NCBI RefSeq assembly: GCF_045679555.1
Contig: NC_092120.1
Location: 7,960,305-8,024,304 of the forward strand
Direction of reading: 5' to 3'
Origin: Salvelinus alpinus
Lineage: Eukaryota > Chordata > Actinopteri > Salmoniformes > Salmonidae
Length of the DNA stretch: 64,000 nt
The position numbers and the translations under genes were made by a program. Each line of letters begins with the position of its first letter. Within the stretch, counting starts at the first letter, position 1. The notes below the pieces were generated by a model, which was given only the letters and a program-made list of their open reading frames with translations, was not told the DNA's origin and searched no databases. Shown piece by piece: positions 1 through 64,000 of this stretch.

Positions 1-349
1 ATCCCAGGGAGCAATTCAACATCTTATGTAAGCACTGATGTTTTATAGTAATATCCGGTTGGGACGTAGTCATTTTGTTATGTTGAGGTTGACACATTTT
101 CTCATAAATTGAGACCTGCTTACTCTGATTCTTCAAAACAATACAAAATACCTGAATGTTTAGATTTAAATAGTTATTTTAAGTCAAATATATGGTGTTG
201 TTTAGGCCAAAGGGAAGGGTTTCATAAGTGTCATTCCTAGAGTAAGAAAGAAACTGACATTTGTAATCTATATGAGGCTGTAGATGTGGAACTGCACTCC
301 CCAATCTCAACAGACAGAGATACAGTGTGTCCCTGTTATGCACGTGTTT

Positions 350-400
350 ACCCCCCCCCCCCCCCCCCCCCAAACATACACACACACACACACACACACA
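350..400. repeat. Poly-C run followed by (CA)n
   Basis: About 21 consecutive C residues are followed by a short spacer and a CA dinucleotide array. This is simple sequence. The short frame read through it on the other strand is a low-complexity artefact. Confidence 0.9.
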
Positions 401-843
401 TCTGTACCGTACATATCTCTACTAAGCAGTAAACTAGACTAGCGTATGTGTGCATGCAAGGCCAGGAGCTAGCAACAGCCATAACAGGCTTACATAACCC
501 AGCAGTAACAGCACTGCTCTCTTTCCTATGGAATCTGGGCTTGGTCCCTCAAGGCAAATCACAAAGTGTTGATGTGAGCTGAAGAAGGGATAGGAAGGGG
601 GATGAACCCCAGTGTCATTTTCCTGTAAATGAATTTCATGATAATGTGAGATGAGGCTCTTGTAAGTGTTGCTCAGCTCAGCTCAGACAGATCTTGTGAA
701 TATTACTAATGCATGCAGCTCTGGAATAAGGAAGAGATCTTGTCCCTACCTCCCCTCTTAGCCTTGATGACGACATCATGTCCAATTCTATTTCAGATCA
801 ATTTTAGTGTCCCAGGCTTGTGAGGTTGTCAAGTCTCAGCACC

Positions 844-925
844 CAGAACCAAATCAGCTACTGGATTATGTCTTTTAACATTTTCAAATGTTAAAAGACA
901 TAATCCAGTAGCTGATTTGGTTCTG
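844..925. repeat. Perfect 40-bp inverted repeat with 2-nt loop
   Basis: Positions 844-883 are the exact reverse complement of 886-925, with only two bases (TC) between the arms. No mismatch was seen. The outer end reads CAGAACCAAATCAG and the inner end TTTTAACATTT. No known transposon end was recognised at the borders. Confidence 0.9.
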
Positions 926-1210
926 TGATGAGGGCTGTGATGAGAGACTAGCGGTTGTATAGTAATCCTATACTATACAATTACATATTGCTGTACAGTA
1001 TAGTAGCATTGTTTGTTGTACAGTATGTGTGCTACCACTGTGTTCTAGTCCTATAGTGGGATTGAGGCTTTGTAGCTCTTCATGTTACATTTTTGTAACT
1101 ATGAATTTATCTGTGAAACTGTGTAATTAATTGGCCTAAATACGGCTTAAAAACATTAGAGTCCGGAGGCAAGACTCAGTTATGGAATGCAACGAAGCTA
1201 CAGTAGGACT

Positions 1211-1294
1211 GCTTCCCAAATAGCATCATATTCCCTACATAAGGCTCTGATCAAAAGTAGTGCACTATGGGAAATAGGGTGCCATTTAGGACAT
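1211..1294. mobile_element. Short palindromic MITE-like salmonid repeat
   Basis: The left part ('CATATTCCCT') is an imperfect inverse of the right part ('GAAATAGGGTGCC'), around a 'CAAAAGTAGTGCACTA' core. The same core is met again at 51231-51312. This matches a short palindromic repeat common in salmonid DNA. Boundaries are approximate and there is no coding capacity. Confidence 0.6.
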
Positions 1295-1988
1295 ATCCTT
1301 TTGGTTTGTGTCATTAGGGTACCGGAGAGATGGAGAAAATAACTCTCTCTATTCGTCTTAATTATTTCGTCTTTTAGCCTAGTGTCCTTCTCCCTCCCCT
1401 TTTTTTATTATTTGTATTTTATTGCCGCTACACAAGATGACTGTGGAGGGAAATATTACCTGTCATAACAGCATTGTCATTAATTATTTATTAAAACAAT
1501 TATTCGTTATTCACAAATGATTTGAATTGTAAGATTGCTTTCTCTCTTCTAGCTGCTCATATAGTTTTATAGTTGTAATTTCTCAGCAGCAACCAATTAA
1601 AGGTTAAAGTTATACCTTCAATTAGACACAGCGTTTCTTAAATGCAAACTTTAAAAGTGATCTGTATCCTCTGTCAGTTAATTTAAACTGCTCATTTAGA
1701 TTTAACGTCTCATTCCAGCAGCCCTAGGCATATGGCAGACAGAATAATGTCTGGATACACGGGTAGCAGGCAGCACTATTCTTTTTACTGTGCTTATGCA
1801 GCACTTCTCAAATAGCTGCCACAATAGTACTGTAAGAAAATGTTAAGACTCAATGTATTGACAGAAAAATATTGCAGATGACATGCCTTGTAAGCTGTTT
1901 TTCTCCCCATGTTCCAAATACTATTATGATGTATTAGTACTTAGACCAGAGAATGTAATTTGCCACTAGCTTTTTCTGAGTTTTAAAT

Positions 1989-3523
1989 GCCAAATACATT
2001 TAAACTCAGCATTTCACAATTTCTGACATTTAATCCTGGTAAAAATTCGCTGTCTTAGGTCAGTTAGGATCACCACTTTATTTTAAGAATGTGATATGTC
2101 AGAATAAAAGTAGAGAGAATTATTTATTTCAGCTTTTATTTCTTTCATCACATTCCCAGTGGGTCAGAAGTTTACATACACTCAATTAGTATTTGGTAGC
2201 ATTGCCTTTAAATTGTTTAACTTGGGTCAAACGATTCGGGTAGACTTCCACAAGCTTCCCACAATAAGTTCGGTGAATTTTGGCCCATTCCTCCTGACAG
2301 AGCTGGTGTAACTGAGTCAGGTTTGAAGGCCTCCTTGCTCGCACACGCTTTTCAGTTCTGCCCACACATTATCTATGGGATTGAGGTCAGGGCTTTGTGA
2401 TAGCCACTCCAATACCTTGACTTTGTTGTCCTTAAGCCATTTTGCCACAACTTTGGAAGTATGCTTGGGGTCATTGTCCATTTGAAAGACCCATTTGTGA
2501 CCAAGTTTTAACTTCCTGACTGATGTCTTGAGATGTTGCTTCAATATATCCACATCATATTCCTACCTCATGATGCCATCTATTTTGTGAAGTGCACCAG
2601 TCATTCCTGCAGCAAAGCACCACCACAACATGATGCTGCCACCCCCGTGGTTCACGGTTGGGATGGTGTTCTTCGGCTTGCAAGCCTCCCCCCTTTTCCT
2701 CCAAACACAACGATGGTCATTATGGCCAAACAGTTTTATTTTTGTTTCATCAGACCAGAGGACATTTCTCCAAAAAGTACGATCTTTGTCCCCATGTGCA
2801 GTTGCAAACCTTAGTCTGGCTTTTTTATGGCGGTTTTGGAGCAGTGGCTTCTTCCTTGCTGAGAGGCCTTTCAGGTTATGTCGATATAGGACTCGTTATA
2901 CTGTGGATATAGATACTTTTGTACCTGTTTCCTCCAGCATCTTCACAAGGTCCTTTGCTGTTGTTCTGGGATTGATTTACACTTTTCGCACCAAAGTACG
3001 TTCATCTCTAGGAGACGTCTCCTTTCTGAGCAGTATGACGGCTGCAGGTCCCATGGTGTTTATACTTGCGTACTATTGTCTGTACAGATGAACGTGGTAC
3101 CTTCAGGCATTTGGAAATTGCTCCCAAGTATGAACCCAAGGATGATGTCAAGCAAAGAGGCACTGAGCTTGAAGGTAAGCCTTGAAATACATCCACAAGT
3201 ACACCTCCAATTGACTCAAATGATGTCAATCAGAAGCTTATAAAGCCATGACATCATTTTCTGGAATTTTCCAAGCTGTTTAAAGGCACAGTCAGTTTAG
3301 TGTGTGTAAACTTCTGACCCACTGGAATTGTGACACAGTGAATTATAAGTGAAATAATCTGTCTGTAAACAATTGCTGGAAAAATTACTTGTGTCATGCA
3401 CAAAGTAGATGTCCTAACCGACTTGCCAAAACTATAGTTTGTTAACAATAAATTTGTAGAGTGGTTGAAAAACAAGTTTTAATGACTCCAACCTAAGTGT
3501 ATGTAAACTTCCGACTTCAACTG
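1989..3523 (-). mobile_element. Tc1-like transposon, left end truncated
   Basis: The right terminus is the salmonid Tc1 end (…CCGACTTCAACTG) followed by TA at 3524-3525. The left side begins inside the element at 'CCAAATACATTTAAACTC', so roughly the outer 35-40 bp of the left inverted repeat is missing. The subterminal sequence 'GGGTCAGAAGTTTACATACA' is present at 2161. Transposase sequence lies on the minus strand and is broken. Copies of the same family lie at 6741, 47263 and 55740. Confidence 0.85.
2187..3170 (-). pseudogene. Tc1 transposase pseudogene
   Basis: Read on the minus strand, this is a Tc1/mariner DDE transposase remnant. The C-terminal third is clear ([17 protein letters not shown], then [13 protein letters not shown]), with the second catalytic Asp. 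The glutamate that normally follows in 'PIENVW' reads Asp here. The N-terminal helix-turn-helix part is damaged: the bases around the usual MGKSKEIS start are deleted and the frame is lost in several places. The copy cannot make an active enzyme. It is one of four relatives in the window and the closest to the 5' edge of the Tc1 cluster. Confidence 0.8.
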
Positions 3524-3529
3524 TATATA

Positions 3530-4158
3530 CACTACCGTTCAAAAGTTTGGGGTCACTTAGAAATATCTTCTTTTTTTTAAAGAAAAGCAACTTTTTGCCC
3601 CATTAAAATAACATTATAATGATCAGAAATTCAGAGTACACATTGTTAATGTTGTAAATGACTATTGTAGGTGGAAACGGCAGATTTTTTATGGAATATC
3701 TACATAGGCGTACAGAGGCCCATTATCAGCAACCATCACTCCTGTGTTCCAATGGCACGTTGTGTTAGCTAATCCAAGTTTAGAATTTTAAAAGGCTAAT
3801 TGATCATTAGAAAACCCTTTTGCAATTATGTTAGCACAGCTGGAAACTGTTGTTCTGATTAAAGAAGCAATAAAACTGGCCTTCTTTAGACTATTTGAGT
3901 ATCTAGAGCATCAGCATTTGTGGGTTCGATTACAGGCTCAAAATGGACAGAAACAAAGACCTTTCTTCTGACACTCGTCAGTCTATTCTTGTTCTGCGAA
4001 ATTAAGGCTATTCCATGCAAGAAATTGCCAAGAAACTGAAGATCTGGTACAACGCCGTGTACTACTCTCTTCACAGAACAGAGCAAACTGGCTCTAACCA
4101 GAATAGAAAGAGGAGTGGGAGGCCCCGGTGCACAACTGAGCAAGAGGACAAATACATT
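3530..4158 (+). mobile_element. 5' part of a second Tc1-like family, truncated
   Basis: The element starts with CACTACCGTTCAAAAG next to a TA and directly abuts the Tc1 copy ending at 3523. It continues through a non-coding leader into the first part of a transposase, then stops abruptly near 4158. No right inverted repeat is seen. Its TIR differs from that of the neighbouring Tc1 copies, so it is a separate family. Confidence 0.75.
3943..4158 (+). pseudogene. Tc1-like transposase N-terminal fragment
   Basis: From the ATG at 3943 the frame reads MDRNKDLSSDTRQSILVLRN, then a stop codon, then GYSMQEIAKKLKIW and SGRPRCTTEQEDKYI. The first part is the paired-like helix-turn-helix that binds transposon ends. 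The 'GRP' motif before the catalytic domain is visible. The DDE domain is absent because the element is truncated. An in-frame TAA near residue 23 makes it non-functional. Confidence 0.7.
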
Positions 4159-4189
4159 AATTTATACTTATAAAAATCCTTCATTAATC

Positions 4190-4850
4190 TGTCTCCTCCC
4201 CTTCATCTACACTGATTGAAGTGGATTTAACAAGTGACATCAATAAGAGATCATAGCTTTCCCCTGGTCTGTCAAAAGCTCCGAGGAAGGCCTTGAGGCA
4301 GATACATTAAGCTTATTAAAGAGCAGTGAGACTAGCAAGAGCAGTGTGTCGGTTTCTTCATTTTTCTCATCTTATTCAACTGTTACCATGCACCTTCAAC
4401 AAAGAGTGCCTCTTGAATTTTGGACCTGGTCAGTCTATGTCATGGAAAGAGCAGGTGTTCCTAATGTATTGTACACTCAGTGTATATAGAATCAAGATTA
4501 ATTAAATATTGGGAATTCAAATTTGTGGGAATTTTACTCTGAAGTATTTAATACTGCATGGACTAAATCAAATAGAGTGCTCTGCTCAGCACTACCAATC
4601 CGTTGTGAATATTTTCCTGGAGAGAACACAAACCCTGTGACTTTTAGAGAGGAAGCATGAGCTCATGTTTCATACCTCACGTAAAAAGCGGATGAAGTAT
4701 TATGTCAATTTAAAAGCACTGGGAAATGTCCTCTTTGATTTCCATATGACAAAAATGTAAATAATCACTCTTTCTTCATCTACATTGATTGAAGTGGATT
4801 TAACAAGTGACATCAATAAGGGATCATAGCTTTCACATGGATTCACCTGG
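4190..4850. repeat. Duplicated dispersed repeat fragments
   Basis: The segment around 'TTCATCTACACTGATTGAAG' at about 4203 recurs at about 4777 with almost the same sequence, both followed by 'AACAAGTGACATCAATAAG'. Between them lies 'GGAAAGAGCAGGTGTTCCTA' and the 'GTACACTCAGTGTATA' end typical of a salmonid Tc1-related repeat. No open frame of note. The family assignment is tentative. Confidence 0.5.
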
Positions 4851-5748
4851 TCAGCAGTAGCGGAGCGTGGGTAAAGTCACTGATGAAGCCATGCCAGTAA
4901 AAAAGCCATATTACAACCGATGTGATAATTGCGCTGTTTGCTCTATAACCCCTTCGATCATACACCACCGCGATATACAATAAGGCGTGACAACAAAAAG
5001 ACAACAGTCGCACAGATGCGGAATAAATTAAACTACACATACTTTTGTTTCATCACAAAACCGGAGAGCAGCATCTGTCCGGTGAAGTCCACAAAGCAAA
5101 TATTGCATACCAACAGTTATCACCTACAGCATGGTCAAGCACGTAAACATTTTAGACAGTTTACTAAACAACTGCTGATTTAGAACCACGGAGTTACCGC
5201 AAGTCAGCACAAAGACATCAGGAGCACTGCTATTCCAGCACCAAATATATTTCAACATCATCAAATCAACAAGGCTATATATGTTTAGTAGAATACGCTG
5301 AAAACAAACAAAGATACAAAAACAACTTAGTCCAATCAATTTAGCTAAATATCATGTGGCTGTCCATGGTACTGATTTCTGTGCGTGTGTGTGTGTGTGT
5401 GCATGCGTGCGTGCGTGCGCAAGTAAAATACTTTTTTTTTTTACTCACCTGACTAGTTGAACGCCAATGCTATCCTCCTCTCTTTCATGTTGGCAAAACG
5501 GTCTATGGCTCTGTCATACAGTACACTTTTAGTTGTTGTTGTCATAGACTACCTAGTTAGCTAAAATGCTTGCTAGGCTGACTTCCTCACATGGGCAGCA
5601 ATGAACCAGCTAAGTTAGCTAGCAAGCTAGTTAACGGGAGCATACTAGGCTACATCTAGGCTACATGTTGAACTTCAAATCGTCTCAGGCCAGTGGCACA
5701 ACATATTCATTTATGGTAAAATCAAAATCCGCATCATTATCATTGGCC
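4851..5748. other. Non-coding stretch, nothing recognised
   Basis: No gene, splice pattern or known repeat was recognised here, apart from a short (GT)n/(GTGC)n run near 5385-5420 and a short T run near 5433. The small open frames lack any family resemblance. Confidence 0.5.
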
Positions 5749-6003
5749 TATACTTAAGCAATAAGGACCGAGGGGGTGTGGTATATGGCCAATATACCAT
5801 GGCTAAGGGCTGTTCTCTGCACGACGCAACGCCATATATCCATATATCACAAACCCTGAGGTGCCTTAGTGTTATTATAAACTGGTTACCAACGTAATTA
5901 GAGCAGTAAAAATACATATTTTGTCATACCCATGGTATACAGGTCTGATATATCACGGCTTTCAACCAATCAGCATTCAGGGCTCGAACTACCCAGTTTA
6001 TAA
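5749..6003. mobile_element. Palindromic MITE ('GTGGTATATGGCCAATATACC' family)
   Basis: The sequence contains the repeat core GGTGTGGTATATGGCC with its inverse ATATACCATGG, then GTTATTATAAACTGGTTACC and the end 'CCAATCAGCATTCAGGGC'. This is a known kind of palindromic non-autonomous element that is abundant in salmonid introns. Borders are estimated from the conserved TACTTAAGCAATAAGG and CAGTTTATAA ends. Confidence 0.75.
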
Positions 6004-6566
6004 AGAGAATTAAGTCAAAACCACAAGTCCAAATCCCCATCTCCATCCACAGTTTAGGAAAGGTTTGATTTAGCAAGCTAGGTACTGCAGGACATCAACA
6101 CAAGCAGAGCAGAAACTGACACCTTTATCAGAAAATGACATTTTGCAAAGGAAATTATTTGATTGGTCTGAAGCCAAATACAAACAGCCTCCCTTGGGGG
6201 GCGTTTTGCTGCACCATGACAACCCACAGTTGAGCTCAGCTCAACGCTGATTGGCTAAGTATTGTATAATTTGTTTATCAGGGAAGGCCAAATGTTTGCT
6301 GGCATCAATCAATCAAATGCTACGGCGGCAAAATATTATACTATTTTGGTCAAGACAGCATCAGATACATGGTATACACATACTGAGACAGAGGGGCGCT
6401 GTTTTCCTCACTCTGATGATTTCTCCGGTGAGATTCAGTCACTTGTTAATTGACAGAAAATTATGAAAACACAGGGAGAGACGAAAGATATATTATTTTA
6501 TAATTTAAATGTTTTTATTGGTCAAATATTTGGGAAAGCCTTGGCATCCACAAATACACGCCACTG

Positions 6567-6680
6567 TTGGTCAGTCTGTCATGGAAAGAGCAGGTGTTTA
6601 ACACTTTTTTGGTTACTACGTGATTCCATATGTGTTATTTCATAGTTTTGACGTCTTCACTATTATTTTACAATGTAGAA
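6567..6680. mobile_element. Tc1-family 3' end fragment
   Basis: The stretch reads 'GGTTACTACGTGATTCCATA' and 'TTTCATAGTTTTGACGTC', a typical sub-terminal part of a fish Tc1 family. No intact terminus is present. It is followed by an AT-rich microsatellite (about 6705-6740), into which the next Tc1 element inserted. Confidence 0.55.
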
Positions 6681-6777
6681 AAACCATTGAAAAACCCTCG
6701 TACTGTATATATATATATAAATATATATATAGCTATATATAGTTGAAGTCGGAAGTTTACATACACTTAGGTTAGAG

Positions 6778-8647
6778 TGTAACGGTACTCGTCCTCGTCT
6801 GATGACAAGTATGAAAGATCGGACCAATGTGCAGCGTGGTAAGTGTCCATTTTAATGAAATCCAACTGAACATGAACACTGAATGACAAAACAACAAAAG
6901 AGAATGAACGAGACTGAAACAGTTCTGTATGGAAAAAACACAGACACAGAAAACAACTACCCACAACCCATAGTGGGAAAACAGGCTACCTAAGTATGAT
7001 TCTCAATCAGAGACAACGATCGACAGCTGCCTCTGATTGAGAACCATACCAGGCCAAACACAGAAATACAAAACCTAGACTACAAAACATATAATGCCCA
7101 CCCCAACTCACGCCCTGACCAAACTAAAATAAAGACATAAAAAATGAACTAAGGTCAGAACGTGACAGTACCCCCCCCCCCCCCCCCCCCCCAAAGGTGC
7201 GGACTCCGGCCGCAAAACCTGAACCTATAGGGGAGGGTCTGGGTGGGCATCTCACCACGGTAGTGGCTCTGGTGCGGGACGTGGGCCCCACTCCACCATA
7301 GTCTTGGCCCACTTAGGTGGCGCCTTTGGAGCGGCGACCCTCGCCACCGACCCCGGACTGGGGACCCTTGCAGCGGGCGCCGGATAGACGGGAGACTCTG
7401 GCAGCGCCGGAGTGAAGGTCGACTCTGGCAGCTCCTGACTGACGGGCGGCTCTGGCAGCTCCTGACCGACGGGCGGCTCTGGCAGCTCCTGACCGACGGG
7501 CGGCTCTGGCAGCTCCTGACCGACGGGCGGCTCTGGCAGCTCCTGACCGATGGGCGGATCTGGCAGCTCCTGACAGACGGGCGGCTCTGGCAGCTCAGGA
7601 CAGACGGGCGGCTCTGGCAGCTCAGGACAGACGGGTGGCTCTGGCAGCTCCGGACTGACGAGAGAACCTGGAGGGAGGAGACGGAGAGACAACCTGGTGC
7701 GTGGGGCTGCCACAGGACCCACCAGGCTGGGGAGACCTACAGGAGGCCTGGTGTGTGGAGGAGGCACCGGATGGACCGGGCTGTGGGGGAGCACTGGAGC
7801 TCTGGTGCGCAGCCTTGGCACCACTCCTCCAGGCTGGATGACCACTTTAGCCCGGCCCCTCCAGAGTGCAGGCACAGGTCGAACCGGGCTGTGGGGGAGC
7901 ACTGGAGATCTGGTGCATACTACTCGCACCTCTCCCTTAGGCTCAATGCCCACATTCGCCCGGCACGGGCGGAGCGCAGGCATAGGACGCACTGCACCCT
8001 CCCAGCGCCCCGGAGACACAGCACGCAGAGCCGGCGCAGGATACCCTGGACCGAAACGGCGTACCGGAGACCAGACACGCTGAGCCGGCACAACACGCCC
8101 TGGCTGGATGCCCACTCTCGCATGGCATTTGCGGGGGGCTGGCCTATAGCGCTCTGGGCTATGAGCGCGTACTGGCGACACCGTGCGCTCCACCGCATAA
8201 CACGGTGCCTGACCAGTACAACGCTGCTTTCGGTAAGCACGAGGAGTGGGCTCAGGTCTCCAACCTGACTCCGCCACACTCCCCGTGTGCCCCACCCAAA
8301 AACTTTTTGGGCTGCCTCTCGTGCCTCTCACGCTGCCGTGCTACCTCCTCATATCGCCTCCAGTTCTTCCTTGGGGTGGCGATATTCCCCAGCCTGTGCC
8401 CAGGGTCCCTTACCGTCTAGTATCTCCTCCCAAGTCCAGGAGTCCAGAACCCTCTGCTCCTGGTTACCACGCTGCTTGGTCCTTTTTTGGTGGGTAGTTC
8501 TGTAACGGTACTCGTCCTCGTCTGATGACGAGTATGAAAGATCGGACCAATGTGCAGCGTGGTAAGTGTCCATTTTAATGAAATCCAACTGAACATGAAC
8601 ACTGAATGACAAAACAACAAAAGAGAATGAACGAGACTAAAACAGTT
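6778..8647 (-). mobile_element. LTR retrotransposon copy A (proline-rich family)
   Basis: The 3' LTR is at 6778-7167 (on the + strand TGTAACGG…AACGTGACA). The 5' LTR starts at 8501 and is cut off at about 8647, where it matches only the first ~147 bp. The strand is fixed by the polypurine tract (22 C on +, 7171-7192) next to the 6778 LTR. The interior carries only a proline-rich frame, without integrase or reverse transcriptase. The right LTR end and its target duplication were lost in a deletion that also removed part of the host Tc1. Confidence 0.8.
7252..8612 (-). pseudogene. Proline-rich LTR-element protein, copy A (frameshifted)
   Basis: The frame starts at the LTR-borne ATG region (AHWSDLSYSSSDEDEYRYRT) and crosses the LTR border into RTTHQKRTKQR. 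It reads to a stop near 8349 and resumes in another frame as a 359-residue stretch (7252-8331). This contains 'TPRAYR', 'GQAPCYAVE', alternating SPVRxHSP / RPVPALR units, RTRLSLRLLPPG, and about eight copies of a 9-residue ELPEPPVxx unit. The end (TMVEWGPRPAPEPLPW) matches copy B. No zinc knuckle, protease or polymerase motif is seen. The function is unknown; it occupies the place of gag. Confidence 0.65.
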
Positions 8648-8659
8648 TATACGCAAGTA

Positions 8660-9530
<871 letters not shown>

Positions 9531-9884
9531 CCCAAGTTAAACAATTTAAAGGCAATGCTACCAAATACTAATTGAGTGTATGTAACTTCTGACCCACTGG
9601 GAATGTGATGAAAGAAATAAAAGCTGAAATAAATCATTCTCTCTACTATTATTCGGATATTTCACATTCTTAAAACAAAGTGGTGATCCTAATTGACCTA
9701 AGACAGGGAATTTTTACTAGGATTAAATGTCAGGAATTGTGAAAAACGGAGGTTAAATGTATTTGGCTAAGGTGTATGTAAATGTACGACTTCAACTGTA
9801 TATATATATTATAACTTGTAATGTCCTCATTCAACACAGTATCTGACCAAGTAGGTCTGCATCTGCGTGTTTGTGTGTGTGTAG

Positions 9885-10349
9885 GAAGATCTCTGCAGCT
9901 ACGCACCACCAGGCTGTGGATTACAACATCTTTGAGGGCATGGAATGCCACGGTGTTCCCGTGGTGACCATCTCCAGAGGGAAGGTGGTCTATGAGAGAG
10001 GTCAGCTGAAGACCCAGCCAGGACAGGGCCGCTTCGTCCCCAGACAGCCCTACGCGGAGTTCATCTACAAACGAGTCAACCAGAGGGAACAGGTCTGTCT
10101 CAATATTATGGAGTCTTGTGACATATCGCTTTATTATAAAGTTTCATCATGTTCCGTGACTACATCTATAATGTGCTATTCATGTATTTATAAGGCCCAA
10201 TAACACTTTATAAGAAGTTTCTTCAAGTGTTGTAGTTATACCTGTGTTATTAACTGTGGTTTTTAAAAAGCTGTTTGTTTGTTTTCCAGGTGGGACAGCC
10301 TAGTCCTGTAATCAGGAAGCCTTATGATGGTGAAATCATCGCCATATAA
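9885..10349 (+). CDS. dpys: Dihydropyrimidinase, last two coding exons
   Basis: Exon 9885-10092 follows an acceptor (TGTGTGTAG) and ends at a donor (GAACAG/GTCTGT). The next exon, 10290-10349, follows TTTTCCAG and ends in TAA. Together they read [20 protein letters not shown], then [37 protein letters not shown] and [14 protein letters not shown]. This is the C-terminal end of dihydropyrimidinase, the cytosolic zinc enzyme that opens the ring of dihydrouracil and dihydrothymine in pyrimidine breakdown. HGVP and '[10 protein letters not shown]' favour dpys over the CRMP/DPYSL paralogues (SPLVVISQGK). The zinc-binding and catalytic residues are encoded by exons upstream of the window. The C-terminal tail after PYDGE is shorter than in mammals. 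dcstamp and rims2 follow, as in other vertebrates. Confidence 0.9.
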
Positions 10350-10585
10350 AGGAATGGAACTCTTCATGAAAGAGACTGTTTAGCTCAGGATCTACATGCA
10401 AAATGTTCTGTGAATTTTGTTATGCTGGACCAAGATAAAATGCATGTTTGTTTGAATGCAGATGCCAGTCAATGTTTTGATTCTGATGATATTATGTTGC
10501 CAAACTATTTAGTACAATTTATACAATTGCATAACATGTATTATGTTATTACTATGTGAAATAAACACTTGCATCGTTATATTTG
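10350..10585 (+). other. dpys: dpys 3' UTR with AATAAA at 10560
   Basis: After the TAA at 10347-10349 there are about 210 bases of AT-rich sequence, then a canonical AATAAA at 10560-10565. Cleavage is expected 10-30 bases later. The sequence then changes to GATGATGGT microsatellite-like repeats (about 10586). Confidence 0.7.
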
Positions 10586-11202
10586 ATGATGATGGTGATG
10601 ATGATGCCCATTTAAACACTTAACTTCCAACAATGTCTTTGTTACTGTATGTTTGTGTCTGGCATGTTGGACATTGGATGAGAGTCTACCATTACCTCCG
10701 TGTTAGACTATGGCCGTTATACCATCAAATGCAGGTTGTCTAGAAGCTAATTTCCAGTTGAGCTGACATCCACAGCGTTTACCATGAACATGAGCTTCAC
10801 AAACTCTGGGGGAAATTGTCGGTAGTGCAGGGCGCAGTGCTGTTGTCACACAGCATCACATTCCACATTGGGATTGTCTCCTACTGGGCATTCTGGCATG
10901 CTGGCGTGGTACTGAGCTACTGGGGCTCTGCAGACATAATGTGAGTTTATCAGACGAAACGCTACAGGTGGCAGCAGTGTGTGAGTCACAGTCAGCCCAC
11001 TCATCTCTGTGCCTGCTCTGTCGCTCTGCCTTCTCTTTCACTGTGCCTTCTCTCAGTAGCAGACCTGGGTTAAAATAGTATATATTTTCTTTCAAACACT
11101 TACACTGCACTTTACTGAGTTGACTTTCCTGGCACAATTGAGCAATGACATGTCCAATTGTGGTATTAGGCAACATTTTTCACATGATCCTTTATCTTCA
11201 TA
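10586..11202. other. Intergenic spacer dpys-dcstamp, nothing coding
   Basis: A short GATGAT/GGT run is followed by unique sequence. No splice-bounded or conserved frame was recognised. The 106-codon minus-strand frame at 10856-11176 has no family resemblance and ends at a transposon border. Confidence 0.5.
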
Positions 11203-11673
11203 TACAGTGGGGTCTGACATTATTGAGGCCCTTGATAAAGATGAGCAAAAATAATGAATATACTGTGCTCCCCAAAGTTTTGAAAATGATATTATTTTAT
11301 ACTAATACACTGCTGAAGAGAAAAGGTAAGGGTAAAAATGATTGACACCCCGGTTTTCAATATCTCACCTTGCGAGGATAACAACACTGAGCTTTTTTCT
11401 AAAATGTTTTATGAGTTGGAGAACACATTGGGAGCGATCTTAGACACTTCAATGGGGTTCATGTCTGAGACTGCCATTGCAAAATTTTGATTTTTGTAAA
11501 CAATTAACTATTTCTTTGTGGATTTTGATGGGTGCTTTGGGTTATTGTCTTGCTAGACGATCCACTTGAGGTCAAGTTTCAGCCTCCTGTCAGAGGCAAC
11601 AAGGTTTTTGGCTAAAATGTCCTTGTACTGGGTAAGGATCATGATGTGCTTCTACACCTGCATTGCTTGCTGT

Positions 11674-11758
11674 TTGGGGTTTTAGGCTGGGTTTCTGTAC
11701 AGCACTTTGAGATATCAGCTGATGTAAGAAGGGCTATATAAATACATTTGATTTGATG
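11674..11758 (+). mobile_element. LINE/SINE 3' tail fragment
   Basis: Contains GGTTTCTGTACAGCACTTTG, GATATCAGCTGATGTAAGAA and the terminal TATAAATACATTTGATTTGA. This is the 3' tail shared by an abundant salmonid retroposon family. It is only the tail, so it is a heavily 5'-truncated insertion inside the older transposon. Confidence 0.6.
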
Positions 11759-11961
11759 AAATTGACCTTAACAAGGGCCCCAGGACCAGTTGAGGCAAAA
11801 TAGCCCCATAACATCAAAGATCCATCACCATATTTTACAGTGGGTATGTGGTGCTTTTCTGCTTATACATTCTCATTTATGAGCTCTATTTTCATGTCAT
11901 CCAACAAATGTAAACACCTGGAGTTTGCTAAATGACATTGGCAATTGGATTGAACCGGTGC

Positions 11962-12190
11962 TGTCACGCCCTGACCTTAGAGAGACGTTTTATTTCTCTA
12001 TTTGGTTAGGTCAGGGTGTGGTTTGGGTGGGCATTCTATGTTTTCTATTTCTTTGCTTTTGGCCGAGTGTGGTTCCCAATCAGAGGCAGCTGTCTATCGT
12101 TGTCTCTGATTGGGGATCATACTTAGGCAGCCCTTTTCCCACCTAATGTTGTGGGTAATTATTTATTTTCTATTTGTGTTTGTGTGCGCC
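11962..12190 (+). mobile_element. LTR fragment of the proline-rich family
   Basis: Starts with TGTCACGCCCTGACCTTAG, as does the solo LTR at 41323. It continues with TTTGGCCGAGTGTGGTTCCC, the hairpin AATCAGAG…CTCTGATT (about 12075-12114) and 'GGGGATCATACTTAGGCA'. It loses similarity near 12190, before the polyadenylation signal and the ACCGTTACA end. It is a truncated LTR inside the 11205-12350 transposon. Confidence 0.7.
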
Positions 12191-12352
12191 ACGGTTGCGT
12201 CACATTTGTTTCTGTTTACATGTTCTTTTTGTGACTTTTTAAACAAAATTGTTCTCTCAGCAATTGTATTAGTATAAATAATATGAGTATAGAATGAAGC
12301 TCAGTATTTGAATGATTTATTTTATGCAGTCATAATTTTGAACCCCACTGTA

Positions 12353-13166
12353 AATACTTTGAGACAAAATAATCTGGTAAATGTCATATTTCAACGTTAC
12401 AGAAGCTGAGAGGGGTACGTCTCCTGACTGACTGTCAGCATTCTGTGAAGGGGGATGTGTCACTGTCAGGACCCACTACAATCACTGTGGTAGATGAGCA
12501 TTGTGACGTCTGGATATAATGCTAATGATGTGTGACTAAACACCAAGTGCATGATGGGAACTGAATAGTGGCGTGTACATTTAGGGAAGGTCTGGTTTGC
12601 GTGATGATGTCAGCAAAACTGTCCCTGTCGTTTTTGATCGACATTAAACAACTGAAACAGATATCATGTTTTGCAGAACTATGTGTTCTCATTGCAGACA
12701 ATTACCTTGTGCACTTATGATCATCCAAACTCCATAGGCATGGTAACAATGAAGAAAATGCAGAAGTTAAAGACATGACATAGAGATACAAGAAGTTTAT
12801 ATCTCAGTTACTGGGATTGATGGCTGTTTTTGTGGTGTTTTTATTCTTTAAAATTAAGTGTAATTTTGTTCCAATTATTCATTGTTTGAACTATTTACAT
12901 CTCACATTAGATTGCTTCAAAAAGCTGCTTGGAAACCTTGGTAACCATAATTTAACCTTTATTTTTATTATTATAAATACATGTTTATTTATACAGGTAT
13001 GTGAATTAACAAACCAAAATACTGTATGTATTTACAATGACAACATGTCATTAGTCTAGATTAGAGTTGTTATATAATGTAACGTGTTACATAAATCACA
13101 TTTCACAATTTCAACAAAAAAGGGTGTCTCTCACTTCTTCCTGTGGCAGCAGAAAGTCTAGCTTGC
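12353..13166. other. Intergenic; contains probable dcstamp 3' UTR
   Basis: The dcstamp stop is at 13167-13169 on the minus strand. Minus-strand AATAAA signals lie at 12984-12989 and 12964-12969, giving a possible 3' UTR of about 180-200 bases. The remaining sequence to 12353 shows no gene or recognised repeat. Confidence 0.45.
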
Positions 13167-15198
13167 TTACTGAATGGGGTCGTCCTCCTGTGGTCTGTAG
13201 AGTATTGGACACCAGAAATCTGGCTGATGAAGAAAGTATGGATTAATCAAACAGTACTTTAGTAACTTACATATACTGTATCTATTATTTTACTGAGAAA
13301 TTAATCTGCACGGTTTCCCTGGGACAAATTATGACAATGTGCAGTACTGTAGGCCACATAAGAAAATCTATGTAATATACGGTATTATACCAATTTAAGA
13401 TCTCCATCAGTGTTTATCAATGATCTCTGGATTATACAGACCTTCTGAATGAGGGATCTCAGACTGCTTTCCTTAGCTTTCCTGTTCCCTTCCTTTCTTG
13501 ATCTCTTCTTCAGGATCTTAGCATGCAGAAACTCCACCCTGTCCTCAGCATTGGTGGAGAAGAACTGCTCGAACGCCATGAGCCTGATCTGTGTGAGCTT
13601 GGCAGACATCAGGGCCATACTGAGAAGGGCAGCTAGTAACACAACCAGAGGCAGGATGGAGTCATAGAGTAGTAGTCTGTGTTTAGGAAGGCAACTCCTC
13701 TCAAAAATGGACACCTGGTAGGAGAAATCCCTCCTGTTGATCTCCTCTGAAATGGGGACACCAATAACAGTCATGTCTTCCTGAAACAACAATGGTTCAG
13801 TAGAGCAACAGGGTTATAGCCTAGTGGCTAGATTGTATTGAATTCATTAATGCAATAAATCATTGACTAAGACTGTATCTTGTTGTGTGTTTTACTAACA
13901 TAGCTACTTACATTTATGTTCATAATCAAAGGATCATGAAATGGTTCTAGCCCATGAAGTCGCGTTCTGATGACCTCAACTAACCAGAACATGAGTACAT
14001 CAACACCTATGAACAAGACCCAGGCTAGACAATAGGTGAACACTGGGAAACAGCATGGCTTTCCCTTCCATGGCACTGAGTCGAGGGGAAGGGATGGTGA
14101 TGTAGTCTGGCCTCCTTCAATGTGAGGGGGAGCACTTCCTTCTGCCTTCTGCTTCTCATCAAAATGAACGAACGTCCTGGTTATGTACACGTTTTCACAT
14201 TTCTTATTGTGGCGGTATCTCCTCAAGTGCCCCACTGTGAAGCCCATCAGTAGGAGGAAACTGAAGGCAGAGAAAAGACCTACAGAGGGCAGCATGTCCA
14301 ATGCGGCCAATATGCTCTTTGCAGTTCCATTCAGAGTCCTCTCATCTCCAACCAGCCTCTCCATCAACTTCTCAGAGTCTCCTCTGGATGTGACCTTAAG
14401 ATCAGAAACCAACTCCGCCACCCCGAAGTCTGTGAACGCTCTGAGTATGTCGCCGACCCATCTCAATGTAACAGATGTGAAATGGCTAGCTAGTTAGCGG
14501 GTACGCGCTACTAGCATTTCAATCGGTTACGTCACTTGCTCTGAGACCTGAAGTAGGGTTTCCCCTTGCTCTGCAAGGGCCGCGGCTTTTGTGGAGCGAT
14601 GGGTAACGACGCTTCGTGGGTGACTGTTGTCGATGTGTGCAGAGGGTCCCTGGTTCGCGCCCGTGTCAGGGCGAGGGGACGGTACTAAAGTTATACTGTT
14701 ACATCAACATCCTGACGTAGTTACAGAGGGGCTTGGTGTCGATGGACACCCTCTTGGCCTGCAGGTTACACACCATACTCCTACTGAGCCCTGTGATGTC
14801 CTGCAACGTGTTCTGGACGTTCTTGAGAACCACCAAACTGGTCCCGGCGGTGATGAGAACGTTCCGGCCCTGCCTCATCCCACAAGACAGCACAAACAGA
14901 ACCCCAAGGCACCGCACCCTCTTAGAGAGGAACAGAGAGACCCCCACTACCACCCAGCAGGAGCCTGCTATTCCAGCAGCCACCATCAGACCTTACTACA
15001 GGACATAGAGCAGGTAGAGGAGGAGGATGGAGCTCAGGACGAAACTGAAGGTGAGACAGATGATCAAGAGGACTGATCGGTTTCTCCAGCCATGCCTGGT
15101 GTTTGTTGTGTATAGGTCTGCAGCAGCGGACCAGGAGTGATACAGGGTTTGTTTCAATTGAGGGCAAGTTGTTTTCATTATTGATGAAATCACAATAC
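13167..15198 (-). pseudogene. dcstamp: DC-STAMP (dendrocyte-expressed seven transmembrane protein), disrupted copy
   Basis: The minus-strand exons are 15198-13912 (ATG at 15178), 13780-13442 and 13223-13167 (stop TAA). Splice signals are TTTTTCAG/, AAAT/GTAAGT, TTTCAG/, AAG/GTCTGT and CATCAG/. DC-STAMP is a multipass membrane protein needed for fusion of osteoclasts and macrophage giant cells. Diagnostic stretches are RCLGVLFVLSCGMRQGRNVL, NLQAKRVSI, CENVYITRTFVHFDEKQK and EFLHAKILKKRSRK, with several hydrophobic membrane segments. The short last exon reads PDFWCPILYRPQEDDPIQ. Three lesions break it: adjacent TAG and TAA codons in frame at 14998-14993, inside the second membrane region, and a 237-bp insertion (14467-14703) with a 4-bp duplication. 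Together these add 241 bp and shift the frame. The remaining coding sequence is open. Synteny with dpys and rims2 supports the identity. A functional duplicate elsewhere is possible. Confidence 0.85.
14467..14703 (+). mobile_element. 237-bp LTR-like insertion inside dcstamp
   Basis: The element runs from TGTAACAG to CTGTTACA and is flanked by the direct repeat TCAA (14463-14466 and 14704-14707). TG…CA ends, 4-bp duplication, no open frame and a size of 237 bp fit a solo LTR. It contains GGTTCGCGCCC, which resembles a tRNA B box, so a tRNA-derived element was also considered. Removing 241 bp rejoins the two dcstamp frames, which shows that the insertion is later than the gene. Confidence 0.75.
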
Positions 15199-15323
15199 CT
15201 GAAAAAGGTAGAAAGACAAATATGTGTCTGATAATACTGTAAATCCTCAAAAATTCCATGACTGAAATTGTCTCAGATTAAATGGCAAAAAAGTTGTTTG
15301 AATGAATCCAAAAGAAACAAGTA

Positions 15324-15949
15324 CAGTGGCAACAAAAAGGATGTGAACCCTTTGGAATTACCTGGATTTCTGCACAAATTGGTAATAAAATGTTATCTGA
15401 TCTTCGCAATAAACAAACAAAGTCACAACAATAGACAAACATAGTGTGCTTAAACTAATAACATACAAATTATTGTATTTTTCTCGTTTATATTGAACAC
15501 ATCATTTAAACATTCCCAGTGTAGGTTGGAAAAAGTATGTGAACACCTAGTCTAATGACTTCTCCAAAAGCTAATTGGAGTTAGGAGTCAGCTAACCTGG
15601 AGTCCAATCAATGAGACGAGATTGGGGATGTTGGTTAGAGCTGCCTTGCCCTATAAAAAACACTCACAACATTTGAGTTTGCTATTCACAAGAAGCATTG
15701 CCTGATGTGAACCATGCCTCAAACAAAAGAGATCTCAGAAGACCTAAGATTAAGAATTGTTGACTTGCATATAGCTGGAAAGGGTTACAGAAGTATCTCT
15801 AAAAGCCTTGATGTGTGGAGAAAAAAAGGCACAGCAGACTGTGTTTGTCTACTGTTGTGACCTAGATGAAGATCAGATCAAATTTTATAACCAATTTATG
15901 CAGAAATCCAAGTATTTCCAAAGGGTTCACATACTTTTTCTTACCACTG
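15324..15949 (+). mobile_element. Internally deleted Tc1-like element
   Basis: The termini CAGTGGCAACAAAAAGGATG and its inverse ACTTTTTCTTACCACTG are flanked by TA (15322-15323 and 15950-15951). Inside, a transposase start reads MPQTKEISEDLRLRIVDLHI and SISKSLDV. It then jumps to the 3' non-coding end, so the DDE domain is deleted. It is a non-autonomous derivative of 626 bp. Confidence 0.8.
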
Positions 15950-15951
15950 TA

Positions 15952-17104
15952 ATTCATTAGGTTAAAACTGTGTAATTTCCATTTAACCATTTAATTTCTT
16001 TGTAAATATCTGTTAATTTATCTACGTAAAATAAAGTGCTACCCAAGCACACTGAAGAAAAATATTAAAACAAACAGCCAGGCATTCAGAAAGAATAATC
16101 AAACAATCTATTAATATCAAGAGGACTGAGATATGCCTGGAATCCAAGAGGATAAATACATATAATTTCATTTGATTTATCATTTCCATAAACATTTTGG
16201 GTGAAGTTTAGCATGACATATAATTAGAGGGAACCAAAAGTTGTTTTAATAGATACAGTAACTGTTGACTATCTTGGGCAGACACTGGTGTGTCCAACCT
16301 TATACATAAAACATAGTTTTTCATAACCATCCACCATACTTTGGAAAGCATTACTAGAGCCTCACAAATTCAGCATTATCACAACACAGTGTCTCTCTTA
16401 CCTGCTGGTCCTGTGTGGTATGTCTGTATAGTAGACTATGTGAAGTGATAAGCAGAACTCTCATGCTTTCGTACCAATTTTAACCTCAACACTTACTCAT
16501 TTCCCATTTAAAATGTCAGAACTTAGTCACGTCCCAGTTATCATTGCAATGGAGGCGTCGCTCACTTAACTGTCTAACCACACTACAGGAGTTCATCTCA
16601 ACAAACACGTGAAGAATAAACTCAAAATACAGTACTGTCATTGTTGAAATAAAGTATTTTGTGATAGGTGGTTAAATTACTAACTAACATACTTAATTAC
16701 TTACTTACTTACTATTCAAGTAGTACAACCTTCAAGCATAAAGCATTGTTGGTCATTCCAACATACTGTACCACTCTACACAGTTGAATATTGTGTGTTA
16801 AAAACAGTAAAAGAGGAACTTCCTTTTTAGTTCTGTAGTAAAAATGTATTCCTGGCTCTCTCCAAAAGTATAGGTTGTTCTTTCATCTGTAGTGTTGCAA
16901 AAGAATTTAGTGGAAGCACAACTTTGCACTCGTATGAGGGGAAGTGGAACTGACTGCTACTTCTTGTCTCTTAACTTCCCCCAGCTTGACCTAAGTCTTG
17001 ATTTGTTCACATGCTGTATACAGTTCTGAAAAACAAAACAAATGATCTGTAGCGTAGATGTAGTATAGGTGGGAACCATTAGTGGGCCACAAAGGTTGTG
17101 ACCT
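15952..17104. other. dcstamp 5' flank with a candidate 5' UTR exon
   Basis: No coding sequence was recognised. On the minus strand a strong donor (GACCAGCAG/GTAAGA) lies at 16402/16401. It could end a non-coding first exon of dcstamp, extending to about 16480, because the coding exon opens with an acceptor 20 nt before the ATG. A purine motif GAGGGGAAGTGG at about 16936 resembles a PU.1 site, fitting a myeloid gene, but this is only a motif match. Confidence 0.35.
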
Positions 17105-17589
17105 CCTTTTTAGTCCCAACCTACCTGGAGAAATAAAGATAGTAGTTTGTGGAATAACCTACCTGGAGGAATAAAGATAGTAATTTGTGGATGTTGTGGA
17201 ACAACCTACCTGGAGAAATAAAGATAGTAATTTGTGGATGTTGTGGAACAACCTACCAGGATGAATAAAGATAGTAGTTTGTGGATGTTGTGGAACAACC
17301 TACCTGGAGAAATAAATATAGTAATTTGTGGATGTTGTGGAACAACCTACCTGGAGGAATAAATATAGTAATTTGTGGATGTTGTGGAACAACCTACCTG
17401 GAGGAATAAAGATAGTAATTTGTGGATGTTATGGAACAACCTACCTGGAGAAATAAAGATAGTAATTTGTGGATGTTGTGGAACAACCTACCTGGAGGAA
17501 TAAAGATAGTAATTTGTGGATGTTGTGGAACAACCTACCTGGAGGAATAAAGATAGTAATTTGTGGATGTTGTGGAACAACCTACCTGG
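17105..17589. repeat. 47-bp minisatellite, left part
   Basis: About ten copies of a 47-bp unit: CCTACCTGGAGAAATAAAGA followed by TAGTAATTTGTGGATGTTGT and GGAACAA. Variants replace GGAGAAAT with GGAGGAAT or AGGATGAAT. The array is interrupted by the LTR element at 17590 and resumes at 20657. Confidence 0.95.
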
Positions 17590-18095
17590 TGTCACGTTCC
17601 TGACCTATTTCTGTTAGTTTGTTGTATGTGTTAGTTGGTCAGGACGTGAGTTTGGGTGGGCATTCTATGTTGTCTGTTTCTATGTTGGTTTAAGGGTTGC
17701 CTGGTATGGCTCTCAATTAGAGGCAGGTGTTTGGCGTTCCTCTAATTGAGAGTCATATTTAGGTAGGTTGTTTCACAGTGTTCGTTGTGGGTGGTTGTCT
17801 CCTGTTTCAGTGTTTGTCGCACCATACGGGACTGTTCGGTATGTTTGCACATCGTCATTTTTGTGTAGTCTATTTTCCCTGTTCGTGCGTTCTTCGCGTT
17901 ATTTGTAAGTTCGTATTGTTCAGGTCTGTCTATACATTTCGGTTTTGTTATTTTGTAGTTTATTCAAGTCTAGGTCGTTTTCTGTCTTCATTGTTTTGTC
18001 GTGTCTTTATTAAATGATGTATTCACAACCCGCTGCGCCTTGGTTCAATCACTACTCCTCCTCTTCGGTTGAAGAGGAGGAGGACTACCGTTACA
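17590..18095 (+). repeat. 5' LTR of copy B
   Basis: Contains a perfect 14-bp stem-loop (CTCTCAATTAGAGG at 17710-17723 with its inverse at 17739-17752). An ATTAAA polyadenylation signal lies at 18009-18014, and its last A is the first base of an ATG. A 12-bp hairpin lies near the 3' border (18055-18066 with 18071-18082). The conserved segment CCGCTGCGCCTTGGTTC (18030-18046) is complementary to sequence just beyond the LTR. Confidence 0.9.
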
Positions 18096-20144
18096 GAACC
18101 ACCCACCAAATAACCAGAACCAAGCAGCGGTGTAACGGGAGGAACGGACAGCGCACGAAGCAGGATTTATGGTCTTGGGAGGAGATCATGGAAGGAAAAG
18201 GACCATGGGCTAAAGTGGAGGTGAATCGCCGCCCATGGGAACAGCTGGAGGCCGCTCGGAGAGCGGAGGAAACGGGAGAGAGGAACCGGCATTATGAGGG
18301 GACGCGTCTAGCACGGAAGCCCGAAAAGCCCGAGAGTCAGACCCAAAAATTTCTTGGGGGGAGGCACACGAGGAGTGTGGCAAAGCCGGGTAGGATACCT
18401 GAGCCAACTCCCCGTGCTTACCGTGGAGTGAGAGGGCGTCGTACTGGTCAGACACCGTGTTATGCGGTAGGTAAAGCGCACGGTGTCCCCAGTACGCGTG
18501 CTTAGCCCAGTGCGGGCTATTCCACCTTGCCGCACTGGGAGGGCTAGGTTGGGCATCGAGCCGGATGTCATGAAGCCGGCCCAACGCATCTGGCCACCAG
18601 TGCGTCTCCTCGGGCCGGCATACATGGCACCAGCCTTACAGATGGTGTCCCCGGTTCGCCAGCATAGCCCAGTGCGGGCTATTCCACCTCGCCGCACTGG
18701 CAGGGCTACGGGCACCATTCAACCTGGTAGGGTTGGGCAGGCTCGGTGCTCAAGAGCACGTGTCCTCCTTCACGATCCGGTATACCCGGTGCCACCTCCA
18801 AGTACCAGTCCACCGGTGGCAGCCCCCCGCACCAGGCTGTCTCTCCGGGTTCTCTCTCCAGCTGCTCCCACCTGTCCAGCGCTGTCAGAGCTTTCCTCCT
18901 CTCCAGCGCAGCCAGTGCCTATACCACGCACCAGGCTGTCTCTCCGTCTCCTCCCTACAGGTGTGCCCGTCTGCCCAGCGACGCCTGAGCTGCCCGTCTG
19001 CCCAGCGGCGCCTGAACTGCCCGTCTGCCCAGCGGCGCCTGAACTGCCCGTCTGCCCAGCGGCGCCTGAACTGCCCGTCTGCCCAGCGGCGCCTGAACTG
19101 CCCGTCTGCCCAGCGGCGCCTGAACTGCCCGTCTGCCCTGAGCCTGCAAAGCCGCCCGTCTGCCATGAGCCTGCAAAGCCGCCCGTCTGCCATGAGCCTG
19201 CAAAGCCGCCCGTCTGCCATGAGCCTGCAAAGCCGCCCGTCTGCCATGAGCCTGCAGAGCCGCCCGTCTGCCATGAGCCTACAGAGCCGCCCGTCTGCCA
19301 TGAGCCTACAGAGCCGTCCGCCAGACAGGATCAGCCAGAGCCTTCCGCCAGACCGGATCAGCCAGAGCCTTCCGCCAGACCGGATCAGCCAGAGCCTTCC
19401 GCCAGACCGGATCAGCCAGAGCCTTCCGCCAGACCGGATCAGCCAGAGCCTTCCGCCAGACCGGATCAGCCAGAGCCTTCCGCCAGACCGGATCAGCCAG
19501 AGCCTTCCGCCAGACCGGATCAGCCAGAGCCTTCCGCCAGACCGGATCAGCCAGAGCCTTCCGCCAGACCGGATCAGCCAGAGCCTTCCAGCCAGGACCT
19601 GCCAGAGCCGTCCAGCCAGGACCTGCCAGAGCCGTCCAGCCAGGACCTGCCAGAGCCGTCCAGCCAGGACCTGCCAGAACCGTCCAGCCAGGACCTGCCA
19701 GAGCCGTCCAGCCAGGACCTGCCAGAGCCGTCCAGCCAGGACCTGCCAGAGCCGTCCAGCCAGGACCTGCCAGAGCCGTCCAGCCAGGACCTGCCAGTGC
19801 CGTCCAGCCAGGACCTGCCAGAGTCCCTCAGCCAGGACCTGCCAGAGTCCCTCAGCCAGGACCTGCCAGAGTCCCTCAGCCAGGACCTGCCAGAGTCCCT
19901 CAGCCCGGTGCTGCCCCTTATCCCGGTGCTGCCCCTTATCCCGGTGCTGCCCCTTATCCCGGTGCTGCCCCTTCATTTAGGTGGGTTTAGTTGGAGGGTG
20001 GTCATTGGGAGGGGGATACAGAAGCAGGGAGTGACTATGGTGGTGTGGGGACAGCGTCCGGAGCCTGAGCCACCACCGTGGTCAGATGCCCACCCAGACC
20101 CTCCCCTAGACTTTGTGCTGGTGCGCCCGGCGTTCGCACCTTAA
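18014..20144 (+). CDS. Proline-rich repeat protein of the LTR element (unknown function)
   Basis: The first frame starts at the ATG at 18014 inside the 5' LTR (MMYSQPAAPWFNHYSS…EEDYRYRTTHQ). It crosses into the interior and ends at 18505. The second frame (18483-20144, 553 codons, no ATG at its head) overlaps it in another frame. In copy A the same junction reads straight through in one frame, so a 4-nt insertion near 18475 probably split the gene here. The second part has SPVRVLSPVR units, three RTRLSLRxL motifs, then 9-residue units CPAAPELPV (6), C(P/H)EPAKPPV-type (7) and DQPEPSARP (about 10). These are followed by 8-residue SQDLPEPS units (about 13 with variants) and LPLIPV repeats, ending WSDAHPDPPLDFVLVRPAFAP. 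No known domain is recognised. It sits where gag would be. Confidence 0.6.
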
Positions 20145-20155
20145 GGGGGGGGTTA

Positions 20156-20661
20156 TGTCACGTTCCTGACCTATTTCTGTTAGTTTGTTGTATGTGTTAG
20201 TTGGTCAGGACGTGAGTTTGGGTGGGCATTCTATGTTGTCTGTTTCTATGTTGGTTTAAGGGTTGCCTGGTATGGCTCTCAATTAGAGGCAGGTGTTTGG
20301 CGTTCCTCTAATTGAGAGTCATATTTAGGTAGGTTGTTTCACAGTGTTCGTTGTGGGTGGTTGTCTCCTGTTTCAGTGTTTGTCGCACCATACGGGACTG
20401 TTCGGTATGTTTGTACATCGTCATTTTTGTGTAGTCTATTTTCCCTGTTCGTGCGTTCTTCGCGTTATTTGTAAGTTCGTATTGTTCAGGTCTGTCTATA
20501 CATTTCGGTTTTGTTATTTTGTAGTTTATTCAAGTCTAGGTCGTTTTCTGTCTTCATTGTTTTGTCGTGTCTTTATTAAATGATGTATTCACAACCCGCT
20601 GCGCCTTGGTTCAATCACTACTCCTCCTCTTCGGTTGAAGAGGAGGAGGACTACCGTTACA
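20156..20661 (+). repeat. 3' LTR of copy B
   Basis: Same length and sequence as the 5' LTR apart from one transition at 20414. The stem-loop recurs at 20276-20289 with 20305-20318. Transcript 3' ends are expected shortly after the ATTAAA at 20575-20580. Confidence 0.92.
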
Positions 20662-21830
20662 CCTGGAGAAATAAAGATAGTAATTTGTGGATGTTGTGGA
20701 ACAACCTACCAGGATGAATAAAGATAGTAGTTTGTGGATGTTGTGGAACAACCTACCTGGAGAAATAAATCTAGTAATTTGTGGATGTTGTGGAACAACC
20801 TACCTGGAGGAATAAAGATAGTAATTTGTGGATGTTGTGGAACAACCTACCTGGAGAAATAAATACGGTAATTTGTGGATGTTGTGGAACAACCTACCAG
20901 GATGAATAAAGATAGTAGTTTGTGGATGTTGTGGAACAACCTACCTGGAGAAATAAATCTAGTAATTTGTGGATGTTGTGGAACAACCTACCTGGAGGAA
21001 TAAAGATAGTAATTTGTGGATGTTGTGGAACAACCTACCTGGAGAAATAAATACGGTAATTTGTGGATGTTGTGGAACAACCTACCTGGAGGAATACAGA
21101 TAGTAATGTGTGGATGTTGTGGAACAACCTACCTGGAGAAATAAAGATAGTAATTTGTGGAACAACCTACCTGGAGAAATAAAGATAGTAGTTTGTGGAT
21201 GTTGTGGAACAACCTACCTGGAGGAATAAAGATAGTAATTTGTGGATGTTGTGGAACAACCTACCAGGATGAATAAAGACAGTAGTTTGTGGATGTTGTG
21301 GAACAACCTACCTGGAGAAATAAATATAGTAATTTGTGGATGTTGTGGAACAACCTACCTGGAGGAATAAAGATAGTAATTTGTGGATGTTGTGGAACAA
21401 CCTACCTGGAGAAATAAATATAGTAATTTGTGGATGTTGTGGAACAACCTACCAGGATGAATTAAGATAGTAGTTTGTGGATGTTGTGGTGGAACAACCT
21501 ACCTGGAGGAATACAGATAGTAATTTGTGGATGTTGTGGAACAACCTACCTGGAGAAATAAAGATAGTAATTTGTGGAACAACCTACCTGGAGGAATAAA
21601 GATAGTAATTTGTGGATGTTTTGGAATAACCTACCTGGAGAAATAAAGATAGTAATTTGTGGATGTTGTGGAATAACCTACCTGGAGAAATAAAGATAGT
21701 AATGTGTGGATGTTGTGGAATAACCTACCTGGAGGAATAAAGATAGTAATTTGTGGATGTTGTGGAATAACCTACCTGGAGGAATAAAGATAGTAATTTG
21801 TGGATGTTTTGGAACAGGAAATAGTCATGC
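20662..21830. repeat. 47-bp minisatellite, right part
   Basis: Continuation of the array at 17105-17589, about 25 more units with the same GGAGAAAT, GGAGGAAT and AGGATGAAT variants. Blocks of three units repeat as a higher-order set (for example around 20700-20880 and 20890-21060). Two units are shortened, lacking the GGATGTTGT part. Confidence 0.95.
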
Positions 21831-24538
21831 CCAGATAGATAAAAATGCTCTTGTATGTTGATATTGTTCGCTGGTACTCAGTGTCAGTGTAATATCCATT
21901 TTTTATTTGAAAAATAACTTACATAAATCTCTGTACTCAACCATACTTCACCAAGACATAGCCTTGGCATAAACACATTGCACTAAAACAAAAGAAAGAA
22001 AAGGCATTCAAAAGGGTAAATAACATATGTCTTTGTCATCATGTGAGACAATATTCCTATTCCAAAATATTCTATTCATCTATTTGAGTTTGCTTGTTTT
22101 ATTCAAATGTCTAATATGTACAATGTAAATCCAAACTGAAAGTATATAGCTTGTTATAGCATCAAGATATTGGATGAACATTAGAATGTATAGGTTTAAC
22201 ATGGAAAAGGAATAATGTCTCCGTTTATTTTCATTCAGACATAACTGTAAGATTCATATACCTCCCATACACAAGAAGCATTTATAATTACTAAAAATAA
22301 AAAATAAACTGGTCTTGGCTTGTAAATAAACAAATAAAAATATATGAAATATGAAACAAAAAAACTAAATTCATATAGTGTGGCAACATCCCATGTTGTT
22401 TGACCTTGTGTTCTGCTCATCCTCACAAACAGTGCTTGAACTACACAGCAATATACAGTACATAAGTTGTATGTTTGCTGCTTCTTGCTTGGATATAAAT
22501 ATCCTTCTTGCTGTACCAATACAGATTATTTTTGCATGTTAGTTAACAATACTGAAATAAAATACACTCGCAACCATAACTTTTTTTATCAATCTCCAAT
22601 GAATATAAAATATTTTTCCTTGTCATTCTTTTTGAAAAAGTGGAAATAAAATATGATCTAGGGGTTAGTGGAATGTTTTGTTAAAACGTTTTAATAGTTT
22701 GGCCATGAAAGTAACTAATTAATTTTCTGTAGAATTCAATTGAAGGTGAGGGGGGAAAAGTAACGAAGTTGACATGCACTGTACAAGAAACTGCAAAAAT
22801 CCCAAATGTCCTCTTTAACAAAACATGCTGAGGTACTTTAAGGTGTGCCCAAGCCATGTTGCAGAAAATCCTTTACAACATGCTTGTTAAACAAATCCCC
22901 AAAAAAGACATATTGAAACGATACAGAGCTGTAAAAGAACCAACAGTCCTGAAACTCTGGACAATATCAGGGGGATGCCCTGGGACAAGGGAGAAAAAGA
23001 GACGTGTACAATTTGCACATAATGTTTATCTTTATAAGGCTTGTAAACCTTTACAATGAAATAAATAATTTACATTTATTTTCATCATCACTTTGTCACA
23101 TAAACAGTTTTTTTTGGATAAATAACTCAAAAACTTTTTATTTTAGTTTCTCTTACTGTATGTCTGCCAAACACAGACTTATGTTATGGATGGTCTAAAG
23201 AATGATAAACAATGTGTCTTTTTTAATCACGCTGTTGCATTCACTCCCCTTTGAAAACCATGCACTAGTGAAATTTATATTTAAAAATAATATAAATTGT
23301 TGAAAATGGCTGATCTGTTTTATTAGTTTTTCTGCATATTTTTTTGCAAGTCGCAGCCTCAAGAAAATAACTTTCTTTTTTTTTTCAGCAAAATTTTTGT
23401 CCATGCAAAAAAAATCTTTTTTTTTTTTTTTAATCTTCATTTAAATGTCATACAATATATCAACAGAGATATAATAATGTTATGTCATAAAAGTTAGTCT
23501 TGTTGTGGGTTCTGATCAATAGATTCTGGAGTGTCGATAGTACAGTAGCCAATTCTGTATTGCCTTTAGTAACTTTAGTATTGTCTCTCTGGTGTGATCT
23601 ACTACCTACAGGTATTTAGTATTGTCTCTCTGGTGTGATCTACTACCTACAGGTATTTAGTATTGTCTCTCTGGTGTGATCTACTACCTACAGGTATTTA
23701 GTATTGTCTCTCTGGTGTGATCTACTACCTACAGGTATTTAGTATTGTCTCTCTGGTGTGATCTACTACCTACAGGTATTTAGTATTGTCTCTCTGGTGT
23801 GATCTACTACCTACAGGTATTTAGTATTGTCTCTCTGGTGTGATCTACTACCTACAGGTATTTAGTATTGTCTCTCTGGTGTGATCTACTACCTACAGGT
23901 ATTTAGTATTGTCTCTCTGGTGTGATCTACTACCTACAGGGATTTTCACTAGGGCCTCATATTCAGAGTTTGAGCTTTAGTTGGGACACCCCACCTCTCC
24001 AATTGCAATGATCCTCATAGTTCCATTTCCACATCTAGCTAGGTCTGTTGGCGTGGCGTGACCAAGCTTCTGAACAGGACAACACTGTCAGTCACCCCTT
24101 CAGGTATACAAGTACATCGACAATAAAACAAACAAAAAACAAAACAATTAATTATAAACAAAAACATGGATTTTTCATTCGAAAAGGGCTTCTGTAGAAC
24201 TCATCGAGCGGGTTCCCAGTTCCGACCCCCATGGCTTAAGATTGGATGAAAACCTGGAATCGCCCGATTTAGAGACAATTCCTCGTGCTAAGGAGTCCGT
24301 TACGGCCTTCTAATCCGAGCTGGCGCTCCAACCCGGCCGAGGGAGCGACGCTCGCTACGCACAATGTGTGCGACATTTTTCTCAAAACACAGGATCACGT
24401 TTGCACCCCTAGAAACAGGCTCAGAAGACACAACATCAAGCATGCAGTGTAACCGGGGGGCGTGACCTGTCTGTCGCAGCATGTTTAACCTCAGCACTGG
24501 GTGCTGCTGCTACAACAATGCTTTCAGTCCACACACTG
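21831..24538 (-). other. rims2: rims2 3' UTR and downstream sequence
   Basis: This follows the rims2 stop at 24541-24539 on the minus strand. The first several hundred bases are unique and moderately GC-rich, as expected for a long neuronal 3' UTR. Minus-strand AATAAA signals (TTTATT on +) occur near 23319, 23130, 23079 and 22223, and the used one cannot be chosen here. The region below 23.5 kb is very AT-rich. No other gene was recognised. Confidence 0.45.
23571..23940. repeat. 41-bp minisatellite, nine near-identical copies
   Basis: Unit of 41 bp: TAGTATTGTCTCTCTGGTGT followed by GATCTACTACCTACAGGTAT and T. The nine copies are essentially identical, so the expansion is recent. It may lie within the rims2 3' UTR or just beyond it. 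Confidence 0.95.
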
Positions 24539-24736
24539 CTATGACCGGCTATCCAATGACGTTTGGGAAGCTCTTCTTGTCAAGGGGGCCAGGGTAGGGT
24601 CCACCAATGAGGAAGGAGGAAAGAGCTTGAACCAGCCAATCACCATGTTAGACAGGTCCAGCTCATCTAAAAGTATCTGAACTGCTCCCATAAAGGATTT
24701 ATGGTCCATGCGTCCGTAGTCTCCCCATACGATGAT
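24539..24736 (-). CDS. rims2: RIM2, last coding exon (end of C2B domain)
   Basis: Minus-strand exon after the acceptor TTCTCCACAG. It reads IIVWGDYGRMDHKSFMGAVQ, LLDELDLSNMVIGWFKLFPP and SSLVDPTLAPLTRRASQTSL, ending DSRS-stop. This is the end of the C2B domain and C-terminal tail of RIM, the active-zone scaffold that tethers calcium channels and primes vesicles at the presynaptic membrane. RIM C2B domains bind phospholipid and liprin without calcium. The tail after RRASQ is slightly shorter than in the mammalian protein. The exon is in phase 0 with the preceding one across a 120-nt intron. SNMVIGWFKLFPPSSLVDPT fits rims2 or rims1 better than rims3 or rims4, and synteny selects rims2. Confidence 0.93.
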   Translation of the reverse strand: MIVWGDYGRMDHKSFMGAVQILLDELDLSNMVIGWFKLFPPSSLVDPTLAPLTRRASQTSLDSRS

Positions 24737-24856
24737 CTGTGGAGAAGAGGGTTCATTAGACATGTTATTATAATATTTTAGATGCCTGCATTTGTTTAGA
24801 AATGATGTGTGAACTGTGAAGTATTTATCAAGGCCTTGTAGAACGTAGAAGTTTAC
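24737..24856 (-). other. rims2: 120-nt stop-free rims2 intron
   Basis: Bounded by CTACAG/GTAAAC and CTCCACAG/ATC on the minus strand. Its length is divisible by three and it contains no stop in the coding frame, so the two flanking exons form one continuous open frame of 147 codons. Retention would insert 40 residues between KVLQ and IIVWGDY. Confidence 0.8.
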
Positions 24857-24996
24857 CTGTAGAACTTTCCCTCCAGGAGCCTCTTCGAACGGCAGTTGCT
24901 GCTGGTAAAGGGGATCCAAGGTTTTTCTTGCTACTTTTGTTTTCTTTTTGGCTATGCAGGCTCCGTTTTCCAAAAGATACACTTTTACATATGGTG
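24857..24996 (-). CDS. rims2: RIM2 C2B domain exon
   Basis: Minus-strand exon of 140 nt after a pyrimidine-rich acceptor (CTCTCTTCATAG). It reads (A)PYVKVYLLENGACIAKKKTK, VARKTLDPLYQQQLPFEEAP and GGKVLQ. This forms the middle beta strands of the C2B sandwich, with the polybasic KKKTK strand that contacts acidic lipids. The aspartates that bind calcium in synaptotagmin C2 domains are not present in these loops, as known for RIM C2B. The first two bases complete an Ala codon with the upstream exon and the exon ends on a codon border. Confidence 0.93.
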
Positions 24997-25241
24997 CTAT
25001 GAAGAGAGAGAGAGACAGAATAGTTACAATACTATTGGCAGCATTGTCAGTTGGTTCAAGCTCTGGTTACCGTAGTGACCAGTTGGTACTAGCATGAAGT
25101 TCGGGGCTGTGGGTTCAATTCTATTCTACTCACATACAGGATACAAAAAATGTATGTGCTCACGGTACTGTAAGTAGCTTTGGATATATGTGTCTGCTAA
25201 ATAGCATATATTAATATATTATACATCACGTAGTAAATTAC

Positions 25242-25343
25242 CTGGCAGTGCCTTGGAACCTGGTTTTCCCACAAGGCCACGGGCTCGGATCACTTCCACC
25301 TCCAGCGCTCCTTTCTTGTCCACGATTCCAATCTGGATGTCAC
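25242..25343 (-). CDS. rims2: RIM2 C2B domain, first exon
   Basis: Minus-strand exon of 102 nt between TTGTTCAG/ and CTGCCAG/GTAATT. It reads GDIQIGIVDKKGALEVEVIR, ARGLVGKPGSKALP. This opens the C2B domain (beta 1 and 2). It takes one base of a Gly codon from the upstream exon and gives one base to the downstream exon. The reading phase agrees with both neighbours. Confidence 0.92.
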
Positions 25344-25521
25344 CTGAACAACACACACCACAGCCAACACAATGTCAACACTCCATTCACACAATACAGA
25401 TATCCCTTCCGTATGGGATGGGGTCGCTAAAGGCATCTTGACACGTAAATCAAATATATAATTCATTAATTCACTCAGAATCTCTTGACAGAACATTGTT
25501 CCAGGAATCTGATCCACCCAC

Positions 25522-25634
25522 CCATGGGTGGTGTAGCTAGCGTCTGTCGTCCAACCAGCTGGGCTGGGCCTAGTCCATCCAGGAAGTCAGAGAACTGGGC
25601 GTCGGAGGACAGCCTAACACCAGGGAAGATCAGG
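25522..25634 (-). CDS. rims2: RIM2 pre-C2B exon
   Basis: Minus-strand exon of 113 nt after GTTCCAG and before ATGG/GTGGGT. It reads LIFPGVRLSSDAQFSDFLDG, LGPAQLVGRQTLATPPMG. This strongly conserved segment precedes C2B in all RIM proteins. The first base completes an Asn codon whose first two bases come from the exon at 25912, giving …SSEGN-LIFPGV. The phase fits on both sides. Confidence 0.93.
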
Positions 25635-25837
25635 CTGGAACGGAAGGGAGAGATGACACAGGTAACTATGGAGACTAAAGAAGAAGACCTCAAAGCTTGA
25701 ACTTGCTTATTTAGAGTTGGCAAGATCCAAAAAAACACAGGAAATTCAAATGAGCACCCCAAACCTACATTTGACCTATTGATGACTTCAATGAGACTTC
25801 TCGTAATAAGTGAAAATGCTATGTCTACAATTAACCT

Positions 25838-25897
25838 ACGCATACCAATGTGATAATGTACATTGGGGGGATGTAACATTATCACATTGGTATGCGT
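25838..25897. repeat. 22-bp perfect hairpin next to the splice donor
   Basis: ACGCATACCAATGTGATAAT… (25838-25859) is the exact inverse of 25876-25897, with a 16-nt loop containing GGGGGG on the + strand. The stem ends 15 nt from the exon border at 25912, that is, just after the splice donor on the coding strand. The outer inverted-repeat arm runs directly into it. Confidence 0.9.
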
Positions 25898-25911
25898 TAG
25901 ACTTCACTTAC

Positions 25912-26053
25912 TTTCCCTCTGAGCTGTAGCTGTTCATGCTGCCGTCGGTGGACTCTCTGCTGGCCTGCCGAGTCATCCTGCTCCTCATCTCTACGGCCAA
26001 GCCCGTCTCTGTGCTCCTCTGCACGGTGCTACGAAGCTTCTTCCCACCGGCTT
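25912..26053 (-). CDS. rims2: RIM2 linker exon (acceptor for two alternative upstream exons)
   Basis: Minus-strand exon of 142 nt, acceptor TTCTGTCCAG/AAGCC and donor GGAAA/GTAAGT. It reads AGGKKLRSTVQRSTETGLAV, EMRSRMTRQASRESTDGSMN and SYSSEGN. It joins the linker to the C2B module. Its two leading bases complete a Glu codon with either upstream exon found here, 52435-52691 (…QLSQT-E) or 29584-29740 (…DEEDG-E), because both end one base into a codon. The exon is enclosed by a 60-bp inverted repeat (25779-25839 with 26202-26261). Confidence 0.93.
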
Positions 26054-29000
26054 CTGGACAGAACAGAGGGACAGAGTGGGAGAAAGAGATAGAGCGAGGG
26101 AAAGAGAGAGAGGGGGAAAGAGAGAGGGAAAGAGAGAGCAGGGGGGAGAAATAGTTAATACATTGCTCTCAAGTGTGTGCTTTGCTTTCGAATTACATGC
26201 AGTAGGTTATTGTAGACATAGCATTTTCACTTATTACGAGAAGTCTCATTGAAGTCATCAACAGGAAGATCACACTTCCACTCTATGGCAATTCTACCAA
26301 CATCATGCACCCTATTCTCAGAGCACTGCAACTTCCATGTGATCATTTAGCAAAGAGATATATTAAACATAAAGTGCCATATTACAGTATCTACAGAAAT
26401 ATTTTTTTTAAACAGTTGTGTGCGCGTACGTGTGTGCGTGTGTGTACATGTGCGTGTGTGTGTATGTGTGTTCGTGTATGAATGGGCTAAACAGAAGAAG
26501 ACCATGTACATCCCTCTTCCTGCCATGCCAGAGCACCGGCTGCCTGCTCTGCAGGGTTCTTGCTCTAGCTTAGAGTCTCTCTCTCTCTCTCTCTTTCTCT
26601 CCCCCCTCCATCCCTCTGTTCCACCTAGGACCGTTCAGTGTCTGGCCTCCCACAACTGATACAAGGTGACAGCTGACCGCCCCCATTAGACTCGCTGAAC
26701 ATCTCCAGTCTATGTGACAGCAGGCCCTGTGTAGGGCACATGGCCAGGACGTGGCTGGAGCTGTGTGGGGCGTGAATGGCATTCTTTGCAAACTACCAAG
26801 GAGGGCCAGGAGAGGGATATACTGGAGGTAACTGTAGGAGCAGGTACTGGTACTAGTCAGCCACTGCAGAGCTCTACACAAGTCACATGACAGGGCTTTT
26901 AGCAGAGAACTAAAGAAACAAAATGGCCGTTCCTTCAAATACAAAAATGCATACGGGGTACACCGGACTAATTAAAAGTGTCAAATGGTAAAAGGTGAAC
27001 TAATGGGTCTGTCTTGTCTCTCAGTAAGGAATGCAGGAAGCAGAGTTATTGAGTTCTAGCAGTGTTATTGTTTAACTCTGAGGATAACCAGGGTAAAGAG
27101 AACGAATGTAAAGAGAGCTAATTTATGTGTCAGACATGACCACTGGACACACACTGTCAGGGAATGCACGTCAACATAGAGAGTGAATGTTCCTACATAG
27201 AGAGTGGTTCTGCTTTATCACAGGAACAACCTTTCTGAGGGCAACACACATGGACTTCTTACAGTTTGAAGACCGCTCAACAATTCCCCATACTCTGTGT
27301 TCAAATAAACTGCAAGTAATCTGGCATATATTCATATTGTCCTTAATGCAATTTCCCTCTCTGTAACTTAGAATGTCTGTGTGTGATTTCAAACGCCTTG
27401 ATTATACTCTGGCTACTGTCCCTGCCTGCAGCTTCTCTCACTTCCTGTCTGCCTGCCTGCCTGTCTCCCATCCACAGGAAGTACAGACTCTTAGAATCAG
27501 AGGAAGATAAGCCTTTATTACTCAGGCAGGCCCTCACTGCTGGCAACCCTGGCATCCCAGCTATTCAATGACATCCGCCTCCTCATCCTCTCCTCAGCAT
27601 TGACAAAGCAAACTGGATTCAGAGAAGCTGACAGTGACGTCTAAAGGCATCTAAAGAGCTGCCAGTGTGACAGACAGTCAGGCTCCCGCCATGCAGCAAC
27701 CACCTAAACACAATCAATGAGCGATGTGCTGAATGATCAGCTGAATGAATCAATGAACATTCATTCAGCTGAATCAAAGCTAAGATCAACCTGATCACTG
27801 TATGTACTGCGGTTAGCATGCATATGGTTGTATCTGAGGTCATTGTGGATGACAATACTAATAAAGGAGGAGAAGCTAATCTATGAAATCGCTTTTTAAT
27901 GGCCAGCCAACTGTTTTTAATGATGCAGTTTATACCTCATTGGAGTAATGCTGAATAACGGTGTGTGATTATGATGAGACTGTAGGTGCCATGAGCCAGG
28001 CCACACACACTCATACACACACATACACACACTCACACACACACACACACACGCACACACACAGGCTTTGCGGTTGTCATGGTTTGTTATTAAGGTAGAG
28101 TATTAAAAAGATTACGTAGTGGATTTTGTAAAGCTCACCCAGACAGATATATTCAGTCAAATTAAGCTACTACCATTGAAAGTGCGTTCCATACACATCA
28201 TTAAACTCCATATCCCACTAAAAGGGAAACCAATATAGAAAAATATGTATTCTGGAAAGAGATAAGGATCTGTGAAAGACAGAAAAAAATTAGAATCATT
28301 CAGAAAATGCTGCAGTGCATCCAGCCCTAGCCGTGAAACACTCCTCAACGAAAATGCGTCACTCTGGAGTGGTAGAGATATATGGGCTCTGGGGAAATGG
28401 GGAAATCATACAATGTAATTTTCCCAGAGCCCATCTAGATGCTAGAACAAAACCTTCATTTGAGGAGCTATTCTCTGCTGGAGTCCTGCAATACTCTAAG
28501 ATACTGTCTTCACGCAACATAAACTACACATCAGACTCACCTGCAGTGTGACTTCCGTGCAATCAAATGACTGTTTACAAACATCATCAGTACATCTGGG
28601 AGAAATGTTTATGAACAGCAACTTGATTGGACACACATTTCGGGTCGACTACTCTAGTACCTTTAACTCCAGGTAAGGAAGCATTAAAGTCAGTGTCTAC
28701 CCAGAAAGAGGATTGAGATGGAGGGGGCTGGAGACATTTCTACCGTATTATCTCAACATTCCAGTGGATCATGTCTATTTCAGAGGAGTCTATTAAAGTC
28801 TATTTATAGGAGGGTAATACAATCCCCCTAACCCAGCTAACACAAGCACAGCTAATACAATCCCCCTAACCCAGCTAATACAATCCCCCTAACCTAGTTT
28901 TATGAAAACATCCTATCTGGATTATCAAACATATTCTCAACACCCACTCAGAAATAAAACAGCTATAAACACACACACTAGACACTAGAGACGAGGTCAA

Positions 29001-29583
29001 CACAATATCTAAATCTATTCTACCGCCCACACCAAAACAAATAGTGATTCATTCCAATCGGGACAAGACAAGCATGCTTGCCATTGGTAAGTGAAGTCGA
29101 TGAGGGAGCCAGACAGTGTTTCAGAATAGAACATCACATCTAAAGCAGTAGCCAACGACACAAACAGGGAAGTAGCTACTCAAGAAGCCTCTCCAAAAAC
29201 ACACTGAGCATGCCCATCCACCAGCAACACAGTACTGTACCACAGCTAATACTACAACAGCCTCCACCCTCCCCGTGCTCCCTCTCCCCCTTCAGGTCAT
29301 CAGTCAACCATCAGTCCATCCCTCCCTCTCCTCTATCCCCCACTCCCTCTCCATCTCTCTCCCCCCCTCCAGCCCTTCGTCTGCTCCCTCTCTTCCCGCT
29401 GCCCCTCTCCATCCCCTCAACCCATTCCATCCCTTTGCTCCCACTCCCATCCCTCTGCTCCCTCTCTCCCCCACTCAGCTCCTGCCTCTCTCCCCCCTCA
29501 GCTCCTGCCTCTCTCCCTCCAGCAGCAGCAGAAGCTGTGTGTGTCTGCCTCAGTGTCCCAGGGTTAGAGCCATCTCGTCTTAC
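26054..29583 (-). other. rims2: rims2 intron, mostly unique with short simple repeats
   Basis: Contains GA-rich tracts (26085-26150), TG-rich sequence (26415-26475), TC-rich sequence (26575-26605) and (CA)n (about 27998-28062). Pyrimidine-rich sequence lies at 29250-29520, just 3' of the gamma exon on the coding strand. No further exon was recognised. Confidence 0.6.
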
Positions 29584-29740
29584 CTCCGTCCTCCTCGTCG
29601 AAAGAGTTCATGCAGGGGAAGTAGTTGGCCAGCGCCTCGAACGACGCAGACAGGCTCATCTTGCTCTGGGAACGCTGCATGCGCACCCCGGACCCCGGGG
29701 CGCCAGCCGCTGCAGTGGCATCATGCCCCTGCCTACCCAT
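29584..29740 (-). CDS. rims2: RIM2 alternative first exon (gamma-type isoform)
   Basis: Minus-strand exon from the ATG at 29740 (context GACCATGG) to the donor GACGGAG/GTAAGA. It reads MGRQGHDATAAAGAPGSGVR, MQRSQSKMSLSASFEALANY and FPCMNSFDEEDG. The SASFEALAxYFPCMNSFDEED stretch is conserved in RIM proteins. It ends one base into a codon, so it joins in frame to 26053. No polypyrimidine tract or acceptor precedes it. The leader has three tandem GATCAGTGG-type repeats, and a CCAAT element lies 360 bases upstream. It is therefore read as a first exon driven by an internal promoter, giving a short RIM with linker and C2B only. Use as an internal exon cannot be excluded. Confidence 0.8.
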
Positions 29741-30180
29741 GGTCACTGATCACCCACTGATCACCCACTGATCACCTGAGTCAAGTCGCCTTCTGGCAGA
29801 GGTTACAGGTCTCCAGACAGCTCTACCGTGCACCGAGAGGATAACTGAAGAACTGGTTGAACGCTGAAGCCCAAGAGCAGACTGTGGTGCTGTAGTAGCA
29901 GAATGGCTCTCTGATGTAGCTCTTTGTGTTGTCTCCCTGTGCTGCGTAGAGTGAGACTGGGTTGAGAGAGAGCTTGCTTGATTCTCTACTCCGTGTTAGT
30001 GCTCTGTGCTCTGTGCCTGCTACTCAGCTCCTCTCCCCCCTCTCCTCTTCTAAAGCAATTGGGAGAAGGAGAGGGGGGGCAAACTGCATCCTCCTCAGCC
30101 AATCAGAGGGCTCGCTGCTCAGGCGCACCTCGGCTGCCTCTCCAGGCAAAGGAGCTCTACCCAGAGATACGACTCACTGA
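29741..30180 (-). promoter_or_regulatory. rims2: Putative promoter and 5' UTR of the short rims2 isoform
   Basis: GC- and purine/pyrimidine-rich sequence upstream of the ATG at 29740. It holds a CCAATCAG motif at 30099-30106 (NF-Y type) and GAGGGG/CCCCTC tracts, and no TATA box is evident. There is a change to CA-rich simple sequence beyond 30205. The assignment rests on position and composition. Confidence 0.4.
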
Positions 30181-32236
30181 ACCTCACTAGCTCCTCTCTC
30201 TCTCGCACACATGCACGGATGCACAAACACACACACACATGCATGCACAAACACACATACACACAAACGCAAAGACACAGAGGTCCCTGTGACAGCCAGC
30301 CATTAGGGGCATAAACAACCCTGAACAGCTACAGAGGGGGGTGTTGGCCACATGCCGGTCACTCACAGTTCACGTGATAGATCTCCATCCCCCTCCCACC
30401 CCCAGTCCCCAGCAGCGCAGTTCTCTTCAGTGTTTTTCCACCAAAGATTGCAGCAAATCCTATCCCATTCTCTGTTCAGCTATCCCATTCTCTGTTCACA
30501 TACCCATGAATCATCAGTACAGTGGCTCTGAAATGATTGCCATTATCGAAGGAGAATTCACTTGAGCCAGTTCAAATTTACCATCTGTTAAAATCTCACG
30601 AAATGGCTGTCAACCGAATTCTTGTCTTTGAGACATCACTTCCTTCAACATCATTTCAAGCACCTACGCTACAACATTGACTGTTTGAATTAGTCGCCAT
30701 AAACACTGCAGAGTTCATTATGGCCACCTCTGGCATCTCTCTCTTCAACCTGAGGCAACAGACATCCTCTAAACAGCTCACTTCAGTACTGGGAGTGTGT
30801 GTGCTTGGACCAGTTTGGACCAGCTTGGACCATCCAGTCAGAACCACTTCAGTCCAGATCTCACAGGTGGTTCCTAAGACCCTTTACAAAGTTTCTGAGC
30901 ACAGTAAAATTAGATTGGAATGGCATGTGGGAGAGATGCCCTCTATACCAATCTAGGACATCAGGCTTGGTGAAGAGAGAGACAAAGTGTCTGTAGAGGC
31001 AGTTTACCACTGAAACAACAGACAGCTAAATTGTGCTGTTTTAACTATCTTGTCAGAAAATCAACTGCTGTGCTTTTTCTCAGCGAAACTGGCGGAATAG
31101 ACACAGTACTGGCCAATTACTGAACAGTCCCTCACTGGGAATAAAAGTCCTCACTAAGAGAAACACTGCAACCTATTTCCACCAAACAAAATCGCCCAAT
31201 TTCCCCTTTTGTCCATTGAATGACATGTTCTCATCTAGGTCAGATGAACAAGTAAAGGAAATTAGACAGAAGAGAAGAACACCGTCTGAACCAATTGGGT
31301 CATTTTAATGCGTCATCTGACTGTAGCAGTTTGGAATATGACAATGATTCGACCAGACTGAGAGTTAAACATGCGTACTAAACTCTTTTGACTTTCGTGT
31401 AAATCCTGAATTGTTCTTAATGGGAGACATTTACCTTTTTAAGTGCACTAAAGTCAGAATACAACTCATTGTGTATTAATGAGGATCCTGCTAACACCTC
31501 CTCCTACGTATCACAACCATCAGACACACACCATTAACTTTGAGGTAGGTGATATGGCTGTGAGAGCCAGAGGCTTAATGTTTTGGAGTGGCACCAATAA
31601 TTATTGGATCATTATAATGAGTGAGGTCACACTAACAAGCCAAAAGTACGTGCATCTTTATATTGCTGGACTATTCATTACAGAGTGTGACACACTCATC
31701 ACTACAGGAAGAAGACAGAAGATAGCGATAAGTGCAGTTTGTTAAATAGCCTTGTCACTTGACATGGCAGAGGGTGATGTGTTCTGTTGGTCTCAGAGCT
31801 CTAGTAATCTACTGAATGCTTGGCTGACCCCTGACCCCTGTTCCATTAGTTCTATAGAACGAAGAATACCCAACTACATTGTATATGTTTCAAAGAGTAA
31901 AGGACTTGCAGAGAGGTAGATTACTACAGCACATGTCATTGAAAGCATCAGAGGACACTTATTCTTCCCTGTAAAGAATCCTTCAACCATGAGGTTGGTG
32001 TGGGGATTATGACAGGTCTGACATGTCTAAATGTAAAATATTCACCTGAGTGGCAGATTGTAAGAGATGCATCAGATTGGAGCTGATATATAAACATTAT
32101 AAGTAACCCACAAACAAGGTCTTAGTGTGAAGAAATATCTACAGGATATAGATACACAGCTTTGACATGTCTTTACCTAGCAACGTACATGTACAATTGC
32201 CATAACAACCCAGAGCTACTGTAAAACAAGGGTGTG
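30181..32236 (-). other. rims2: rims2 intron, nothing coding seen
   Basis: Begins with a short CA-rich tract (30205-30260). The rest is unique sequence with short, unsupported frames. No exon with RIM residues or known repeat was recognised. Confidence 0.5.
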
Positions 32237-33895
32237 TGTCACGGCCGTCGTCTAGGTGGAAATGACCGGACCAAGGTGCAGCGTGGTGAGCGTACATTTT
32301 CTTTTATTTATTTACAAAACAAGAAACAAAGAAACGACCGTGAAGCTTACTAGGGCTATAGTGCCACTAACAAAGTCAACTACCCACAAAATACAAAGGA
32401 AAAAAGGCTGACTAAGTATGATTCCCAATCAGGGACAACGATAGACAGCTGTCCCTGATTGAGAACCATACCCGGCCAAAACATAGAAATACAAAACATA
32501 GAAATAAAGAAACTAGAATGCCCACCCTAGTCACACCCTGGCCTAACCAAAATAGAGAATAAAAGCCTCTCTATGGCCAGGGCGTGACAGTACCCCCCCC
32601 CAAAGGTATGGACTCCGGCCGCAAAACCTGACTCTAAAGGGGAGGGTCCGGGTGGGCATCTTTTCACGGCGGAGGCCCCGGTGCGGGACGTAGACCCCGC
32701 TCAACCTCTGGCCCCCCCACTTTGGTGGCGCCTCTGGTGCGGGGACCCTCGTCGCCGACCCCGGACTGGGGACCCTCGCCGCAGGTCCCGGACTGGGGAC
32801 CGTTGCAAGCCCCGGACTGGGGACCGTCGCCGGAGGCTCTGGACTGGGGACCGTCGCCGAAGGCTCCGGACCGGGGACCGTTTCCGGAGGCTCCGGACTG
32901 GGGACTGTCGTTGGAGGCTCCGGACTGGCCCGTGGAGCAGGCACAGGTCGAACCGGGCTTTGGGGGAGCACTAGAGATCTGGTGCTTAGACCTTGCACCG
33001 CTCCTCTTGGCTGAATGCCCACTTTAGCCCGGCACGTACGGAGCGCAGGCATAGGACGAACCGGGCTGTCACAACGCACCAGAGACACAGTGCGCAGAGC
33101 CGGCGCAAGACTCACCGGGCTGTGGAGGCGCACTGGGGGTCTGGAGCGTAGAGCTGGCACAAGACGTGCAGGGCTGGGGAGGGGCACAGGGGGCCTGGTG
33201 CGTGGGGCTGGCACAGTCTTCACCAGACGGCTAGCACGCACCTCAGGACGAGTATGAAGAGCTGACTCAGGTGACATTACCCTAAGGACACGCTCCGTAG
33301 GGTGAATGTCGTGCCCCATGCACCAACACAGCAGCTCTCTCCTCCAATCTCCCCATCAACTCCTTAACTGTCTCTGCTTCACTCCCCTCCAAGTTCACCA
33401 TCTTCTCCCCGACTGGCTCTGGTTCCAACCTCGGCTCCGCCGACCATCCCGTGTGCGCCCCCCCCCCCAAAAAAATATGTTTTGGGGCTGCCTCTCCTGG
33501 CCACGCTGCTTGGTCCTTTGGTGGTGGGTAGTTCTGTCACGGCCGTCGTCTAGGTGGAAATGACCGGACCAAGGTGCAGCGTGGTGAGCGTACATTTTCT
33601 TTTATTTAGAATGTCGCCAACAAAACAAGAAACAAAGAAACGACCGTGAAGCTTACTAGGGCTATAGTGCCACTAACAAAGTCAACTACCCACAAAATAC
33701 AAAGGAAAAAAGGCTGCCTAAGTATGATTCCCAATCAGAGACAACGATAGACAGCTGTCCCTGATTGAGAACCATACCCGGCCAAAACATAGAAATATAA
33801 AACATAGAAATAAAGAAACTAGAATGCCCACCCTAGTCACACCCTGGCCTAACCAAAATAGAGAATAAAAGCCTCTCTATGGCCAGGGCGTGACA
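32237..33895 (-). mobile_element. LTR retrotransposon copy C (proline-rich family)
   Basis: LTRs at 32237-32589 and 33535-33895 (on + TGTCACGGCCGTCG…GGCGTGACA). A perfect 5-bp duplication GTGTG flanks it (32232-32236 and 33896-33900). The purine tract (nine C on +, 32593-32601) adjoins the left LTR, so the element reads on the minus strand. The LTRs differ by an 8-bp indel (TTATTTAC versus TTAGAATGTCGCC region) and a few substitutions, so it is older than copy B. The interior is under 1 kb, with only proline-rich coding sequence. Confidence 0.92.
32543..33595 (-). pseudogene. Proline-rich LTR-element protein, copy C (degraded)
   Basis: The frame begins in the LTR (MYAHHAAPWSGHFHLDDGRD) and crosses to RTTHHQRTKQRGQERQPQN, which matches copies A and B. 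It then shifts frame several times. The clearest later piece (32543-33319, 258 codons) has RPPVPLPSPARLVPALRSRP, LRTVSLVRCDSPVRPMPALR and SPEPPxTVP repeats. It lacks the ELPEPPV and DQPEPSARP arrays of the other copies and has its own 7-10 residue PSPGPATVP-type array. No enzymatic domain. Confidence 0.6.
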
Positions 33896-36590
33896 GTGTG
33901 AACGATTCAGAGGAATGGTCCAGACGTTCTGGGATGTGGAATGGTACGTGTCTCACTGACCACGTGACTGTGATTGGCATTCAACGAAAACAACACGTTG
34001 TGCAAGTGCCATGTGCCACAACTTTTTCACCTTTGGTGTAGCCAACCCTCCTCCTTCCATCCAACCAAGGATCAGTCCCAAGAGATGACGTAAAGACCAA
34101 TGACCAAGGTGTTGAATACAATGCACAGACTCGTCTGAAGAAAATTAGGTTGATTACATAGCCAGCTGGTTTATTTCCCACATGTCTGTCTGTGTAGATC
34201 TGGGGTCCACAAATAGAGTGCACTTCACACTCCTTTCAGAGGACAAAAAGTAAATAAATGAAAGCTAGGGGCTGAAATCTCATTAATTGTCAAATATACT
34301 GCACATGAGTAAGAAAAGGTCTCTCTTTATTGAATTAATTCATATTAATTAATGCAGCAAGTTAAAAGTCGGCCATTAGTATAAAGCATAGAAGGTCATT
34401 TCAACGATTTTATATGACAGCTGGTGAAGAAACTAACTGTGCTCTATATTATCTTCATTTCTGTATTCAGTTCTCTGTCTAACACTTCCTAAGGAAACAG
34501 AGCATTAAAGCTCCACTGATCAATTAGTCTACAGTTGAGGTCTATGGCCCTAAAGTAGATGCTCACAGACTTGGGTCAAAAACAGAACATATGTGAAATA
34601 CTTTCAAATACTTGGTCTTTGTTTGATTTTGTTTGCCTGGTACAATGGAACCAATGATATATTGTACACTTCAAATCAAGTGCACCTGAAACACTTTCAA
34701 TATGCATTCTGACCGTGGTCTAGATATCCATAGACCTTCTACCTTATAAGACTGTACAGCAATGACCACCTCAACATCTTTGACTCTTTCCCAACAACGT
34801 GTACAACTGTTTTTCAGATGTATTAGTCATTGCTTCACAGACAGAGATGTCTTCTATTACGATCAAAACAGCAAAAAGACGACAGATAGTCGGGAAAATA
34901 ATAGCACCTCACACAACGGGAATCCCAAGAACGCTACTCATCAGATGATAACAGCAAGGCCGGGGCATAATCACCCTGAAGTGACGCGGGTGGTGAGCAG
35001 CAACATAATCACCCTGAAGTGACGCGGGTGGTGAGCAGCAACATAATCACCCTGAAGTGACGCGGGTGGTGAGCAGCAACATAAAGACATCAAAGACTGG
35101 TTGGTCTTTGGGGAAGAAAACGTGTGTGATTGATGGAGCAGGGTGAGACCAAGCGTTAGACAGAGAAACAGAACCAGTCAGCCTGCAGAGTGTAAACACA
35201 GCCTAATGGAGCTGTCCTGTCCCCTCTGTTTCCTCTCTCTCTAATGCCCAGTCCACCACCGTCATACAGACCAGCACAACAGCAGCCCTCAGACCATACA
35301 GCTAGGGCTATAATGTCAACTGATACAATACAGTCATACACACACACAAACACACACAGCAGCCCTGGCGGTGGGGAAGTACAGCTTTCCTCCAGCTCCT
35401 GGCTCTGAGAGCTACCTGTCTGCCACACCAACACTACAGGACTGATTCAGGTCATCCTGGTGACAACAAACGGAAACCACAATTAGCTTCATAAAGGAGA
35501 ACGGCTTTGAAGACTAACCATAATGATATCATGTCATATTGTATAATATCATATTGTATTGTTTTGTATTGTTTCAAATCACATCAGAATAGATCACATG
35601 ATATACATATAGGGTAGGGAGGAAGCCATGGTATGGAGTTTGATCCAACAGCTCATTCCATTTCACAGAGGTCAGTCAGTTAGTCAGGCAAACTTTCCAG
35701 TAACAGTCAGAGGAACTACAGGATGGAATGTCCACTGACGCCAAGGAAACCAAAAGAGGCAGATTTCTGGGAAGAAGAGAGTGTAAAAGAGAGTTCTGGT
35801 TTGGATACTTGTCAAAGCTACATTAACACTGACATTGAGCCCTAGTCATTAACACACATTAGCCCTACACGTTGTTTCCAGGAACCAATGCAATCCTTCA
35901 GGTCTCAGGCAAGGTCACACAAGTGTTTTCAACAAACCACCCGTTACGCACGCACGCACACACACGCACACGCACACGCACAGAGCTTACAGTATGTTGT
36001 TCACACCTTGATCAGTTTGTGAGGAAAGTGTGACGTGTGAGGAGGTGGACACACAAGGTAAGGTGAAGTAGGAACACACTGAGCTGTATAGAGACAGCAG
36101 CAGCACAGTGACTACCTGTCCTCAGTGGTGTGAATACACTGACAGACAGAGAGGGAGAGATGGTGAGAGAGAGAGAAAACAAGAGAATGAGAGAGACAAC
36201 GAGAGAATGAGAGAGAAAACGAGAGAATGAGAGAGCGAGAGATGTTATGACAGCCGAGGGATGGCGTTCAGAGTCAAGATAATCATCTATATTTCAACTT
36301 GCAATCACGTTTCACATTCCACTCCCTCATACAGTATACATATGCATCAGTAGTGTTATGATACAGAGTATCATACCTCATACCAATGAAAACAAACGGT
36401 TTTGTTTGAGTGACATGTGGCTTGTGAAGGCAATATCATGGGTATGTCATCATCAAACAAAATACTAGTTCAAAAGAAAACAAGAACATTTCCCAACAGG
36501 AATTGGACATTCAAAAACCCAATTGTTGGTGACTAAGAGGATATAGACATCAAATAATACATTTTGACAGACTGCTCATAGCTCTTCCTC
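33896..36590 (-). other. rims2: rims2 intron with small tandem repeats
   Basis: Unique intronic sequence. It contains a three-copy 38-bp tandem repeat (34965-35083), CA-rich runs (35336-35358, 35948-35982) and a GAGA-rich stretch (36150-36245). No exon recognised. Confidence 0.5.
34965..35083. repeat. Three copies of a 38-bp tandem repeat
   Basis: Unit AATCACCCTGAAGTGACGCG + GGTGGTGAGCAGCAACAT repeated three times without visible change. Confidence 0.9.
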
Positions 36591-36599
36591 ATTGAAAAA

Positions 36600-38560
36600 C
36601 AGTATTATTACACATTGGAACACAGAGTGGGAGGACAGAAACAGAACATCTTTAGCTGTGGTTAAAACCGAGGTGACTGACCTCCTCCCTATAGGATGTC
36701 TCACCATTGTTGGTGATCAGGCCTACCACTGTTGTGTCATCAGCAAATTTAATGATGGTGTTGGAGTCATGCCTGGCTGTGCAGTCATGAGTGAACAGGG
36801 AGTACAGGAGGGGACTGAGCACGCACCCCTGAGGGGCCCTTGTGTTGAGGATCAGTGTGGTGGATGTGTTGTTACCTACCCTACCACCTGGCCCGTCAGG
36901 AAGTCCAGAATCCAGTTGCAGAGGGAGGTGTTTAGTCCCAGGGTCCTTAGCTTATTGATGAGCTTTGAGGGCACTATGGTGTTGAACGCTGAGCTGTAGT
37001 CAATGAATAGCATTCTCACGTAGGTGTTCCTTTGGTCCATGTGTGAAAGGGCAGTGTGGAGTGTAATAGAGATTGCATCATCTGTGGATCTGTTGGTGTG
37101 GTATGCAAATTGGAGTGGGTCTAGGCTTTCTGGGATAATGGTGTTGAGCCACGACCAGCATTTCAAATAATATCATGGCTACAGACGTGAGTGCTACGGG
37201 TCTGTAGTCATTTAGGCAGGTTAACTTAGTGTTCTTGGGCACAGGGACTATGGTGGTCTGCTTGAAACATGTTGATATTACAGACTCAGACAGGGAGAGG
37301 TTGAAAATGTCAGTGAAGACACTCGCCAGTTGCACGTCCTGGTAATCCGTTTGGCCCTGCGGCCTTGTGAATGTTGACTTGTTTAAAGGTCTTACTCACA
37401 TCGGCTGTGGAGAGCGTGATCACACAGTTGTCCGGAACTGCTGATGCTTTCATCCATGTTTCAGTGTTACTTGCCTCGAAGCGAGCGTAGAAGTTATTTA
37501 GCTCATCTGGTAGGCTTATGTCACTGAGCAGCTCTCGGCTGTGCTTCCCTTTGTAGTCTGTAATAGTTTGCAAGACCTGCTACATCCGACGAGCATCGGA
37601 GCCGGTGTAGTACGATTCGATCTTAGTCCTATATTTACGCTTTGCCTGTTTGATGGTTCGTCGGTGGGCATAGCGGGATTTCTTATAAGCTTCCGGGTTA
37701 GAGTCCCGCTCCTTGAAAGCGGCAGTTCTACCCTTTAGCTCAGTGCGAATGTTGCCTGTAATCCACGGCTTCTGGTTTGGGTATGTACGTACAGTCACTG
37801 TACGCACAATTCCCTCTGGTTGTACATTTAACATGCTGATAGATATTAAGTAAAACTGATTTAAGTTTCCCTGCATTAAAGTCCCCGGCCACTAGGAGCG
37901 CCGCCTCTGGATGAGCGTTATCCTGTTTGCTTATGGCCCTAGACAGCTCATTGAGTGCCGTTTTAGTGCCCACATCAGTCTGTGGTAGTATGTACACAGC
38001 TATGAAAAATACAGATGAAAACTCTCTAGGTACATAATGTGGTCAACAGTTTATCATGAGATACTCTACCTCAGGTGAGCAAAACTTCGAGACGTCCTTA
38101 GATATCATGCACCAGCTGTTGTTTACATATATGCATAGCCCCCCGCTCCGTGTCTTACCAGAGGCTGATGTTCTGTCCTGCCGATAGAGTGTATAAACCG
38201 CCAGCTGTATGTTCTTAATGTCGTCGTTCAGCCACGACTCAGTGAAACATAAGATATTACAGTTTTTTATGTCCCGTTGGTAGGATATACATGCTTTCAG
38301 TTCGTCCAATTTATTTTCCAGTGATTTAACGTTAGCTAGCAGGACGGAAGGCAAAGGCAGATTAGCTACTCGTCACCTGATCATCACAAGGCACCCTGAT
38401 CTTTTTCTTCGAAATCTCAATTTCCTTCTCCAGCGAATGACGGGGATCTGGGCCTGCTCGGGTGTCTGTAGTATATCCCTCCCCTCTGACTCATTGAAGA
38501 AAAACTCTTTGTCTAATCTGAGGTGAGTTACCTCGACTAACCTGTGCCCCCGCACATTGA
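36600..38560 (-). mobile_element. Non-LTR retrotransposon (LINE), endonuclease plus reverse transcriptase, decayed
   Basis: On the minus strand, from 38555 down: a basic leader, then the AP-endonuclease part (LANVKSLENKLDELKACISY, LCFTESWLND, GGLCIYVNNSW, LLVAGDFNAG). The reverse transcriptase part follows ([61 protein letters not shown]) and lastly the FADDTTVVGLITNN motif near 36750. FIDYSSAFN and FADD are the polymerase motifs A and C. Frames are broken at least five times and the 3' end after the ADD motif is missing. It belongs to the CR1/L2/Rex group of fish LINEs. Confidence 0.85.
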
Positions 38561-38812
38561 CACTGTACAGGTACCCCCTGTATATAGCCTCGTTACTGTT
38601 ATTTTATTGTTGCTCTATAATTATTTGTTATTTTGTTTTATTATAATTTTTTCATTTTTATTTGTATTTATTTATTGTTTACTTCAGTTTATTTAGTAAA
38701 TACTTTCTTAACACTTATTTTTTTATTAAAACTTAATTGTTGGTTAAGGGCTTGTAACTAAGCACTTCACTGTAAGGTGAAATACCTGCTGTATTAGGCG
38801 CATGATTTGATT
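38545..38812 (+). mobile_element. LINE 3'-end fragment, opposite orientation
   Basis: Reads GCCCCCGCACATTGACACTG, TACCCCCTGTATATAGCCTC, a T-rich stretch and 'GGTGAAATACCTGCTGTATT' to GGCGCATG. This is a typical LINE 3' UTR tail of fish. It lies head to head with the minus-strand LINE, so it is a separate 5'-truncated insertion. Confidence 0.6.
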
Positions 38813-38814
38813 TT

Positions 38815-39010
38815 GGTCATCTCAGTGACCAGATCTCAACCCAATTGAATACTAATGAGATATTCCGGAGCGGCTCCTAAGACAGTGTTTTCCACCACCA
38901 TCAACAAAACACCACATGAGGAGAACTTGTAGAATCAATGTCAAGGTGCATTGAATCTGTTCTGGCTTGTGGTGGCCCAACGCCCTATTAAGACACTTTA
39001 TGTTGGCGTT
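38815..39010 (-). mobile_element. Tc1-family fragment
   Basis: On the minus strand it reads GCCAACATAAAGTGTCTTAA, TAGGGCGTTGGGCCACCACA and AGCCAGAACAGATTCAATGC, a common piece of a salmonid Tc1-related repeat. No terminus and no intact frame. Confidence 0.5.
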
Positions 39011-39379
39011 TCCGTTTAATTTGGCAGTTTCTTGTACATCAAATATTATATGTACCCATGCCATAATTCCCACAAACACACCAGTCCAAAATGAAGAGGT
39101 ACTGTCTGTCCAATACTGAGAACAGTTTGTTTTCATTTTGCAACGTTTTGCTAGAGTTCCCTACACGATGAACATGACCCCTGGTGTTGCCAGCACCATA
39201 ACTACAATCAACGGAGTCATCATGCCAACCACAAAGAGTGTTAAGTAGTACCACTTAACCAAGAAGAGATGTACTGTAATGTACTGACGGAAGAACATGA
39301 TAGAGACAAAAACACATAATAAAAGTGCTGACATGTTGGTTCGGTAGGCATGGACGGGCACATGGGACAGACGTGCCAA
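39011..39379 (-). pseudogene. Unidentified membrane-protein-like frame with one stop
   Basis: A minus-strand frame starts at 39379 (MARLSHVPVHAYRTNMSALL) and reads three hydrophobic stretches (LLLCVFVSIMFF, YYLTLFVVGMMTPLIVVMVL, then after one TAG at 39163-39161, FWTGVFVGIMAWVHIIF). After that it runs into the Tc1 fragment. The same frame continues across the stop. I do not recognise a family. It could be a gene or processed-gene remnant, or chance hydrophobicity in AT-rich DNA. Confidence 0.25.
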
Positions 39380-39804
39380 AAGACAGGTCTCCCAGTCAGC
39401 TCACACTCACACGTGTCCTGCTCTGCATGCTCAAAACAGCTTTTTTGGCCGTCTTATTTTTCTGTAACTATGGCTACATTATCATGTTTAACTTGGTTTT
39501 TATTCAATTCAAAACAAAAGCCATCATGTATTTGTTACAAAAAAGGCAAAACAAAGACATTAGTAAACATCATGGACAACGCAAAGCACATGAAGCACCT
39601 ATTGTACCATGTGCCATTAGACAACATTAAGTTATTCATTCAAAAATAATATCAATAATAGAATCACTGCCTCGTGAATAATCACTCTGAAAGATGTTTG
39701 GTACATCAACATTTGATCCTAATACAAACCTTTCTTAGTATAAAGTCTTTGTAGAAATGCAAAACTGCACATTCAGAATGATGAGAATAACACAGAGTTA
39801 ACAT
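39380..39804. other. rims2 intron, nothing recognised
   Basis: AT-rich unique sequence between the membrane-like frame and the LINE. The two overlapping frames on + are unsupported. Confidence 0.4.
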
Positions 39805-40972
39805 ATAGGACAAGCTAAGCTAGATGCCCTCAATCTCACACAAACTATCAACGAACCTACCAGGTACATCCCTAAATCCGTAAACACGGGCACCCTCATA
39901 GATATCATCCTGACCAACCTGCCCTCTAAATACACCTCTGCTGTTTTCAACCAGGATCTCAGCGATCACTGCCTCATTGCCTGCGTCCGTAATGGGTCCG
40001 CAGTCAAACAACCACCACTCACCACTGTCAAACGCTCCCTAAAACACTTCAGCGAGCAGTCCTTTCTAATCGACCTGGCCCTGGTATCCTGGAAGGATAT
40101 TGACCTCATCCCGTCAGTAGAGGATGCCTGGTTATTCTTTAAAAGTGCTTTCTTCACCATCTTAAATAAGCATGCCCCATTCAAAAAATGTAGAACTAAG
40201 AACAGATATAGCCCTTGGTTCACTCCAGACCTGACTGCCCTTGACCAGCAAAAAAACATCCTATGGCGTTCTGCATTAGCATCAAACAGCCCCCGCGATA
40301 TGCAACTTTTCAGGGAAGTTAGGAACCAATATACACAGTCAGTTAGGAAAGCAAAGGCTAGCTTTTTCAAACAAAAATTTGCATCCTGTAGCAAAAATTC
40401 CAAAAAGTTTTGTTACACTGTAAGTCCATGGAGAATAAGAGCACCTCCTCCCAGCTGCCCACTGCCCTGAGGCTATCAAACACTGTTACCACCGATAAAT
40501 CCACGATAATTGGGAATTTCAATAAGCATTTTTCTACGGCTGGCCATGCTTTCCACCTGGCTACCCTTACCCCGGCCAACAGCTCTGTACCCCCCGCAGC
40601 AAGTTGCTCAAGCGGGGCGCTTCTCCTTCACCCAAATCTAGGTAGCTGATGTTCTGAAAGAGCTGCAAAATCTGGACCCCTACAAATCAGCTGGGCTAGA
40701 CAATCTGGACCCTCTCTTTCTAAAATTATCCACCGCAATTGTTGCAACCCCTATTACTAGCCTGTTTTACCTCTCTTTCGTATCGTCTGAGATCCCCAAA
40801 GATTGGAAAGCTGCGGCGGTCATCCCCCTCTTCAAATGGGGAGACACTCTAGACCCAAACTTTTATAGACCTATATCCATCCTGCCCTGCCATTCTAAAA
40901 TCTTCGAAAGCCAAGTTAACAAACAGATCACCGACCATTTCGAATCCCACCGTACCTTCTCCGCTATGCGGA

Positions 40973-41036
40973 GGCTGAGGTTCACCGATGACCAGCTCGG
41001 GAAACCAACCGAGCTGGTCATCGGTGAACCTCAGCC
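40973..41036. repeat. Perfect 28-bp inverted repeat inside the LINE
   Basis: 40973-41000 (GGCTGAGGTTCACCGATGAC…) is the exact inverse of 41009-41036 with an 8-nt loop. The right arm is the normal LINE sequence (…GGTGAACCTCAGCCACGCTC). The left arm replaces expected LINE sequence, so it looks like an inverted copy of the right arm. Confidence 0.85.
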
Positions 41037-41322
41037 ACGCTCAAGGTCCTAAATGATATCATAAGCGCCATCGATAAGAGCCATTACTGTGCAGCCGTAT
41101 TCATCGACCTGGCCAAGGCTTTCGACTCTGTCAATTACCGCATTCTTATCGACAGACTCAATAGCCTTGGTTTCTCACATGATTGCCTCGCCTGGTTCAC
41201 TAACTACTTCTCAGATAGAGATCAGTGTGTCAAATCAGAAGGCCTCTGGCAGTCTCTATGGGGGTGCCACAGGGTTCAATTCTCGGGCCGACTCTTTTCT
41301 CTGTATATAGCAATGATGTTGC

Positions 41323-41676
41323 TGTCACGCCCTGACCTTAGAGATCCTTATTATTCGCTATGTTTGGTTAGGTCAGGGTGTGACTCGGGTGGGAAATTCT
41401 ATGTTTTCTGTTTCTTTGTTTTTGGCCGAGTGTGGTTCCCAATCAGAGGCAGCTGTCTATTGTTGTCTCTGATTGGGGATCATACTTAGGCATCCCTTTT
41501 TCCCACCATTAGGTTGTGGGATCTTGATTTCTGTTTAGTTACTGTTGCCTGACAGAACTGTGCATATTCGTTTTCAATTTTGTTATTTTGTTTGAGTGTT
41601 TTTTAAATAAAAATCATGAACACTTTCCACGCTGCGCCTTGGTTTACTCTTTCTACCACCAACGAGAGCCGTTACA
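41323..41676 (+). mobile_element. Solo LTR of the proline-rich family in the LINE
   Basis: 354-bp LTR starting TGTCACGCCCTGACC and ending GAGAGCCGTTACA, flanked by perfect GTTGC duplications (41318-41322 and 41677-41681). It has the stem-loop (41438-41478), AATAAA near 41607 and an ATG shortly after (MNTFHAAPWF), as in the full elements. The LINE frame resumes directly after the right GTTGC. Confidence 0.92.
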
Positions 41677-41840
41677 GTTGCTCTTGCTGCTGGTGATTCT
41701 GTGATCCACCTCTACGCAGACGACACTGTTCTGTATACCTCTGGCCCTTCTTTGGACACGGTGTTAACAAACCTCCAGACGAGCTTCAAACCTCCAGACG
41801 TGGCCTCCAACTGCTCTTAAATGCTAGTAAAACTAAATGC

Positions 41841-42575
41841 ATGCTCTTCAACCGATCGCTGCCCGCACCCGCCCGCCCGCCTAGCATCACTACTCTGGAC
41901 GGTTCTGACGTAGAATATGTGGACAACTACAAATACCTAGGTGTCTGGTTAGACTGTAAACTCTCCTTCCAGACTCACATTAAGCATCTCCAATCCAAAA
42001 TTAAATCTAGAATCGGCTTCCTATTTCGCAACAAAGCCTCCTTCACTCATGCTGCTAAACATATCCCCGTAAAACTGACTATCCTACCGATGCTTGACTT
42101 CGGCGATGTCATTTACAAAATAGCCTCCACCACTCTACTCAGCAAATTAGATGTAGTGTATCACAGCGCCATCCGTTTTGTCACCAAAGCCCCATATACT
42201 GCCCACCACTGCGACCTGTATGCTCTCGTTGGCTGGCCCTCGCTTCATATTAGTCGCCAAACCCACTGGCTCCAGGTCATCTATAAGTCTTTGCTAGATA
42301 AAGCCCCGCCTTATCTCAGCTCACTGGTCACCATAGCAACACCCACCCATAGCACGCGCTCGAGCAGGTATATTTCACTGGTCAAATTTCACTGGTCACC
42401 CAAAGCCAACTCCTACTTTGGCTGCCTTTCCTTCCAGTTCTCTGCCTCCAATGACTGGAACGAATTGCAAAAATCACTGAAGCTGGAGACTTATATCTCC
42501 CTCACTAACTTTAAGCATCAGCTGTCAGAGCAGCTTACCGATCACTGCATCTGTACACAGCCCATCTGTAAATAG
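41841..42575 (+). pseudogene. LINE ORF2 C-terminal part (open 244 codons)
   Basis: Open frame, part of the LINE reverse transcriptase ORF after the YADD motif: VEYVDNYKYLGVWLDCKLSF, then HIKHLQSKIKSRIGFLFRN and ASNDWNELQKSLKLETYISL, ending at TAA before the 3' tail. It belongs to the thumb/connection part of the protein. The upstream frame is broken, so no complete ORF2 can be made from this copy. Confidence 0.8.
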
Positions 42576-42940
42576 CCCACCCAGCTACCTCATCCCCATA
42601 TTGTTATTTATTTCTGCTCTTTTGCAGCCCAGTATCTCTACTTGCACATCATCATCTGCACATCTATCACTCCAGTGTTAATGCTAAATTGTAATTATCT
42701 CGCCTCTATTTATTGCCTTACCTCCCTAATCTTACTACGTTTGCACACACTGTATATAGATTTTTCTATTGTGTTATTGACTGTACGTTTGTTTATTCCA
42801 CGTGTAACTCTGTGATGTTGTTTTTGTCGCACTGCTTTGCTTTATCTTGGCCAGGTCGCAGTTGTAAATGAGAACTTGTTCTCAACTGGCCTACCTGGTT
42901 AAATAAAGGTGAAATAAAAATAAAAAATAAAAAAAGTTAA

Positions 42941-43188
42941 AGGAAAGATTCACCCATGTTGAATGTTGTATCGTATTTGTGCATCTCTGAGTGATGTTCT
43001 ATCGATTCCTGGGGTCATTTCATGTTTTCATATATCCGAGATATTCACTGTTCAAGCAGGCAGAAATACAGCCGGTATGACGCGTTTTGCATCACATGAC
43101 ATGAAAACATGCAATGACCCCAGGAATTGATAGATCACTCAGAGATGCACAAATACGATACAACAATCAAAATGGGTGAATCTTTCCT
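42941..43188. mobile_element. Fold-back MITE with TTAA target duplication
   Basis: Ends AGGAAAGATTCACCC and the inverse GGGTGAATCTTTCCT, flanked by TTAA at 42937-42940 and 43189-43192. The two halves are inverted copies over about 95 bp (TGTTGTATCGTATTTGTGCA is shared in inverse), with a short unique centre. TTAA fits piggyBac-like or Kolobok-like MITEs. No coding capacity. Confidence 0.85.
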
Positions 43189-43493
43189 TTAAGTCCAGTG
43201 CCATAAAAGTAAAGGTTTGACTCAAATTGCTCTGTCTCCTTGGGTTAGTAACAGTTGTCACTGTGGTTCTTTCCTCATTGCTTGACAAGCTGGCAAATGC
43301 CCCTCTCTAACTGGAAAAAAATGAATTCTCCAGTCAGTGTCTGTAAACCACATCAGATATCAGTACACAATTCACAATTGTGAAGTGTGATTGGTAAAAG
43401 TGAACAGTTTCAGAGTGGATATTAACTCCAGCTAGGACATTGCAGATGTACTGTCCTACAGATAATTCAGTACTAACCAGTGCCCCACATTTG

Positions 43494-43715
<222 letters not shown>

Positions 43716-43759
43716 GGACAAACAGAGCATGAGGTAGCGAAGACATGTATTATAAGTTA

Positions 43760-45000
43760 CAGCAGCAGCCGTTACAGCAGGGTTATATCAGCAGCCGTTA
43801 CAGCAGGGTTATATCAGCAGCCGTTACAGCAGGGTTATATCAGCAGCCGTTATAGCAGGGTTATAGCAGCGTTATAGCAGCAGCCGTTATAGCAGGGTTA
43901 TAGCAGCGTTACAGCAGCAGCCGTTATAGCAGCAGCTGTTATAGCAGCAGCCGTTATAGCAGCAGCCGTTATAGCAGCAGCCGTTATAGCAGCAGCCGTT
44001 ATAGCAACAGCCGTTATAGCAGCAGCCGTTATAGCAACAGCCGTTATAGCAGCAGCCGTTATAGCAGCAGCCGTTATAGCAGCAGCCGTTATAGCAGCAG
44101 CCGTTATAGCAGCAGCCACAGTGTAGTGTAGGCTACATGGGAGCAGCCGTTATAGCAGCAGCCTCAGTGTAGTGTAGGCTACATGGGAGCAGCCGTTATA
44201 GCAGCAGCCTCAGTGTAGTGTAGGCTACATGGGAGCAGCCGTTATAGCAGCAGCCTCAGTGTAGTGTAGGCTACATGGGAGCAGCCGTTATAGCAGCAGC
44301 CTCAGTGTAGTGTAGGCTACATGGGAGCAGCCGTTATAGCAGCAGCCTCAGTGTAGTGTAGGCTACATGGGAGCAGTCGTTACAGCAGCAGCCTCAGTGT
44401 AGTGTAGCCTACATGGGAGCAGCCGTTATAGCAGCAGCCTCAGTGTAGTGTAGGCTACATGGGAGTAGCCGTTATAGCAGCAGCCTCAGTGTAGTGTAGG
44501 CTACATGGGAGCAGTCGTTATAGCAGCAGCCTCAGTGTAGTGTAGGCTACATGGGAGCAGCCGATATAGCAGCAGCCTCAGTGTAGTGTAGGCTACATGG
44601 GAGCAGTCGTTATAGCAGCAGCCTCAGTGTAGTGTAGGCTACATGGGAGCAGTCGTTATAGCAGCAGCCTCAGTGTAGTGTAGGCTACATGGGAGTAGCC
44701 GTTATAGCAGCAGCCTCAGTGTAGTGTAGGCTACATGGCAGCAGCCGTTATAGCAGCAGCCTCAGTGTAGTGTAGGCTACATGGGAGCAGTCGTTATAGC
44801 AGCAGCCTCAGTGTAGTGTAGGCTACATGGGAGCAGTCGTTATAGCAGCAGCCTCAGTGTAGTGTAGGCTACATGGGAGCAGTCGTTATAGCAGCAGCCT
44901 CAGTGTAGTGTAGGCTACATGGGAGTAGCCGTTATAGCAGCAGCCTCAGTGTAGTGTAGGCTACATGGCAGCAGCCGTTATAGCAGCAGCCTCAGTGTAG
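43760..45000. repeat. Composite satellite: 15-bp units passing into 46-bp units
   Basis: The left part (to about 44115) is made of GTTATAGCAGCAGCC 15-bp units and variants. From about 44115 to 45000 the unit becomes 46 bp: CAGCAGCCTCAGTGTAGTGT + AGGCTACATGGGAGCAGCCG + TTATAG, about 19 copies. Blocks of three to four 46-bp units repeat together (TCGTTATAG and GTAGCCG variants recur in order). Confidence 0.95.
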
Positions 45001-47050
45001 TGAATTAACACAGAATGAGATATAACATCTCTGGCATGGCAGCTCTGCCTGAACACCAACTGAGCCATCAATAAATTCAGACTGAAGAAAGGCTCTGCTA
45101 CTTCCCAGACAGACTTTATCAGGACTCAGGGTGTTAACAGAACAGCACAGAGAGACAACCCAGGGAGGGCTTGGGACAATACTACTATTTGTGCTGCAAG
45201 ACAATAAGGACTAGGTCAATCATACATGTCTTACAGTCTGACCTGTGGGATGGAATTATTGTAATCAAAAGGAGAGACTTTTAGATTTCTTCAAAACAAT
45301 CAAACTTTATTATTTAATTACTGCAGTAATGGAGCTGGTCGATAATCACCCCTGCAGGTGATCACTGAGAACTCAACCAGCTGGTTGGAGCCACAGCATT
45401 GTATTGCAAAGTCCATCCTCCTTCAGTCTACTTGACAAACAACAGATATATGGAATGGGTCACAAGGTTAAGATTTGCATGAAAGATGCTTATACAGTCC
45501 TCATTGTGTAGAGATCAGGGTCTGGCCCCCCAACTCCATACTGGAGCCATCTCCCCCTGGTACCCCAGTACAGAAACATTAACTCATGCTCTGGAATGTG
45601 GTATCACCCAAAGACATCGTAAATCTCCTGTCAGTGTTAAATCTCCCAGAGGCCCACTTTCAGTTCACACAGACACAATAGAGTTATAAGAACCCTCTAT
45701 TCTGTTGCATAAAACAACCATTTGATGCAATTACAGCATTATAACATAATCTTGCAATGTTGCTCTCACACATGAGCTGAAGAAAGTACAATAGCAACAT
45801 GCAGATGTTTCTGGGCCAGAGTGCATATTAATCATCTCCTGAAGCAGCTTAACTGAAGTGTCGTTGAGATCACAAGATTGCAACACAATTCTGTAACTGT
45901 AACTATCTTTATCAGCACAATGTTTTATGACAACTTGCCTAGAAAGATGCTGAGATAGGACAGGTAGGCTGTCATATTTACTATTTGAGCATATCACATT
46001 TTATTAGTTACAATATCGGTACGTTTGAAACATTGCATAAGGCAATATTTTCAATGGCTTGCAGAATTTGAGGCACTAAAGTGTGTTTTTTTCTGCTGAG
46101 GCAGATTTGTTAACAGCAGTTTTGGGGGAGGAGGATGTATTGGGATTTAGAGTCTTCTCCTCCGAGGCTAGAGTGTAATTACCAGACTGCTGAACGAGGT
46201 CTGAAACAATCAAACTTTACAAATCAACTCTGTGTTTCAGCTTGGTCATGAGTAACGCCACGCTGACACATACACGCACACATGCCCACATGTGTACACA
46301 CACACAAGTGCACGCACATGCACACGCATACACACACAAGCACACGCACACACACATACAGAAAAACATCAGCCCTATGAAGCAGCTATCACAACAAGAT
46401 CAATTACACCATTATGTTCAAGCTAACAAACTTCTAGAGTCCACATTGATTCCTCAACCGTATGGTAACCTTGAATTAACACAGCAGAATAGCGAATAAC
46501 AAGGTTAATACATTACATGCCTGGTACAGTAAGACAGTCCCTTCAGCAGAAATATCCAAAGGTCAACACGAGAACTTTACATCTGTTACACGGTGCTATT
46601 TTAAGTAAGAACAAATACCATCGTCTTCGAACAAAAGAATGAAAGGAACAAAGTGTGTGTGCGTGTTTCTTTGCACATGACCTCTTGACGCCCACTTAGA
46701 AACAACCCTGTATGTGTCTGTCAGTCAGACTCTGTTTGGTCAACCTGCTCCAATCCCATCGACATGGATACAGATAGAACATCTAGAATAACCTCTTAAA
46801 TCCATCCATCCTTTGAATGCGCACCTTAAGTCGGCCGTCAGGGCCTCTGGGTAAAGCAACAACAAAGTAGGCCAAAGAGAGAGAAAGAGAGTACATTGCA
46901 GGGGGACGACATGGCAGAGTCTCCATCCATTGGTTGGTTCAGAACCAGGACAAAGATTTGAGAGACGGACACACAGACATACTCACGCTGATGCACCTAA
47001 AAGCATTGAGTGAAATATTGATATGCTCTTAAGATTCAAGCTGAAGGGGG
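45001..47050 (-). other. rims2: rims2 intron, nothing coding recognised
   Basis: Mostly unique sequence with a CA-rich tract at about 46265-46360. 45240-45700 has a repeat-like character, but I could not assign it to a family. No exon recognised. Confidence 0.45.
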
Positions 47051-47180
<130 letters not shown>

Positions 47181-47262
47181 ATTTTGCAGCAAAATCTTGA
47201 CATGGACAGGCCTGCCTGACTTGTACAAAAACATGACAATATTATTTATATATATATGTACA

Positions 47263-48849
<1,587 letters not shown>

Positions 48850-48891
<42 letters not shown>

Positions 48892-48903
48892 CACACACAC
48901 ACA
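48850..48903. repeat. (AT)n and (AC)n microsatellite
   Basis: About 35 bases of AT followed by a short CA run, at the junction between two Tc1-type elements. Confidence 0.9.
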
Positions 48904-48905
48904 TA

Positions 48906-49685
48906 CTGAACAAAAATATAAACACAACATATAAAGTGTTGGTCCCATGTTTCATGAGCTGAAATAAAAAATAGTAAAAGCTTATTTCTATCAAATGTTG
49001 TGCACAAATTTGTTTACAACCCTGTTAGTCAGTATTTCTCCTTTGCCAAGATAATCCATCCACCTGACAGGTGTGGCATATCAAGAAGCTGATTAAAGAG
49101 CACAATCATTATACAGGTGCACCTTGTGCTGGGTACAATAAAAGGCACTCTAAAATGTGCAGTTTTGTCACACAACACAATGCCACAAATGTCTCAAGTT
49201 TTGAGGGAGCATGCACTTGGCAATGCTGACTGCAGGAATGTCTACCAGAGCTGTTGCCAGATAATTGAATGTTCATTTCTCTACCATAAGACGCCTCCAA
49301 CGTCGTTTTAGAGAATATGGTAGTACGTCCACCCGGTCTCACAACCACAGACCATGTGTAACCACACCAGCCCAGGATCTCCACATCTGGCTTCTTCACC
49401 TACGGGATTGTCTGAGACCAGCCACTAGGACAGCTGATGAAACTGAGGAGTAAAGCCCTTTTGTGAGAAAAAAAAAACTAATTCTGAATGGCAGGGCCTG
49501 CCTCCCCAGTGGGTGGTCCTGGCTCCCAAGTGGGTGGGCCTATGCCCTCCCAGGACCACCCATGGCTGCACCCCTGCCCAGTCATATGAAATCCATTCAT
49601 TAGGGCCTAATGATTTTTTTCAATTGAGATTCCCTTATATGAACTGTAACTGAAATTGTTGCATGTTGCTTTTATATTTTTATAT
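48906..49685 (+). mobile_element. Tc1-family element with internal deletion
   Basis: Starts CTGAACAAAAATATAAACAC and ends near GCATGTTGCTTTTATATTTT, an imperfect inverse. The interior has a decayed transposase start (MPQMSQVLREHALGNADCRN, RRLQRRFREYGSTSTRSHN). It breaks off after GTCTGAGACCAGCCACTAGG and passes to the 3' non-coding end. The catalytic domain is absent. Confidence 0.75.
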
Positions 49686-49989
49686 ATCTTTCCTTTTGAT
49701 AGAAACACAATCATAGCTTTTGCATGTGCTCATTCATTTCCAGAGAAGTTGTGTACTTGCCTTTTGTGAAATAACCATTGAGACTTATTTATTATACAAC
49801 CACATAATGGATGGTGTTAGAAATGGGAAGAGACAAGTGTCTTACAGATAAAGACATGACGATGTGCTATCTAGAGACCCTATCAGGAATATTGTCCATA
49901 TCTTGACCAAATCAGTCACTCAAAGAACTTCAGAAGCTCACTTCAGTCACAAGTCAAAAAGGGGTGAAGGAGGAGAGAGGTTCTACTGA

Positions 49990-50993
49990 CAGGGCTGTGG
50001 TGCAACCATGACAGAATGATGTGCTGCGGTGCAACCATGACAGAATGATGTGCTGCGGGGCAACCATGACATAACGATGTGCTGCGGTGCAACCATGACA
50101 GAATGATGTGCTGCGGTGCAACCATGACAGAATGATGTGCTGCGGTGCAACCATGACAGAATGATGTGCTGCGGTGCAACCATGACAGAATGATGTGCTG
50201 CGGTGCAACCATGACAGAATGATGTGCTGTGGGGCAACCATGACAGAATGATGCGCTGTGGTGCAACCATGACAGAATGATGCGCTGTGGGGCAACCATG
50301 ACAGAATGATGCGCTGTGGGGCAACCATGACAGAATGATGTGCTGCGGTGCAACCATGACAGAATGATGCGCTGTGGGGCAACCATGACAGAATGATGCG
50401 CTGTGGGGCAACCATGACAGAATGATGTGCTGTGGGGCAACCATGACAGAATGATGTGCTGTGGGGCAACCATGACAGAATGATGTGCTGTGGGGCAACC
50501 ATGACAGAATGATGTGCTGTGGGGCAACCATGACAGAATGATGTGCTGTGGGGCAACCATGACAGAATGATGTGCTGTGGGGCAACCATGACATAATGAT
50601 GTGCTGCGGGGCAACCATGACAGAATGATGCGCTGTGGGGCAACCATGACAGAATGATGCGCTGTGGGGCAACCATGACATAATGATGTGCTGCGGGGCA
50701 ACCATGACAGAATGATGCGCTGTGGGGCAACCATGACAGAATGATGTGCTGTGGGGCAACCATGACAGAATGATGCGCTGTGGGGCAACCATGACAGAAT
50801 GATGCGCTGCGGGGCAACCATGACAGAATGATGCGCTGTGGGGCAACCATGACAGAATGATGCGCTGCGGGGCAACCATGACAGAATGATGCGCTGTGGG
50901 GCAACCATGACAGAATGATGCGCTGCGGGGCAACCATGACAGAATGATGCGCTGTGGGGCAACCATGACAGAATGATGCGCTGCGGGGCAATC
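49990..50993. repeat. 29-bp minisatellite, about 34 copies
   Basis: Unit GCAACCATGACAGAATGATG + TGCTGTGGG with TGCTGCGGT, CGCTGTGGG and CGCTGCGGG variants. Variants are ordered in blocks along the array. Because 29 is not a multiple of three and the unit has no minus-strand stop, all three minus frames stay open over about 1 kb. Confidence 0.97.
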
Positions 50994-51230
50994 AGTAGGA
51001 ACGACTAAAACTACAAAGAGATAAGACTGGGGCCCATGTCATGTGGGGTAAGGCAGCACCACGTGAGTGACACACACACACACACATGCACGCTCCAGCA
51101 CATGCGCACTCACACATGCACGCACGCACACACACAATCATTCCGCACCTCTCTTTACGTTCAACGCTCAGTGGACACGACTGATGAAGAAGGGAGTGAC
51201 CATTGACCATAATCATCCCAGACCTGGGGC

Positions 51231-51312
51231 TGCGTCCTAAATGGCACTCTATTCCCTCCACCGTGCACTACTTTTGACCAGCATATGGTGAATAGGGTGC
51301 AATTTGGGACAC
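51231..51312. mobile_element. Short palindromic MITE-like salmonid repeat
   Basis: CGTCCTAAATGGCACTCTAT on the left is the imperfect inverse of AATAGGGTGCAATTTGGGAC on the right, around GTGCACTACTTTTGACCAG. Same family as 1211-1294. Confidence 0.65.
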
Positions 51313-51564
51313 AGTTTGGATGACAAAAAAAAGGCCATTTAAGGTGTGAGCAAGTTGCTTTGTGTGATATTAACTGAGGAACATGTTATGAAAATAACTT
51401 ATGATGATTGACATTTTCAGGTCATCCATTGGTGTAAATCACTGCAATAATGGTCTTTACCAGTCCTTTCCTTCAGAAGGAGTACATTCAATTGGCCTAG
51501 ATTTTTAATTGAGAGGCTACAACAATTTGTTACCCTCTAGCCTCACATTGCTAGGTGGTTTGAC

Positions 51565-51708
<144 letters not shown>

Positions 51709-52434
51709 GATAATCAGTTCATACTGTTCTGATACACCTATGACAAGAGGTTCTCCTTTGAGTATTCATGACAAACATTGTGACACAAATGAAATCAAAT
51801 GTAAAATGTTTCTCTCCCACCGGCTGCGTCTCCACCAGTCAGTCTATGAAGACCCAGAGTGCTACGTGATACCGAGGCCCTTAGAGTATAGCATCTTGAA
51901 AACGTGACTGAGAACAGAAAGAGAAGGTATGTAACTGAAGCCACCTCTCTGCCTTGTGAAACATAAATTTTACTGCAAAACTACAGTATCGAAAAACAAC
52001 AAAAGGAATACGAAAACACATGAGAAGCATTATTTGAACATCACGTACACATCATTAACAATCCAATACAATGGTCTGCATGTTGTTTTCTTGTACAACC
52101 TTGTTCCTGCAAAGAACAATAATCATAACAAAGGGTTTCAGGAAAGGAAGGAACATGTCTCTACAGTAGGAATGTCATCATCTAGGAGGAAGAGAGAAGT
52201 GATGAGGATAAAACACATTCATGCCATCCTAGACATCCTTCTAGCTCTGGATCCAGAACTCCTGCAGACAGAAAGATATGCAAACTGGAGGAAAAGGAAA
52301 GAACTGAGGTATCATATGACATTCATTGAAAGAGAGAGGGGCAGAAAGACATGATACACAGACAGTGTCGTAGTACAGTACATCAGAGATAATGGCAGAG
52401 AGATATATATCCCAAGTGACTCAGGCACGCCTAC

Positions 52435-52691
52435 CTGTTTGGCTGAGCTGAGAGGTACTCCTGCTTTTCCGCGAGAGGCCAACCACTGCTGCCATTTTGG
52501 CACCAATACTGGAGCGTCTCTTCTTGTCCCCGTCCCCGTCCCCGCCTACCATGCCCACGCCCGTGTCCGATTGGCTGCCGTCCGTCTTCTCCAGGTTGCA
52601 CATGTCTCCACCGATGCTTGTGCTCTTGGTCATGTTCATACTCCCTGACGATGTGCCCAACTGCCTGTTTTTCATTTTGGACGTAAAGTCA
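52435..52691 (-). CDS. rims2: RIM2 linker exon
   Basis: Minus-strand exon of 257 nt, acceptor GCTGACAG/TGAC (weak pyrimidine tract) and donor AAACAG/GTAGGC. It reads SDFTSKMKNRQLGTSSGSMN, MTKSTSIGGDMCNLEKTDGS, QSDTGVGMVGGDGDGDKKRR and SSIGAKMAAVVGLSRKSRST, ending SQLSQT. The KNRQLGT, GDMCxLEKxDGSQSDT and KKRRSSIGAKM…VGLSRKSRS stretches are characteristic of RIM1/2 linkers between C2A and C2B. It ends one base into a Glu codon, in phase with 26053. Residues GGDGDGDK are an acidic-glycine variant of a region that is variable in the family. Confidence 0.9.
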
Positions 52692-52739
52692 CTGTCAGCC
52701 ACGCACCACCATTACAGGGGCAGGCCAGGACAGACATGA

Positions 52740-52900
52740 TAGAGGAGAGGGAGAGGGAGAGGGAGAGGAGAGGAAGAGGAGAAGAGGTAGAGGAAAGGAG
52801 ACAGGGGTGGAGACAGGGGAGGAGAGAAGAGGAGACAGAGGAGACGAGGAGACGAGAAAATGAGACCGGGGAGGAGACAGGGGACGAGAGGAGACAAGGA
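52740..52900. repeat. GA-rich imperfect repeat
   Basis: Purine-rich GGAGA/GAGGAG sequence just 5' of the rims2 exon on the coding strand (pyrimidine-rich there). This may add to the weak pyrimidine tract of that exon. Confidence 0.85.
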
Positions 52901-52904
52901 CAGG

Positions 52905-53615
52905 ATTCAGCTACAGTAGTCCAGGACTTAGGGAATAGGTTTAGAGACAGGGCTCAGCTACAGTAGTCCAGGACTTAGGGAATAGGTTTAGAGACAGGGC
53001 TCAGCTACAGTAGTCTAGGACTTAGGGAATAGGTTTAGAGACAGGGCTCAGCTACAGTAGTCTAGGACTTAGGGAATAGGTTTAGAGACAGGGCTCAGCT
53101 ACAGTAGTCTAGGACTTAGGGAATAGGTTTAGGGACAGGGCTCAGCTACAGTAGTCTAGGACTTAGGGAATAGGTTTAGAGACAGGGCTCAGCTACAGTA
53201 GTCTAGGACTTAGGGAATAGGTTTAGAGACAGGGCTCAGCTACAGTAGTCTAGGACTTAGGGAATAGGTTTAGGGACAGGGCTCAGCTACAGTAGTCTAG
53301 GACTTAGGGAATAGGTTTAGGGACAGGGCTCAGCTACAGTAGTCTAGGACTTAGGGAATAGGTTTAGAGACAGGGCTCAGCTACAGTAGTCCAGGACTTA
53401 GGGAATAGGTTTAGAGACAGGGCTCAGCTACAGTAGTCTAGGACTTAGGGAATAGGTTTAGAGACAGGGCTCAGCTACAGTAGTCCAGGACTTAGGGAAT
53501 AGGTTTAGAGACAGGGCTCAGCTACAGTAGTCTAGGACTTAGGGAATAGGTTTAGAGACAGGGCTCAGCTACAGTAGTCTAGGACTTAGGGAATAGGTTT
53601 AGAGACAGGGCTCAA
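52905..53615. repeat. 47-bp minisatellite, about 15 copies
   Basis: Unit CTCAGCTACAGTAGTCTAGG + ACTTAGGGAATAGGTTTAGA + GACAGGG. Variants are GTCCAGG/GTCTAGG and TTTAGAG/TTTAGGG. Unrelated in sequence to the 47-bp array at 17105. Confidence 0.95.
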
Positions 53616-54895
53616 GGTCCTCTGGCTAAACTTCCCACAGATGTGTCATGCACTGGATGGGTAGCTGGTTGATTGATACATTAATATGGCTGTTTTACTG
53701 ATTTTGTGATCATTGTCAAATGAGTACATATACAAAACAGTTAAAAATGAAAAGTGAATTCAACTAACATGCAGAAAGGTACAGTAAAAGCCTGTGACAC
53801 CTTGTTCCTCCTTCAACCATCTAAAATGAAACAGTCATATTGTTTGAACAACAAAAGAGTCTTCACCTTTTTAAGAAATAAGACATCTCAATTCTAAAGC
53901 TCTAAATTCTAGTCTTTCTACCTTTTATCCCCAGCTTCAGATGAGCTATTCATTATGACCGGCAATCTGTTCTTATTTATTCTCCTCAGGATTCAAGTGA
54001 TCAAAGAGAAGATGTGAAGTTTGACCCTGATTCATGAGCACGCTTACAATTTGTGGAAGAGTTCATTTCAATACTGGTGAGAAATTATTCAAAAAAATAA
54101 CTTTTCTTTTTCTGCATGAAAAGAAATAGGTGTCGAAATGAAGGCCTCATTTTGGCTCACAGTGCTAGGTTTAAAGTTTGAGAGACAAATGATATCCTGT
54201 GCCATGGGTTTTAAGTCCTAATGAGTATAACTGAGTATAAATACGTGGTAAAGAGCCGCCCGAGCACAGGAGTCGTCTAAAACGGCGGCTGACCTATAAC
54301 GTGCAATTGTCTCATCCAGAAGATTTTAAGAAGAGTCAATAGGATCAAAAATCTATGCCCTTTGACAATTACTTCTTCAATTATTTCAATTAGGCTCCTC
54401 TCCTCCTCTCCCGTCTCTACCATTCACGTCTGTGGCATTAGTGCTCTATTCAGTTTGAAGCTGTTACATAGGCTACTTCCCTTAATTGCTCTTAAGGTGA
54501 TTATGTAGGGCTCATGTATCCTCACTCAGTGAAGGGATGTTTCTGCTTCTGTATGAACTGAACATGTCCACTGGGTTCGTCCAAATCGGCTGTAGATACT
54601 GGACTGAAAGAGGCACAGTGAATACTGTACATCTAAATTATTATTTTATACTCATATCATTTAGCCTACATTAGTTATTTACAAAAACAATCAATAATAC
54701 ATGCTACAATTCACTAACTATGGATTACTCTGTTTAACTATGAGTTTCTATCTACCAGCACTACACATGTAAGACTTAAAACTCCTCAGAAATCAATCAG
54801 CCTATAAGCCCACTGTATTAGCTCAGTGTTCTGAGGGAGAGAGGGGTATGCAAGAAGTAAGTGATCACTGTCTCTGCACACTCATGAGTTTATTA
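53616..54895 (-). other. rims2: rims2 intron, nothing recognised
   Basis: Unique AT-rich sequence without conserved frames. Confidence 0.5.
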
Positions 54896-54898
54896 AGA

Positions 54899-54902
54899 GC
54901 AC

Positions 54903-54980
<78 letters not shown>

Positions 54981-55470
54981 AAGAGAGACAATGAGAGAGA
55001 GAGAACAGAGAGATAAAGGAGAGAGATAGGGAGAAAGGGAGAAAGGAGAGAGGGAGAAAAGAGAGAGAGAGGGAGAAAGGAGAGAGAGAGAGACACAGAG
55101 AGAGAGAACAAAAGAGAGAGAACGAGAGAGAGAGAAAGGAGGGAGAGAGAAAGTAGAGGGAGAAAGGAGAGGGAGAAAGGGAGAAAAGAGAGAGAGAGGG
55201 AGAAAAGAGAGAGTGAGAAAGGAGAGAGAGAGGGAGACAAGAGAGAGAGGGAGAAAGGAGAGAGAGTTAGGGAGAAAGGAGAGAGAGGGAGAAAAGAGAG
55301 AGAGAGAGGGAGAAAAGAGAGAGAGAGATAGGGAGAAAGGAGAGAGAGAGGGAGAAAAGAGAGAGAGAGGGAGAAAGGAGAGAGGGAGAAAGGAGAGAGA
55401 GAGACAGAGAGAGAGAGACAGAAAGAGAGACAACAAAAGAGAGAGAACGAGAGAGAGAAAAAGGTGAGTT
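54899..55470. repeat. GA-rich satellite with GGGAGAAAGGAGAGA units
   Basis: Starts as pure (GA)n for about 65 bases. It then becomes an irregular array of GGGAGAAAGGAGAGAGA and GGGAGAAAAGAGAGAGA units. Long frames on both strands are low-complexity. Confidence 0.95.
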
Positions 55471-55739
55471 GGTGCTCTCCTCTGGCAGGGAGGTCAGCCA
55501 GGTGATCTCATGGCAGGTGGCCCTGTTCTGTCTGACCTCAGGTGCCACACACAGTCATTAGAAGGGCCAGTGTGACAGAGATGACGGAGTTAGAGGTGTC
55601 ATGTACAGAGATAATTCTTCCTCTCTCCACCTCTCATCTCCATGATCATCTCTGAGAGGTCAGAAGGTCAGAATGGAACTCTGTGAAACACACTGATCTT
55701 CAAAAGGTTGATTGTCTGTTTAAAGCATTTCACAATATA

Positions 55740-57377
55740 CAGCTGAAGTAGGAAGTTTACATACACTTAGGTTGGAATCATTAAAACTCGTTTTTCAACC
55801 ACTCCACAAATCTCTTGTTAACAAACTATAGTTTTGGCAAGTCGGTTAGGACATCTACTTTGTGCATGACACAAGTCATTTTTCCAACAATTGTTTACAG
55901 ACAGATTATTTCACTTATAATTCACTGTATCACAATTCCAGTGGGTCAGAAGTTTACACACACTAAATTGACTGTGCCTTTAAACAGCTTGGAAAATTCC
56001 AGAAAATTATGTCATGGCTTTATAAGCTTCTGATAGGCTAATTGATATAATTTGAGTCAATTGGAGGTGTACCTGTGGATGTATTTCAAGGCCTACCTTC
56101 AAACTCAGTGCCTCTTTGCTTGAAATCATGGGAAAATCTAAAGAAATCAGCCAAGACCTCAGAAGAAAAATTGTAGACCTCCACAAGTCTGGTTCATCCT
56201 TGGGAGCAATTTCCAAATGTCTGAAGGTACCACGTTCATCTGTACAAACAATAGTATGCAAGTATAAACACCATGGGACCACGCTGCTGTTATACCACTC
56301 AGGAAGGAGACGCGTTCTGTCTCCTAGAGATGAACGTACTTTGGTGAGAAAAGTGCAAATCAATCCCAGAACAACAGAAAAGGACCGTGTGAAGATGCTG
56401 GAGGAAACAGGTACAAAAGTATCTACATCCACAGTAAAACGAGTCCTATATCGACATAACCTGAAAGGCCGCTCAGCAAGGAAGATGCCACTGCTCCAAA
56501 ATCGCCATAAAAAAGCCAGACTACGGTTTGCAACTGCACATGGGGACAAAGATTGTACTTTTTGGAGAAATGTCCTCTGGTCTGATGAAACAAAAATAAA
56601 ACAGTTTGGCCATAATGACCATCGTTATGTTTGGAGGAAAAAGGGGGAGGCTTGCAAGCCGAAGAACGCCATCCCAACCGTGAAGCACGGGGATGGCAGG
56701 ATCATGTTGTGGGGTTGCTTTGCTGCAGGAGGGACTAGTGCACTTCACAAAATAGATGGCATCATGAGGAGGGATGATTATGTGGATATATTGAAGCTAC
56801 ATCTCAAGACATCAGTCAGGAAGTTAAAGCTTGATCGCAAATGGGTCTTCCAAATGGACAATGACCCCAAGCATACTTCCAAAGTTGTGGCAAAATGGCT
56901 TAAGGACAACAAAGTCAAGGTATTGGAGTGGCCATCACAAAGCCCTGACCTCAATTCTATAGAAAATTTGTGGGCAGAACTGAAAAAGTGTGTGTGAGCA
57001 AGGAGGCCTACAAACCTGACTCCGTTACACCAGCTCTGTCAGGAGGAATGGGCCAAAATTCACCCAACTTATTTTGGGAAGCTTGTGGAAGTCTACACGA
57101 AACGTTTGACCCAAGTTAAACCATTTAAAGGCAATGCTACCAAATACTAATTGAGTGTATTTTAACTTCTGACCCACTGGGAATGTGATGAAAGAAATAA
57201 AAGCTGAAATAAATAATTCTCTCTACTATTATTCTGACATTTCACATTCTTAAAATAAAGTGGTGATCCTAACTGACCTAAAACAGGGAAATTTACTAGG
57301 ATTAAATGTCAGGAATTGTGAAAAACTGAGTTTAAATGTATTTGGCTAAGGTGTATGTAAACTTCCGACTTCAAATG
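55740..57377 (+). mobile_element. Tc1 transposon, nearly intact
   Basis: The left end CAGCTGAAGTAGGAAGTTTA and right end AAACTTCCGACTTCAAATG are flanked by TA (55738-55739 and 57378-57379). About 1.64 kb, the usual length for the family. Two outer-TIR substitutions are visible (AGCTGAAGTAGG; TCAAATG). It contains the best-preserved transposase of the window. Confidence 0.92.
56128..56997 (+). pseudogene. Tc1 transposase, open except for a late stop
   Basis: From the ATG at 56128 ([20 protein letters not shown]; the 12 in-frame bases before it lack an ATG) the frame stays open for 289 codons. It has the paired-like helix-turn-helix, the RRR basic motif (SGRRRVLSP) and all three catalytic residues of the DD34E set: Asp in LWSDETK, Asp in [10 protein letters not shown] and Glu in DLNSIENLWAE. 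It ends at KKCV-stop, where relatives continue with [15 protein letters not shown] to GNATKY. The last ~45 residues are therefore lost by a CGA-to-TGA type change at 56995-56997. NSIENLW and HGDGRIMLWG are departures from the family. It is probably inactive or impaired. Confidence 0.88.
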
Positions 57378-57379
57378 TA

Positions 57380-57450
57380 ACTGCTGTTATGATACTGACA
57401 AAGTACACATGATACTACTTCTGGAAAGTTACCTGGCCTAACCCCCATTC
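57380..57450. other. Short unique spacer
   Basis: Sequence between the Tc1 right end and the 160-bp inverted repeat, with no feature seen. Confidence 0.4.
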
Positions 57451-58495
57451 ATCTCAGTCTGAATGCAGTACAGTGCCAGCAAAACGTTTACTATTGAGCT
57501 CAGTGGATGCATGTGGCCAGTCAGAGAGGAGGTGAATGAGATCTAGCCTACACTATTCTCTCTCCACTTTTTCCATGAACTAGGCAGATGACGGAGCATT
57601 TATCCAAGCTTGCTAGGCTGTCAGCTCCTCTCTGTATTTGTTTTATTCATTAGTTTGCCAACAGGTGAATGTAGGAGTTACCTGTTGCAATAGAATACTA
57701 ATTATAACTAGCTAAAACCATATCAGAGGAAAATCTTCTTTTCGAAATTAAAATCTGGAATGCTCTATTGGAATCCAGCCTTGTTTAACTTTGCCACCCT
57801 GTGTTGTCTTGCATGGTCATGGTTGGCACTGCCGACAGTGTCACTAGAGGAGGGTAAGGGTTGCTAAGTAGCTCAGATGGAAATTACAAGCACACCTCAT
57901 AAAGCCCATTGTTTATGATAGTAAGTGGTGTTAGTGAGAGCTGCTCTGTCGTGGATTACATAGAGGGTTATGTATTAGTCTCCATTAAAGCACCTCAGAA
58001 CCCTTGAAGAAGTGACTTCAAGGGCAACAAACGCAGTGGGTTTTATTTGGCATTTTCACATATGCTTTTTATCTCCACTGTGGTGGTGTTGTTTAATCTA
58101 CTGACACAAAATGACATCAGTGAAGTTGTGGGCTGCTCTTATACTGTACATAGTCAAATATTAATGTGAGATCAATTGAATCAATATGATTCCTGTATTG
58201 ATCCCATCGATATGATTATGTAAGCAGCATTTCTATTGCCTGGCTTCATCCTACATGCCAGACAGACAGACCTTCAACAAGGCTATATATGGCTGCAGTT
58301 TATCTGAGTCCTCAGTTCAGGTGATGGTCTATGAGAGCTTGGATAAATGCTCCGTCATCTGCCTAGTTCATGGAAAAAGTGGAGAGAGAATAGTGTAGGT
58401 TAGATCTCATTCACCTCCTCTCTGACTGGCCACATGCATCCACTGAGCTCAATAGTAAACATTTTGCTGGCACTGTACTGCATTCAGACTGAGAT
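57451..58495. repeat. 160-bp inverted repeat with 725-bp spacer
   Basis: 57451-57610 is the reverse complement of 58336-58495. Two mismatches were noted in the parts checked (GCAAAACG/ATG and TCTAGCC/AACC). The arms start ATCTCAGTCTGAATGCAGTA. The spacer is unique AT-rich sequence with no open frame of note. It lies in a rims2 intron. Confidence 0.9.
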
Positions 58496-59625
58496 ATACC
58501 TCAAAGATATACCAAAATCTCCCATCTAATGTTATGGATGGCCTTCTACCACTCCTCCCCCTCCCCCACATCCTCCTCCTCCTTAGCTCATTGCTGAGTC
58601 TTGTGTCAGGGTCTGTCCACAGTGCTAGGAGTAGAGCAGCTTGGAACACTGAGCCTCTCCAGAGACTGGAGGGACTGGTTTCAACCCCAGCTAACCCAAC
58701 AAACCAACACTTTGTTCCTTCCTTGTCATGCAGATTGTTGCTGTGTGTTTCATTTTCATCTAGGCCAAGATGTTCCCTCAGCTAAAACAAGAGCTGCACA
58801 AGTATTTCTGTGTGTTCACGGGCCAACAGGATTTAGTCTGGTTGGCTCCTATCCGAGGCACTGAGCAGCATTTTAATGCATGTTCAACGTAGGTCTGTTC
58901 TTAGGTAAAAATAGCACAGCCTCTGCACATTTTTGATTTAGACTAAAATACTTTAACAAAAGCATGAAAATGCTTGAACTGAAGTTTAAACATATTATTG
59001 AAAGGATCATTTTTCTCTCAAAACAGCTTTTCAAATGATTAATACTAATTCAAGATACCTGTAAATAACTTCAGTCACTGAACTGACAGTGACTGACAGG
59101 CACCTTGACAACCGGTTGATGAATGATGGATGTCAGATATGGTCATCTCAGGAAAGATAAACCTTCTCCCCTCCTCAGCAGCCTCTACTGTGTGATCTAG
59201 ATACTCTTGCAGAAAGAGCGGCGCTAAAACTGAGGTGATGCAGAAATAATTGGTTTCTATGGAAACCGTGCTCCAGGTCAGAGCGTTTGCGTGCTTCCTC
59301 CTCTCCTCCTATCTACATGAGCCACAGACACACAGATAGACGGCTGAGTCTCAACGTTGAGTGACTGAGGTGTTCAGGGAGGCTTATGGGGAATAAGAAC
59401 AGGATATACTGAGATATGCCTTGTTTCATCATTTCTCTGTACAGCTTCCCTTGAGTTTAAGTGTAGAGTTGTTTATCCATCTTCGAGGGGGTGCAACTCT
59501 ACCTTATTGTTAAAGACAGATTTGTCCTTCAATGTAGTAGTCTTTACTTTAACTCACAAGAATGAGCAGTTATCAAGGTAACAATAATGGATTAAATGGA
59601 GAAGAAGGAGGTGTGTGTATTTAAC
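58496..59625 (-). other. rims2: rims2 intron, nothing recognised
   Basis: Unique sequence. The overlapping + frames at 58534-58864 show no family resemblance and no splice-bounded conservation with RIM proteins. Confidence 0.45.
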
Positions 59626-59911
<286 letters not shown>

Positions 59912-60164
59912 TGTGCTCATGCATTGGTGCAAAGCGCATGACAAAAGAGCTTGTGTTGTATTATACACTTTACAATAAAGCTCCATTTATTTATCTCTAT
60001 TATCATGTGATTACATGCATGTGGTAAAAAGGTTATTATCTCCTTGCTGCAAATCATTAACACATCAACTGAACTGAGAGGAGACGTGTAACACTGATTT
60101 TGAGATTGGATTGTGAAGACTATGAACATAATAACCGTTTCCCAGCACGAAACCCTCAAAGCTT

Positions 60165-60590
60165 ACCGATCACTGTACCCGATCACTGTACCCGCTATTT
60201 ACAGCCCATCTGTAAATAGCACACCCAACTACCTCATCCCCATATTGTTATTTATTTTATTTTTTTGCTCTTTTGCACCCCAGTATCTCTACTTGCACAT
60301 CATCATCTGCACATCTATCACTCCAGTGTTAATTCTAAATTGTAATTATCTCGCCTCTATTTATTGCCTTACCTCCCTAATCTTACTACGTTTGCACACA
60401 CTGTATATAGATTTTTCTATTGTGTTATTGACTGTACGTTTGTTTATTCCACGTGTAACTCTGTGATGTTGTTTTTGTCGCACTGCTTTGCTTTATCTTG
60501 GCCAGGTCGCAGTTGTAAATGAGAACTTGTTCTCAACTGGCCTACCTGGTTAAATAAAGGTGAAATTAAAAAATTAAAATAAAAAGGAAA
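60165..60590 (+). mobile_element. L2-like LINE, 3' end only
   Basis: Matches the last ~420 bp of the LINE at 39805-42930: CCCATCTGTAAATAGC, ATCATCTGCACATCTATCAC, TTGTCGCACTGCTTTGCTTT, then CTCAACTGGCCTACCTGGTT and a short AT-rich tail. The head has a doubled CCGATCACTGTACC. It is a 5'-truncated retroposition. Confidence 0.88.
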
Positions 60591-61254
60591 AACTGAGAAT
60601 AATGCCTGTCATGTATGTCCCTGAGCAATCGATGGCCACTGTAGCTATTCACTATCCTTATTGAGTTATTGAAGAGGTTTGGGTTTCTATACAATGCCCT
60701 TGTATTGCCAAATGTGAACATCATTCGTTCTATTAGAAAACTGTCCATGTAGTACTCTAGTTAGCCTTGTTCATCTCACCTCTTATATATCAAATTGTTA
60801 AGCCAATCGAGTGGTAAAGCCACTCAAATAGTGCTCCTCTCTGTCTCTCTATCTGTCTGTCTGGGATCATCTCTTGTATTGTGTAACAGAACTGTTCAGC
60901 GTCCCTGTTAAGATCTCCATAATAAGGCTGGTTGAAAGCATTACCTTGGAGCACACAATAACGGAGTAAAAGAAAGGTACACAGCAGCATGAGGAAAAAC
61001 ACTTCATCATCTGAACACTGTGCTCTCCAGCTCTCTGTCTTTTCATTCACAAAGAGACTCATTATCCAATCCATGCTCTCTGATGCTGTGTCACTGGACT
61101 ACTAGTTTGAAGGGGCAATACAGGCTTTTACTGTACCTCTACCCAGAACATTACTATTACCATCACCCGTACGGGTTTTCAGTGATTATACGAGGTAAGG
61201 TACAGACATGCAAAGTGATTACAAAGAGAGCAGCTGAAAGCATTAACAGCCAGG
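60591..61254 (-). other. rims2: rims2 intron, nothing recognised
   Basis: Unique sequence. The 94-codon minus frame at 60790-61074 has one hydrophobic stretch but no recognisable family. Confidence 0.4.
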
Positions 61255-62860
61255 GTTGAAGAGAGTTAAGGTAGTTGATGATAGTTGTAGTTGAAGGCCA
61301 GAGGACAACAGTAGGTGTGGACTGGGTTATGGGGTCAGGGGGTCAGGAGGTCAGGGTTGAAGAAAGTTGAAGAAAGTTGATGATAGTTGTAGTTGAAGGC
61401 CAGAGGACAACAGTAGGTGTGGACTGGGTTATGGGGTCAGGGGGTCAGGAGGTCAGGGTTGAAGAAAGTTGAAGAAAGTTGATGATAGTTGTAGTTGAAG
61501 GCCAGAGGACAACAGTAGGTGTGGACTGGGTTATGGGGTCAGGGGGTCAGGGTTGAAGAAAGTTGAAGAAAGTTGATGATAGTTGTAGATGAAGGCCAGA
61601 GGACAACAGTAGGTGTGGACTGGGTTATGGGGTCAGGGGGTCAGGGTTGAAGAAAGTTGATGATAGTTGTAGTTGAAGGCCAGAGGACAACAGTAGTTGT
61701 GGACTGGGTTATGGGGTCAGGGGGTCAGGGTTGAAGAGAGTTGAAGAAAGTTGATGATAGTTGTAGATGAAGGCCAGAGGACAACAGTAGGTGTGGACTG
61801 GGTTATGGGGTCAGGGGGTCAGGGTTGAAGAAAGTTGATGATAGTTGTAGTTGAAGGCCAGAGGACAACAGTAGTTGTGGACTGGGTTATGGGGTCAGGG
61901 GGTCAGGGTTGAAGAAAGTTGAAGAAAGTTGATGATAGTTGTAGTTGAAGGCCAGAGGACAACAGTAGTTGTGGACTGGGTTATGGGGTCAGGGGGTCAG
62001 GGGGTCAGGGTTGAAGAGAGTTGAAGAAAGTTGATGATAGTTGTAGTTGAAGGCCAGAGGACAACAGTAGTTGTGGACTGGGTTATGGGGTCAGGGGGTC
62101 AGGGTTGAAGAGAGTTGAGGTAGTTGTAGTTGAAGGCCAGAGGACAACAGTAGTTGTGGACTGGGTTATGGGGTCAGGGTTGAAGAGAGTTGAAGAAAGT
62201 TGATGATAGTTGTAGTTGAAGGCCAGAGGACAACAGTAGTTGTGGACTGGGTTATGGGGTCAGGGGGTCAGGGTTGAAGAGAGTTGAGGTAGTTGTAGTT
62301 GAAGGCCAGAGGACAACAGTAGGTGTGGACTGGGTTATGGGGTCAGGGGGTCAGGGGGTCAGGGTTGAAGAAAGTTGAAGAAAGTTGATAATAGTTGTAG
62401 TTGAAGGCCAGAGGACAACAGTAGTTGTGGACTGGGTTATGGGGTCAGGGGGTCAGGGTTGAAGAGAGTTGAAGAAAGTTGATGATAGTTGTAGTTGAAG
62501 GCCAGAGGACAACAGTAGTTGTGGACTGGGTTATGGGGTCAGGGGGTCAGGGTTGAAGAAAGTTGATGATAGTTGTAGTTGAAGGCCAGAGGACAACAGT
62601 AGTTGTGGACTGGGTTATGGGGTCAGGGGGTCAGGGGGTCAGGGTTGAAGAAAGTTGAAGAAAGTTGATAATAGTTGTAGTTGAAGGCCAGAGGACAACA
62701 GTAGTTGTGGACTGGGTTATGGGGTCAGGGGGTCAGGGTTGAAGAAAGTTGAAGACGACAATAGTAGTTGTGGACTGGGTTATGGGGTCAGGGTTGAAGA
62801 AAGTTGAAGACGACAACAGTAGTTGTGGACTGGGTTATGGGGTCAGGGGGTCAGGGTCAG
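61255..62860. repeat. ~94-bp minisatellite, about 17 copies
   Basis: Unit: GGTCAGGGTTGAAGAAAGTT, GAAGAAAGTTGATGATAGTT, GTAGTTGAAGGCCAGAGGAC, AACAGTAGTTGTGGACTGGG, TTATGGGGTCAGGG. The unit length varies because the 8-bp GGTCAGGG and the 10-bp GAAGAAAGTT blocks are present one, two or three times. Confidence 0.95.
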
Positions 62861-63552
62861 CTGGGTTTACAAGCACATAGAGCCAGCCACAGGCAAGGAA
62901 AAGGACATCATACTGACCCGACACTGAGAGGTACAGAAAAACAAGTGATTTAGCAACTGACTGACTACAGCCTAGTGTACCATAACGTTGAGTGGCCTGT
63001 GTGTGTGTCCACATCAGTAGCACTTTACTTAATAAGATCTGAGCATTTAGCTTGATGTGTTTTTTCAAACCCAGGCTAAAAATAGTCTGTTTGCAAGAAG
63101 CTCTTAGTTCCCGCTGTGAATGCAATGTAACACTGATTCCATCTTATTAGACAGCTAAACTAATCTGTTAGCCTGCTGCTGAGAAGAACTCACAGGGTTC
63201 CAAATCAATTTGTTCTAATCTTGACATACTTTAACAGCCTCTGTTATGAGAACTATCCTAAACAACTGTCATGTCTGTAATATAAAAGTATCATGTAAAA
63301 CATTATGGGAACATGATAACTGGCATTCCACATAAATAATAACATAAATAATGGATTGATGAAAGATTCATGTTAGATTGAGGGTAGACTGGTAAGGTTT
63401 GACCTGACTGAGGTTGGATTGAGGTTTGTTTGAGGTCAGGTTAGGTTTGACCTGTGGTTGGATTGAGGTTAGATTGAGGTCAGGTTAGGTTTGACCGAAG
63501 GTTGGATTGAGGTTAGATTGAGGTCAGACTGGTGAACTAGTTAACTAGTTAC
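62861..63552 (-). other. rims2: rims2 intron with a small GAGGTTGGATT repeat
   Basis: Mostly unique. 63370-63530 contains five to six imperfect copies of a 'GATTGAGGTTAGATTGAGGT' motif just downstream of the candidate exon on the coding strand. Confidence 0.6.
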
Positions 63553-63792
63553 CTGAGGTCAGTCTCTGAGAACCTCCTCCGCAGCATTTCCTCTTCATCC
63601 ATCTCCTCCTGTGACTTCTGTGTGACTACAGTGGTCCTCCTCTCACCTCCTTCCTCTTTAGCCTCCTCCTCCCCTTCCCTCTGTTTACCCTGCCCTCTAT
63701 GTGTACCCCCCTCTTCCCCCCCCACCTCTCGCCCAGCTTCCTCTTCCTCCAGCACCTCCCCCAAATGTTCATCCCCTTCCCGTGATTGGTTC
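63553..63792 (-). CDS. rims2: Probable RIM2 linker exon
   Basis: A minus-strand open stretch ends at a good donor (CCTCAG/GTAACT). A possible acceptor (TTCCGAATCAAG/GAACC) at 63793-63794 gives 240 nt. It reads an acidic segment (GEVLEEEEAGREVGGEEGGT), then QKSQEEMDEEEMLRRRFSET and DLR. The exon ends two bases into a codon. The known exon at 52691 needs exactly those two bases, giving …SETDL-S-DFTSK. Phase, strand and charge fit a RIM linker exon, but I do not recognise the residues with certainty and the acceptor is weak. Confidence 0.5.
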
Positions 63793-64000
63793 CTTGATTC
63801 GGAATAGATGAGGACGTGACAGAAGCGCAAACGCGGCGCATGCAAAGCAGAAAGGAAATGAAAGAAAGGTATGTGAAACCAAACTGCAGAAATAAGGTCA
63901 ACAATGAGACAAAATGGAACATACATAAAACAGCAAAACTAAAATGAACTAAACGCAAAAAACCCTGCATATCTGTTTCAGTTATGTTTCAACATGAGAC
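63793..64000 (-). other. rims2 intron or exon flank at window edge
   Basis: The open frame continues upstream of the proposed acceptor as hydrophobic, low-support residues. No other signal is seen before the window ends. Confidence 0.35.

What the first reader, a model, noticed from the sequence alone, without database searches (positions are those of the whole stretch)
17590..20661. A family of pol-less LTR retrotransposons that encode only a proline-rich repeat protein
Seen: three copies (17590-20661, 32237-33895, 6778-8647), each with LTRs and a purine tract; copies B and C also have 5-bp target duplications. Each has one proline-rich frame sharing TTHQxxRTKQR, SPVR/HSP units and RTRLSLRLLP, with no reverse transcriptase or integrase. 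Known: non-autonomous LTR elements (LARD/TRIM types) normally have no conserved protein. Inference: the protein is kept because it helps the element (particle, RNA binding or localisation), while enzymes come from a helper. Copy B, with one LTR difference seen in 506 bp, is recent.
Basis: partly seen in the sequence, partly recalled or inferred. Interest (0 to 1): 0.75.

Follow-up and report, generated by a model that had tools for sequence, protein, structure and literature searches.

The report
Pol-less retrotransposons keeping one odd protein
Thousands of jumping DNA elements in this fish genome have lost the enzymes needed to copy themselves, yet they share one unusual proline-rich protein that selection appears to have preserved, which suggests it helps them exploit enzymes made by other elements.

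Summary
The finding is real and larger than reported. The three window copies belong to a large superfamily of pol-less LTR retrotransposons: 1,988 exact 5' and 6,969 exact 3' junctions genome-wide. In a sample taken by position on one contig, all 18 LTR-to-LTR pairs have internal lengths of 1.3-2.9 kb, and none of 62 chromodomain sites has this 3' junction downstream.

The frame is not only proline-rich: it starts at an ATG inside the 5' LTR (29 of 31 sampled copies), reads through the primer-binding site and stops at the polypurine tract. It is open throughout in 3 of 18 (549-807 aa) and broken in all three window copies. The non-repeat N-terminal domain shows purifying selection (omega about 0.4); repeat periods are multiples of 3 in 91 of 92 arrays, window control 7 of 29.

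The primer site pairs with the predicted mRNA 5' end, with compensatory changes. This is Tf1/sushi-type self-priming, shared with abundant chromodomain elements, which are therefore the likely helpers; their sampled LTRs are otherwise dissimilar. Protein function is inferred, not shown.

The parts
17590..18095 (+). 5' LTR of the main copy (506 bp, TGTCACG...CGTTACA)
   Evidence: 1 mismatch to the 3' LTR; TSD CCTGG at 17585-17589 and 20662-20666
17787..17796 (+). Self-primer GTGGGTGGTT at the predicted mRNA 5' end, about 26-32 nt after ATATTTA
18014..18505 (+). N-terminal piece of the ORF (163 aa, MMYSQPAAPWFNHYSSSSVEEEEDYRYRTTHQITRTKQR...), starting at an ATG inside the LTR; cut short by a frame change in this copy
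   Evidence: no Pfam match
18097..18106 (+). Primer-binding site AACCACCCAC, perfect complement of the self-primer; lies inside the coding frame
18483..20144 (+). Rest of the ORF: SPVR-rich part, 27-nt and 24-nt arrays (proline-rich units), C-terminal MVVWGQRPEPEPPPWSDAHPDPPLDFVLVRPAFAP, TAA
20145..20152 (+). Polypurine tract (G8) directly after the TAA stop
20156..20661 (+). 3' LTR of the main copy
33535..33895 (-). 32237 copy (minus sense): 5' LTR with ORF start ATG at 33595; self-primer 33684-33693, PBS 33524-33533; TSD GTGTG 32232-32236/33896-33900
32590..33534 (-). 32237 copy: internal region with the broken frame and purine tract (complement of about 32593-32601)
32237..32589 (-). 32237 copy: 3' LTR
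8501..8647 (-). 6778 copy (minus sense): truncated 5' LTR with ORF start ATG at 8573; PBS 8490-8499
7168..8500 (-). 6778 copy: internal region, frame broken after 74 codons, another 359-aa open frame at 7252-8331
6778..7167 (-). 6778 copy: 3' LTR
11957..12181 (+). Partial or solo LTR of the same superfamily
41322..41600 (+). Partial or solo LTR of the same superfamily

Best explanation
[quoted passage not shown] Shown from sequence: they keep LTR ends, polypurine tract and a self-priming primer-binding site, but no enzymes. They carry one element-long reading frame that starts in the 5' LTR, passes through the primer-binding site and stops at the polypurine tract. It encodes an N-terminal domain (basic TTHQxxRTKQR stretch, a W(T/S)WEE(I/V)LDGKG motif in most families, a charged, probably helical stretch), an SPVR-rich part, arrays of 9-aa and, in most, 6-8-aa proline-rich units, and a conserved C-terminus. 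Amino-acid selection on the N-terminal domain is supported. Inferred: the element is transcribed from the LTR and translated. The protein acts mainly on the RNA that encodes it, by binding, protecting or localising it or bringing it into the helper's particle. Reverse transcriptase and integrase come from Tf1/sushi chromoviruses, which are abundant in the genome, some with open frames of 1,400 codons or more.
For: Junction counts 1,988 and 6,969, reversed-pattern controls 0 and 4. On contig C1 below 45.2 Mb, 18 of 31 five-prime junctions pair with a same-strand 3' junction within 12 kb; all internal lengths 1.3-2.9 kb. LTR ATG in frame with the PBS in 17 of these 18 and in 12 of the 13 unpaired ones; the ATG is an invariant aligned position in 13 leaders. 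3 of 18 fully open from LTR ATG to 2, 4 and 30 nt before the tract (807, 778, 549 aa). The first 20 of 82 unpaired 3' junctions all show the same 3' end by eye, 16 with the exact motif GACCCTCCCC, and no chromodomain match. Selection: pairwise omega 0.14-0.72 between families, below the 5% tail of a ts/tv-matched null in 7 of 12 pairs (recounted); tree parsimony on 44 copies, post-PBS omega 0.43/0.39 (uncorrected), third-position changes 190 against 112 and 99, p about 1e-8. Array periods multiples of 3 in 91 of 92 and 132 of 135, window control 7 of 29. Self-primer:PBS complement of 10-12 nt in 12 of 12 LTRs, four of them from chromoviruses, always one base into the PBS, with six different sequences; exact in 38 of 42 places; recovered unprompted by RNA folding. 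Chromodomain pattern 3,480 hits; 28 of the 150 listed SH3_Tf2-1 hits lie in open frames of 1,400 aa or more (counted by eye).
Against: No expression, translation or interaction data. No known domain or relative. Omega is moderate, not strong: LTR-encoded part 0.75/0.73, C-terminus 0.62 with a non-significant codon-position test; five of 12 pairs were not below the 5% null tail; terminal branches are no weaker than internal ones. Each single self-primer match is weak alone (0 to 17 of 300 shuffled LTRs match as long); the case rests on the shared position and the compensatory changes. Part of the LTR-encoded peptide (SSSS...EEEE) lies over a conserved RNA hairpin, so its constraint may be on RNA. 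Most sampled copies are broken (15 of 18), often at an internal G tract. In 5 of 31 sampled copies the frame ends or shifts before the WxWE motif and two more carry a variant of it. The sampled chromovirus LTRs show no similarity beyond the ends, so the helper is not proven; the LTR ends also fit the published motif of the rGmr1 clade (PMC3601003, Table 3 passage).
Confidence: 0.6

Rival explanations
1. The protein is a strongly diverged Gag (or a piece of one) from a lost or unsampled autonomous parent, so the element is an animal version of plant TR-GAG elements and the protein builds or joins the particle.
For: TR-GAG elements have LTRs and one gag ORF and can move (passages of PMC8704663). 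The position of the frame, around and after the PBS, is where gag lies in the sampled chromoviruses.
Against: No gag family in Pfam for the frames scanned or for 12 N-terminal domains (the best of the N-terminal matches is E 0.05 in one member). The N- and C-terminal segments find nothing in the fetched chromovirus ends, and the gag frames of three chromovirus 5' ends find nothing in the element loci (its three chromodomain hits lie in DNA flanking satellite LTRs). No capsid-like or zinc-knuckle family was recognised. No structure prediction was possible.
Confidence: 0.2
2. The frame is kept for RNA reasons only: an RNA that is open to its 3' end escapes nonsense-mediated decay and is exported and translated, which brings it to the helper; the amino-acid sequence does not matter.
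For: The intact frames span the whole element and stop next to the purine tract. The repeats could be a neutral in-frame spacer. The LTR part overlaps an RNA hairpin and shows weak amino-acid constraint.
Against: Post-PBS N-terminal domain omega about 0.4, with a third-position excess (p about 1e-8), and residues invariant in 12 divergent rows (RYRTTH, KQR, WxWE, GKG).
Confidence: 0.15
3. The frame is a decayed part of a normal gag-pol, or an accident of G+C-rich tandem repeats.
For: The repeat region is open in more than one frame in the window.
Against: No longer element among 18 paired, 13 unpaired 5' and 20 unpaired 3' junctions; 0 of 62 chromodomain sites have the exact junction of this LTR type within 5 kb downstream; selection and period-3 arrays.
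Confidence: 0.03

Closest known systems
TR-GAG elements (terminal-repeat retrotransposons with GAG domain, plants)
   Same: LTRs, a single ORF, no pol; amplified in trans (passages of PMC8704663)
   Different: Here the protein has no recognisable gag domain, begins inside the LTR and contains long proline repeats; priming is self-priming; host is a fish; no autonomous parent found in the sample
Tf1/sushi group chromoviruses
   Same: LTR ends fit the published sushi motif TGTYANR...CNTNACA (PMC3601003), self-priming PBS, purine tract; 3,480 chromodomain-pattern hits in this genome
   Different: No gag, protease, RT, RNase H, integrase or chromodomain; LTR sequences otherwise unlike the 22 chromovirus 3' ends sampled (13, 9)
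LARD / TRIM non-autonomous LTR elements
   Same: Mobile in trans, LTR-PBS-PPT architecture (recalled)
   Different: Those are described as lacking conserved coding capacity (recalled); here a frame is under selection. The start of the abstract of PMC6934838, seen in the listing, calls a bivalve TRIM among the first known in animals
Ty1 of yeast (gag frame beginning inside the LTR; recalled, no call)
   Same: Start codon of the element's first frame lies in the 5' LTR (recalled)
   Different: Ty1 is autonomous, Copia-type and tRNA-primed (recalled)

Membership tests
Tf1/sushi chromovirus | LTR termini matching TGTYANR...CNTNACA | tested here: met
   TGTCACG...CGTTACA/CGTGACA against Table 3 passage of PMC3601003; not exclusive, rGmr1 also fits
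Tf1/sushi chromovirus | Self-priming: PBS complementary to the mRNA 5' end | tested here: met
   12 of 12 LTRs, six sequences (single matches reached by 0-17 of 300 shuffles); 38 of 42 places exact; mRNA start inferred from TATA-like spacing, not mapped
Tf1/sushi chromovirus | gag-pol with RT, RNase H, integrase and chromodomain | tested here: not met
Tf1/sushi chromovirus | RT/IN phylogeny inside the group | not testable with these tools
   the elements have no RT or IN
TR-GAG | LTRs with a single ORF and no pol | tested here: met
TR-GAG | ORF encodes a GAG domain | tested here: not met
   no gag match in Pfam; no similarity to three chromovirus gag frames; a very diverged gag is not excluded
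TR-GAG | Closely similar autonomous parent | tested here: inconclusive
   none in the samples; the whole genome could not be scanned for it
LARD/TRIM | No conserved protein-coding capacity | tested here: not met
LTR element with transduced host gene | Frame derived from a host gene | tested here: inconclusive
   no Pfam or PDB relative apart from Cornifin-like repeats; host gene set not searched
rGmr1 clade | Pol with integrase before RT | not tested
   only its published LTR-end motif was compared

The most novel reading that the evidence does not exclude
A satellite retroelement class with its own selected, non-Gag protein. The protein is a new kind of cis-acting retrotransposon factor, with a basic W-rich N-terminal domain tied by a proline-repeat spacer to a conserved C-terminus. 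It lets an enzyme-less RNA outcompete its helper for the replication machinery, much as some satellite viruses encode only their own coat. Its start codon lies in the LTR and its frame passes through the self-priming site, so translation and primer formation would have to alternate on the same RNA stretch.
Probability: 0.35. Interest if true: 0.8.

Novelty: new variant of a known kind. Interest (0 to 1): 0.62.

Why it matters
Non-autonomous LTR elements are usually treated as passive RNA parasites. A superfamily with thousands of junctions that carries no enzymes but keeps one protein under selection is a natural test of whether an element can benefit in cis from its own non-catalytic protein. 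The architecture also couples coding sequence with replication signals: start codon in the LTR, PBS inside the frame, stop next to the purine tract. Such copies may also be mistaken for host proline-rich genes in annotation (inference; not checked).

Tried and rejected
Rejected readings: decayed gag-pol; chance open frame in repeats; tRNA priming, not scanned for, because the PBS does not begin with TGG and is explained by the self-primer; programmed frameshift at the internal G tract: in-frame copies mostly carry 6 or 9 G (or an interrupted run), out-of-frame ones mostly 7, 8, 10 or 11, with a few exceptions both ways, so slippage damage is the simpler account.

Led nowhere: Rfam and tRNA scans of the window; PDB, viral and prokaryote collections for relatives of the N-terminal domain; paper searches for a description of this family: none of the listings I saw named such an element, and only open-licence papers are held. 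A count of 3' junctions preceded by the conserved 3' coding motif was asked for many times and never answered.

Limits: the close-relative sets (L001-L060) were picked by similarity, and many of L001-L030 look like solo LTRs. The C1 sample was picked by exact junction patterns and position; the 5' pattern itself contains the codons of RTTH. The ATG was sought only in frame. Selection analyses need open frames: of 52 copies at hand 44 were used (7 dropped as listed, and L040 never entered because no ATG was found); 31 of 46 junctions (the window 3' end is in there twice, as win and L002). The 42 places hold the 17590 copy three times (L001, L031, window), and one of the four misses is the 6778 copy with its truncated LTR. 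Rows of alignment A2 were chosen from places with an exact self-primer match, so its 100% pairing of that helix is by selection; the changes on both sides are not. In one search the number of pairs changed on both sides is not unusual (77 of 500 shuffles reach it), while the covariation score is (0 of 500). In one search within-family comparisons rest on very few changes. The 12 rows were my choice. The species was not identified by any search; salmonid is my recollection of the repeat types.
Full report
WHERE. The window lies in a 2.37-Gb genome (G000, contig C35) whose repeats look salmonid to me (recollection, not a test). I name the three copies by their start coordinate: 6778 (minus sense), 17590 (plus), 32237 (minus).

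OBSERVATION. The three copies have LTRs, two have 5-bp target duplications, and all have a G-rich polypurine tract beside the 3' LTR. The 17590 copy sits in a 47-bp minisatellite and has one LTR difference in 506 bp. The 6778 copy has a truncated 5' LTR.

THE FRAME IS LONGER THAN SEEN. In the 17590 copy an ATG at 18014, inside the LTR, opens a frame that crosses the LTR end and the primer-binding site. Of 30 relatives fetched by similarity (L031-L060, the first being the window copy itself), 27 carry a frame of more than 100 aa from an LTR ATG, and two more (L038, L039) were recovered with a wider ATG window. Frames complete to ...DFVLVRPEFAP and a stop occur in L032 (580 aa) and L035 (644 aa); 12 others run open to the end of the fetched stretch.

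A SAMPLE NOT PICKED BY OVERALL SIMILARITY. I searched the genome for the 5' junction (LTR end plus PBS) and the 3' junction (purine tract plus LTR start): 1,988 and 6,969 exact hits, reversed controls 0 and 4. The first 100 hits of each are listed by position. On contig C1 below 45.2 Mb, 18 of 31 five-prime junctions pair with a same-strand 3' junction within 12 kb, with internal lengths 1.3-2.9 kb and none near the length of gag-pol. All 18 were fetched. 17 of 18 have an LTR ATG in frame with the PBS; three are open from that ATG to 2, 4 and 30 nt before the tract (807, 778 and 549 aa); the other 15 are broken. Of the 13 unpaired 5' junctions 12 have the LTR ATG. In 24 of these 31 the W(T/S)WE motif of the N-terminal domain follows in frame (14 of 18; 10 of 13 by eye, one of them behind a stop); two carry a variant (TWEEI, TWDEI) and five are broken or lack it. 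The first 20 of 82 unpaired 3' junctions all have the same 3' end by eye, 16 with the exact motif GACCCTCCCC. The gag frames of three chromovirus 5' ends and one chromodomain frame have no tblastn match in any of these loci. No gag-pol was met.

WHAT THE PROTEIN LOOKS LIKE. N-terminus: M..xxAAxW, an acidic/serine stretch, RYRTTH(Q/H)xRTKQR, then W(T/S)WE(E/D)(I/V)LDGKG and a charged, probably helical stretch; some families carry a second TWEEI module. Invariant in the 12 rows are, among others, A6 A7 W9, RYRTTH, KQR, WxWE and GKG; the wider set has exceptions such as RITHQ and KQW. Then SPVR/HSPVR units, arrays of 27-nt units (18 of 18 C1 elements) and mostly downstream of them 18-nt arrays (15 of 18) or 24-nt arrays, and a C-terminus such as MVGWGPRPEPEPPPWSDAHPDPPLDF. 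Pfam finds Cornifin in the repeats of four of five frames and nothing in the 32237 frame or the 17590 N-terminal piece. The N-terminal domain has no convincing Pfam relative (best E 0.05 in one of 12 members), none in the PDB, and none in the viral-contig and prokaryote collections.

SELECTION. Pairwise omega of the post-PBS N-terminal domain is 0.14-0.72 between families. Against a null with the same transitions and transversions, 7 of 12 pairs fall below the 5% tail and 5 do not. On a tree of 44 copies (of 52; see limits) uncorrected omega is 0.43 on internal and 0.39 on terminal branches post-PBS, with 190 third-position changes against 112 and 99. Against a simple reading, terminal branches are no weaker than internal ones, probably because many tips are single members of old families. 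The LTR-encoded part is weakly constrained (0.75/0.73), and the C-terminus moderately (0.62, p 0.002; position test p 0.12). Array periods are multiples of three in 91 of 92 arrays of the C1 sample and 132 of 135 of L031-L060, against 7 of 29 elsewhere in the window; the periods are partly inherited, so these are not independent events. Frames are often lost at an internal G tract whose length varies.

PRIMING. The PBS is not a tRNA complement of the usual TGG type. In 12 of 12 LTRs tested (three window copies, five relatives, four chromoviruses) the longest perfect complement of the PBS region in the LTR is 10 nt (once 12), always starting one base into the PBS, at LTR position 188-205 in the seven with a defined LTR start, with six different sequences: compensatory change. 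Each match alone is modest (0 to 17 of 300 shuffled LTRs do as well); for the 6778 copy the 3' LTR was used because the 5' LTR is truncated. In 42 places with this PBS type 38 have an exact complement, 26-32 nt after a TATA-like box, that is at the expected mRNA 5' end. RNA folding of the 17590 leader recovers the duplex unprompted, with a second duplex beside it and a hairpin under the SSSS/EEEE codons (z -2.1, 3 of 100 shuffles as stable). On an alignment of 13 leaders the primer helix has two positions changed on both sides; over the whole proposed structure the covariation score exceeds all 500 shuffles while the number of such pairs does not. Self-priming with such a multi-duplex leader is described as a common feature of the Tf1/sushi group (passages of PMC10085805 and PMC6317226).

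HELPER. The genome is rich in Tf1/sushi-type elements: 3,480 hits of a chromodomain pattern and 150 listed SH3_Tf2-1 hits, 28 of them in open frames of at least 1,400 aa (counted by eye). Four whose 5' ends I examined start TGTCACG and are self-primed; a G-rich tract followed by an LTR-like start was matched in 9 of 13 and 8 of 9 sampled 3' ends. None of these 22 3' ends has an LTR similar to the window LTRs by blastn (only short matches, best E 0.007, under permissive settings), and 0 of 62 chromodomain sites on C1 have the exact satellite junction within 5 kb downstream. Helper identity is therefore by mechanism, not by shared LTR. The LTR ends also fit the rGmr1 motif of the same published table, a class not tested here.

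MECHANISM. Shown from sequence: enzyme-less element, self-priming signals, element-long conserved frame, amino-acid constraint on the N-terminal domain. Inferred: transcription from the LTR, translation from the LTR ATG, cis benefit of the protein, enzymes from Tf1/sushi chromoviruses. Conserved basic residues next to a tryptophan motif and a helix fit RNA binding or particle recruitment, with the proline arrays as a variable spacer, but this is a guess from composition.

NOVELTY. Enzyme-less elements with a GAG frame are known in plants (TR-GAG). Here the protein is not recognisably GAG, starts in the LTR and spans the element, and the element is self-primed and in a fish. My nine searches of the held library (listings seen, passages of four papers read: PMC8704663, PMC3601003, PMC10085805, PMC6317226) did not show this family; repeat databases were not available, and the LTRs may well be catalogued there.

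Noticed in passing
window 56116-56994 (+); related DNA at 8827-9809 and 47905-48858: Open frame of a Tc1/Sleeping Beauty-type transposase (PF25787, PF01498, PF13358) and two further related copies.
   Followed up: partly
window 17006-17728 and 20553-21777: One 47-bp minisatellite array interrupted by the 17590 element.
   Followed up: no
window 43953-45126, 49878-51018, 52757-53761, 61282-62869: Further tandem arrays with periods of about 46, 29, 47 and 84-102 bp.
   Followed up: no
L031-L060, L078-L095, about 250-350 nt after the PBS: Internal G tract (mostly 6-12 G, in frame mainly as 6 or 9) shortly after the N-terminal domain, a common site of frame loss; it resembles the 3' purine tract and might act as a second plus-strand priming site (speculation).
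   Followed up: partly
L009, L012, L027: Chromodomain fragments of other elements lie in the DNA within 1.5 kb of three fetched satellite LTRs, possibly shared target preference or chance.
   Followed up: no
L088; window 33200-33400 (-): Some families carry a further module (EVETVKDLMGKLEEREIRDLLVWCMRHDIRPTEH...) after the N-terminal domain, suggesting module exchange between families.
   Followed up: no
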